A DNA stretch of 43,002 nucleotides from Caballeronia sp. (lineage in GTDB: Bacteria; Pseudomonadota; Gammaproteobacteria; Burkholderiales; Burkholderiaceae), in NCBI RefSeq assembly GCF_028292365.1, contig NZ_JAQGMM010000141.1:1-43002 (forward strand), in the 5' to 3' direction. Made by a program: the position numbers and the translations under genes. Shown here piece by piece: positions 1 through 43,002 of this stretch; the first letter of the stretch is position 1; the number at the start of each line of letters is the position of its first letter. Under the pieces are notes generated by a model. It saw nothing but the letters and a program-made list of their open reading frames with translations, had not been told where the DNA came from and did not search any database.

Positions 1-8
1 CGGGTCAT
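1..8 (-). CDS. Start of a leftward gene leaving the window (partial)
   Basis: On the minus strand an ATG at 8-6 is preceded by GGAG with a 6-nt spacer (acgccg), a strong Shine-Dalgarno arrangement. Only the first codons (Met-Thr) are in the window, so the product cannot be named. The 27-bp operator-like repeats at 183-236 and the hairpin at 13-36 lie upstream of it and would be its leader and control region. This start is inferred from the ribosome binding site only. Confidence 0.4.
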
Positions 9-12
9 CGGC

Positions 13-36
13 GTCTCCATTAAGATTGATGGAGAC
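13..36 (-). promoter_or_regulatory. Hairpin sequestering the ribosome binding site of the leftward gene
   Basis: GTCTCCAT (13-20) and ATGGAGAC (29-36) form a perfect 8-bp inverted repeat with an 8-nt loop. Read on the minus strand, the second arm contains the GGAG ribosome binding site of the ATG at 8-6. Folding would hide the Shine-Dalgarno from ribosomes. It could act as a translational switch or thermosensor-like element, or be a chance palindrome. Confidence 0.4.
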
Positions 37-182
37 TTTAGGCAGTACAGCGATGCACGTAAATTTCAAACTGTGAATCGATTGATACGGGTTTTGGATT
101 TGTTGGGGGTTTTGCGGATGGGTGCGCACGTCAGGTGAACTTCGGAACCGTCGAGTCTGGTGGTGGCCGGCGCGAGTCGGTC

Positions 183-236
183 TTACAGACTATTTACTGT
201 ATTTGGCATTTACAGCCTATTTATTGTAATTGGCAA
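183..236. promoter_or_regulatory. Tandem 27-bp repeats with TTACAG/CTGTA dyads (operator candidate)
   Basis: Two head-to-tail 27-bp units (183-209 and 210-236) match at 23 of 27 positions. Each contains an inverted repeat of the form TTACAG-N8-(C/T)TGTA. A weaker third start (AAACAGCATAT) follows at about 237. Phased dyads 27 bp apart, upstream of the leftward gene at the window edge, suggest binding sites for a dimeric repressor or activator. No regulator can be assigned. Confidence 0.45.
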
Positions 237-337
237 AAACAGCATATAGCTTGACGTGAGCCAACGCGGGAATCTCTGCTTTCGCCGCTGGATAGCTGCG
301 CAGTTGTTCGGTCACGATCAGGATTCTTCAAATGATT

Positions 338-388
338 GCACGTGGCGACGCTGTTCAGCCACAACGGCGGGTGCGCCATGCCACGTGC
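338..388 (-). terminator. Inverted repeat just past the fdhF-like stop
   Basis: GCACGTGGC at 338-346 and GCCACGTGC at 380-388 are perfect 9-bp complements with a 33-nt loop. They start 10 bp beyond the stop of the molybdoenzyme gene. No clear T-run follows on the minus strand, so this may be an mRNA 3'-end stabiliser rather than an intrinsic terminator. Confidence 0.3.
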
Positions 389-397
389 CAACCAGCA

Positions 398-2692
398 CTA
401 TCCGGCCGCGACCTGCGGCTTCGCGATACGCACCGGGACCGATTTGTATGACGGTGTGCCGCTTTCCGGATCGAAGAAATCGATCGGAATCAGCACGTTG
501 GCCTCCGGATAGTACGCACCGATTGAACCGCGCGCGATCTTGTAGGCGATCACTGTGAACCCCAGCAGGCGCAGCGGACCGTGTTGCGCCAGCGCTGTCT
601 CGATGTCGACCACATCGCCGTGCTCCAGACGATGCTCGGCCATGTCATCCTGGTTCATAAAGATCACGTCGCGGCGCCCGAACACGCCTCGATAGCGATC
701 GTCGAGTCCGTAGATGGTTGTGTTGTATTGATCGTGACTACGTAGCGTCGTAAGCGTCAGCACATCGCCCGACGTGGTCAGCGGATCTTCGTTGACGCCA
801 GCGAACGGAATGAATTGCGCTCGCCCGGTCGGCGTCGGCCAGATACGCTCGGTGGGCGGCAGCGGCAGCCGGAATCCGCCGGGCTTGCGAATGCGTTCGT
901 TGAAACGCTCGAATTCCGGAAACACCGCTTCGATGCTATCGCGAATCCTGTCGTAATCATCGATCCATTCCTGCCACGGCAGCTTGCTGTCCGGCAGCGT
1001 CGCACGCGCGATACCCGCGACGATCGCCGGTTCGGAGCGCAGCAACGCCGACGCGGGCGCGAGCTTGCCCCGCGACGCGTGAACCATGGACATCGAATCC
1101 TCCACCGTCACCGCCTGCAGACCATTGGTCTGCTCATCGAGCTCGGTGCGCCCGAGACAGGGCAGGATGATCGACTCCTTGCCGACCAGCAGATGATTGC
1201 GGTTGAGCTTCGTATTGATGTGCACCGCGAGATCGAGTTTGCGCATCGCCGCAAAGCAGGTACCCGAATCCGGAAGCGCAACGGAAAAATTTCCACCAAG
1301 ACACACCAGAACCTTCGATCTTCCGTCCGCGATCGCCTGGATCGCTCGCACAGCGTCGTGACCGTGCCCTTTCGGCGGCACGAAGCCGAACGTCTGCTCA
1401 ATGCGTTCGAGCATTCCGGCCGGTGGTTTCTCCGTGATACCGACCGTGCGGTTGCCTTGCACGTTCGAGTGGCCTCGCAGCGGGCAAATGCCCGCGCCAG
1501 CCTTGCCGAAATTGCCGCGCAGAAGCAGCAGATTGGCAATCTGCTGAACGTTCGCGGTTCCCTTGCTGTGTTGCGTGAGACCCATCCCGTAGGTCACGAT
1601 CGTCGCGTTCGACGCGACATAGGCTCTCGCAACTGTTGTCAACGCGTCGCGCGACAGTCCGCACGACGCCTCGATGTCAGCCCACGACGTCGCATCGAGA
1701 TCGTCGACGAGGGCTGCGTAGCCGTTCGTATGCATGGCGACGAAGTCGTGGGCGATCACCGAACCGTCGGCGCCTGCGGCTGCGTCGAGCGCGAGAATCG
1801 CCTTCTGGATGCCCTTCAATGCCGCGGCGTCGCCGCCCACTTTCACCTGATAGTACGAGGACGCGATATCAGTCGAACTGAACGTCACCATTTCCATCGC
1901 GTTCTGGGGGTCGGCGAAGCGTTCCAACGCGCGCTCCCGCAGCGGATTGAACACGATGATCGGCACGCCCCGGCGCGACAATTCATGCAACGTACCCATC
2001 ATCCTTGGATGATTGGTGCCAGGATTGTGTCCCATCGCGATCAGCAGTTCGCAATGGTCGAAATCGTCGAGCGACACGGTGCCCTTTCCGATGCCGATCG
2101 ATTGAGGCAACCCGACGCTGGTGGCCTCGTGGCACATGTTCGAGCAATCCGGGAAATTATTGGTGCCGAACTCGCGCGCGAACAACTGGTAGATGAACGC
2201 GGCCTCGTTCGACGCGCGGCCGGAGGTGTAAAACTCCGCCTGATCGGCGTGTGAGAGCGACCGCAACACGTGGCCGATGCGCGCGAACGCTGCATCCCAC
2301 CCGATCGGCTCGTATTTGTCCGTGGCTGCGTTGTACGTCATTGGTTGCGTGAGACGGCCTTCATCTTCCAGTTGATGGTCGTTCCATTCGAGCAACGACG
2401 TGACCGTGTGCGCGGCGAAGAACTCGGGCGTCACGCGTTTCTTCGTGGCTTCCCACGTCACCGCTTTCGCGCCGTTCTCGCAGAACTGGAAGGTCGAGCG
2501 ATGTTCCTTGTCGGGCCACGCGCAACCCGGGCAGTCGAAGCCATCGGGCTGATTCGTGCGCAACAACGTGATCGGCGCGACCATGGCATCCATCTGCTCG
2601 CGCACCGCTCTTGCCGTCGCGTTCAAGGCCCCCCATCCGCCGGCCGGGCTGTCGTAACGTTTAATCCCTTGGACCTCGCGCTGCTCGGCCAT
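398..2692 (-). CDS. FdhF/YdeP-family molybdopterin oxidoreductase
   Basis: A 764-residue soluble molybdopterin oxidoreductase of the YdeP/CbbBc type, related to the formate dehydrogenase alpha subunit. I chose the ATG at 2692, not the longer frame from 2725, because GGGGAGAGCGAAA precedes it. Visible features are an N-terminal cysteine set for a 4Fe-4S cluster (CPGC at residues 54-57, Cys71), the molybdenum-site segment PDCSNMCHEA where Cys187 aligns with the selenocysteine of E. coli FdhF, the pterin-binding segment AMGHNPGTNHPRMMG, and a C-terminal molybdopterin dinucleotide-binding domain (MNQDDMAEHRLEHGDVVDIE). Family members are usually annotated as formate dehydrogenase-like with unproven substrate. 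It lies downstream of cynX on the same strand after a gap of about 225 bp, so it may be co-transcribed or have its own promoter. No membrane or haem subunit is adjacent. Confidence 0.9.
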   Translation of the reverse strand: MAEQREVQGIKRYDSPAGGWGALNATARAVREQMDAMVAPITLLRTNQPDGFDCPGCAWPDKEHRSTFQFCENGAKAVTWEATKKRVTPEFFAAHTVTSLLEWNDHQLEDEGRLTQPMTYNAATDKYEPIGWDAAFARIGHVLRSLSHADQAEFYTSGRASNEAAFIYQLFAREFGTNNFPDCSNMCHEATSVGLPQSIGIGKGTVSLDDFDHCELLIAMGHNPGTNHPRMMGTLHELSRRGVPIIVFNPLRERALERFADPQNAMEMVTFSSTDIASSYYQVKVGGDAAALKGIQKAILALDAAAGADGSVIAHDFVAMHTNGYAALVDDLDATSWADIEASCGLSRDALTTVARAYVASNATIVTYGMGLTQHSKGTANVQQIANLLLLRGNFGKAGAGICPLRGHSNVQGNRTVGITEKPPAGMLERIEQTFGFVPPKGHGHDAVRAIQAIADGRSKVLVCLGGNFSVALPDSGTCFAAMRKLDLAVHINTKLNRNHLLVGKESIILPCLGRTELDEQTNGLQAVTVEDSMSMVHASRGKLAPASALLRSEPAIVAGIARATLPDSKLPWQEWIDDYDRIRDSIEAVFPEFERFNERIRKPGGFRLPLPPTERIWPTPTGRAQFIPFAGVNEDPLTTSGDVLTLTTLRSHDQYNTTIYGLDDRYRGVFGRRDVIFMNQDDMAEHRLEHGDVVDIETALAQHGPLRLLGFTVIAYKIARGSIGAYYPEANVLIPIDFFDPESGTPSYKSVPVRIAKPQVAAG

Positions 2693-2917
2693 TTTCGCTC
2701 TCCCCAGTGAGTTGGAAACCAGCATGGAACCGTCGATAAGCGTCGTCTTTCACAATAGACGTGAAATATCGGGAACGCACGAAAAACTTTCCGCCCAGCC
2801 AATCCATGCAACGGACTCCAATGCCTTTCGAAGCGAGCGGCGCGCCGGTCAGGTTGAAGATGAAAGCCTGGAACAGGTTATGCCTGTCCAGATGACTTTC
2901 GGCGTCATGGGCGGTCA

Positions 2918-4240
2918 TTACAGAAACCCCGCGCGAGCATGCTGATCGGTGCCTGACGCCTCGTGCTTATGGGGCGAGAGAAACGGTGTCAACGTCAGCA
3001 TTCCGAACGAAACTATAAACAGAAGCCAGACAGGAGCCTGAAAAGCCCCGGTTATATCTCGCAGTAAGCCAACAAGCAAAGGTCCGGCCGCCGCGATCAG
3101 GTAACCGACAGTCATGGCAAATGCATTCCACGTGTTGGCTTCGTCCGCGTTATGTACGCTGTCGAGTGGCAAGGTCATCCCGAGAGTGAAGCCACCGCCC
3201 AAACCGAACGCAGCAACAGCGATCCAGACGTGGGGCATGAGTAACGGCTTCAACGCCAACCCGAGCGTCCCCGCCACTGCGAGCGCCCCACAAACCGCGA
3301 GCCACCCGCGACGGTCATGCGCCCGGCTTAACGATCCAAACACGGGAATCCCAACCGTGAACGCCATTGTGTACGTTGCAAGCACGATACCTGCCGACGC
3401 CGTGGACAATCCGTGCTCCAGATACATCGGTGCAGTCCAGGACAGCAACGCGAAGAACAAGAAATTGTCACAGGCGAAAAACAACGCGACCAGCCACGCT
3501 GTCCGGTTCGTCAGCGGTAATCGTGCAGCGGGTGGGGCCTTGACGGCGACAACCACGGTCCCCCTCCTTTCCCGTATAAGGATTGCGAGTCCCGCGAAAT
3601 CCGCAATCAGCGCGACAGGCGTCCAGATACCTGTTCCAAGCCGCCATCCGTTTGCGCCAGCCCACGCGGCGATCGGGCCCGTAGCCGCAGCGGAGACCAT
3701 GCTACTGAACGCAAGCGCGACCGCATAGATGCTCATCATCATCGCCACTCTCGTTGGGAACCGGGATTTGATCAGTCCTGCGAATAGTGTTCCCGCTATC
3801 GCGATCCCGGCTCCAACGCCTGCTGTAGTCAGCAAAAGGAACGGGACATTCGATGCGAACGTGCGCGCCGCCATTGAGACAAACAGCAACACCAGGGACG
3901 CAAGCAGTACGCTATTTCTTCCAAATCGCCGCGCCAACCACGGGCTCGGCAGCGCCAGCAGACCCATCAGCAGAATCGGGATGGTCGTCAACAACGACGC
4001 CATCGCGTGGGAGAGTGAAAACTCCTGACTGATGAGTGGCAATACCGGGCCAATTGAAGCGATGCCAGGCCGAAGCGCCATTGCGATGACGACCATGGCA
4101 ACAACGAGCAATACCGCTTCTTTCGCATCAGCCGATCTCTCGTGGACAATCTCTATACGAAGCTCTTTCCCGTCATCCTTTCGCGCGATGGCGTTGTGGC
4201 CGCTGCGGGGTCCCATTGGTGGCGCTGCGGTATCTTTCAT
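2918..4240 (-). CDS. cynX: Cyanate/anion MFS transporter (CynX/NimT family)
   Basis: A 440-residue major facilitator superfamily permease with about 12 hydrophobic segments. Typical CynX-family signatures are MALRPGIASIGPVLPLI early and a GLGGGFTLGMTLPLD stretch in the C-terminal half. The start at 4240 (MKDTAAPPMG) is supported by AAGGAG 8 nt upstream; the open frame runs on to 4357 without a ribosome binding site. It lies 123 bp downstream of cynS in the order cynT-cynS-cynX. In E. coli CynX is thought to move cyanate, but transport has not been firmly proven, so the substrate is inferred from context. Confidence 0.88.
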   Translation of the reverse strand: MKDTAAPPMGPRSGHNAIARKDDGKELRIEIVHERSADAKEAVLLVVAMVVIAMALRPGIASIGPVLPLISQEFSLSHAMASLLTTIPILLMGLLALPSPWLARRFGRNSVLLASLVLLFVSMAARTFASNVPFLLLTTAGVGAGIAIAGTLFAGLIKSRFPTRVAMMMSIYAVALAFSSMVSAAATGPIAAWAGANGWRLGTGIWTPVALIADFAGLAILIRERRGTVVVAVKAPPAARLPLTNRTAWLVALFFACDNFLFFALLSWTAPMYLEHGLSTASAGIVLATYTMAFTVGIPVFGSLSRAHDRRGWLAVCGALAVAGTLGLALKPLLMPHVWIAVAAFGLGGGFTLGMTLPLDSVHNADEANTWNAFAMTVGYLIAAAGPLLVGLLRDITGAFQAPVWLLFIVSFGMLTLTPFLSPHKHEASGTDQHARAGFL

Positions 4241-4363
4241 GGCAATACTCCTTCGAAGCATCGAAGCGTTCGGATCGTTCAGAGTGCGAGTCACCATGAC
4301 ACGATTCGTACTCCCTATAAATACTTTGAGAGCCGCGCAACCAGAGACAGCCCCCAAGTTTCC

Positions 4364-4834
4364 TCAGAAAGGCTTGGTCGGCAGATATTTTCCGTTGAGC
4401 GTGATAACAGCGCGCTTGCCGCCATCGGGATCGTCGATGGCCTGAATGTCGAGCTTGAAGTTGATTGCGCTAATGATGCCGTCGCCGAGCTTTTCATGGA
4501 CCAGCGCTTTCAGCGTCGAACCGTAGATCTGCACCATTTCATAGAAACGGTAGATCGTTGGATCGGTTGGTACACCGCCCGGAATGCTGCCACGCACCGG
4601 GATGGTTTGCAGCAGGCGAACCGCGTGTTCGTCCAGCTCCAGCTTTTCAGCCACGACCTTCGCGGCGTCGGCGGGCAGCGGATGCTGGCCGAGCAACGCG
4701 GCGGTGACAAAGGCGATGCTCAAGCCCGTGCCTTCGTTGATCTGCTCGAATGTCAGATTCTTGCGGATCTTCGCGTCGATGATCGCGTCGGTCAGCGCCT
4801 GACGAGGGGCTTGGCTATGTTGAGATTGCGTCAT
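4364..4834 (-). CDS. cynS: Cyanase (cyanate hydratase/lyase)
   Basis: A 156-residue protein, the normal length for cyanase. It catalyses the bicarbonate-dependent breakdown of cyanate to carbamate and CO2; carbamate then gives ammonia. The catalytic triad known from the E. coli enzyme is present at the same numbering: Arg96 and Glu99 in [10 protein letters not shown] and Ser122 in GIISAINF. The N-terminal 85 residues form the helical DNA-binding-like domain typical of cyanase. AAGGAG lies 7 nt before the ATG. It follows cynT by 42 bp and precedes cynX. The cytoplasmic enzyme is a homodecamer in characterised species. Confidence 0.97.
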
Positions 4835-4876
4835 GATGAGGCTCCTTGAGATGCAGTGAGGTTGAAAAGCAGTTGA

Positions 4877-5536
4877 TCAGGCGGCGAGGTTGAGTCGAGC
4901 CGGTGTGGCACAAGCCCGCGGATGGTCCGCGAGGGAAACGAAACTGTTCGTCGCGCCGTCGAGCGTGTCGATCGAGCCTGTTTCGATGTCGTACACCCAG
5001 CCGTGCAAAGCCAGATGTCCTTGTTCAAGCGCAAGACGTACCGAGGGATGAGTCTTGATGTTGGCGAGTTGGGCGATGACGTTTTCGCGGACCATCGAGT
5101 CGACCCGGTCGCGTTCGCTGTGATGCTCGCGCGCCTCGTTGACGACTTTCGCGGAATCCGCATAATGCAGCCAGTTGCGCACGGCCGGCATATGGTCCAG
5201 GCACTGGCAGGTGGCGATGGCCGTCATCGCGCCGCAATCGGAATGACCGCAGATCACCACATCGGTGACGCCGAGTGCCGCGACCGCGTATTCGACCGTG
5301 GCGGTCACGCCGCCTGGTTCCGGGCCGTACGACGGTACAATGTTGCCTGCATTGCGGATGACAAACAGATCGCCCGGTTCGCGCTGCGTGACGAGTTCCG
5401 GCACAAGCCGGCTATCCGAACACGAGATGAACAAAGTACGCGGGTGCTGGTTCGTGGCCAATCGTTTGAAAAGCTCAGAGCGCTGCGGAAACGCGTCGCG
5501 TTGGAACTTCAGGAAGCCGTCAATGATGTCTCGCAT
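4877..5536 (-). CDS. cynT: Beta-class carbonic anhydrase of the cyn operon
   Basis: A beta carbonic anhydrase of 219 residues from the ATG at 5536; GGAG with 7-nt spacing favours this over the ATG at 5548. Zinc ligands Cys39 (SCSDSR), His98 and Cys101 (GHSDCGAM) and the Asp41-Arg43 pair are all present at the E. coli CynT positions. In cyanate metabolism it reconverts the CO2 made by cyanase to bicarbonate, the cyanase co-substrate, before it diffuses away. It is the first gene of the leftward cyn operon and is divergent from cynR. Confidence 0.95.
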
Positions 5537-5627
5537 GTTTCGCTCCATCCGGGTTGTGTGTTGGGAACCGATGGATGAAGAATGCGCGGATCAAGCTATA
5601 GCGTCCAAGACCCGTTTCTTATTGTGA

Positions 5628-5646
5628 CTATAGGCAGCGCCAATAG
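5628..5646. promoter_or_regulatory. LysR-type box in the cynT-cynR intergenic region
   Basis: CTAT (5628-5631) and ATAG (5643-5646) flank an 11-bp spacer in the 124-bp divergent intergenic region, immediately before cynR. This has the shape of a LysR-family binding site (short interrupted dyad), as expected for an autoregulating CynR that activates cynTSX with cyanate. The second TATAGC at about 5597 may be a further half-site or promoter element. Confidence 0.5.
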
Positions 5647-5660
5647 TTTGGAGACGCCCC

Positions 5661-6578
5661 ATGTTGCTCCGGCACATCCGCTACTTCCTGGCGGTCGCGG
5701 AATACCGCAATTTCACGCGCGCGGCCGAGGCGCTGCACGTGTCACAGCCGACGCTCTCGCAACAGATCAGGCAGCTCGAGGAAACCCTTCGCGTGCAATT
5801 GATTGACCGGTCCGGCCGGGCTATCCAGCTGACCGACGCCGGCGCGGCCTATTTGCGCTATGCGCAGCGCGCGCTGCAAGACCTGGAGGCAGGCAAGCGG
5901 GCGATCCACGACGTGGAGGAATTGAGTCGCGGCACGCTGCGCCTCGCCATGACGCCGACGTTCACCTCATACCTTATCGGTCCGCTGCTTGAGAAGTACC
6001 ACGGCCGCTATCCGAACATCATGCTGAACATCGTCGAAATGCCGCAGGACCGGATGGAGGCCTTGTTGAACGAAGATGCGCTCGATGTCGGCATCGCATT
6101 CAACGAGACGCACTCCGCCGACATCGAAATCCAGGTGTTATTCGTCGAAGCTCTGGCGATGGTGGTCGGAAAGTCGCATCGGCACGCGAAGAAGCGCGCC
6201 GCGTTGACGCTTCACGAGTTCGAGAGCGAAACGCTCGTGCTGCTCAACGAAGAGTTTGCTACGCGCCGCTATATCGATCGATATTGCCAGCAGCATGGCG
6301 TTACACCGCGCATTGCAATGGAGGCCAATTCGATCAGTGCGATCATCGAGATCGTGCAGCGCAGCACGCTCGCAACACTGCTGCCGGCAGCGATCACTCG
6401 TGAGCATAACGAACTACATCTGGTGAATCTGAAGCCGGCGCTGCCGCAGCGAACCGCTGCGTTGCTACTGCGCAAAGGGGCTTTTCGAAGCGCTGCAACG
6501 CGGGCATTCATTGCGCTTGCGCTTGAGGAAAGCGCAGCTATTGGGACTTCCAGCACTCGTGACATTACTAGAGCGTAG
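5661..6578 (+). CDS. cynR: LysR-family transcriptional activator of the cyn operon
   Basis: A 305-residue LysR-type regulator with an N-terminal winged helix-turn-helix (residues 1-60, with the HVSQPTLSQQIRQLEE recognition region), a linker helix, and a two-lobed effector domain from about residue 90 (GTLRLAMTPTFTSYLIGPLL). The ATG has GGAG 7 nt upstream. It is divergent from cynT with a LysR-type dyad between them, the same arrangement as in E. coli where CynR responds to cyanate. The assignment as CynR rests on this context as well as on sequence style. Confidence 0.9.
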   Translation: MLLRHIRYFLAVAEYRNFTRAAEALHVSQPTLSQQIRQLEETLRVQLIDRSGRAIQLTDAGAAYLRYAQRALQDLEAGKRAIHDVEELSRGTLRLAMTPTFTSYLIGPLLEKYHGRYPNIMLNIVEMPQDRMEALLNEDALDVGIAFNETHSADIEIQVLFVEALAMVVGKSHRHAKKRAALTLHEFESETLVLLNEEFATRRYIDRYCQQHGVTPRIAMEANSISAIIEIVQRSTLATLLPAAITREHNELHLVNLKPALPQRTAALLLRKGAFRSAATRAFIALALEESAAIGTSSTRDITRA

Positions 6579-6953
6579 CCCCAACGTGCTTCACAGAATG
6601 GCCGCCTGGAATCCCTCATTAAGAGGAAGCGCGGGCGTGTGCGATCGGCGCTCTCCGCGAACGGAGCTGCCTTCTTCACGATTTTCCCTGCCCACTCTTT
6701 GCACTCTCTCAGGAAGGCCGCGCTGGTAACGGATCGCAACCGTTTCGGGCCTCGCCGTAACGCGGACCATGACATGTGGAACTATACTACCGGCTGACCA
6801 ACCGGCCGTTTTCCCGATATCGGCGCTCGCGCTATCGTTTTGAAAGAAACTGTATAGCCGCGTGTAAGTTACGCATGCACGGGGATCTGAAGCCATTGGC
6901 GATGCCGACGTTGCACATAAGCCAACCTTCCCTCCGGACGCGAGAGAAAGCCA
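6579..6953. other. Intergenic region, no gene seen
   Basis: About 375 bp between cynR and the sulfotransferase-like gene. No open frame here looks like a protein. The only signal I could place is the promoter candidate at 6841-6869. Confidence 0.4.
6841..6869 (+). promoter_or_regulatory. Sigma-70-like promoter candidate
   Basis: TTGAAA (6841-6846) and TGTAAG (6864-6869) are separated by 17 bp, 85 bp before the ATG at 6954. The match is reasonable at -35 and weak at -10. It would drive the sulfotransferase-like gene. Confidence 0.3.
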
Positions 6954-8090
6954 ATGACGCAGCAATCTGGAAGTGCTCCTGGCGGCCCCGATGACAAGGG
7001 ACACATATCCAAGACACCCGCCGTTCAGCATGCCCTCGTGCAGGAGAAAGAACGATCACGCGGCATTTTCCTGCACACCGGCTGGAGAAGCGCGGGAACC
7101 TGGGTGTGGTCTCGCTTTCGGGCATTGCAGACCGTAACGGCGTTCTATGAGCCCCTTCATCCGATACTCGGCGATATAAGAGCGGCCGATATCCCAGCCT
7201 TGGAGCCGACCTGGACCTCCGGTCACCCGACGCTTACGGCGCCTTACTTCACCGAATATCGGCCATTCATCCAGGACAACTTGCACGGTGTGGCCGGGTA
7301 TCGGAAGAGCTTTAGTACGGATCGCTTCGGGCTCGTGCCCGACGCTGGGTTTCCAGCATTGCAGGCGTACTTGAAAAACCTCTGTGACCAATCGAATCAG
7401 GACAAAACACCCGTCTTCAAATTTTGCCGTTCCCTCGGCCGGTTAACGTGGTTCAAGAGTGCGTTTCCTCAGGTAATGCATGCGGTCGTCCTGCGAAATC
7501 CCGCATCGCAGTTCGCCTCCGGATGGTTGCTCCATCAACAGTGGAGCAACCCATTTTTCGTTGCTGCTCCGTTTCGCGTGTTGGGCCTCAATCAGGCCGA
7601 GCCCATCGTCAAGGAGGTCATTGAGGCGTGCGGCGTTCGCTTGGTCCCTACTCGTGTTACCACGATCGATGAGTATGCGGCGGCCTGCGAGCAGTATGTG
7701 CGCACGGTCGAGGGCGAGATTGCCTATCGGGCATTTATAGCGCTGTGGATTCTCGGCGTATTGCGCTCGGCCGGCGACGCGGATCTGCTGGTCGATGTCG
7801 ATCGGCTGGGACAGTCCCCCGAATACGCCTCGGCGTTGCGCGCGCAAGTTCGATCGCAGGTCGATATCACGCCGGGCTTTAACGGTGCGAGAGATCTTGT
7901 GGCGGAGACGAGGCGCAATGCCACGCGAATGAAGGGAATCGACGGGCGCTTGATTCGGCCTATTAACGCCTCTGCATTGAATTTCATGGTGTCGCAGAAC
8001 GGTTCGATGGGATCGAGGACGGACGTCACCGAGATCATTAAAGAGAAGCTCGCGCTTGCCAGCGAGCTATCGGAACAGTGGCGCTACTAA
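6954..8090 (+). CDS. Putative sulfotransferase-like protein
   Basis: A 378-residue soluble protein without a signal peptide. Residues 38-56 (IFLHTGWRSAGTWVWSRFR) resemble the 5'-phosphosulfate loop of sulfotransferases, where a short strand is followed by a Ser/Gly/Thr-rich turn and Trp. The stretch HAVVLRNPASQFASGWLL resembles the 3'-phosphate-binding strand (Arg then Ser). If correct, it would transfer sulfate from PAPS to an unknown acceptor such as a polysaccharide or lipid. The classical loop is not perfect, so this is a family-level guess. It stands alone, with no PAPS synthesis or glycan genes nearby. Confidence 0.6.
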   Translation: MTQQSGSAPGGPDDKGHISKTPAVQHALVQEKERSRGIFLHTGWRSAGTWVWSRFRALQTVTAFYEPLHPILGDIRAADIPALEPTWTSGHPTLTAPYFTEYRPFIQDNLHGVAGYRKSFSTDRFGLVPDAGFPALQAYLKNLCDQSNQDKTPVFKFCRSLGRLTWFKSAFPQVMHAVVLRNPASQFASGWLLHQQWSNPFFVAAPFRVLGLNQAEPIVKEVIEACGVRLVPTRVTTIDEYAAACEQYVRTVEGEIAYRAFIALWILGVLRSAGDADLLVDVDRLGQSPEYASALRAQVRSQVDITPGFNGARDLVAETRRNATRMKGIDGRLIRPINASALNFMVSQNGSMGSRTDVTEIIKEKLALASELSEQWRY

Positions 8091-8098
8091 AGTGCATG

Positions 8099-8266
8099 TC
8101 ATGTGTAACGGCGCACATCGGCACGGAGGTTGATTGGACCTGTCAACCGATAAGCCAGCTCGCGCTTTGCAATCGGGACGAATGTACTGAGGGCGGAGGA
8201 ATCAAAAATGTACTGCTGCCCAGCGAAAATGCTGGTGTCCAAAAATACTGCCGTTGGAATTGTCAT
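8099..8266 (-). pseudogene. N-terminal remnant of a PIN-domain protein (DUF4935-like)
   Basis: A 55-residue frame starting at 8266 with GGAG 5 nt upstream. It begins with TIPTAVFLDTSIFAGQQ, the first strand and acidic residue of a PIN ribonuclease domain, followed by FDSSALSTFVPIAK as in the DUF4935 type. The match ends after about 35 residues and the rest of the roughly 200-400-residue protein is missing. It is a truncated, presumably inactive gene, and the first of three broken nuclease/toxin-like genes between 8.1 and 10.6 kb. Confidence 0.55.
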
Positions 8267-8482
8267 CCACACTCCGATGCTGGTAGAAGAGTCAAGCTGA
8301 CTTGGCCTCAATCCGCGGAGGGCTGGCGACCTTTCCCCACACTTGCGATAACGTTGGTTTGTGATTCAATCGCGCTCAGTCTACGGTGAACGGCTATCGC
8401 ACATTACGCGGCTCAGCGCCTCGTCCGTTTTGACTCCATGCAACCCACGTCGACGATGCACGGCGAAATCACGAAGAAACAC

Positions 8483-9635
8483 TTAAATGCCGGTTTTTAG
8501 GTTAACGGGTTCGTTCGAATGTCGAGCTTCCCATTCGTGACGCGCTTTTGCGAGTTCCTCTGCGAGCAGCTTCTCATCCGGCAAAACTGTGTGATATTCG
8601 GCGGCGAGCACCTTGTTTGGAAGTCCCTCCAGCGCGTACCGCGCGACGGCTGCATTCGTGCGAGCGCACAAGATCAATCCAACGGGCGGATTCTCGCCAG
8701 GTAAGGTCCAGTGCTCGCGTGCGTAGTTGCAGTACATGTGCATTTGTCCCACGTCAGCGTGATTCAGTTCGGTCAATTTCAGATCAATGATGACCAGGCA
8801 TCGAAGGCGCCGGTGAAAAAATAATAGATCGACCCGAAACCAACTCTCACCGATGCGCAAGCGTCGCTGACGTCCAACGAACGCAAAGTCGCCGCCCAGC
8901 TCAAGCAGGAAATCTTCTAGCCGATGAACGAGCGCGTCCTCCAATTGGGACTCGGAGTATTCGTCCTTCAGATCAAGAAACTCCAGAACGTAGGGGTCCT
9001 TGATCGCTTCCTCTGGCGTGACGAAGTCACCCGGCTGTGCCTTGCTCCCTCTTTCCAGCATTGTCCGCTTGTTCTTGGACAGCATGGCTCGGGTGTGAAA
9101 CTGGGAACTGATTTGCCGGTCGAGTTGGCGCACGCTCCATCCACCTCGAAGCGCTTCGGTCTCATAGAACGTGCGCTCGTCAGTCGAGCGAGTGCGACGC
9201 ATCAGGTGTACGTAGTGCGTCCACGAGAGGGGGAAAACCGTCGCCAATTGCTCGAGGTCAAATTTCCGAATCACCAATTCGGAATTCGGAGGTGCGCCCG
9301 CATTTGCAGATTTCCGAATCAGTGATTCGGAAAATCGCCGCAGGTGGATACGTCTGGTAAAACAGCCGCATCAGTTCAAGGTTGTCTACCCCGAAACCGC
9401 GGCCGAACCGCCTGGTCAGATCGCCAGATAGTCGAACCAGCAGCGCTTGACCGTAAGCTGCCCGGCTCCCTCCGTCTTGTTCGAACTCCACGACACGCCG
9501 GCCGACTTCCCAATAAGTCGCGGTCATCAGCGCGTTTACGCTGCGGGCAGCAGCTCGGCGGCTACTCTCCAGGATGACGACGATATCGCCGTGAATGCCC
9601 TTGTAGTCCGTGCTGCTTAAAAAGATGTCAGTCAT
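8483..9635 (-). pseudogene. YhcG-family (DUF1016) PDDEXK nuclease, frameshifted by a 7-bp duplication
   Basis: Two overlapping frames give one YhcG-type protein. The upstream part (9635-9258) is the DUF1016 N-terminal helical domain (ATYWEVGRRVVEFEQDGG, GVDNLELMRLFYQTYP). The downstream part (9277-8483) carries the middle domain (FYETEALRGGWSVRQLDRQI) and the PD-(D/E)xK nuclease core (FRVDLLFFHRRLRCLVIIDLK). The frame is lost at a tandem 7-mer, ATTCGGA at 9276-9282 and 9283-9289. Removing one copy joins the frames as GRTSELVIRKFDLEQLA and gives a 381-residue protein, within the normal family size. Known family members are linked to DNA-processing and anti-phage functions. As sequenced it would make two fragments. 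Confidence 0.85.
9276..9289. repeat. Tandem 7-bp duplication breaking the YhcG-type gene
   Basis: ATTCGGA occurs twice head to tail. Seven is 1 modulo 3, which equals the frame difference between the two halves of the gene. The site sits in a dyad-rich linker: ATTTCCGAATCA and TGATTCGGAAA arms recur at 9262-9290 and 9310-9333, which may promote slippage. Confidence 0.8.
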
Positions 9636-9969
9636 TGCTTGTCACGGAACGATATAAGAAGGATGTGTTGCAGCCCGCCCAGAGGAGCTCCTGGACACAA
9701 GCTTAGCTGATCCGGCGCAGTAACGACGCGCTACAGGCTCGAAGGCGTTACTTACTTGATCGCATCAGCTCATACCACGTGCATGATGGTCTAACTCCGA
9801 ATCGTACGTCGCCAGCGCGGAATCTGCCCCAACAAACTCAGGCTTTGCGCGTCCACGGCGATTTATCCCCGGACCCAATGCTTGTTCGCGAGCCGGCTAT
9901 CGCCGTCGAGGTTGAGCCCTTTCTTTTGCCGCTCGCCTTCGCCAGTGACAATGTCAGTTCCGCAAACAA
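9636..9969. other. Region without a recognisable gene
   Basis: Between the YhcG-type pseudogene start and the broken TIGR02391 gene. The open frame that continues the TIGR02391 remnant to 9838 no longer matches that family. I see no promoter or repeat that stands out. Confidence 0.3.
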
Positions 9970-10550
9970 GTGAGCCAGTGCCTCGGGCTCGGACTCCGGC
10001 TGCGACCTATTCGTGAGTGGTCCCGTGGCCTTGTCGAACGCCTTGCGCATAAGGCTGGTGCCAATGTCGGTAGACGCGAGGCCTTCTGCGTCCCTGACCG
10101 CCACCTCGACAGCCTTAAGGCTGCAAATACCACCTCGTCACGGTCGTCGCGTGCCAGACTCAACCAAACCCTATCGGCGAAGGCAGGATGCAGCAGCCCC
10201 TTCGGGAAAGCGATTGCTGCGCGGAACGTGTCGAACGCCTGGCAATCTCCCAACGCCTCTGCGCGTCGGCTAGCGACGAACCGGCCGCTGCGGCCGTTCG
10301 GCTCGCTAGCCTGCAAGATCAATTTGGTCACCTGCAGCCAGTTTCACGCCACTATTGCGCCGGAGTCCATGACGAGGAGACGGGTGGAATCGTCGTCGAA
10401 AACGAACGCCACCTGCCCACGAAGAGGATCAAATGCGACGACTCGCTCCGCATATGGCCTTCTTAACACCTCAACTCCGGACGGCCATGGCGGTTCGCCC
10501 TGAGCCGCCTTGCCCGCCGGGATTGAGCTGGCTAATTTTGCGAGGACCAA
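9970..10550 (-). pseudogene. TIGR02391 (Ymh, HEPN-like) family protein, broken
   Basis: Three lesions are visible in a leftward gene. After IVA at 10347, a TGA (10346-10344) stands where TGG (Trp) is expected, since the next codons read NWLQVTKLILQASE. Translation then gives AFPKGLLHPAFADRVWLSLARDDRDEVVFAA. Near 10123 one base is missing (TTAAG for TTCAAG), and the frame continues in another register as KAVEVAVRDAEGLASTDIG and LMRKAFDKATGPLT, the hallmark of TIGR02391 proteins. The match stops after ALAHLFA at about 9972, so the C-terminal HEPN-like tail is missing. The part before about 10360 does not clearly belong to the family. Such proteins are usually found near restriction or defence genes. 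Confidence 0.7.
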
Positions 10551-11362
10551 TTAGACCCGACAAAGCAAGGCACTGAGCATCCGGGGCTTTTCGTACCGCG
10601 CCCCGCGAGCGCCTTGATCTGCGTTTCCTGTGAATGCCGGTTGCGCAAAGCGTTCCAATTTGAAACAGGTGATGCGGCCCGTGTTTGACAGTGTGACCGA
10701 TTTTGCGACAGTGGAAAGCGTCCATCAGTGGACGATATGCGTTCGATACCTGACGTGACCTTAAGCGCCATACCGTTACAGTCCGGTGCGCAAAACGTTC
10801 AGCGACTGGCGCATAAGTTGCTTGATATGTCGCCGTAAAGAACACTAAGTAGCCTCAGCCCTGCACCATCCGGGCTCTGATCCAACACGAACCGAAAGTA
10901 CCAGCACACCGCGCATCTGATGACGACGCCCGCTGCAAGGTGTTAGCGATTATTCGTTTTCCTCATCGCGCGTTTCTGCGCGACCGACATATGAACCTGA
11001 CAAGTTCCTGCTGTTTCGACCGTACCGATCTCGCCAGGGCGTCGACCGTGGGCCACGACGCCACTCGGTTGCCTCAGTATGGTCTGGCTACGCCGGTGTG
11101 CAGAGTCCTTTGCTGGACGTCGTACGCAGCGCCAAGCCGCCCTCCCAGCCGGGCGATCCTGTGCTCGAAATCATCGGTTGCGGAACTGAAGCGGCCGCTC
11201 ACGTTCACCGGCGTACGCATAAGAAGAGGAAGAGATTGTCTTCAAGCCCCGGTCTTCCGACTGACCGGGCCACAGCAAGGTTGCATTGCTACCTCGATGG
11301 CGTACTTGCGAAATCGCCACGCGGCCCGTTTGCGTATCAACCCTCTATAAATGGAAAATGCC
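10551..11362. other. Long non-coding stretch before the alcohol dehydrogenase
   Basis: About 800 bp with only weak frames that do not resemble proteins. Two imperfect direct repeats, GCGCAAAGCGTTC at 10643-10655 and GCGCAAAACGTTC at 10788-10800 (12 of 13 identical), lie 145 bp apart. They could be operator half-sites or old element ends. No clear promoter for the dehydrogenase was recognised. Confidence 0.3.
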
Positions 11363-12463
11363 ATGCCCTCCATGATGAAAGCAGCTGTGTTCGTCGCACC
11401 TGGCCGTATCGAAGTTGCTGAAAAGCCGATTCCCGACGTCGGCCCCAACGACGCATTGATGCGCATCACCACCACCACCATCTGTGGCACCGATGTCCAC
11501 ATCCTCAAGGGCGAATATCCCGTCGCCAAGGGGCTCACGATTGGTCACGAACCAGTTGGCATTATCGAAAAGCTCGGAAGCGCAGTGGTCGGCTACCAGG
11601 AGGGCCAGCGCGTGATCGCCGGCGCGATCTGCCCCAACTTCAACTCCTACGCCGCGATGGACGGCTATCCGTCACAAGACGGCAGCTACCTCATCGCCAG
11701 CGGCTTGTGCGGATGCCACGGCTACAAGGCGACGGCAGGCTGGCGTTTCGGCAACCTTATCGATGGTACGCAGGCCGAATATGTATTGGTGCCCGATGCC
11801 CAGGCCAACCTCGCTCCAATCCCGGACGGCCTGACTGACGAGCAGGTGTTGATGTGCCCGGACATCATGTCGACCGGCTTCAAGGGGGCGGAGAACGCCA
11901 ACATCAGGATTGGCGACACCGTAGCCGTGTTCGCGCAGGGCCCAATTGGCTTGTGCGCCACGGCAGGCGCGCGGTTGCTGGGCGCCAGCACCATCATCGT
12001 GGTGGATGGCAACGAGCAGCGGCTGGCCGTCTCCAAAAAAATGGGCGCTGACGTAACGCTGAATTTCAAGAACTGCGATGTGGTCGATGAAATCATGAAA
12101 CTGACCAATGGCCGCGGCGTCGACTCGTCGATCGAGGCGCTAGGCACGCAAGGAACATTCGAATCAGCCCTTCGCATTTTGAAGCCGGGCGGCACGCTCT
12201 CTAGCCTTGGCGTGTACTCTTCCGATCTGAAAATCCCGTTGTCGGCATTTGCGGCTGGTCTGGGCGATCATAAGATCAACACGGCGCTATGCCCGGGAGG
12301 GAAGGAGCGCATGCGCCGCTTGTTAAACGTCGTCGCGTCTGGCCGTGTCGATTTGGGAGAGTTAGTGACTCACCACTACAAACTCGACGACATCGCCGCC
12401 GCTTACGACCTCTTTGCCAACCAGCGTGACGGAGTACTCAAGGTGGCAATCAAGCCACACTGA
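11363..12463 (+). CDS. Zinc-dependent secondary alcohol dehydrogenase
   Basis: A medium-chain, zinc-type alcohol dehydrogenase of about 366 residues. The catalytic zinc site is visible as TICGTDVHILKGEYP and GHEPVG near the N-terminus. The four-cysteine structural zinc loop is absent and the segment GWRFGNLIDGTQAEYVLV is present, as in TbADH/isopropanol-type secondary alcohol dehydrogenases. The Rossmann domain ends its second strand with VVDGNEQ; an Asp here usually means NAD rather than NADP. The start at 11363 (MPSMMKAAV) has GGAAA about 6 nt upstream; in-frame ATGs at 11351, 11372 and 11375 are alternatives. It likely oxidises short secondary alcohols or reduces ketones in the cytoplasm. 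It is monocistronic, with a hairpin after the stop. Confidence 0.88.
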   Translation: MPSMMKAAVFVAPGRIEVAEKPIPDVGPNDALMRITTTTICGTDVHILKGEYPVAKGLTIGHEPVGIIEKLGSAVVGYQEGQRVIAGAICPNFNSYAAMDGYPSQDGSYLIASGLCGCHGYKATAGWRFGNLIDGTQAEYVLVPDAQANLAPIPDGLTDEQVLMCPDIMSTGFKGAENANIRIGDTVAVFAQGPIGLCATAGARLLGASTIIVVDGNEQRLAVSKKMGADVTLNFKNCDVVDEIMKLTNGRGVDSSIEALGTQGTFESALRILKPGGTLSSLGVYSSDLKIPLSAFAAGLGDHKINTALCPGGKERMRRLLNVVASGRVDLGELVTHHYKLDDIAAAYDLFANQRDGVLKVAIKPH

Positions 12464-12491
12464 ATGCCAGGCTTGAGGTCATGTTCGTAGT

Positions 12492-12520
12492 CAGACCGGC
12501 CGCCCGGCGCGGACGGTCTG
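12492..12520 (+). terminator. Hairpin after the alcohol dehydrogenase gene
   Basis: CAGACCG (12492-12498) pairs with CGGTCTG (12514-12520) around a GC-rich 15-nt loop, 28 bp past the stop. No T-run follows, so it is a weak terminator candidate. Confidence 0.35.
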
Positions 12521-12610
12521 GCGAGTTGTTGCATGCCGCAAACCATCTCGGGTAACGGGTGCTGGATCTCGCTCAATGCTTTCAGGAAGGTAAAGATGTT
12601 GGGGTACGGC

Positions 12611-13033
12611 TCAACTCCCCGGCATCATCCCGTTGCGCCGTTTAACCTCATCCGCCTCGGGCGAACCCAGAAATGTCAGCCACTTCTCCGCGATGTCCGC
12701 GTGTACCGTTTGGGCAGCGAGCGCGGCGCTGAACACCATGACAATCTGCACCGCGGCCGGCAACGGCCCGAGCACATCGATCCCTTGCAGATGAATCATT
12801 TCGCTCAGTTGCTGAAAGCCGAGTTCCGCGCGGCCGTCAGCCACGAGTGAACCGACAGCCACGCCGGGCGGCGCCAGGACCGTGCGCCCGGCGATCTCCT
12901 TCGCGATACCCCAGCGCTCGAACAGCTTTTGCAGGTGCGTACCGCTCGGACCAGTCGAATAGCTGATGCTGCCCGCCGTTTCGACTCCCTGCTTCAGCTC
13001 CGCTTCCGAGCCAATGCCAGGGCGTCGCGTTGT
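12611..13033 (-). pseudogene. C-terminal remnant of a ModA-like periplasmic binding protein
   Basis: The last 140 or so residues of a molybdate-type solute-binding protein are readable in a leftward frame: ELKQGVETAGSISYSTGPSG, GIAKEIAGRTVLAPPGVAVG, VADGRAELGFQQLSEMIH, and the C-terminal GSPEADEVKRRNGMMPG. Upstream of about 13033 the frame no longer matches, because the sequence becomes the reverse strand of the TctA remnant. The signal peptide and first lobe are therefore missing and the gene is inactive. The frame itself runs on to 13222 but only as a shadow of the other gene. Confidence 0.75.
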
Positions 13034-13044
13034 GCGGTTACGTT

Positions 13045-13679
13045 CGTCCTGCCCGACAGGCGACCCGGTAATGGCGTTGATCCTCGGCGCGCTGCTGATC
13101 CATGTCATCCAGCGGGGACCGCAATTGATCACCGAGCATGCGGATCTGTTCTGGGGATTGATAGCGAGCTTCTGGGTCGGCAACATCATGCTGGTCATAT
13201 TGAACGTGCCGCTGATCGGCATCTGGGTGAAATTCCTGAAAGTGCCCTACCGGTATCTGTTTCCCTCGGCGCTTTTCTTTATCGCGGTGGGCGTCTACAG
13301 CACGAACAATAGTCTGTTCCAGGTGGGCGAAGTGCTCGTGTTCGGGGTAATCGGCGCGATCTTTCTCGCGCTCGACTTTCCAGTGGCGCCAATCCTGCTC
13401 GGCTTCGTGCTCGGACCTCTTGTGGAGGAGAACTTCCGTCGCTCGCTGCTTCTGTCGGACGGCCAGTTGCGCGTGTTTTTCGAGCATCCGATCAGCGCGG
13501 TGTTCATGGCGGCGTCGGCGCTGTTGATTCTGCTGCAGGTGTATTTCGCTGCACGCAAGGCCTGGCGAAAGCGCACGAACGGGGACGGCCAGACGGCCCT
13601 TGCCGGAGCGGGCCTGGACACGGCGACGAGTAGAGAAGTGAAGTTGACGGAAGGATCGCCGGCGTCATCAAAGACTTGA
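13045..13679 (+). pseudogene. C-terminal remnant of a TctA-family tricarboxylate permease
   Basis: A rightward frame encodes the last 200 residues or so of a tripartite tricarboxylate transporter large membrane subunit (normally about 500): VMALILGALLIH, WGLIASFWVGNIMLVILN, FGVIGAIFLALDFPVAPILL, GFVLGPLVEENFRRSLLLS and a final hydrophobic helix. The N-terminal two thirds are missing; upstream of about 13045 the DNA is the ModA-like remnant in the opposite direction. No TctB or TctC gene accompanies it. Conserved GIQPGP appears as VIQRGP, a sign of decay. Confidence 0.78.
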
Positions 13680-13697
13680 TGACGGGGTTGTTTCAGA

Positions 13698-13714
13698 GAG
13701 AACAGAACGTTCTC
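13698..13714 (+). terminator. Small dyad after the TctA remnant
   Basis: GAGAAC (13698-13703) and GTTCTC (13709-13714) around AGAAC, 19 bp past the stop. It is short, without a T-run. It could be a leftover terminator or a protein-binding dyad. Confidence 0.2.
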
Positions 13715-13868
13715 ATGGTCAATGTATCGACCAGGGATGAAGCCAATGAAGCCGGGGCCCATGACAGTTAGCTGTATTCTCAAGTGCTATTCGCGCTCAC
13801 TCCATCAGGTGAAGACCTGAATCTTCGTCTTGTTCAACCGCCACCGCTTACTTTAAACGCCAACACAT

Positions 13869-14252
13869 TCAGGCGATACCATCCAGCAGGTCCAGCAACG
13901 CGTCTCCGTCTACTGGCTTTCTGAAGAAACCTAGTGCGCCTCTGCGCAGATAGTAGTCTTCCGCATGCCCGCTCGGTTTTCCCGTGATCACTATGACCGG
14001 CGTGGCCGCGTCCGAATGAACCGTTCTATCGAGCACTTGAATGCCGTCAACCGGACGCATTCCCAAGTCGGTAATAACGCATACCAGACCCGCGTAACCG
14101 TCGGAGAAAAAGTCCAGCGCAGATTCGTAGACCCGTGTTCCATAGCCGCCCGAGGCCAACAGGTTCGCCAGCGACGCCAGCACGCGCCGGTCATCATCAA
14201 TCACGGCAACGGTTCGAACTGGAGGCGTGGGAATTTTTTTTATTCCGGTCAT
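13869..14252 (-). CDS. Single-domain response regulator (receiver only)
   Basis: A 127-residue stand-alone receiver domain. The acidic pocket (IDDD, residues 18-21), phospho-acceptor Asp62 (CVITDLGM), Thr90 (VIVITG) and Lys112 (FFRKPVD) are all present, so it should be phosphorylatable. It has no output domain and is likely a phosphate shuttle or sink, or a regulator acting by protein contact. It starts 26 bp after the FixJ-type gene on the same strand, presumably the second gene of that operon. The ribosome binding site is weak (GAGACGCG). Confidence 0.85.
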   Translation of the reverse strand: MTGIKKIPTPPVRTVAVIDDDRRVLASLANLLASGGYGTRVYESALDFFSDGYAGLVCVITDLGMRPVDGIQVLDRTVHSDAATPVIVITGKPSGHAEDYYLRRGALGFFRKPVDGDALLDLLDGIA

Positions 14253-14278
14253 CGCGTCTCACGAAGAATTAATTAACG

Positions 14279-14917
14279 TCAAACACCGAACGTGGTCATT
14301 GACGATGTTTCGAGCTGCAATTTGCTCGCCAGCCTGACCAGCGTGGCAAATGAACCGGCTTGCATTTTTCTCATGATGTGGCCGCGATGTACCTGCACGG
14401 TGTATTCGGTGATACCCAATACCGACGCCGCCTGCTTGTTGAGCAGGCCGCTTGCAAGCAACGGCAAAAGCTCCTGCTCACGAGGCGTCAACGATTGGTA
14501 AAGAGCCACGAGCGCCGCTGTATCTTCCGCTTCCTTGCGAAGAATGTGCGCGCGAGCGAGTGCCGCGTCAACCGCATGCATCAACGCATCTTCATCGAGG
14601 GGCTTGGTGAGGAAGTCAACAGCCCCACCCTTCATGGCAAGGACCGTGGACGGCACATCTCCACTTCCGGAGATGAAGATCACGGGAATCTGCGAGTCCC
14701 TGCTGACAAGCTTCTGGACTTCCAGCCCATTCATGCCTGGCATTCTCAAATCCAGGATCAGACATGCAACGGCGTCTTGACGCGGTGTGTCCAGAAATTC
14801 CCTGCCCGAGTTGAATGCGTGGACGTCTCTTCCGTTTGCGCGCAACAGAGCACAGAGTGCTTCTCGTACCCGTCTGTCGTCGTCGACCACATACACCAGT
14901 TCGCTTGGCGGTTCCAT
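14279..14917 (-). CDS. FixJ-type response regulator (receiver + LuxR helix-turn-helix)
   Basis: A 212-residue regulator. The start at 14917 (MEPPSELVYVVDDD) has GGAG 6 nt upstream; the frame from 14953 lacks one. The receiver has the VDDD pocket, Asp56 (LILDLRMPG), Ser83 and Lys105 (FLTKPLDED). The C-terminal LuxR-type DNA-binding domain reads SLTPREQELLPLLASGLLNK and ITEYTVQVHRGHIMRKMQ. Such regulators bind short dyads as dimers when phosphorylated. Its upstream region contains a palindrome, CATTACATGAACATGCAATG, which I infer to be its own binding site. The partner kinase is likely 15251-16681, the seven-PAS kinase, or both. Confidence 0.9.
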   Translation of the reverse strand: MEPPSELVYVVDDDRRVREALCALLRANGRDVHAFNSGREFLDTPRQDAVACLILDLRMPGMNGLEVQKLVSRDSQIPVIFISGSGDVPSTVLAMKGGAVDFLTKPLDEDALMHAVDAALARAHILRKEAEDTAALVALYQSLTPREQELLPLLASGLLNKQAASVLGITEYTVQVHRGHIMRKMQAGSFATLVRLASKLQLETSSMTTFGV

Positions 14918-15005
14918 GGACCTCTCCGTTGCCAGGTGAAAATTTCTACTCATGCCGGTACAACCTGTCCACGATAATCTCGCTCAATGTCCCTCTTATC
15001 CGGTC

Positions 15006-15115
15006 GTGTCGACAAAAAATTATAGCCATCGGCATGGTCATGCGGAAGCGCGCCAACCGGGTAGCGCATTACATGAACATGCAATGGCGCCGCCCGATAT
15101 GAAGTTGTAGGCTTG
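15006..15115 (-). promoter_or_regulatory. Regulatory segment, copy 1: palindrome plus TATAAT before the FixJ-type gene
   Basis: It contains the near-palindrome CATTACATGAACATGCAATG (15067-15086) and, on the minus strand, a perfect TATAAT (15019-15024) facing the FixJ-type gene. The two are 42 bp apart, which puts the palindrome centre near -64, a class I activator position; no good -35 box is seen. Almost the whole segment recurs at 19786-19886. It probably drives the FixJ-type gene and lone receiver by autoactivation. Confidence 0.65.
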
Positions 15116-15250
15116 GGAGTTGTTGCGAAACGTCCCACATGGAATCTGTTAATGCAGGTCTGCAAAAGCCCTGGAATTGACGTGTGGGTGAACGATCCTG
15201 CGACGAGAGGAGCTAGTCATCGCGATGAGACCAGGCAGGCGCACACAACG

Positions 15251-16681
15251 TCAGCGTGCTGTTGTGTTCGACGTCTCTATCGGAAGGCTGAAGCTGAAGG
15301 TTACGCCGCGCGACATACTGCGCACTGCCCAAATCCGGCCAGTGTGTGCTTCGATGATGGACCGGCAGATTGCCAGTCCCATGCCCATCCCTGTTTCCTT
15401 TGTGGTGAAAAATGGCTCAAAAATCTTCTCGAAGTCCACATGCCCCGTACCGTGATCCTCTACGTCGATCACCACATCGTCCGCTTCGCGGCGCGAGCGA
15501 ATCACTAGCAGTCTGGGCCGTTCCTCCGTTGCCGCTAAGGCTTCGATCGCGTTGCGCACGAGATTCACGAGCACCTGCTGAATCTGAACCGCGTCCGCAC
15601 TGATCCTCGATACATTTTCGCCCAATATTGTCTCTAGCGAAACCGCGTTGCGCTGGATGTCGTCGGCCATCAGCGTGCATACCTGAAGAATCAGCTTGTT
15701 GATATCGAGGTCGATCTTTTGGAGGACCGTGTGCCTGAAGAGTGCCCGAATGCGGCCTACCACGTCTGCCGCGGAATTCGCGTCACGGAGAACCTGCTCG
15801 GCCGAGTATTTGGCCTCTTCGATCTTGGGCGGCGTTGCTGCAAGCCATCGCACACATGCGCGTCCATGCGCCACGATGGCCTGGAGTGGCTGGTTGAGTT
15901 CGTGGGCGATTGAGGCGGACAGTTCGGCGACAGCCGCGAGCCTCGACGCCTGCGCCAGCTTCTCCTGCGCATCGCGCAAGGCCTTCGACAATTCCTCGCC
16001 GTCATCGAGACCGACATCGAGGCCGAAGAACTTCATCACTTGCGCCCCGGCCGCTTCGGTACTGTGTTGCTCTCTATCGTGATCGATTTCGAGCCGTGAA
16101 AGCAGGTCCGGCTCGTCCGATAGCTGCTTGAGGAGCGCGACGAGATGGTGCCGCACGTTTTCGGACCGGCGCGCTCCTTCCTCGATTGCAATGGCCAATC
16201 CCGCCCACCGCGGCTGCCGATACTGGTCAGCCAGATAGGCCCGGACAATGATCTGCGCAATGAGGTTGAAGTGGTCCACGAGATACAGCGAGACATCGAC
16301 CAGAAGTTCTTTCGCAATACGCTCGTCCAACTCTCCCAGCGCGATGTACGTGCTCCAGATTTCTCGCAGCCCCAACCGCAACGCCTGAAGCAGGCTCTGC
16401 AGCGGCACGCGTTGATGCTCTCGCCTTTGGCTGATTTCCCGAAAGACATCCATGTCCTGTGTGGATGGAGGCTCGCCCGACAACAGTGTCTCGAACCATA
16501 CTTTGGCCGACAGCGTGACGGATTCCTGAACATCCCGTTTTGCAGCCGGTGCGAGTAATTTGTATCCGTCGAGCGGCGTCAGTGTCTCAAGCGTGCGTTC
16601 GACGACAAGCGTCAGATCGGCTGCGATAGAAGCGGTTTTTTCCCGCAAGTGATTGCTGATTCTTGGAGCTTTGGCGAACAC
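15251..16681 (-). CDS. Soluble histidine kinase
   Basis: A 476-residue kinase without membrane segments. Residues 1 to about 225 form a helical, RsbR-like N-terminal region of unknown ligand. A short coiled coil (230-250) leads to the phospho-acceptor His260 in SASIAHELNQPLQAI. The ATP-binding domain has the N box (NLVRNAIEAL, about 373-382), G1 (DVEDHGTG), the F box (FEPFFTTKE) and G2 (GMGMGLAICRS). The core closely resembles that of the seven-PAS kinase (shared RACVRWLAA/QACKRWLAA, IRALFR). It lies upstream of the FixJ-type gene on the same strand but is separated by the 333-bp regulatory region, so it is a likely partner with its own promoter. Confidence 0.9.
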   Translation of the reverse strand: MFAKAPRISNHLREKTASIAADLTLVVERTLETLTPLDGYKLLAPAAKRDVQESVTLSAKVWFETLLSGEPPSTQDMDVFREISQRREHQRVPLQSLLQALRLGLREIWSTYIALGELDERIAKELLVDVSLYLVDHFNLIAQIIVRAYLADQYRQPRWAGLAIAIEEGARRSENVRHHLVALLKQLSDEPDLLSRLEIDHDREQHSTEAAGAQVMKFFGLDVGLDDGEELSKALRDAQEKLAQASRLAAVAELSASIAHELNQPLQAIVAHGRACVRWLAATPPKIEEAKYSAEQVLRDANSAADVVGRIRALFRHTVLQKIDLDINKLILQVCTLMADDIQRNAVSLETILGENVSRISADAVQIQQVLVNLVRNAIEALAATEERPRLLVIRSRREADDVVIDVEDHGTGHVDFEKIFEPFFTTKETGMGMGLAICRSIIEAHTGRIWAVRSMSRGVTFSFSLPIETSNTTAR

Positions 16682-17032
16682 GGATAGGTATCTGTCAGTA
16701 ACGAGGCGCGATTTCGATTAACAAGGAGCGCCGGTGCAGCGAGTGTTAAAGCTGCGCACCGACCCGTTCCCGCCTGACACCCTGCAATAAGATTTGACGC
16801 GGCGTATTATGTGGCAAAAACGAGTCGTTCCCGGCGAAGCGCCTGTGAGCTGTCCGGCAGTGATCGACAAGCGCGCTACCCTTTTCCGGCCCCGCGCTTC
16901 GATCTCGATCCAGTGCACACATGATCTCCTGGCGCGGCGCGGTCCGCCATCCCCCGTACAGGGGATGCGCTTCAATAAATTGGGGGATGGTGGCAAGCAC
17001 GGTCACCCCCACCCATAATGTGTGACTGAAAA
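16682..17032. other. Divergent intergenic region between kinase and MalT-type regulator
   Basis: 351 bp without a convincing gene. It must hold the promoters of both flanking genes. The only strong structure is the dyad at 16948-16967. Confidence 0.4.
16948..16967 (+). promoter_or_regulatory. CATCCCC/GGGGATG dyad upstream of the MalT-type gene
   Basis: A perfect 7-bp inverted repeat with a 6-nt centre (CGTACA), 66 bp before the ATG at 17033. A further GGGGGATGG follows at 16983-16991, a possible extra half-site. It is a candidate operator for the adjacent LuxR-type regulator or another activator; no T-run supports a terminator. Confidence 0.35.
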
Positions 17033-19768
17033 ATGCGTGTAGTTAAAGAAACGTCCGAGAGCGGGCTGCACCTTTTCCTTGCAACGAAGATCGTTTCGCC
17101 GCGGCCGCCGGTGGACTTGATCATTCGTCCGCGACTCGCCGGTCTGGCTGAGTACGCCTTGAGCAAACGTCTCACCGTGATCAAGGCGCCCGCCGGATTC
17201 GGTAAAACTTCACTGGCAGTCATCTGGCTCGACCAACTGCGCGCGAACGGTGCGAAGGTGGCATGGCTGTCGCTCGATGCAGAGGACGACGATCCGGCGC
17301 GCTTCCTCAATTATCTGGCGCATGCATTGCGACATGCTTGCGGCAATGTAGGCGCCGCCGCGATCAGCCTGACTGCCGATGCCGCATTCGTCCCTCCACA
17401 CGCCATTGTCGCCACACTGATCAACGAGCTTGTTGCACTCGACAATGAAGTCGTCCTGTTTTTGGACGACTATCACCTGATCGGCCTTCCAGCAGTACAC
17501 GACGCGATGTCGTTCTTTATAGAAAAGGCACCGCCACATGTGCATGTGGTCCTCTGCAGTCGCACAGATCCACCGCTGCCGCTCGCGAGACTCAGAGCAG
17601 GGGGCGGCCTGCTGGAAATCGATGCGTCAGCGTTGCGTTTCGACTTCGATGAAACGAGGCGCTTCGTCGAACACGCATTGCCCGGCATGCTGAACGCTTC
17701 CCACATCGAGACGCTATTTGCGAGCACGGAGGGTTGGGCTGCGGCATTGCGCATCTCCCTGTCCGTGCTGTCGCGCGAGGGACACCAACTGGTTCAACGG
17801 CGCAATGCGCCGTCAGGTAAGTCGCGGCCGTTCGCCGCCTATATCGAACACATGTTTGAGCGGCTGTCCGCCGAAATGATCGAGTTCATGCTGCGCACGT
17901 CGATACTCGACCGGTTGAACGCGCCGCTCTGCGAAGCGATAACGGGCCTGCGCACGAGCCAGCGCATGCTAGACGAAATCGCCGAGGGACATATGTTGTT
18001 GCAGGCGCTCGACGGCGACGGGCAATGGTTCCGCTATCACCATCTGATGGGCGAGTACTTGCGCACGAAGCTCGAGGCACAGCACGCCGACGAGGTGGCG
18101 GAACTGCATTGCCGTGCGTGCGAGTGGTACGGCACGCAGGAGTGGTGGACGGAGGCAGTCAAACATGCAATCGCCGCGGGCATCACAGATAACGCGATTT
18201 GCCTGATGGAGCGATGCGCGATGGCGCTAGTCAAGAAAGGCGATCTGCTGACGCTGCTTGCTTTGCAGCGCCGGTTTCCCGCGGGTCTGGCCGCTGCAAA
18301 GGTGAAAGTTACGCTGGCGATCGCTTGGGGAATGGCGCTTGCCATGCATTTCGAAGAGGCGCTCGCGATGCTCGATGCGCTCGAACATGAAATCCCATCC
18401 CACGCTAGCGGCGAACCCAAAGACATCTGGTGGGAATGCCAGGCGATCCGCTCGGTCGTCGCGGGACTGAAGGACGATCCCGAGCGGGCGCTCGCTATCG
18501 CTGAGCCATGCCTTGAGCGACCGTCTGCCGATATTTGGACAACTAATGTGGCATCCAACGTCGCGCGCTTCGGGCATTGGAAGCGCGGCAATCTCGAAGC
18601 GCTTTACGCCACCCCATGGATACCCTATTCAATCGAAGAACGTCAGCGCAACCTGTATTCTTCGGTCTACCGGCTGTGCCTGCTAGGACATGCCGAGATG
18701 CAACAGTTGCACTTTGGGCTTGCCGAACGGTATTTCACGGAATCGATGCAACTGGCGGAACGCCATGCCGGTCCGGATTCGATCCCGGTAGCGCTGTGCG
18801 CGCCGATGCTCGGACAGATCTGGTACGAACAAGGCCGGCTGAACGAGGCTGAAACGCTCGTTGGCCGGTTAATGCCGGTTATTGACGTTGCGGTCTTGCT
18901 CGATAGCGTGTTAATTGCTTATCGCCTCCTCGTCCGAATCGCAATCGCGCGTTCGGATGTGAGCCAGGCATACGGATTACTCGATCGGGCGCAGGCGCTG
19001 GGTACTGCACGTCAATGGGAGCGGATGACTGCCGCTGCCCTTGTCGAACGCATAGGGCTATATCTTGCGGAAGACAGGATGTTCGAGGCCACTGCGTGCC
19101 AGGCGCAACTCGATCAGCTGGCGCGCTCCAATGCCCATCCTTCACGTTCCATCTCTTTCGAAATCGAGAACTATCGTGCGCTCGGAGCGGCCTCTGTTGC
19201 CGCGGCCCAGTACCGGACCGAAGAGGCCATAGCAATGCTGAGCGCCGCGCTGCAGAACGCCGAGCGACGACATGGGGATGTCCTGGCGATACGTTTGCGA
19301 ACCTTGCTTGCGCTAGTCTGGCTGGCAGCGAACGAACGCACGCGTGCGATCGAGGTCTTTCTCGACGTCCTGAAGGTCGCCGCGCCCGCAGGCGTGTACC
19401 AATCCATTCTCGAGGTAGGTCCGGACATTGGATCGTTGCTGCAGGCCGTTTGCGAAGACGCGCAGCACACGGCGCAAACGAACGGACTGATCCCCTACGC
19501 TAATCATCTGCTCGATGGCTGGCGGATGCTTTATCAGCCCGGCGGCAACCGTCCGCGCGACACTGAGCGCGGATCGCTTAGCTCAAGGGAGCGCGAAATT
19601 GTCGACTTGATTGCCCGAGGACAGTCAAACAAGGCAATCGCGAATACGCTTGGGATTGGCGCTGAAACCGTCAAGTCCCATGTAAAGAGCATCTTCATGA
19701 AACTAGGCGTCGATAAGCGAGCTCAAGCCGTTGCACGTGCGCGGGACCTCGGTCTTGTGGGTCCATAA
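17033..19768 (+). CDS. MalT-type LuxR-family ATP-dependent transcriptional regulator
   Basis: A 911-residue STAND-type regulator like MalT and AlkS. Near the N-terminus is the Walker A loop APAGFGKTS (residues 52-60), then a Walker B-like VVLFLDDYHLI at about 144-154 and the sensor segment VHVVLCSRTDPPLPLARLR. The middle (about 350-800) is a helical TPR-like region that would bind an inducer. The C-terminus is a LuxR helix-turn-helix (LSSREREIVDLIARGQSNKA, GAETVKSHVKSIFMKLGV). Such proteins oligomerise with ATP and ligand to activate carbon-source operons. The inducer is unknown. It is divergent from the 476-residue kinase and followed by the second copy of the palindrome segment. The ribosome binding site is weak. 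Confidence 0.9.
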   Translation: MRVVKETSESGLHLFLATKIVSPRPPVDLIIRPRLAGLAEYALSKRLTVIKAPAGFGKTSLAVIWLDQLRANGAKVAWLSLDAEDDDPARFLNYLAHALRHACGNVGAAAISLTADAAFVPPHAIVATLINELVALDNEVVLFLDDYHLIGLPAVHDAMSFFIEKAPPHVHVVLCSRTDPPLPLARLRAGGGLLEIDASALRFDFDETRRFVEHALPGMLNASHIETLFASTEGWAAALRISLSVLSREGHQLVQRRNAPSGKSRPFAAYIEHMFERLSAEMIEFMLRTSILDRLNAPLCEAITGLRTSQRMLDEIAEGHMLLQALDGDGQWFRYHHLMGEYLRTKLEAQHADEVAELHCRACEWYGTQEWWTEAVKHAIAAGITDNAICLMERCAMALVKKGDLLTLLALQRRFPAGLAAAKVKVTLAIAWGMALAMHFEEALAMLDALEHEIPSHASGEPKDIWWECQAIRSVVAGLKDDPERALAIAEPCLERPSADIWTTNVASNVARFGHWKRGNLEALYATPWIPYSIEERQRNLYSSVYRLCLLGHAEMQQLHFGLAERYFTESMQLAERHAGPDSIPVALCAPMLGQIWYEQGRLNEAETLVGRLMPVIDVAVLLDSVLIAYRLLVRIAIARSDVSQAYGLLDRAQALGTARQWERMTAAALVERIGLYLAEDRMFEATACQAQLDQLARSNAHPSRSISFEIENYRALGAASVAAAQYRTEEAIAMLSAALQNAERRHGDVLAIRLRTLLALVWLAANERTRAIEVFLDVLKVAAPAGVYQSILEVGPDIGSLLQAVCEDAQHTAQTNGLIPYANHLLDGWRMLYQPGGNRPRDTERGSLSSREREIVDLIARGQSNKAIANTLGIGAETVKSHVKSIFMKLGVDKRAQAVARARDLGLVGP

Positions 19769-19785
19769 AGACGACGTTGCCGATC

Positions 19786-19886
19786 GTGCCGACGGGAAAT
19801 TATAGCCATCGGGATCGTCACCTGGAAGCAGGGGCAGCATTACATGAATATGTAATGGCATCACCGGATGTGAAGTTGCAAGCTTG
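19786..19886. promoter_or_regulatory. Regulatory segment, copy 2: perfect palindrome before the seven-PAS kinase
   Basis: Same orientation and order of elements as copy 1 at 15006-15115: ATTATAGCCATCGG, then GGAAGC, then the palindrome, then GAAGTTG...GCTTG. Here the 20-mer CATTACATGAATATGTAATG (19838-19857) has perfect 8-bp arms. TATAAT is again on the minus strand (19799-19804), now 33 bp from the palindrome instead of 42, about one helical turn less. That promoter would point back into the MalT-type gene; the seven-PAS kinase lies on the other side, so the segment may act in both directions. Confidence 0.65.
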
Positions 19887-20133
19887 TCCTCGCATGTTCA
19901 TCGGCTCTACCGAAGATCGCTGATACGGCGCGCTCGGACAGGCACGACAACCATCAGCCCGACTATGCGTGTCATGGCGGTGTGCGCGACCAGAACCCGT
20001 CACTACTACACAGAATAACCGGCGACGCGCCCCACTCAAGTTGTAAGCAAGGCACCCTGGCGCCCGAAAAAAACCATTGGCGTGAGGCCGCAGAATAGTG
20101 CTATCCAACGCGCCGACGAACTCCGAGGTTGAC

Positions 20134-23100
20134 ATGCTTACTATGTTGATACCACGCTCGTCGCGGGCTGCCGCACTCAGCGTCGCCATAGCCGGTGCGT
20201 CAGGAGTGGCAGGGTTGCTCGAACCTGTTACGGGTTGCCTCAGCCTCATTTTGGTTGTCCTGTTCGCGCATTTTCTCGGCCGCAGCTTCGGGCGTCTCGC
20301 CGTGGGTTTCGCCTCGCTTGGGATCGTCGGAGCAATGTTCGCTTCCAGTCACCCTCCTCCAGCCTCCGACTCTGTCAGCCGTTGCGCTACCGCGATCGTC
20401 ACCATCGCCGCAGCATGGCTTTGTGCGGAGCTGGTTTCCCGACGCCCCCGGCAGCCGGGCTCAACAACCCGACTCAAGGATGACCCGCTCGACCTGCCGA
20501 TTGATCAGCTCAGCCGGAATATCTGGTCTCGATCCGGAGATGGCGAACTTGAATACGTCAGCCAATCGATCCTGGACTATTCGGGGCGAACGTTTGAAGA
20601 ACTGCGCTGGCTTCATACGCTTACGCATCCGGACGACGCAGGGATCCCGGCGCAAGCATTTCAACGCGCAAAAGAAACGGGAGAAGCCCAGGAATTTCAG
20701 TGCCGCTACAGGTCAAGGGCCGGGACCTACGAGTGGTTTGCGGCAATGCTTCACACACAACGTGACCGGCACAACAAAGTCTCCCGCGTGTACGGTATGC
20801 ACTGGAACATCAACCAACAAAAAAATGAGGAAGAGCGACTCCGCGAACAAAACCACACGCTTCACAGCATCAGCAATCTTTTTCCCGGCCACGCATGGAC
20901 CGCGCTACCCGATGGCTCCGTTGAATACCTAAGTCCTGGCCTATGCGAATACACAGGCATGAAAGAAGTGCATAGCTACGACACTTTCCGGGCTGCAATC
21001 CACCCGGATGACAGCCAGGCAAATGACCGGTATTGGGACGCACTCGGGGCCGGCAACGAGCAGGGAGAGCTTGAGTTCCGACTCAGGCGGTCGGACGGCA
21101 TCTACCGATGGTTCCTCTGCCGCGTCAAAGCCATCAGAAGCGACGGTGGCCGGCTCCTGCGATGGGTCGTTGTGAGCTGGGACATACACGACCGGAAGAC
21201 CGCGGAATCTCTTCTTCGAACCGAAGAGGAAACCTGTCGGCGAATCGTGGATAGCGTGCCGGCATGCGTCTGTGTTGGCAGACCCACCGGCGAGCTTGTC
21301 TACGTGAATAAAGTGGGCGTAGCCGCGCTGGGAAGACCGCTGGAGGAAATAGTCGGAGACGGATGGATGACTTCCATTCACCCCGATGATGTACAGGCCG
21401 CGCGGCAACAATGGAAAACGCGCATTGCCGCGTGTGAACCGGTCGACCTTGCCGTGAGGATGTTGCAGCACGATGGCGTATACCGCTGGCAGCGTCTACT
21501 AGCCCGGCCAGCGCGCGCCACGAACGGGGACCTCATCAACTGGTACCTCGTCGGAATAGAAATCGAAGAAACCATCAAGGCTCAACAGGCTCTAGCGGCA
21601 AGTGAGAGAGAAGCCAAGGAGCTGCTTGACCGGTCACCGGGCCGCTTCGCTACCCGGACAGAGCAAGATTTCGACTACATCAATCAGGAGATTCTTGAGG
21701 AAGCGGGAACCACACTTGAGGGCATACAAAATCTCGGCTATCTGACTTTCATTCACCCCGATGACCGCGACAGGGTCAAGGAGGGTCATCTTCGCTCTGT
21801 TCAGGAAAAGTGCGCGCACGATACGACCTACCGATGGGCAGACTGCGACGGTAATTATCGATGGCGTCACTCGCGCTCCGTTCCTTATTTCAACGAAGAC
21901 GGAAGTGTCTACAAGTGGTATTCGGTGACTATCGACATTGATGATCTTTACAAATCCAAAGAGGTCATCCGTGAACGTAAAGTTCAACTGAATTGGCTGA
22001 CAGAGAATGTTCCGAGCCTGCTCTGGCGTACGGACGCCCGTGGCCGCCTGGAATATGTAAACAAGCGTGCTGAAGACTACACGGGACTACGGCTCGGTGA
22101 TCTGATCGCGAGCGGCTGGCTCCGCCTGGTGCACCCAGATGACGCTGCGTCAACATTTAAAGCCTGGCAAGATTGCCTCGATGGCGGGAGACCTTACGAC
22201 TCGGTCCATCGGTTTCGCGCGGCCGACAACACGTATCGCTGGTTTCAATGCAAAGGGTCTCCCGTGCGGGATGCCCACGGTGAGATTGTGAATCGGTATG
22301 GTCTTTCGACGGATATCCACGAGCGCCAGTTAGTGCAGGAGACCCTTCGCAAGGAAGAGCTTAGTTTGCGAAGGCTCGTCGATGCATTGCCCGCGATGAT
22401 CTGGAGAGCCACACCGCAAGGACATGTCGACAGATGGAATCTGCAGATGCTGACGTTCATGGGACAGAGCGAGGAGGAATTCGACAAGGAAATGTTACTT
22501 CGCCGCATCCCGGAAGCTGACCGTCCCCGTGTCCGTTCGCGTTGGAAGCGAGCTGTCCAGGAAGGTGTGTCCTATCAGGACACGTACCAGGTTACTGGCG
22601 CCGATGGGAAACCGCACTGGTATCTCGCGCGTGGCGAGCCGTTTCGCGACGAAAGCGGACAGATCCTGCACTGGTACAGCGTGTGTACCGACATCAACGA
22701 TCTGAAGCAGATGGAAGCAGTACTCGAGCAGCGGGAGTATCAGCTGCGTGAGTTTATCGAGACCATTCCGGGCATGCTCTGGTGCAATGACCCACAAGGC
22801 AAACCCACTTACATCAATCGAAAAACTTTCGAATTCCTTGGCCTGAGTGCTTCGCAGCTCGTGGACCGTGGCTATGAGAAAACCATTCATCCTGACGACC
22901 TGGACTGCCTGCTTCAGGCGTGGACACACGCGATCGAAACTGGCGAACCGTACTACCACGTTGCCCGGCTTCGCCGGAAAGACGGGATTTACCGGTGGTA
23001 CCAGCACACCGCTGAAGCAATGAAAGACTCAGACGGCAACATTGTTCAATGGTATGGACTCAGTCTTGATATCGACGAACGCAAGCGTGCGGAGGACCGG

Positions 23101-23814
23101 CTCAGACAGACGCAGGCTGAACTCGCTCGGGCAACCCAGATTGCCACGGTTGCAGAACTCTCGGCGTCCATCGCACACGAACTCAATCAGCCTCTCACGT
23201 CCGTTATAGCTAATGCGCAGGCGTGCAAACGGTGGCTCGCAGCGTCTCCGCCCAACTTGATGGAAGCCAGGGCTTCCGTGGAGAGCGTGGTTCGGGATGC
23301 CCGTTCCGCTGACGAAACGATGCAATGCATTCGCGCACTGTTCAGGCGACAAACTTTCCAGAGGAGGGAATGGAATGTGAAGGACATGGTTCTCGAATCC
23401 GTCAGACTGCTACAGGAAGACGAAACCAGGCGCACCGCCGACATTGAGTTCGACTTGCCCGATGGTCTGCCTCCGGTGTTCGTCGACCAGATACAGATTC
23501 AGCAGGTCCTTCTCAACCTTGTTTCGAACGGGATAGAGGCCACGGAAAACTCAGGACGGACACCTAAGATTCTTATTAGCGCGAGCTCTATAGACGAGCG
23601 ATCCGTGCTGCTCGAGGTTATCGACAACGGTTCGGGCATTGTTGGTGGAGACAGCATATTCGACGCATTCGTCACGACCAAGAGCAAGGGAATGGGCATC
23701 GGGCTTGCGGTGTCCCGCTCTGTTATTGAAGCTCACGAGGGTCGGCTTGCCGCCGCCAACAACGAAGGTTACGGAGCAACCTTCAGCGTTGTCCTACCCG
23801 TCTTACCTGTCTAG
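20134..23814 (+). CDS. Histidine kinase with seven PAS domains
   Basis: About 1226 residues from the ATG at 20134 (GAGG 5 nt upstream; a GTG at 20098 is an alternative). The first 100 residues hold about three hydrophobic helices, so it is membrane-anchored. Seven PAS_3-type repeats follow, each with a Y(V/I/L)(N/S)-type strand; six end in a HPDD turn and the sixth has IPEAD instead. Each repeat ends with a YRW..(C) and WY.(V/L) segment. The kinase core has His1015 (SIAHELNQPLTSV), the N box NLVSNGIEATE, G1 VIDNGSGI and G2 GMGIGLAVSRS. It has no receiver. It likely phosphorylates the FixJ-type regulator and/or the lone receiver; its upstream region shares their palindrome. PAS ligands cannot be told from sequence. 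Confidence 0.9.
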   Translation: MLTMLIPRSSRAAALSVAIAGASGVAGLLEPVTGCLSLILVVLFAHFLGRSFGRLAVGFASLGIVGAMFASSHPPPASDSVSRCATAIVTIAAAWLCAELVSRRPRQPGSTTRLKDDPLDLPIDQLSRNIWSRSGDGELEYVSQSILDYSGRTFEELRWLHTLTHPDDAGIPAQAFQRAKETGEAQEFQCRYRSRAGTYEWFAAMLHTQRDRHNKVSRVYGMHWNINQQKNEEERLREQNHTLHSISNLFPGHAWTALPDGSVEYLSPGLCEYTGMKEVHSYDTFRAAIHPDDSQANDRYWDALGAGNEQGELEFRLRRSDGIYRWFLCRVKAIRSDGGRLLRWVVVSWDIHDRKTAESLLRTEEETCRRIVDSVPACVCVGRPTGELVYVNKVGVAALGRPLEEIVGDGWMTSIHPDDVQAARQQWKTRIAACEPVDLAVRMLQHDGVYRWQRLLARPARATNGDLINWYLVGIEIEETIKAQQALAASEREAKELLDRSPGRFATRTEQDFDYINQEILEEAGTTLEGIQNLGYLTFIHPDDRDRVKEGHLRSVQEKCAHDTTYRWADCDGNYRWRHSRSVPYFNEDGSVYKWYSVTIDIDDLYKSKEVIRERKVQLNWLTENVPSLLWRTDARGRLEYVNKRAEDYTGLRLGDLIASGWLRLVHPDDAASTFKAWQDCLDGGRPYDSVHRFRAADNTYRWFQCKGSPVRDAHGEIVNRYGLSTDIHERQLVQETLRKEELSLRRLVDALPAMIWRATPQGHVDRWNLQMLTFMGQSEEEFDKEMLLRRIPEADRPRVRSRWKRAVQEGVSYQDTYQVTGADGKPHWYLARGEPFRDESGQILHWYSVCTDINDLKQMEAVLEQREYQLREFIETIPGMLWCNDPQGKPTYINRKTFEFLGLSASQLVDRGYEKTIHPDDLDCLLQAWTHAIETGEPYYHVARLRRKDGIYRWYQHTAEAMKDSDGNIVQWYGLSLDIDERKRAEDRLRQTQAELARATQIATVAELSASIAHELNQPLTSVIANAQACKRWLAASPPNLMEARASVESVVRDARSADETMQCIRALFRRQTFQRREWNVKDMVLESVRLLQEDETRRTADIEFDLPDGLPPVFVDQIQIQQVLLNLVSNGIEATENSGRTPKILISASSIDERSVLLEVIDNGSGIVGGDSIFDAFVTTKSKGMGIGLAVSRSVIEAHEGRLAAANNEGYGATFSVVLPVLPV

Positions 23815-23861
23815 GTTTCCCAACAGGAGGCGGGAGCCAGGCGATTTTCGCCGGTGTCGAA

Positions 23862-24164
23862 TCATGCCTTCACACGTAGAGCGGCGTTCGCCGCGACCAA
23901 TAGACCCGCGTCATGCTCGCGAAGCGTTGCCTCTACCTCATCGAATGCCTCTTTCAGCTCGCGGCGCCCCGACTTCGTCGAGTTTCCGCTACCGCGGATG
24001 ACTTCGGCCTCGTTCTTCAGTCGCTTCACGAGCTTCGTCGCGCACCGGCTGTCAAGGACCGCGTTTTGAACAAAGCCGTTGATCTGGCCTATCAGCGCGG
24101 ACAGCGTCGGTTCGGTCGATTGATTCAGACGCTCGTCCGCGTCAAGAAGCGGTCGCTCTTTCAT
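23862..24164 (-). CDS. Small hypothetical protein (100 aa)
   Basis: A 100-residue protein, start at 24164 (MKERPLLDADERLNQSTEP) with GGAG 7 nt upstream; the longer open frame to 24314 has no ribosome binding site. It is soluble and mostly helical, rich in charged residues (LVKRLKNEAEVIRGSG, ELKEAFDEVEATLREHD), ending in a small Ala-rich tail. I do not recognise the family. It converges with the seven-PAS kinase gene (stop-to-stop 47 bp). A palindrome of the FixJ-associated type lies 173 bp upstream, so it may belong to that regulon. Confidence 0.65.
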   Translation of the reverse strand: MKERPLLDADERLNQSTEPTLSALIGQINGFVQNAVLDSRCATKLVKRLKNEAEVIRGSGNSTKSGRRELKEAFDEVEATLREHDAGLLVAANAALRVKA

Positions 24165-24667
24165 CTTGATTCTCCGGTTAGCACCACTTGACCACCACCA
24201 CGCATTCGATTGCCCACCATGCCACACACGCCAAACGGCATCTTCGGAGGCGACGATGCGAGTCTTTGTGTCAGCTATTTTTGCGCTTTGATCAGGCGTT
24301 GGCAGAACCAACATATATCGTTGTGCCCGGCCGAGACATTACATGTTTATGTAGTCGCCAAGGCGCCCGTTCTCAATGATCAACAAGCGTCGAGCGCCAA
24401 TAGCCTGGCTGGATTGATTCCAGATTCATGTAGTAGTCGTCCGTCGCTCCACCCATTATCATCAAATAATATGCACTCTTAACCGTCAAAATATAATCAC
24501 CACGTGCCGATAGTGCTGATCTCTTCACCCTGGTGGAAGTCTCCTTGCTCTTTGCCGCACCCCTACAACGATCGCGGTTGGGGTCCACTCGTTTTCAGTG
24601 CATAGGGGCGCCAACGGGGATCTCATGATCTCGCAGCACACGGTCAGACAACCAGAGGTGTAAAGAC
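24165..24667. other. Divergent non-coding region between two small genes
   Basis: About 500 bp between the 24164 leftward gene and the RRM-like gene. It contains the operator candidate at 24337-24356 and an AT-rich patch around 24450-24500. No convincing gene was seen. Confidence 0.4.
24337..24356. promoter_or_regulatory. Third CATTACAT-type palindrome
   Basis: CATTACATGTTTATGTAGTC: the left arm is identical to the perfect site at 19838, and the right arm (ATGTAGTC) differs at two positions from ATGTAATG. It lies between the divergent 24164 and 24668 genes and could control either. Confidence 0.5.
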
Positions 24668-24922
24668 ATGAAACTATGGATCAGTAATCTGCCGCCGAAC
24701 AAGAGCGACGAAGACGTCCGTGCATTTGTGCGGAAATATACGCAGGTTGAAATCGACGCAATGACCCGCATTGACGGCGATGGCTCACGCCCTGGTGTGC
24801 TGATTGATATCGATGGAGCCACTCAATTGATGCTATTGGCCATGCAACAGCGATTACACCAGCTGTATTGGGATCAACATGAGCTCGCCGTTCACATCAT
24901 GTCCTTCTCGGACCAAGGCTAA
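24668..24922 (+). CDS. Small RRM-like RNA-binding protein
   Basis: An 84-residue protein whose order of strands and helices fits an RNA recognition motif: KLWISNLPPNKSDEDVRAFV (strand 1, helix 1), then a strand with TRIDGDGSRPGVLIDID (RNP-1-like region), helix 2 (TQLMLLAMQQRLHQLYW) and a last strand (LAVHIMSF). RNP-1 aromatic residues are not well kept, so RNA binding is inferred from fold only. GAGG lies 9 nt before the ATG. Its neighbours suggest a regulatory or stress role, but nothing specific can be said. Confidence 0.65.
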   Translation: MKLWISNLPPNKSDEDVRAFVRKYTQVEIDAMTRIDGDGSRPGVLIDIDGATQLMLLAMQQRLHQLYWDQHELAVHIMSFSDQG

Positions 24923-25022
24923 GCGCCGGGCAAAACGCGGCCTTCGTGCAACATCGCCGCGAAAGCCGGCATGGCATGCCTTGACGGGTTCGAATTGAAC
25001 GGCATTTTTAAAGGAAAACACG

Positions 25023-25151
25023 ATGCTTATCTTGAAGATCACGCTGGCAACAACGCTGACCGTGGCCGGTCCGCCTCTCCTCGCGGCGGTGTGTTTGTGG
25101 AGCATCGGTGCGATTGGACGCATGGCGAAGGCCGTCAGGCAAACCTTTTGA
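25023..25151 (+). CDS. Small single-span membrane protein (42 aa)
   Basis: ATG at 25023 with AGGA 7 nt upstream (AAAGGAAAACACG), ending in TGA at 25149-25151. The 42 codons encode a short basic start, a hydrophobic helix (ITLATTLTVAGPPLLAAVCL) and a basic tail (RMAKAVRQTF), the composition expected of an inner-membrane micropeptide. It follows the RRM-like gene by 100 bp. Alternative frames over the same DNA look less protein-like. No family was recognised. Confidence 0.5.
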   Translation: MLILKITLATTLTVAGPPLLAAVCLWSIGAIGRMAKAVRQTF

Positions 25152-25607
25152 CAAGCGTCGCGTTGCGCAACGTTCACGGAAGCGCTCATCGAATTGGTTC
25201 TCACGATCGCCCTCACAGTCATGCGCCGTCTGCCTAATTGCCCGTATATTAATTAACTAGTAATACATCACAGCGGTGTCAGACCAGGTGGGCTGCCGGT
25301 GATATTCAGCGAAGACGCCACCGTGATACCGCCCCGATGGCACAACATAAACATGTAATAACGGTGTCGAACCCGGCTTGCTACCATTGGTCCGTCGAAG
25401 ATCAATGCACGTCTCACATGGCCCCGTCCGATGTCAATATCTCGTTGGCTCGTAACGGAGAAAAGTGCGCGTGGATTCCAGTCAACCACGAGGGTAATCC
25501 GGGCAAACACTAAAAGGGCAATCGCGAGCGACAGGACCACTGAGGTTGCTTCAATCGAGAACCTTTCCGCTCAAAACCAGCATGTTCAGCAGCCAGAGAG
25601 AGACAAC
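25152..25607. other. Leader region of the YWTD-dehydrogenase-CoA-transferase operon
   Basis: About 450 bp. It contains the operator candidate at 25341-25360 and an AT-rich dyad ATTAATTAACTAGTAAT near 25247. Open frames here (for example from 25431) lack a ribosome binding site and look non-coding. Confidence 0.4.
25341..25360. promoter_or_regulatory. Fourth palindrome of the CATTACAT type
   Basis: Read on the minus strand it is TATTACATGTTTATGTTGTG, sharing the 14-base core ATTACATGTTTATG with the site at 24337. It lies about 250 bp before the first start codon of the 25608-29171 operon, which makes that operon a candidate regulon member. Confidence 0.45.
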
Positions 25608-25709
25608 ATGACCTCCACCATCAACCCTATCGTCAATCACACGCTCCGGACGAACGGCATTCGCCAGCATTATCCCGATTGGGGTAGCGGCCCAAAGGAC
25701 GCACCATGA
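25608..25709 (+). pseudogene. N-terminal stub of an alpha/beta hydrolase
   Basis: 33 codons whose product begins MTSTINPIVNHTLRTNGIRQ and continues HYPDWGSGP, matching the first strands of haloalkane/epoxide hydrolase-like proteins (NGI..HY.DWGSGP then normally a strand and HG). It stops at KDAP without the catalytic domain. Its stop overlaps the next start as ATGA (25706-25709), so translation of the stub could be coupled to the YWTD gene. It is either decay by deletion or a leader reused for coupling. Confidence 0.6.
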
Positions 25710-26620
25710 CCTTGCCTCAAATTAGCGGAACACACGGTTGCGCGGACGCGTCCCGCTCTGGCCGATTGTTTTTCCTCGAACTGAGCGGCGGCCGCATTCA
25801 CTCGATCAATCCAGACGGATCCGATCGCAAGACGATCGTCACGAATTGCCGCCTCCCCGACGGTATCGACGTGGAGCCGGATGCCGGTCATATCTATTGG
25901 ACTAACATGGGTACGATCGGCCTCGATGATGGGTCGATCGAGCGCGCCAATCTCGACGGCAGCAACCGCGTGGTCATCGTCCCGCAAGGCGTCACGCACA
26001 CACCAAAGCAGATTCATCTCGACACGGCTGGCGGCAAGCTCTATTGGTGCGACCGCGAGGGAATGCGCGTGATGCGCGCCAACCTTGACGGCTCTCAAGT
26101 CGAAACGCTGGTCGCGACGGGGCGCGGCGACCAGCACCGGCTCGACCAGACCCGGTGGTGCGTCGGAATCGCTGTCGATCCGAAGCTCGGGAAACTCTAC
26201 TGGACCCAGAAAGGCCTGGACAATGCCGGCCTGGGCCGCATCTTCCGCGCCAACATCGACATCCCGCAGGGCGAAGACCCGGCAAACCGCTCCGACATCG
26301 AGGTGCTGATCGACCGGCTGCCAGAACCCATCGACCTCGAGCTCGACGTGGTGAACCGCGTCCTCTATTGGACTGACCGCGGTGATCCTCCACGCGGCAA
26401 TACCGTCAATCGCGTGGCGATCAATGGAACGGCAGCGCCTGAGATCCTCGTTACGCATCTAATGGAGGGAATCGGCATTGCACTCGACGTTCCCGGTAAT
26501 CGGATGTTCGTCACGGACCTGGCCGGTTCCGTCTATTCCGCTGATCTCGATGGAAAGAACCAGCGAAACTTCCTCTACGCCCAAGGCAATCTCGCCGGCA
26601 TCGCCTATGCCGAAGTCTGA
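25706..26620 (+). CDS. YWTD-repeat beta-propeller protein
   Basis: A 304-residue protein made of LDL-receptor-class B (YWTD) repeats, forming a six-bladed propeller. Repeats are visible as IYWTNMGT, LYWCDREG, LYWTQKGL, LYWTDRGD and FVTDLAGS, each followed by an (R/S)ANLDGS-type segment. No signal peptide is present, so it is cytoplasmic. The function in bacteria is not settled; relatives are SMP-30/lactonase-like, and a lactone or ester hydrolase role is possible. The ATG overlaps the stop of the hydrolase stub, and the dehydrogenase gene follows 22 bp later, so the three are one operon. Confidence 0.85.
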   Translation: MTLPQISGTHGCADASRSGRLFFLELSGGRIHSINPDGSDRKTIVTNCRLPDGIDVEPDAGHIYWTNMGTIGLDDGSIERANLDGSNRVVIVPQGVTHTPKQIHLDTAGGKLYWCDREGMRVMRANLDGSQVETLVATGRGDQHRLDQTRWCVGIAVDPKLGKLYWTQKGLDNAGLGRIFRANIDIPQGEDPANRSDIEVLIDRLPEPIDLELDVVNRVLYWTDRGDPPRGNTVNRVAINGTAAPEILVTHLMEGIGIALDVPGNRMFVTDLAGSVYSADLDGKNQRNFLYAQGNLAGIAYAEV

Positions 26621-26641
26621 CCAAACCATTGGAGAAGTGAC

Positions 26642-27622
26642 ATGACTGATACCACGCCCATCCGTCGCATCGCCGTCATTGGCACCGGCGTGATTGGCGC
26701 CAGTTGGACCGCGCTGTTTCTCGCCAAGGGACTGCAGGTCGTTGCGACGGACATCGCGCCGAACGCAGAAGCGCAACTCAGGACGTTCGTCGAGGCTGCC
26801 TGGCCGGCGCTCAAGAGATTGGGCCTTTCGCCCGGAGCAACGCAAGCGAACCTGACGTTCACGCCGGTGCTCGCGCAAGCGCTCATTGATGCGGACCTCG
26901 TCCAGGAAAACGGGCCCGAGCGGCTCGAATTCAAGCAGAAGCTCTATGGTCAACTCGATGAGCTGCTGCCACCCGACGTGATCATCGCGTCGAGCACGTC
27001 GACCCTCCCCATGAGCAGCATCCAGTTGGGCGCCGCGCTGCATCCCGGGCGCTGCGTCATCGGCCATCCGTTCAATCCGCCGCACTTGATCCCGCTGGTC
27101 GAGATCGTCGGCGGGGCAAAGACCTCCGAAGAGACAATCCTGCGCGCTGAGGCGTTTTACACATCAATCGGAAAGCGGACGGTGCGCCTGCACAAGGAAC
27201 TGCAGGGCCACGTTGCCAACCGTCTGCAGGCCGCGTTGGCGCGTGAGGTCTATTACCTGGTGGCTGAGGGTGTCCTGAGCGCCGCCGACGTCGACACGGC
27301 CCTCTCCTGGGGGCCGGGCCTGCGCTGGGGCGTGATGGGCAACATGATGCTCAATCACCTCGGCGGCGGCCCGGGCGGCATCGAGCACTTCTTCCAGCAG
27401 TTCACCGGCCCGTTGACGGCATCGTGGAAGGACCTCGGTTCGCCGGTGCTGACGCCGGAGGTGCAGAAGAAGCTCATCGACGGTGTCCATGCCGAGGTCG
27501 GATCACGTTCCATTGAGGAGCTGGAGGCGGAACGCGACGAGATGCTGCTCGGACTCATCGAACTGCGCACTAAAGCTATGGACGCGGCCACGTCACGCAA
27601 GGCCGCGGCTCGCGCACGCTGA
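26642..27622 (+). CDS. 3-hydroxyacyl-CoA / carnitine-type dehydrogenase
   Basis: A 326-residue NAD-dependent dehydrogenase. The Rossmann fingerprint is IAVIGTGVIGASW (Gly14, Gly16, Gly19), with Asp at the end of strand 2 (VVATDIAP) indicating NAD. The catalytic region reads SSTSTLPMSS then GHPFNPPHLIPLVEIVGG, with the His-Glu pair of the 3-hydroxyacyl-CoA dehydrogenase/L-carnitine dehydrogenase/lambda-crystallin group. The C-terminal helical domain follows (LQGHVANRLQAALAREVYYL). GGAGAAGTGAC precedes the ATG. The next gene is a CaiB-type CoA-transferase, consistent with oxidation of a hydroxy acid as its CoA thioester or of a carnitine-like compound. The exact substrate is unknown. Confidence 0.88.
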   Translation: MTDTTPIRRIAVIGTGVIGASWTALFLAKGLQVVATDIAPNAEAQLRTFVEAAWPALKRLGLSPGATQANLTFTPVLAQALIDADLVQENGPERLEFKQKLYGQLDELLPPDVIIASSTSTLPMSSIQLGAALHPGRCVIGHPFNPPHLIPLVEIVGGAKTSEETILRAEAFYTSIGKRTVRLHKELQGHVANRLQAALAREVYYLVAEGVLSAADVDTALSWGPGLRWGVMGNMMLNHLGGGPGGIEHFFQQFTGPLTASWKDLGSPVLTPEVQKKLIDGVHAEVGSRSIEELEAERDEMLLGLIELRTKAMDAATSRKAAARAR

Positions 27623-27665
27623 TCGCGGGCAGCTAACACTCCCTAATCGAAATGGATTTTTGTAA

Positions 27666-29171
27666 ATGAACAATTTGACCAAGCTTCGAATCCAAAAAGA
27701 ATCCGATCGGCTCACCGAGACCATTCAATCGAAGCTCGCGAATCCGGAGCAGAGCTCGGATTTCGACCTGCACGGCGCGCTCAATGACGTACTGAAAGAC
27801 GTCGGGTTAACGGCGGCGGACAGCGGTGGCAAGATCACTTTCTACGGCCGGGATCCCATCATTCCCAGCCTCTTCCGGTTCGGCTCCATGCCCGCGATCG
27901 CGCTGGCCGCCAAGGCCGTCGGCGTCGCTGCGCTGTGGCGGCTCCGGACCGGCGAGGAACAGGACATCGAAGTGGATGTTCGCAAGGCGTTGCGGCGCTT
28001 CGCCGGCTTCTTCGATCTGAAATGGGAAACGATCAATGGACGTCCTCCGGTCCTCGAAGTCGATACGAATCTCTTCCGCGAAACCCGCGACGGGCGGCAC
28101 GTCGTGCCCCTGAACGTCTACCCCAGGCTGGCCACCCGCGAGCTCGGCTTGCTCAGGTGCGACGCCAGCCCGGAATCCGTGCGCAACGCTATTCTGCAGT
28201 GGCGCGCCGACGACCTGGAGAATGCGGCGGCGGAGGCCGGCATTGTCATCGCGAAGGTGCGCACTTTCGAGGAATTCCAGAGGGAGCTTCAGTACACGGA
28301 GGTGCTCTCGAGAATGTCGCTGATCACCGTGGAAAAGATCGGCGAAAGTGAGCCGATCCCCTTCAAGAAGGATGGCACCAGTCCGCTGGATGGCATTCGC
28401 GCGCTCGGAATGGGTCACGTGATTGCCGGAGCGGCCATCGGGAGGGACCTCGCTTTGTACGGGGCCGATGTCCTCAATATCTGGCGGCCGCACGATAGCG
28501 AGATCGAGGCGTTCGCGTGGGACGCACAGGTCGGAATGCGCTCAACGATCCTGGATTACTCGAAGGAGGACCGCGCGAGATTCGATCATCTGCTGAAAGA
28601 TGCAGACGTCTTCTTCGCGAACAAGCGTCCGGGCTACCTGGAACGCCATGGTCTTGATGCGGAAGAGCTCAGCGCGAAAAAGCCGGGGTTGATCCACGCG
28701 AATGTCCTGCTTCACGGTGACAAGGGCCCCTGGAAGAATCGTCCGGGATTCGATGAAATCGGCGCAGCCGTCGCGGGGCTGTTCGCCGTCGAAGGTACGC
28801 TCACGCGCCCCAAATCGCCGCCGATCATCCCCATTGTCGACAACGTGGTGGGCTGGCTCGGGACGGTCGGTGTACTCGCGGCGCTGCGCCGGCGTGCGGT
28901 CGAGGGTGGTAGCTATCGAGTCACCGTTTCTTTGACCCGAACCGTGCTCTGGCTCTTCTCGCTCGGCATCTTCGACAGGCACTATGCCCGGGCAACCGCC
29001 GGATCTTCCGGCGAGCACACCAACGTCGCTCCCGACCTGTTTATGGCCGAGACCCCGCTGGGCACGTATCAAGGCATGACCGACCAAGTGGTCTTGTCGA
29101 AGACGCCTGGATCTTTCAGGACGGTGCTCGTGCCACGAGGATCGAGCAAGCCCGAATGGCTGACGCGGTAA
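27666..29171 (+). CDS. Class III (CaiB/BaiF) CoA-transferase
   Basis: A 501-residue CoA-transferase. The CaiB/BaiF part starts near residue 235 (PLDGIRALGMGHVIAGAAIG) and contains LDYSKEDRARFDHLLKDADV, then GPWKNRPGFDEIGAAVAGL. The first 230 residues are a CaiB-like half (KAVGVAALWRLRTGEEQDIE, VPLNVYPRLATRELG), so the protein is a fused two-part form seen in some Burkholderiales and actinobacteria rather than the usual 400-residue enzyme. It should transfer CoA between acids. It lies 43 bp after the dehydrogenase in the same operon and would activate its substrate or release its product. Confidence 0.87.
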   Translation: MNNLTKLRIQKESDRLTETIQSKLANPEQSSDFDLHGALNDVLKDVGLTAADSGGKITFYGRDPIIPSLFRFGSMPAIALAAKAVGVAALWRLRTGEEQDIEVDVRKALRRFAGFFDLKWETINGRPPVLEVDTNLFRETRDGRHVVPLNVYPRLATRELGLLRCDASPESVRNAILQWRADDLENAAAEAGIVIAKVRTFEEFQRELQYTEVLSRMSLITVEKIGESEPIPFKKDGTSPLDGIRALGMGHVIAGAAIGRDLALYGADVLNIWRPHDSEIEAFAWDAQVGMRSTILDYSKEDRARFDHLLKDADVFFANKRPGYLERHGLDAEELSAKKPGLIHANVLLHGDKGPWKNRPGFDEIGAAVAGLFAVEGTLTRPKSPPIIPIVDNVVGWLGTVGVLAALRRRAVEGGSYRVTVSLTRTVLWLFSLGIFDRHYARATAGSSGEHTNVAPDLFMAETPLGTYQGMTDQVVLSKTPGSFRTVLVPRGSSKPEWLTR

Positions 29172-29365
29172 AGTTTCGCGGCCTGCATTTTTGAGAAATT
29201 AGCCAGGAGTGCGATGCGTTACCGTTGATGTTAGTCAGCCTCGACTAGTCCGGACCGTGAAGGGTGGAACTCTTCAGCGGATACCGTAAGGTTGAAATAA
29301 CTTCGCGATGCGCCGACCGCCTCGTGCGGAACGACGACGTTTTGCAAAGTACAGGTTGCTGGTTT

Positions 29366-29590
29366 TTAGTGGCCGGACATAATCACGGTGCCTTGCCCGC
29401 CGGCGAGACTCGCGCCACCGAGAACGACAGCGGCGAGGACATTCAGCTCGCGGCCAACCAGCACATTGGGCGTCACGGACTGAGCGAGTTGGGCCTGCAC
29501 CAGCGACGCGACGCCGGCGGTAAAGTCGAGATACCCGAACGCGATCAGGCTCAGGCGAAGGGACCGAAAACCTACCCCCGCCTTGCGGCC
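29366..29590 (-). pseudogene. Fragment of a sugar ABC-transporter permease (RbsC type)
   Basis: A leftward frame of about 70 residues reads FRSLRLSLIAFGYLDFTAGV, then ASLVQAQLAQSV, TPNVLVGRELNVLAAVVLGG and ASLAGGQGTV before TAA at 29366. This is the conserved cytoplasmic loop and helices of RbsC/LsrC-type permeases (GRELxVLAAVVLGGxSLxGG). Both ends are missing. No ATPase or binding protein is near. Confidence 0.65.
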
Positions 29591-29910
29591 TCCTGATTAC
29601 CACCCAGCGCGGTAGTCAGGAAGCGCCGGTCAACAGCCGGTTCGCGGTCAACGACATGCGAGTGCTGGCGCAGGCTTGTGTAGCTGGACTGGGCATCGCG
29701 CTGCTGCCGCAGTTGATAGTTAAGCCAATCATCGCGCAAGGGAAACCGGTACGCGTGCTGCCAACGTACCGACGCGCCAGCACCGACCTCGGCCTGCAGC
29801 TCGTCTACACGAGCCGCCCACCGGTGCCACCTGCTGTAGCGGTCTTCGCTGAATTTCCCCTGGAGACACGGGGCGAAGCGGTGACAAACCCCTCACAGAA
29901 TCATGCTTGA
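29584..29910 (+). pseudogene. C-terminal remnant of a LysR-type regulator
   Basis: A rightward frame from about 29584 gives RGSQEAPVNSRFAVNDMRVL, then AQACVAGLGIALLPQLIVKP and RRASTDLGLQLVYTSRPPVP, the last part of a LysR effector domain (typical GxGIALLP and the YTSRRxxP end). The DNA-binding domain and first lobe are absent; upstream is the ABC permease fragment on the other strand. It is therefore inactive. Confidence 0.7.
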
Positions 29911-29976
29911 AAATGCTCGCCCGTACTCAAACTCAAACCACTCAAACGAGAAGCTTCAGGACAGATTCAAGTTCTG

Positions 29977-30290
29977 TTAGAAGGCGGCTTCCATTGTTCT
30001 CGCTAACACAAGCGGTGGACGGATTTTCAGTATGTTCGCGCTCGCGCCCGTAGCCGATATCAACACACCCCGTTCTCGCAGGCCATTGACAATCGCTCCC
30101 GCAATGGCTGCATCGACTGCTCTACTGCCACGGTCACGAACCATCTCGACGCCAATGTACACTCCAGCGCCTCGCTCCGGATCGGCGTCGTGACGCTGGT
30201 AACCCCGGAGGCGCTCTCCAGTTCGGGCAAATCCGGACTGCACGTTGTCGGCAATTAACACGTGGTCCTGCTCGACGGGATTCCGCAGGT
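29977..30290 (-). pseudogene. Internally deleted class III aminotransferase remnant
   Basis: A leftward frame reads LIADNVQSGFARTGERL, the PLP-region strand of class III aminotransferases (normally LIADEVQSGFARTG). It then jumps to GAGVYIGVEMVRDRGSRA and NGLRERGVLISATGASANIL plus KIRPPLV, the C-terminal domain. The roughly 100 residues between, including the catalytic Lys, are missing, so an internal deletion is clear. The last residues also degenerate. Confidence 0.65.
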
Positions 30291-30477
30291 ATTTTGACTG
30301 GCCAACTTTGACTCGACGTTTCCACGCCGTCGTTTAAAAAAAAGCTGGCGACGCCCATTGCTTGCAAGGCATGCCGCGCTAATTTTCCTCTCATTCTGCC
30401 CGCTGATGATACGGCTATGGATCACGAACGGCATGGGCCGCAGTGTTCCACTGTCCCGCTACAAGAAGGCACCCGGA

Positions 30478-30984
30478 ATGTTCACCAAGATTCTAGTTGC
30501 AGTTAGTGCAAGCTCGGTTGATACGGTATTGGAATCAGCCATCGACATTGCCAAAAAGTATGATTCACGCATTTTTGCGCTGCACGTGGTCGACCCCACG
30601 CCCTGCGTGATGGGGCCGTGCGACTACGACTTCGGACTGGTTCTGGAAGCGATGGAAGCACATGGACGCGAAATCGTCACCCAAACGACGGATGTGCTGA
30701 ACGACCACTCGCGTCCCGCCGAAACCCGCATGGTCACGCTGCCGATATCGGGTTCCTCGGTGGGCCGAGCGATCGCCTCTGCGGCCAACACGTCCGGTGT
30801 CGACCTGATTCTTCTCGGCGAGCGAAAACCGGGCTGGTGGCGCTGGTTGAGCGAAGACGTTGCCTCGGAGGTACGGCGCCATACGAACACGCCAATTCAG
30901 ATCGTCTCCGGCACAGTGATCGGCAGCTGGACGCGTCGTGCCGCTACACGCTGGACCAAGGCTCCGGCCGCTGATGCCCGATAA
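30478..30984 (+). CDS. Universal stress protein family protein
   Basis: A 168-residue UspA-fold protein: FTKILVAVSASSVDTVLESA at the N-terminus, AIDIAKKYDSRIFALHVVDP (strand-helix-strand), and GVDLILLGERKPGWWRWLSE near the C-terminus. The usual G-2x-G-9x-G(S/T) ATP motif is not kept (GERKPGWWRWLSEDVAS), so it may not bind ATP. The start at 30478 has AGAAGG about 9 nt upstream; the frame extends to 30358 without a better site. A basic tail of about 25 residues (SWTRRAATRWTKAPAADAR) follows the domain. It is monocistronic. Confidence 0.87.
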   Translation: MFTKILVAVSASSVDTVLESAIDIAKKYDSRIFALHVVDPTPCVMGPCDYDFGLVLEAMEAHGREIVTQTTDVLNDHSRPAETRMVTLPISGSSVGRAIASAANTSGVDLILLGERKPGWWRWLSEDVASEVRRHTNTPIQIVSGTVIGSWTRRAATRWTKAPAADAR

Positions 30985-31375
30985 ATTCGGGGTGCCGGTA
31001 TCGATCGCGACATCAATGACTTCAGTCGCATCCCAACACTGCCGCATACATCAAAACCACGCACGCCGCTTCGGAAACAAGCGGCTTTGACCGAATAGCC
31101 CAGGCCGAGCCTCGCAGTGCGCTGACCCGGCTTCAGTGCCGCACGCCTGACAGTCGTCGGACCGAAATTCGCCGATGGCTGACAGGCGAGCCTGCCCTGT
31201 CGTTTGTCTGTCGTTTGTCTGTCGTTTGTCCCATCGCACCGGCCGCGTCCAGGCGATTGCTGTCCGACTACGGCACCGGTGGACTCGTCAGCAATATAAA
31301 AAAATGCCCGCGCTTAACCGCAACCGCTCGCTCAAAGGGCTCGATTACCGAACGGCGACAAGCCTCAAGTTCAAG
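30985..31375. other. Non-coding stretch with an 11-bp tandem array
   Basis: Between the stop of the universal stress gene and the stop of the bestrophin-like gene (convergent). No credible gene. The three-copy repeat at 31197-31229 is its main feature. Confidence 0.35.
31197..31229. repeat. Three perfect tandem copies of an 11-bp unit
   Basis: CTGTCGTTTGT is repeated three times without mismatch (31197-31207, 31208-31218, 31219-31229), followed by a C. The unit is close to one helical turn. It is probably a slippage product between convergent genes; phased protein binding is a less likely alternative. Confidence 0.85.
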
Positions 31376-32137
31376 TTATCGCCCTATGAACTTCAGCGCA
31401 TCCAGCATGGGTGTCTTCGACACATTGACCATTCCCTGAAATGGCGTGTCGAGATCAATGACCACAAACACGGCAGTCGTGGCCGATAAGGCGCAAAGAA
31501 GAAATACCACGCACATGCTCCAGTTTCTTGGCGCACTGAAGCCGAATATGCCGAATATGACCGTCAGCCAGCCAACCAGGACTGCAATGAGCGGAGTTGG
31601 AATCGAACCCCTCCTGTGCTCGAGTGCAAGCCATCGACCCGCAAATATGTTGTCCCACAGTTCCATCGCATGATCACGGAGTTTTTCCTGCGAAGGGCCG
31701 AGAGTCTGTAAAGCGAAAATGCGTCCCTGGATGTCATAGGTACTCTGGAGGATTCCTCGCGACGCAGTCTCTGCGGTCGTTCCCGTTTTGTTGGAAAACA
31801 GGAAGGAGATCCATCGGGCATAGTCGTTCTTTATGTCGACGCGCAGGCTCTCCGCCGATGGGCCAAACTGGGACAGAGTTCGATCCAGCTGGATCATGGC
31901 GACACTATTATGCTGGAGCGCGGTGTTGACCAGGTCGAGCGAGGACTTTCCGGACGAAATCAGCAGGCTAAGCACCAACGCCGACAGCGTCGCCACCAGA
32001 CCCACGGCAATGCGCATCGCGGCAAGCGAGTCTTCCGAGAAATGGTGATCTGCCAGGCTTGCGCGCACATGCGACCCAAGCGCTGCACTCGCAAGAATGA
32101 GCACAAGCACAACGACAGAAAAAACATAGTGATTCAT
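31376..32137 (-). CDS. Bestrophin-like (DUF4239) membrane protein
   Basis: A 253-residue inner-membrane protein with two N-terminal helices (YVFSVVVLVLILASAALG; VGLVATLSALVLSLLIS) and two near the C-terminus (PLIAVLVGWLTVIFGIFGF; VVFLLCALSATTAVFVV). Between them lies a cytoplasmic helical domain with LDRTLSQFGPSAESLRVDIK. The LISSGKSSLDLVNTALQ region and the VLVGWLTVIFGIFG segment are typical of DUF4239 proteins. The role is unknown; relatives are annotated as bestrophin-like without shown channel activity. It stands alone, with GAGG 11 nt before the ATG. Confidence 0.8.
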   Translation of the reverse strand: MNHYVFSVVVLVLILASAALGSHVRASLADHHFSEDSLAAMRIAVGLVATLSALVLSLLISSGKSSLDLVNTALQHNSVAMIQLDRTLSQFGPSAESLRVDIKNDYARWISFLFSNKTGTTAETASRGILQSTYDIQGRIFALQTLGPSQEKLRDHAMELWDNIFAGRWLALEHRRGSIPTPLIAVLVGWLTVIFGIFGFSAPRNWSMCVVFLLCALSATTAVFVVIDLDTPFQGMVNVSKTPMLDALKFIGR

Positions 32138-32315
32138 GTGGAAACGGCCTCGTTCGATCGCCCGGGTTATGACACCTGCGTCGAGCCATCTTGGCAGCTA
32201 TGCTGCAGATTATATGACCGGAGGCGCAAAGGCTATGCGTTACGGGCGCTCGACCTGGCGGGTCCCACGGACGGCGAACCGAGTGTTCCAAGGGCCAATC
32301 AGGCGTGGCAATGTG

Positions 32316-32346
32316 AAAAAGCGAAGCCGCCCAGCATGTGGGCGGC
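32316..32346 (-). terminator. Intrinsic terminator candidate
   Basis: On the minus strand GCCGCCC and GGGCGGC (32340-32346 and 32326-32332) form a perfect 7-bp GC stem with a 7-nt loop, followed by TTCGCTTTTTC. This has the form of a rho-independent terminator for transcription from the 32686 gene, isolating the bestrophin-like gene. Confidence 0.55.
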
Positions 32347-32450
32347 GCTGACCGCAAGTACGGTGATTGGTCGTAAGCACGCGTTGCCTCGCTGGGCTGA
32401 CATGGACCGTTGCATTGCAGGAACGCCGGAATATGACGCTCCCGCGCGTG

Positions 32451-32471
32451 CGGGTAGCGGACAGCTACCCG
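32451..32471 (-). terminator. Hairpin just after the stop of the 32686 gene
   Basis: CGGGTAGC (32451-32458) and GCTACCCG (32464-32471) are perfect 8-bp complements with a 5-nt loop, 12 bp beyond the stop codon. No T-run follows. It is probably an mRNA 3'-end stabiliser or weak terminator. Confidence 0.4.
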
Positions 32472-32482
32472 TCGCGACACAC

Positions 32483-32686
32483 TTACGAATCCAGATCGGC
32501 GACGAAACCACCACAAGGCGTGTCCGATGCCGGCTTGTGATGGAATCTACGCTTTCCCAGCGTGCTGTCCGTATGGAACGCATCGGGACATTCCGCCTTC
32601 AATTTTTCGATTATCATCTCAACGTGCTCGATGCCGATCTTTGACGCATTAATCAATTCAATTTGATAAGGATGGCTGATCTTCAT
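32483..32686 (-). CDS. Small hypothetical protein (67 aa)
   Basis: A 67-residue protein, MKISHPYQIELINASKIGIE, then HVEMIIEKLKAECPDAF and a His/Lys-rich middle, without membrane segment or signal. A weak purine-rich ribosome binding site (GGACGATAGG) precedes the ATG. Strong hairpins follow the stop, which supports a real transcript. I do not recognise the family. Confidence 0.5.
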   Translation of the reverse strand: MKISHPYQIELINASKIGIEHVEMIIEKLKAECPDAFHTDSTLGKRRFHHKPASDTPCGGFVADLDS

Positions 32687-32752
32687 GGCCTATCGTCCTA
32701 ACGGAAATGACACAGTAAAATATAAGCGGTGAAAAATTAAGTGTGGGGACGA

Positions 32753-33082
32753 TCAGCTGTGTTTGAACAGCGCAATTCGACCGCTCTTGTACAGGTCTCG
32801 GACTTTACTCGCCAACGGTGCCTTCGGCGTCTGCGTGCACTCGCCAACGATCGCGGCTACCGGAGTGGCGACATCGACGACCGTTGTCACGGTTTCGCTT
32901 ACGCCCAGCTTGTCGACACCTGATACCCAGTAGACAAGCGCCGGCTTGTAGGCGTCGTCGACGGCGAGGAAATCTCCGCAGCTCATTTGTGCGGGGGTGA
33001 CGGGCTTTGCGGTTTGCGCAAGAGCAAAGGGAGATACACAAAGACCGGCCAAAACAGCGATCGCAGTTGCAAGGCGTTTCAT
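32753..33082 (-). CDS. HdeA-family periplasmic acid-stress chaperone-like protein
   Basis: A 109-residue exported protein. A signal peptide is clear (basic MKR, hydrophobic TAIAVLAGLCVSPFALA, cleavage near residue 22). The mature part has the HdeA/HdeB pattern SCGDFLAVDDAYKPALVYW with Cys35, and a second Cys82 (VGECTQTP) that would form the single disulfide. HdeA proteins unfold at low pH in the periplasm and prevent aggregation. GGAG lies 6 nt before the ATG. Only one hde-type gene is present here. Confidence 0.85.
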   Translation of the reverse strand: MKRLATAIAVLAGLCVSPFALAQTAKPVTPAQMSCGDFLAVDDAYKPALVYWVSGVDKLGVSETVTTVVDVATPVAAIVGECTQTPKAPLASKVRDLYKSGRIALFKHS

Positions 33083-33355
33083 AACATTCTCCAGATGGTG
33101 TCGCGGCTCTTGCCACCTTCGCGGCGGTAGAGTCCCGCTTGTTGATAACTCAATACTCCCGGTTTCGAGGATGACTGCCCGGGGCTGATAGTGGGCACCC
33201 TCTCGAATCCGGCACAGGTACTACGCAATGAATCTTGTCAGGGCTTGTTCGACGCAAGTGCCGGTGCACGTTGACTGGATACATCGTAGAGGCGGTAAGT
33301 TAGGGGAGAATTACGTCGCCGCCTTCGACCGCATACAACGGACTTCGCGTCGGTA

Positions 33356-33904
33356 TTACCAGTAGCCGAAAGGTTGCGGATAACCATAAACAGGCTGCGC
33401 GGGCACAAGGACAGGCGGCGGTGCGTACATTGGCGCGGTTGCATAGGCGGCCGGGTGGGTGATCTGATTACCCTTGGACGCCATGCATTGCGAATACGCG
33501 GCGTCGTAGCGCGCTTGCAGACTGGCCGATGTGGCCTGAGCGCCGTTGGCGCCCACGGCGCTGCCAAGCAGCAAGCCAGCGCCAGCGCCGATCGCAGCGC
33601 CTATACCGGCATCGCCAGCTGCCGCGCCGAAAAGCGCGCCTGCTGCCGCGCCGCCTACCGTGCCGATTGCTCCGGTGCGTAGACCGTCATTGGCCGCTGC
33701 CGCCGAAGGTTGAGAGGCATTGTCAGAGCGGAATGCATAATCCCTGCACGCGTAATCTTCCTGCTGGAATTTGCTCAGCGATTCTCCTCTTGGCGGCAAC
33801 GCGACCACGGTAGGGCCTGAGGGAGGAATAACGGCGCACCCGGTCAAGGCCAGGGCGACCAGGCACAAAGGAGTTGCCACGCACACAAGTTGTAAACGTT
33901 TCAT
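33356..33904 (-). CDS. Glycine-zipper outer-membrane lipoprotein
   Basis: A 182-residue lipoprotein, start at 33904 (MKRLQLVCVA). The signal peptide ends with the lipobox ALTGC (Cys23). After a short soluble region (QQEDYACRDYAFRSDNAS) comes a glycine-zipper segment with many small residues (GGAAAGALFGAAAGDAGIGA, GAGAGLLLGSAVGANGA), then YDAAYSQCMASKGNQI and a Pro/Tyr-rich tail (PQPFGYW). This is the YMGG-like Gly-zipper family common in Burkholderiales; the function is probably envelope integrity. The frame runs on to 33928. Confidence 0.85.
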   Translation of the reverse strand: MKRLQLVCVATPLCLVALALTGCAVIPPSGPTVVALPPRGESLSKFQQEDYACRDYAFRSDNASQPSAAAANDGLRTGAIGTVGGAAAGALFGAAAGDAGIGAAIGAGAGLLLGSAVGANGAQATSASLQARYDAAYSQCMASKGNQITHPAAYATAPMYAPPPVLVPAQPVYGYPQPFGYW

Positions 33905-34062
33905 GATGGTGATATCCGGTGAGTACATAGATGGGATAGTGACGTCGAAGAATTAGCGCTGAATTACTTCACGGTGATTGAGGATCCCTTGGTGCCGGAA
34001 ACTGCCCGGTCAATCGCTAACCAGTTCCATTCATTGATGAAACTCGCGCTCGACGACGCAAA

Positions 34063-35652
34063 TCAAAGAGACGCGTCCACCACGTTTTCCTGTCTACGTG
34101 ATTCCGGATCGAATTCGATATGGTCCGTTCCATTGCGCGGCCCATCCTGGAGAACGGCTTCGATCGCCGCCCGGTCCACTTTGCCTTGTTCGGTTTGTGG
34201 CACGCAATCTACCGCGACGATGCGCACCCGGTTCGAAATGGACATGCCAAACACGGATTCAAGAATGCTTGCGCACCGCGTAGCCTCCACTCGTCTTCCC
34301 GCCCATGGCTCAACCAACGCGTTCCATGTATGGCCCGCCGACCCGTTCCCTGGCGCATACGCCGCGGCATAGCGCACGTCAGGCAGCCAGCAGAGGATTT
34401 CCTCGATCTTGGTCGGGCTGATACAAACACCATCGATCACTGCCACATCGGAGGCACGCCCGAGGACATGCAAATTGCCTTGCTCGTCAATAAAGCCGGT
34501 GTCGCCCATCAGGCACCAGCCGTCGCGAAACTTTTGCAACTCCGCTTCCGGTTGCCTGTAGTATCCCTGCGCCACAGAACACGATTTAACCTCGATGTTG
34601 CCAATTTCTCCGGCACCCGCGTGCCGTCCATCTGCGCGGCGAATGCATACCTCGACGCCATTGATAATGCGTCCCGCGCTGAATGGCAGATTGCCGGTCG
34701 CCTCATACCTGGGCGGAGCAAGCACGCTCACCAGGCCTGCCTCGCTCGCGCCGTACATATGCTTGAGCACTGGGCCGAAACGCTTGATTGCACGATGCCG
34801 CAGAACCGCAGGCGCCGAGCCCCCGACATGAGCAATCGAGCGCAACGACGACAGGTCGCGCCAGCGTGCGTCCGGATGATCCATCGTTTCGAAAAGTTGC
34901 GGTTCGACGAGCAGCAAGTCGGTGATGCGTTCCGACTCGATCGTCGAGAGCGTCGCGGCAGGGTCGTAGTGGCGGTCGAGCACGATCGTGCCTCCTCCCA
35001 TCAAGGTCGAGTCCACAAGTACTTGTGAAATGTAGGCAAGCGCGCCATTGATGAGTTGCCGCTTATCTTCTGCCCTCTCTGCTCTGACCATTGCCGAATA
35101 CGCCGCAAACGACCGCCGGCTGCATTTCGGCACGCCGGTCGTGCCACCGGACGATACGAGTCCCGCGAGCTCATCAGGCATGGCACGGCTGTGCAAGGGC
35201 AGATCCGACTGCGCTGCAGCAAGCCGATCGAGCCGCAAAGTATCAGCGCCGAAATCCACTGGCACGACGCGCGTAGCCACGCCTTCAGGGACGAAGTAAA
35301 CGGTTTGTTCGAACACGACCAGGAGCGTAGGCTGGATTCTGGCAAGCAGGGCCTTCTGCTGATCGCGATTCGCCAGCGCAGGCGTGAACATCGTCGCGGC
35401 ACCAAGAAGATTCGCCGCGTAGCGGATAGCGAGTGCATCGGGACAGTTAGGTGCAAGCAATGCGACCAGACAACCCCGGCCAATACCGAGCGCCCTGAGC
35501 GCACGTGCGTAGCGAAAGATCGAGCGACGCAGCGCACCGCCAGTCACGTCGGTACGAAGATAACGCAGCACGGGTTTATCAGACCGCATGCCCAGCTCGT
35601 CGAGTAATGCATCAAGATAGAGCCGCTCTGTTGTTTCGCTGTAATTTGTCAT
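34063..35652 (-). CDS. AMP-dependent acyl-CoA synthetase/ligase family protein
   Basis: A 529-residue adenylate-forming enzyme from the ATG at 35652 (MTNYSETTERLYLDALLDEL); an ATG at 35676 is also possible, and the open frame reaches 35973. The core motifs are the P-loop GLVSSGGTTGVPKCSRRS, LKHMYGASEAGLVSVLAPP (A5), GWCLMGDTGFIDEQGNLHVL (A7/A8), and a C-terminal domain ending with EQGKVDRAAIEAVL, where Lys is the catalytic A10 residue. It should activate a carboxylic acid with ATP. The substrate is unknown; no carrier protein or PKS gene is near, so the context does not help. A repeated ACTCAGGAAA spans the start region. Confidence 0.85.
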   Translation of the reverse strand: MTNYSETTERLYLDALLDELGMRSDKPVLRYLRTDVTGGALRRSIFRYARALRALGIGRGCLVALLAPNCPDALAIRYAANLLGAATMFTPALANRDQQKALLARIQPTLLVVFEQTVYFVPEGVATRVVPVDFGADTLRLDRLAAAQSDLPLHSRAMPDELAGLVSSGGTTGVPKCSRRSFAAYSAMVRAERAEDKRQLINGALAYISQVLVDSTLMGGGTIVLDRHYDPAATLSTIESERITDLLLVEPQLFETMDHPDARWRDLSSLRSIAHVGGSAPAVLRHRAIKRFGPVLKHMYGASEAGLVSVLAPPRYEATGNLPFSAGRIINGVEVCIRRADGRHAGAGEIGNIEVKSCSVAQGYYRQPEAELQKFRDGWCLMGDTGFIDEQGNLHVLGRASDVAVIDGVCISPTKIEEILCWLPDVRYAAAYAPGNGSAGHTWNALVEPWAGRRVEATRCASILESVFGMSISNRVRIVAVDCVPQTEQGKVDRAAIEAVLQDGPRNGTDHIEFDPESRRQENVVDASL

Positions 35653-35663
35653 GATCGATCCAT

Positions 35664-35688
35664 TTTCCTGAGTCATATTTCCTGAGTC
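35664..35688. repeat. 11-bp direct repeat at the ligase start
   Basis: TTTCCTGAGTC occurs at 35664-35674 and 35678-35688 with a 3-bp spacer. On the minus strand it duplicates CAGGAAA plus an ATG context, giving two candidate ribosome binding sites and starts for the ligase. Confidence 0.6.
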
Positions 35689-35911
35689 GGTGGGGGCCTT
35701 CGCTGCGCATTCGGCCGTCAGCCTGTGCGCTCTCGCGACCCAATCCGCCCTTGCGTTGAACGCATGATGCGAGCGGAGAATGAGCGCAAAATTAGCTGAT
35801 CCGTGCGGTCGCGAAATCTCGATATCCGGAGCCGTTAATTCCCGTTTAATATTCGACACCACTCTCCTCTTCATCCATTCATCGACGTGCATGAATGCAA
35901 GAGAGAGAAAA

Positions 35912-36121
35912 ATGAGTGATCTAATTGATGAACGTCTCGTCAACCTGAACGAGATAGCGACGGATTGTTTCAACGTTGAACCCTTCGCTCTCGACGCGAA
36001 GCGGCCGGAAATTCACATTGCGGTGAAGCCTGCCAATATTGTCCGTGCGCTTGAAAGTGCTTACGACCTTGGACTCATCGCCGGTTATCAATTGACATGG
36101 GCTGGAATGTCCCGTCCCTGA
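35912..36121 (+). CDS. Small hypothetical protein (69 aa)
   Basis: 69 residues beginning MSDLIDERLVNLNEIATDCF, then FALDAKRPEIHIAVKPANIV and a helix RALESAYDLGLIAGYQL. The ribosome binding site AGAGAGAG is 4 nt upstream; an ATG at 35891 is an alternative. It is divergent from the ligase and overlaps the 3' end of the OmpR-type gene by 34 bp on the opposite strand. It looks soluble. I do not recognise the family. Confidence 0.55.
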   Translation: MSDLIDERLVNLNEIATDCFNVEPFALDAKRPEIHIAVKPANIVRALESAYDLGLIAGYQLTWAGMSRP

Positions 36122-36780
36122 TCTCCAGGCATCACCGTCCAGCCGAGGCCGCGTATATTTCGGATCAGTGATTGCCCGAACTTCTTGCGCATCGAGTGAA
36201 TCAGCACGTCGACCACATTGCTTTCCACCTCTTTATCCCATCCGTATAACCTGTCCTCGAGTTGATCGCGCAACAGGATTGCACCGGGCCTTTCAAGGAA
36301 CGCGTGCATCAGCGCGAATTCACGCGCGGAGAGCGTTGACGCGGCGCCATTGCAATACAACTGGCGCGTCGCCAGATCAAGACCTAACGTTTCGCCTCCA
36401 ATGCGAGACGTGGCGTATCCCGCCTTACGCCGTAATATTGCTCGAATGCGCGCGAGTTCTTCTCGCACTTCCAGTGGCTTGAGCAGACAGTCGTCGGCGC
36501 CAACGTCGAGACTGCACACGCGAGTTTCAAGATCCTCGCGCGCAGCAAGAATCAGAACCGGCACGTCGTCGCCAGCGGCACGAATCATACGCAGCACGTC
36601 AATGCCGCCCGCATCCGGCAAGCCGATCCCAAGCATGACGAACGTGTAGTAAGCAGCGCTGATTGCGCGGCGTCCTGCCTCGCCGTCACGAACCCAGTCG
36701 ACGCTATAGCCGGCGTCTTTCAGTGCACGAAGCAAGCTTTGACCGGTGTGCAAATCGTCTTCAATCAACAGTACTCGCAT
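36088..36780 (-). CDS. OmpR-type regulator with a degenerate receiver
   Basis: A 230-residue regulator (start MRVLLIEDDLHTGQSLL at 36780): receiver domain 1-120, winged helix-turn-helix 130-220 (LSAREFALMHAFLERPGAIL, SNVVDVLIHSMRKKFG). It resembles QseB/TctD. The acidic pair (Glu7, Asp8, Asp9) and Lys101 are present. The phospho-acceptor position is Gly51 (TFVMLGIGLPD, codon GGG) where the family has Asp, and the conserved Thr is Ala79 (VLILAARED). Aspartate phosphorylation is therefore not expected. No histidine kinase is adjacent. It could act constitutively or respond through another contact. Confidence 0.88.
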   Translation of the reverse strand: MRVLLIEDDLHTGQSLLRALKDAGYSVDWVRDGEAGRRAISAAYYTFVMLGIGLPDAGGIDVLRMIRAAGDDVPVLILAAREDLETRVCSLDVGADDCLLKPLEVREELARIRAILRRKAGYATSRIGGETLGLDLATRQLYCNGAASTLSAREFALMHAFLERPGAILLRDQLEDRLYGWDKEVESNVVDVLIHSMRKKFGQSLIRNIRGLGWTVMPGDQGRDIPAHVN

Positions 36781-36794
36781 GATTAACCCGACAT

Positions 36795-36977
36795 TCATTG
36801 ATCGAGGCCGCTTACTGCAGCGGACTGATCGAAAGGATGATGTTGTCGGTTGGTGCCGTTCAGCATGATCTTGTAGAGCGCGCCGGCATCCTCGTTCAGG
36901 TCATCGTCCGAAACATAGATGTTGTTGGCCGAGTGGAAAACGCGGGAGCGGCTAAGCTGAATCACAAAGCCAAACCA
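36795..36977 (-). pseudogene. C-terminal fragment of an unknown protein
   Basis: A leftward frame ending in TGA at 36795 reads FGFVIQLSRSRVFHSANNIY, then VSDDDLNEDAGALYKIMLNG. The NNIYVSDDDLNEDAGALYKI segment looks like a propeller-type blade of an exported esterase- or lactonase-like protein. There is no start and no upstream part. It lies 15 bp before the OmpR-type gene. The family cannot be named from this length. Confidence 0.35.
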
Positions 36978-37245
36978 GCGCGCCGCTCATTCATTGAAGA
37001 AGGACTACGTAGGGTTCACGGTGACGCGAATCTGGCGAGAGTGAATTCTGCTGGACACCAACGCGATTTCCATCACCAAAACTGGGATAAAACGGCATTG
37101 AAACGTGGCGGGAAGTATGTCTGCCGGGTTCCTGCCGCTCATCCCCAAAATTGGTGATATCGGCACCGGCGGCGCGGGTGAAACAAGCGCCATTCCTGGT
37201 TCAGCCACTGAGGAAAAGGAGGGAGAGTCCGACACTGTCATATTT

Positions 37246-38150
37246 TTATTTGAGCGAATACACCGGACGGAACCAGAGGTCTGCCACACGATAAAACAGG
37301 CTATCCGCCTCGGATTCGAGTATTGCTGCGTGAGCCGGCCGTAGCGCGCAAGCATCGGCGCGAACCCGCATGTCGCCTCGGACGCCGTCATGTGGCTTGC
37401 GAACATGCACCGCGATACGCCAATGGTTTCTATGGCGGTGGTAATCCATGTGGCTGCAAGCTCAAAGGACCAGCGCACGCCAAACACCTGCTCCAGCGCG
37501 GAGACATCCACTCGCACGTTGTCGCAATCGGCCAGGTCAGCGACCCCGCGTTTCCATCGGACGTAGTTTTCCGCATCGCCATTCAGAGGCCAGCCCATCG
37601 GTTCGATCGTGAAGCCGATCCCCGGACATTTCCGAACGACGGAGACAATATCCGGCAACTGATAGGCAAGGACTTCGATACCAAACCTGAGGTCATGGCG
37701 TTTCAACAGTTCAAGCCGTTTTCGCCAGAATGGATCGGCCAGCAGGTTGATGCTTCCTGGACGGTACGGCTGGCGCACTCGATCCCAGGCCATCAGTTGG
37801 CGCACGCCCGTGATCCGTTCAATACCAGCGTAGTAATCCAGAGTTTTTTCAATGTCCGGATCGAGAAGATCGACTTGAACGACGAAGGCATGGCGTAACC
37901 CGTGCGCTTGCTCCCATTGCCGTATTTGCGCGCTTGACCCATCGTGAGCTAGAGGAATGTTCCCGGTACAGACCAAGCCGTCGAGATGATATTCCCGCCT
38001 CTCTGCAGAAGTATCCTCCGCACAATTTCCGCTTACCCATTCGCCCGAAAAACCTTGCGTCAACAGAGGCGTTTCGACGGATTCAGGCGTCGTCGGCGTG
38101 CCCCTCTCCAGGCGCAAATGGGCATCGATAAACTTCTTTTGTAGAGGCAT
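37246..38150 (-). pseudogene. Amidohydrolase-2 family gene, frameshifted and lacking metal ligands
   Basis: The leftward gene starts near 38150 (MPLQKKFIDAHLRLERG). The TIM-barrel pattern of the Amidohydrolase 2 family is visible: FVVQVDLLDPDIEKTL, GVRQLMAWDRVRQPYRPG, WRKRLELLKRHDLRFGIEVL, WSFELAATWITTAIETIGVS and RCMFASHM. After RLTQQYS at about 37322 one base is missing (TCGAA for TCGGAA); the correct ending ESEADSLFYRVADLWFRPVY continues in another frame to TGA at 37246. The original frame instead runs to 37005 as nonsense. The usual HxH metal site (DAHHHLWD) is DAHLRLER, and the later N-H-A-G site is EPMG, so catalytic ligands are lost too. Confidence 0.7.
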
Positions 38151-38421
38151 GGAACACACGTGACTGTTGGCTTTGATGGATTGCATCGGACGGCGCGCTG
38201 ATCCGGTCCGCATCCAGTACGCTGCCCGCCAGCACACCCATTGTTCCCCCGCAGAATTAGATTCCCATTAAGCGCAGATGCATGCGCCGCATGGTCTATT
38301 TGATCTGTCGTCGCTCGACTGAATCGCCTCTGACGATATCCGTTGAATTGACTAAACTAGTCTCTCTACCGGGGATATCATTTCCCGTCGACATTCCCAC
38401 TCCCGTCTGTCGGAGGCCAAG
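38151..38421. other. Divergent region before the LuxR-type gene
   Basis: 271 bp between the broken amidohydrolase and the LuxR-type gene. A TTGACT with ACTAAACTAGT (about 38348-38362) is a possible -35 region, but no good -10 is visible at the right distance. No gene seen. Confidence 0.3.
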
Positions 38422-39604
38422 GTGCCGCAGTCCGAGCTTGCGGATCTTATTGACCTTATCTATGCGGCTGCCCTGGCTGAGGGCACAACCTGGCCCGAGG
38501 TCGCTCGCCACATTTTCACGCTGACGGGAGCCCAGCAAGCCAGCCTGATTCTTCCCGCTGCGAACGGGACAGAACGCAATGTCTTCCTCGAGCCCGGCAC
38601 ATACGACGAGCGGGTTCGCCATTACTATCGGGACATCTTTCCTTGGCGCGTGGCAGCTGGAAGCTCGATTCGTGAGGACCGAGCGCCCGTCGGGCGGGTT
38701 GTGCGCGGGGAAGATATCGTGCCCGATCGTGAGTTTCTGGACAGTGAGTTTTATAACGACTACGGACGTCACGCCGGTTTCCGGCACATGATTGGCGGAT
38801 TGCTGAGCACGGAAACGGCTGTATCGATCGCATTTACACGCGACGCCGCGGCAGGACCGTTCGAAGAGCACGACAGGCATGTGTTGCAGTTGCTCATGCC
38901 ACACTTGCAACGCGCGATTCAGTTGCGGAACCGGTTCGAGCCTGATGCATCCAGGCTTGGCGCCGGCGCGCTGGATGCCCTTTCGATTGCCGTGATTGTT
39001 GTGGACGGGACCCTGCGCGTCAAACACGCGAACGCGGCAGCGGTCGCGTTGACAAACGGGCACTGCGGCATGACCGTGAGCCGGACCGGGCCGGACCGGG
39101 CCCGACCGGAGCCCGGGAAACACGCTACTTTCGGCACGCCACCCCGACGATCATTCAAGATTGAGCCAACTCGTTGCCGCAGTGGCAAAAGGCGGTTCCG
39201 GATGTGCGCTAAGGATGCGCAACACGCGCGACGAACCTGCGAGCCGAGCCTCGCTCGCCGTCCTCGTCTCTCCAGCGATGACGCATTTCCTTTCCGGCCC
39301 CGGGACCGGCTGTCGCATCCAGCCAGGCACCGCAATGATCGTTGCGCGCCATTTGAACCACCCTTCGTTGCCACACCCTGGCCTGATGTGCGACTTGTAT
39401 GGGCTCACAAAAGCCGAGACGGCAGTTGCGCTTTCGTTTGGCGGAGGCGCGACCACCGAGGACGTTGCAAGGATCAGGCGTGTATCGCCCGAGACAGTCC
39501 GAAGCCGGGTCAAGGCCATTTTGCGCAAGACCAACACAAGCAACCTGCGTGACCTGGAGCGAATCATCGCAATCAGTTCCGCGATGCTACCTGCTCCGTT
39601 GTGA
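38422..39604 (+). pseudogene. LuxR-family regulator broken by a 10-bp duplication
   Basis: The start is GTG at 38422 with GGAGG 5 nt upstream. Frame 1 encodes the N-terminal sensor region (HIFTLTGAQQASLILPAANG, LLMPHLQRAIQLRNRF, IAVIVVDGTLRVKHANAAAV). From 39161 another frame encodes the C-terminal LuxR helix-turn-helix (YGLTKAETAVALSFGGG, SPETVRSRVKAILRKTN). The frame changes at a tandem decamer CCGGACCGGG (39081-39090 and 39091-39100). Deleting one copy gives GMTVSRTGPDRSPG, then NTLLSARHPDDHSRLSQLVA, a continuous 390-residue protein of normal family form. As sequenced, the product lacks its DNA-binding domain. Confidence 0.88.
39081..39100. repeat. Tandem 10-bp duplication in the LuxR-type gene
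   Basis: Two identical decamers CCGGACCGGG, followed by a third degenerate one (CCCGACCGGA). Ten is 1 modulo 3, equal to the frame change between the two halves of the gene. The GC-rich repeated tract is prone to replication slippage. Confidence 0.85.
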
Positions 39605-39652
39605 TGTTGCCGCAGTGGCTGCGATCTGAAATCCTGTCTCGTTCAATCAATA

Positions 39653-39666
39653 AGTTATCCATAACT
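39653..39666. other. Short perfect palindrome between LuxR and cytochrome genes
   Basis: AGTTATCCATAACT, 6-bp arms around CC, in an AT-rich patch 50 bp past the LuxR stop. It may be part of a transcription end or a binding site; no further support. Confidence 0.3.
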
Positions 39667-39735
39667 ATAGAAAACTTAAGAACCGTTGTCATGTGAAGTC
39701 GTCGGGCCCAGTTGTGAACCCGACCTACTCCTGCG

Positions 39736-39769
39736 AAAGGCGAAAGCGGCGCGGTGAGGCCGCCGCCAA
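39736..39769 (-). terminator. Terminator candidate for the cytochrome lipoprotein gene
   Basis: On the minus strand GCGGCG pairs with CGCCGC around a loop of 9 nt, followed by TTTCGCCTTTCGC. It lies about 40 bp past the stop at 39812. The T-run is interrupted, so it is a moderate candidate. Confidence 0.4.
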
Positions 39770-39811
39770 TGCTTCTTCGCGCACGTACCCCAACCGGCGC
39801 CCGGGCCTTGA

Positions 39812-42130
39812 TCAGTTCTTCAGCAGGCTCAGGTAGTTGCCGCTCGGATACGCGGTGTTCAGCCACGTCGCCAGTCGATTCACCTGGGTTTTATCGATTC
39901 CCTCGCCCTGCATCAGCGGAATCTGGTTCCACGTCCAGGTGGGGAAATTCTCGACAGTACCGCCGGACACGGTCCCGTGAACATAGTTGATCGCACATAA
40001 GCTCCTCATGCTCCAGAAGCAGGTCGTCTCGCCAGCCACAGCGTTCACCTGACCTTCGCGCTGCCACGAGTTGATGTTGAAGCTTGTTGTGGTGTCCATC
40101 CAGTTCGACAGGAATGCGCCGACAACCGCTTGCTCCGTCGAGAGGCTTGTGCCTTTCCAAACGCCGGTCTGGCCGCCGTTCCACACGTCGAGCGGACTGG
40201 AATCGCGAATCGTCCAGCCACGGGAGACGTTGGTGACGCCCACGCCGTTGTCCATTTCCTGGGCGCCCTTCAAGACGTACAGGAAGTTCCGGATGGGCTC
40301 AGGCCTGCCGCTGCTCTGATACAGGTTGTTGAGCAAGCCATACGCGTATTGCCAGTCTGTCGGCAAATGGACGTTGTGCGCGCCGGACCCGGGGTTCAGC
40401 AAGATCTGCAGGTAATACCACTGATTGGCCTTCACATAGTGCCCAACAGCGCTGCCGAACATGCTGTTGGTGGGCGGAAATCCTTGTATATGCGGGGAGA
40501 CATTGAATATGAATCGCCAATAACCACACCAGCCTCGCGACTCGGCTTTCGGAGCCTGCTCTTCATTAACCCATGCTGCCGGACAATTGGTTTCCAGCGA
40601 GTATTCCTGGGCGAGTTCCCATGACTTCAGAAGCTGCCATTGCACGGTCCCATAGAGGTTTTCCTGTTGTGGAATCGTATAACTCCCCGACACGCCCGCA
40701 TTCGGCGGAGCGAAGTCCTCGCCAAGCGCGACTCCCCAGTAATAAAGATCATTAAATATATTGCCCGTCTTGCCTTGAGCGTAGGGTGTACCGCCTGTAG
40801 CAAGCTGGTTTTTCATATTGTATGTTCCCGTCCCTGTGCCCTCTCCCGCGTATAACTTGTTTAAATTGCTGTTGGTGAAATAATCACCCCACGCATCTTT
40901 CGGATGGATGTGCGGAACCCAGTGATTCCAGTCGGGCAACTGAAAACCGATGGGTATTTCCCTGAGATTGATTTGTCCTTTGGTTGCTATAGCGGCTTTA
41001 TTTACGCCGCCAGGGAAGATCGCGGCGAGCGTGTCCATGTCGTTCTCGGACACGGCGTCTACGCCGGCCCCGCATGTCCAGTCGCTGACTGGCGCACTGT
41101 CCAGGCCCGGTCCGGGCTGATACGGAGGATTCCACGGTCTGCAATTAACGCCCGGCGTTGGGTATTTGCTCGCCAGGCTGCGGATATAACTGGCAATTTG
41201 CACGCCCTGGTTTTGAGTCAAACCGTGGTATTCGCTTCGAACAACAATGGAGTTGTTCGAATAATTGAATTTGAACAGGTCACTTCCGCTGGCAGCGTGA
41301 CAGTCCATGCAGTGAGCCTTGATCTGGCTGGCGTTGATGGGCGAATCGGTCAATGTAGCGCTTTGCCACAAAGCCTGCCCTGCACTGATATCACTCGCTC
41401 CGGGAAGCGGTGCGGTCCATTTGGTTGGATCGTCTTGAGTGAAACTGGTGCTCGCGATTAAGTTTTGCCCGGAGACATCCTGCAAATTAAACGATAAAAC
41501 TCTATAACCGGAACTGACGCCATCGGTTGTGTTGAATCGAAAATTAATAACGTTGCTGCCATTGACCGCGCCGGAGATAGGCACATTCAAGCTGATCGTG
41601 TCGTAGCCGCCTCCTATGCCGCCATACAATTTCGCATTACCGAGCACCGTAACACTTGCGTTGGTCAAGTCAATCCAGGCTCCGCCATTTATCTGAACGG
41701 AACCTTTAGCGTCGTACGATAAATTGTTAACCTTCATGGTCAGGACTTTAGCCGACGCACCGCTTGGGACAGTGAGCGTCGCGCTAACAATCTTGCCCGT
41801 GGCTGCGCTCATCACTTCCAGCGGCATCACGATAGCGCCTGACGTTGATGTGCCGGCATTGGTAGGAGAGGTCTGTGCAAGGCCGGATTGCCCCCCGGCG
41901 CCGCCCGAAGATGATAACGAAGATGACGACCCCGAGGCTGGGTTACCCGAGCTGGCGGAGCCTGATGAAGCGCCCGATGAAGCGCCGGCCGGCGCACTGG
42001 CAGAAGCGGGGTTGCTTGCAGAGCCGGATACGCCGTCGGACTGTCCCGCGCCGCCTCCACCGCCTCCGCACGCACTTAGGATGACACTGCTGACTACGAG
42101 AAACATCGAAACTTTATCGAGTGTTATCAT
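39812..42130 (-). CDS. Large exported lipoprotein with one c-type haem site
   Basis: 772 residues. The signal peptide ends in a lipobox, VILSAC (Cys21), followed by a Gly run and a Ser/Ala/Gly-rich linker to about residue 85. Residues 100-235 look like a beta-sandwich carbohydrate-binding-like domain (SATLTVPSGASAKVLTMKVN, GYDTISLNVPISGAVNGSNV). A haem c motif, CMDCH at 274-278, begins a small cytochrome c-type domain (GLTQNQGVQIASYIRSLASK). The last 400 residues are rich in Trp, Tyr and Asn (QLPDWNHWVPHIHPKDAWGD, YWRFIFNVSPHIQGFPPT) and unknown to me. It is probably an outer-membrane or periplasmic redox protein acting on a polymer or small organic substrate. It is monocistronic, with a weak ribosome binding site. 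Confidence 0.8.
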   Translation of the reverse strand: MITLDKVSMFLVVSSVILSACGGGGGGAGQSDGVSGSASNPASASAPAGASSGASSGSASSGNPASGSSSSLSSSGGAGGQSGLAQTSPTNAGTSTSGAIVMPLEVMSAATGKIVSATLTVPSGASAKVLTMKVNNLSYDAKGSVQINGGAWIDLTNASVTVLGNAKLYGGIGGGYDTISLNVPISGAVNGSNVINFRFNTTDGVSSGYRVLSFNLQDVSGQNLIASTSFTQDDPTKWTAPLPGASDISAGQALWQSATLTDSPINASQIKAHCMDCHAASGSDLFKFNYSNNSIVVRSEYHGLTQNQGVQIASYIRSLASKYPTPGVNCRPWNPPYQPGPGLDSAPVSDWTCGAGVDAVSENDMDTLAAIFPGGVNKAAIATKGQINLREIPIGFQLPDWNHWVPHIHPKDAWGDYFTNSNLNKLYAGEGTGTGTYNMKNQLATGGTPYAQGKTGNIFNDLYYWGVALGEDFAPPNAGVSGSYTIPQQENLYGTVQWQLLKSWELAQEYSLETNCPAAWVNEEQAPKAESRGWCGYWRFIFNVSPHIQGFPPTNSMFGSAVGHYVKANQWYYLQILLNPGSGAHNVHLPTDWQYAYGLLNNLYQSSGRPEPIRNFLYVLKGAQEMDNGVGVTNVSRGWTIRDSSPLDVWNGGQTGVWKGTSLSTEQAVVGAFLSNWMDTTTSFNINSWQREGQVNAVAGETTCFWSMRSLCAINYVHGTVSGGTVENFPTWTWNQIPLMQGEGIDKTQVNRLATWLNTAYPSGNYLSLLKN

Positions 42131-42296
42131 TTTTTATTCGGAGCGGAAAAGATAAAACCCCCAGCCTGGAAAGGCGAGAGTTGAGCATTTTTAGAGTCAG
42201 CGCGTGTTTCCGCAGAAGACCGCGCCTTGCATGACATAGCCTTGTGTTGCGGGAATAAGCCTGGACAGAGGACACCTGACACGCAGGGCAAACCCG

Positions 42297-42605
42297 TCAG
42301 GCTGGCAACGGTTTTCGCCCGTGCTGCCCATGCGACCAAGCCTTGTGGTTTTCATCAAATCGGGCAATGTCGCTAAGCCGGATGCCAGAAAGCACCAAGC
42401 CCACTAAGTCCACTAAGTCCATTACGCTGTTGTTGAAGAGTGCGTAAAGAGTGTTGGATATATTGTCTGAAGAATTAAAAGAGGCGCGTGCAATTATGGA
42501 TTTAGGCTCGTATTGCGCCGAGCACATTTGCTGATTGTTTGATTGGCGCAGCTCGATTAGTTGTCCCACAGGAGCAATGGTCTTCGGGTCACCGAGCTTA
42601 GGCAT
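42297..42605 (-). CDS. Small hypothetical protein (102 aa)
   Basis: 102 residues from the ATG at 42605 (MPKLGDPKTIAPVGQLIELR), with GGAG 9 nt upstream; the open frame extends to 42659. The middle has SIIARASFNSSDNISNTLYA and a helix LFNNSVMDLVDLVGLVLSGI. A 9-bp tandem duplication (42401-42418) encodes part of the DLVDLVGLV segment. The family is not recognised, and coding status is uncertain. Confidence 0.4.
   Translation of the reverse strand: MPKLGDPKTIAPVGQLIELRQSNNQQMCSAQYEPKSIIARASFNSSDNISNTLYALFNNSVMDLVDLVGLVLSGIRLSDIARFDENHKAWSHGQHGRKPLPA
42401..42418. repeat. In-frame tandem 9-bp duplication
   Basis: CCACTAAGT at 42401-42409 and 42410-42418, with a third degenerate start (CCATTACG) after it. 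Nine bases keep the frame of the small leftward gene and repeat a three-residue unit in it. Confidence 0.7.
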
Positions 42606-43002
42606 TCGCTTTCGTCTCCACGGGTCGCATTGTTTAGGTTGGGTCCACGACTGCAGCATGCTTACGCATTAACGTGTGAAACATGTGAAAACGCAGAACT
42701 TAAACGTCGCGTTTGTGCGATCGCCATGCGCATGGTATGGCGATGCCGACAATCAGCACTAGCTGATTGCTTCCACTGAGGAAGTTTTTCAGTGCACCGC
42801 GGACGCGCGATGCGGGCTGACGGAATGATAGATGGTATTAGCGCGTTATGAAACAAATCATAATATTTATCGAAGAAAATAATAGCGCTGCCGCTCAAGC
42901 TTAGCGCTAGGACGCGGGCTGGTGAAGGTAAGCCATGCCTGTTCATATGCTGGTCCGTCGCGACATGCGATGTCGCTAAGCCTGGAAAGAATGGATCGCT
43001 GG
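42606..43002. other. Right end of the window, no gene recognised
   Basis: About 400 bp. The open frame at 42662-42946 (minus strand) does not resemble a protein. An AT-rich patch (42850-42890) could hold a promoter. Nothing else stands out. Confidence 0.3.

What the first reader, a model, noticed from the sequence alone, without database searches (positions are those of the whole stretch)
15006..25360. A shared CATTACAT-N4-ATGTAATG palindrome marks four promoters around a two-component cluster
Sites at 15067-15086, 19838-19857 (perfect), 24337-24356 and 25341-25360 (reverse) share the ATTACATG core and an ATG arm. They lie before a FixJ-type regulator, a seven-PAS kinase, a small unknown gene and a YWTD/dehydrogenase/CoA-transferase operon. 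I infer a dedicated regulon of the FixJ-type regulator (14279-14917) that links an unknown signal to a catabolic operon.
Basis: partly seen in the sequence, partly recalled or inferred. Interest (0 to 1): 0.72.

Follow-up and report, generated by a model that had tools for sequence, protein, structure and literature searches.

The report
Private operator of a two-component circuit
In a Caballeronia-type bacterium one palindromic DNA signal occurs five times around a sensor-regulator gene cluster and three times at a sister cluster, and it is likely the docking site through which the regulator would switch on itself, its sensor and a small set of metabolic and efflux genes.

Summary
The four sites are real (4 found, 0.12 expected). 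As half-site + spacer + -10 box the signal has 8 matches in 8.08 Mb, all in this window or a paralogous locus on contig C495; control 0. It precedes orthologues of the FixJ/StyR-type regulator (13 of 13 loci at >=76% identity). It precedes poxB in 10 of 11 loci from genomes with the regulator and in 0 of 19 from genomes without it. A dedicated regulon is therefore well supported; binding is inferred.

Corrections: sites 1 and 2 are copies of one divergent promoter. Site 2's intact TATAAT points away from the kinase. Site 3 and the fifth site form a poxB-type tandem promoter. Site 4 is at noise level by sequence alone but has the exact 23-nt spacing, facing the YWTD operon. Relatives add efflux and pyruvate-oxidase operons to the set. 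The bare palindrome at loose thresholds is not enriched genome-wide. A known kind of system; I found no description of this operator in the papers searched.

The parts
13869..14252 (-). receiver-only response regulator (127 aa), second gene of the regulator operon
   Evidence: ORF; FixJ-receiver match 70 bits; homologue next to the regulator in C495 and other loci
14279..14917 (-). FixJ/StyR-type response regulator, the proposed reader of the operator
   Evidence: Response_reg + GerE; closest solved chain StyR 1yio, 172.6 bits, FixJ 5xso 136.2
15019..15024 (-). predicted -10 (TATAAT) of the regulator operon, 44 nt from operator 1 (centre about -64.5)
15067..15086 (.). operator 1, regulator promoter; its other face has TAGGCT (15108-15113) at 23 nt, now facing the 3' end of the short kinase
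   Evidence: 47.0 bits, + face
15251..16681 (-). short histidine kinase (476 aa); kinase core 42% identical to the seven-PAS kinase
   Evidence: HisKA + HATPase_c
17033..19768 (+). MalT-like LuxR-type regulator (911 aa)
   Evidence: TPR_MalT + GerE; below the NCBIfam MalT cut-off, 396 of 537 bits
19799..19804 (-). TATAAT of the duplicated promoter, 35 nt from operator 2 (centre about -55.5), pointing into the 3' end of the MalT-like gene
19838..19857 (.). operator 2 (perfect palindrome), duplicate of operator 1, between the MalT-like gene and the seven-PAS kinase; kinase-facing -10 at 19879-19884 reads CAAGCT
   Evidence: (32.6 bits)
20098..23814 (+). seven-PAS sensor histidine kinase (1238 aa)
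   Evidence: 7 PAS_3 stretches, HisKA, HATPase_c
24337..24356 (.). operator 3, distal part of a tandem promoter; its left face has TATGTT (24310-24315) at 23 nt
   Evidence: 39.2 bits, - face
   Evidence: 42.4 bits
24668..24922 (+). 84-aa ORF of unknown function downstream of operators 3 and 5
   Evidence: no Pfam match
25341..25360 (+). operator 4, with TACCAT (25382-25387) at 23 nt facing the YWTD operon
   Evidence: (35.3 bits)
25706..26620 (+). YWTD / LDL-receptor-B repeat protein
26642..27622 (+). 3-hydroxyacyl-CoA dehydrogenase family protein
   Evidence: 3HCDH_N, 3HCDH; best NCBIfam L-carnitine dehydrogenase, 302 bits, below its cut-off of 414
27666..29171 (+). CoA-transferase family III domain protein (501 aa)

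Best explanation
The palindrome is most likely the operator of the FixJ/StyR-type response regulator at 14279-14917 (and of its 90%-identical paralogue on contig C495), which would bind it as a phosphorylated dimer and switch on its own operon, the seven-PAS kinase and a few metabolic and efflux operons. At the catabolic-type promoters the operator is centred about 43.5 bp before the predicted start, with the -10 box exactly 23 nt beyond it, so the regulator would stand in for the -35 element (class II). At the regulator's own promoter the palindrome sits near -65, or about one helical turn nearer, before a TATAAT box (class I), while its other face has the 23-nt geometry, so one operator could serve both directions. 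Shown: the sites, their spacing, their confinement to two loci of this genome, and their co-occurrence with the regulator across genera. Inferred: binding, phosphorylation by either kinase, activation rather than repression, the transcription starts, and the signal, which I guess from the target genes to be an organic acid or similar compound.
For: 13 of 13 regulator loci at >=76% identity (11 genomes, two of the loci being this genome's own) have the palindrome with <=1 of 12 mismatches within 400 bp upstream, 12 of 13 centred 141-162 bp upstream; reversed-pattern control never better than 3. TATAAT at 44-45 nt in 17 of 21 aligned regulator promoters and at 33-35 nt in 3. TANNNT at exactly 23 nt in 21 of 23 asymmetric and 24 of 66 oriented symmetric sites, against 1.3 per offset on average for the symmetric ones. 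Leave-own-out matrix: window operators 32.6-47.0 bits, best unrelated window position -3.5, best of six random windows 0.8. Composite pattern genome-wide: 8 matches, all in C490 and C495, control 0. poxB: 10 of 11 loci from regulator-bearing genomes against 0 of 19. YWTD operon: 6 of 8 against 0 of 5. Pattern-first search: 5 of the 6 genomes with the 20-mer at <=1 mismatch carry the regulator; 5 of 9 regulator-bearing against 1 of 290 others.
Against: No binding or expression data. Genomes are related, so the tests are not independent, and the YWTD site thresholds were chosen after seeing the data. 10 of 29 regulator homologues (all under 76% identity) have no upstream palindrome at <=2 mismatches, though most keep the recognition helix. 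G051 has the regulator but no site at its YWTD or poxB loci, and G365 none directly before its YWTD operon. A near-copy of site 4 in G051 lies away from that genome's YWTD operon. Two of the eight composite matches owe their score to the half-site, not to a -10 at 23 nt.
Confidence: 0.84

Rival explanations
1. The MalT-like LuxR-type regulator (17033-19768), not the response regulator, binds the palindrome.
For: It also has a GerE domain and lies between two operators in the window and in G270.
Against: It has no match at E <= 1e-100 in 3 of 17 regulator-bearing genomes (G332, G365, G375), two of which (G332, G375) have the palindrome at <=1 mismatch before the regulator. Only some of the 14 matches are close (57-100% identity).
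Confidence: 0.06
2. The regulator represses through the paired sites, as reported for StyR when both STY1 and STY2 are occupied, so that the tandem promoters are closed rather than opened by the phosphorylated regulator.
For: Six tandem promoters (window and five poxB loci) pair a symmetric with an asymmetric site 79-94 bp apart; StyR is reported to form a closing loop over two sites (PMC2442086, passages).
Against: The class II position and TAYCAT-type -10 boxes without a good -35 fit activation, and many promoters have a single operator.
Confidence: 0.12
3. The four sites are mainly shared ancestry: a duplicated promoter plus chance look-alikes, without a regulon.
For: Sites 1 and 2 are duplicates; the bare palindrome is not enriched genome-wide at loose thresholds.
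Against: Sites 3, 4 and 5 lie outside the duplicated segment and share the 23-nt spacing; the operator is kept across genera and missing from the same genes in regulator-free genomes.
Confidence: 0.04

Closest known systems
StyS/StyR and the TodT/TmoT/TutB group (aromatic catabolism)
   Same: Closest solved regulator (StyR 1yio, 172.6 bits); hexamer-N4-hexamer palindromes (ATAAACN4GTTTAT, PMC5874301 passages); main site near -40 with a further site upstream (PMC2442086 passages); control of a catabolic operon.
   Different: Half-site TTACAT instead of ATAAAC; the StyR box is at chance level in the window (5 found, 5.41 expected); two of the three reported StyR contact residues differ (K175 and H179 are Q and G here).
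FixL/FixJ (oxygen response)
   Same: Domain layout of the regulator; best NCBIfam match is FixJ (180 bits).
   Different: Below the FixJ cut-off (255) and, for the kinase, FixL (349 of 850); the gene set here is not the fix set.
TdiS/TdiR (anaerobic toluene)
   Same: PAS-kinase and NarL/FixJ-family regulator that activates catabolic promoters and its own operon promoter (PMC5874301 passages).
   Different: Reported palindrome GGTGTTCGCACC is unrelated to this one.

Membership tests
NarL/FixJ-type response regulators | Receiver domain followed by a GerE/LuxR-type DNA-binding domain | tested here: met
   Both above Pfam cut-offs
NarL/FixJ-type response regulators | Phospho-acceptor aspartate | tested here: met
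   DLRMPG motif at residue 56, aligned with StyR DMRMPG
FixJ proper | NCBIfam FixJ equivalog cut-off (255 bits) | tested here: not met
   180.3 bits
FixL proper | NCBIfam FixL cut-off (850 bits) for the partner kinase | tested here: not met
   349 bits for the seven-PAS kinase, 170 for the short kinase
StyR/TodT group | Operator ATAAACN4GTTTAT | tested here: not met
   5 matches at 3 mismatches, 5.41 expected
StyR/TodT group | Recognition residues Lys175, Val176, His179 | tested here: not met
   Q, V, G at the aligned positions; residues from PMC5874301
StyR/TodT group | Activating site about 40 bp upstream of the start | tested here: inconclusive
   Predicted centre -43.5 from the 23-nt spacing; starts not mapped
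Regulon of this regulator | Regulator binds the sites | not testable with these tools
   Only co-occurrence and conservation

The most novel reading that the evidence does not exclude
One operator, two geometries, one small travelling regulon: a single palindrome acts as a class I site toward the regulator gene and a class II site toward the kinase gene, and the operator with its 23-nt spacer has been captured as a promoter cassette by poxB, YWTD and efflux operons in the lineages that carry the regulator. In this genome two regulator paralogues with the same recognition helix share operators at both loci, and the stranded left-facing promoter at 19799-19857 makes an antisense RNA into the MalT-like gene.
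Probability: 0.3. Interest if true: 0.6.

Novelty: new member of a known kind. Interest (0 to 1): 0.5.

Why it matters
It gives a testable operator code for an apparently undescribed two-component system in Burkholderiaceae and Oxalobacteraceae: a motif, two fixed spacings, a tandem form, a list of target operons, and natural controls (the same genes without the site in genomes without the regulator). Five short DNA probes would test the proposal, and the shared targets (quinone-linked pyruvate oxidase, a FUSC-type pump, acyl-CoA enzymes) narrow the search for the signal of a seven-PAS kinase.

Tried and rejected
Rejected: (a) the bare palindrome at loose thresholds as evidence of a genome-wide regulon; it equals its control. 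(b) Site 2 as a straightforward kinase promoter. (c) Site 3 as only the promoter of the 84-aa gene: window 24377-24466 aligns at 74-82% with poxB promoters and at 77% with the YWTD promoter of an unnamed relative. (d) The Burkholderia low-oxygen lxa locus: a lead from memory; I saw one search listing, followed no paper and tested no link. (e) StyR/TodT-type boxes: at chance. (f) Rfam: no family at gathering score in the window. (g) The composite pattern at <=2 mismatches across the family is noisy, mostly in AT-rich small genomes and in one unrelated conserved element (93 of 398 genomes, list truncated). At 0 mismatches the list shows 10 genomes, 9 of them regulator-bearing (of 17) and one not (G301).

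Literature: searches were search listings; passages were read of PMC5874301 and PMC2442086 only. No paper on this operator or gene set came up in those listings; most subscription papers are not held, so absence is weak evidence. Structure prediction was not run.

Rows dropped: one search returned 80 loci. All 80 were scanned for the 20-mer at <=3 mismatches (hits in seven, L039, L040, L041, L045, L046 and, at 3 mismatches, the two Bradyrhizobium loci L054 and L058, not followed up); nine (L039-L046, L049) were mapped. The poxB test used the 30 loci returned, of 158 genomes with a match. The YWTD test used 13 operons; the matches at 42-53% identity were not examined.
Full report
THE OBSERVATION. 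The four sites exist as described and are far above chance in the window. On the scale of the genome the loose palindrome alone is not informative: the 20-mer at <=3 mismatches gives 8 places against 6 for the reversed pattern, and the 16-mer at <=2 mismatches 51 against 45. Informative is the short list at <=2 mismatches of the 20-mer: 15067, 19838, 24337 and one perfect site on contig C495 at 18036.

TWO SITES ARE ONE PROMOTER, DUPLICATED. A ~107-bp segment around 15067 recurs around 19838 (82% and 80% over two 50-nt blocks; 73%) and around the C495 site (77%). On C495 the segment separates a seven-PAS-type kinase (L036 5913-9701, minus; 83% identical to the window's) from a FixJ-type regulator (L036 10207-10845, plus; 190 of 210 residues identical), followed by a receiver-only regulator and an efflux operon (HlyD-type, FUSC, outer-membrane factor). 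The window therefore looks like this divergent pair split by a block holding a short kinase (15251-16681) and a MalT-like regulator (17033-19768), with a copy of the promoter on each side; this history is inferred. In G051 (L129) a receiver-only regulator gene lies between the MalT-like gene and the second operator, which may explain why site 2's TATAAT points that way.

CONSERVATION AT THE REGULATOR. I looked 400 bp upstream of 29 regulator homologues (recounted). All 13 at >=76% identity (11 genomes; two of the loci are this genome's own) have the palindrome with at most 1 of 12 mismatches, 12 of 13 centred 141-162 bp before the gene. Of the other 16 (50-75%), 4 have it at <=1 and 2 at 2 mismatches; 10 lack it. 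Two Paraburkholderia megaplasmids (L226, L227) have it before the regulator and again about 1.3 kb downstream, in L226 just before genes annotated with the MdtNOP efflux set. Among 21 aligned regulator promoters TATAAT stands 44-45 nt from the 16-mer in 17, 33-35 nt in 3, and is missing in 1 (Herbaspirillum); one of the 17 (L181) was aligned at a 3-mismatch site.

GEOMETRY. From the loci I collected 89 oriented sites (66 symmetric, 23 asymmetric, <=1 mismatch) and asked where TANNNT boxes fall. Asymmetric sites: 21 of 23 have one exactly 23 nt after the 16-mer. Symmetric sites: 24 of 66 at 23 nt, and 4 to 11 at each of 44-47 nt (TATAAT followed by TT counts twice), against an average of 1.3 per offset. 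The control pattern gave no sites. With a -10 box at -12 to -7, the 23-nt class puts the operator centre at -43.5, and the regulator promoters put it at -64.5 or -65.5, or about one helical turn nearer in three relatives and at site 2. Many regulator palindromes carry both: TATAAT toward the regulator and a TARGCT-like box at 23 nt on the other face, which on C495 faces the kinase.

THE FIFTH SITE AND THE TANDEM PROMOTER. Comparing loci showed a second form of the operator, TTCCAG-N-TTCATGTAA. In the own genome it occurs at <=1 mismatch only twice on C495 and once in the window, at 24418-24433. It stands 79 bp from site 3. Five of the ten poxB promoters with the asymmetric site have a symmetric one 85-94 bp upstream; the other five, the C495 copy among them, do not at <=2 mismatches, and the Herbaspirillum MAG has the pair only 46 bp apart. 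Window 24377-24466 aligns with poxB promoters (82% over 62 bp with C495, 74% over 90 bp with G017) and with the YWTD promoter of G037 (77% over 84 bp). The own genome's poxB of this type is on C495 (91% identical to the Herbaspirillum homologue), which passes the NCBIfam cut-off for ubiquinone-dependent pyruvate dehydrogenase.

SITE 4. By sequence it has 3 mismatches. But TACCAT lies at exactly 23 nt. In Undibacterium and a Herbaspirillum MAG an operator lies about 100-110 bp before the dehydrogenase gene of the corresponding operon. A near-identical site with the same spacing exists in G051 (L130), but away from that genome's YWTD operon, which argues for the site and not for the target. With a matrix trained on 40 sites from other genomes, the window's five operators score 47.0, 42.4, 39.2, 35.3 and 32.6; the best unrelated window position scores -3.5 and the best of six random windows 0.8.

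GENOME-WIDE SPECIFICITY. The composite of half-site, spacer and -10 at <=3 mismatches has 8 matches in 8.08 Mb, five in the window and three on C495; control 0. Two of the five (at sites 1 and 2, regulator-facing strand) match through the half-site and not through a -10 at 23 nt. The pattern was drawn from 37 aligned sequences, five of them from this genome, so this measures specificity, not independent discovery.

NATURAL CONTROLS. 17 of 398 genomes of the family carry the regulator at E <= 1e-60. poxB: of the 30 loci returned, 11 come from regulator-bearing genomes and 10 of these have the asymmetric operator at <=1 mismatch (the exception is a distant poxB of G051); none of the 19 others comes closer than 5 mismatches, including one poxB 84% identical. 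The ten form one clade of poxB, so gene ancestry and regulator presence are not fully separable. YWTD operon: 6 of 8 from regulator-bearing genomes have a site upstream against 0 of 5 others; thresholds were set after inspection, the G037 site and the G380 site are 2-mismatch matches, and the G380 site is 460 bp upstream. The upstream regions without a site are homologous to each other (71-89%) and shared by G051, which has the regulator. Palindrome at <=1 mismatch of the 20-mer: 5 of 9 regulator-bearing genomes against 1 of 290 others. Fisher values: 4e-7, 0.02 and 4e-8; relatedness makes them optimistic.

WHO READS IT. Starting from the pattern and not from the gene, 5 of 6 palindrome-bearing genomes carry the regulator. 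The MalT-like protein is missing from 3 of 17 regulator-bearing genomes, two of which have the operator at <=1 mismatch. The recognition helix is nearly invariant down to 62% identity, also in homologues without an upstream operator, so the helix alone does not predict the site at that gene. The closest solved protein is StyR, whose group is reported to use ATAAACN4GTTTAT (PMC5874301, passages) and whose main site lies near -40 (PMC2442086, passages). The layout is the same; the half-site and two of three contact residues differ.

WHAT IT WOULD DO. Inferred: a kinase signal phosphorylates the regulator, which raises its own and the kinase's expression, turns on the YWTD/dehydrogenase/CoA-transferase operon here and, through shared operators, poxB on C495. 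An operator at <=2 mismatches lies within about 320 bp upstream of the efflux operon in 7 of the 8 loci that hold it; the exception, C495, has the pump genes straight after the regulator operon. Pyruvate oxidase, a FUSC-type pump and acyl-CoA enzymes suggest an organic acid or a similar compound as the signal; this is a guess.

ORGANISM.

Noticed in passing
window 4364-6578: Cyanate cluster: cyanase (4364-4834), beta-carbonic anhydrase (4877-5548) and a divergent LysR regulator (5661-6578).
   Followed up: no
window 12966-13679: TctA-type transporter ORF that matches only the C-terminal quarter of the profile (positions 310-423 of 423), so probably a fragment.
   Followed up: no
window 9259-9333: Two copies of an inverted repeat CAGATTTCCGAATCA..ATTCGGAA, 48 nt apart.
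   Followed up: no
L218-L222, upstream of the YWTD operon: Regulator-free genomes and G051 share a different, mutually homologous upstream region (71-89%), so this operon seems to have two promoter versions.
   Followed up: partly
   Followed up: no
G301:C69:10215-10258: One exact operator + -10 match in a genome without the regulator at E <= 1e-60; may have a more distant regulator.
   Followed up: no
L036 5858-5873 and L039 1633-1648: Asymmetric operators with the 23-nt -10 just downstream of the kinase gene and pointing away from it; the gene they serve was not identified.
   Followed up: partly
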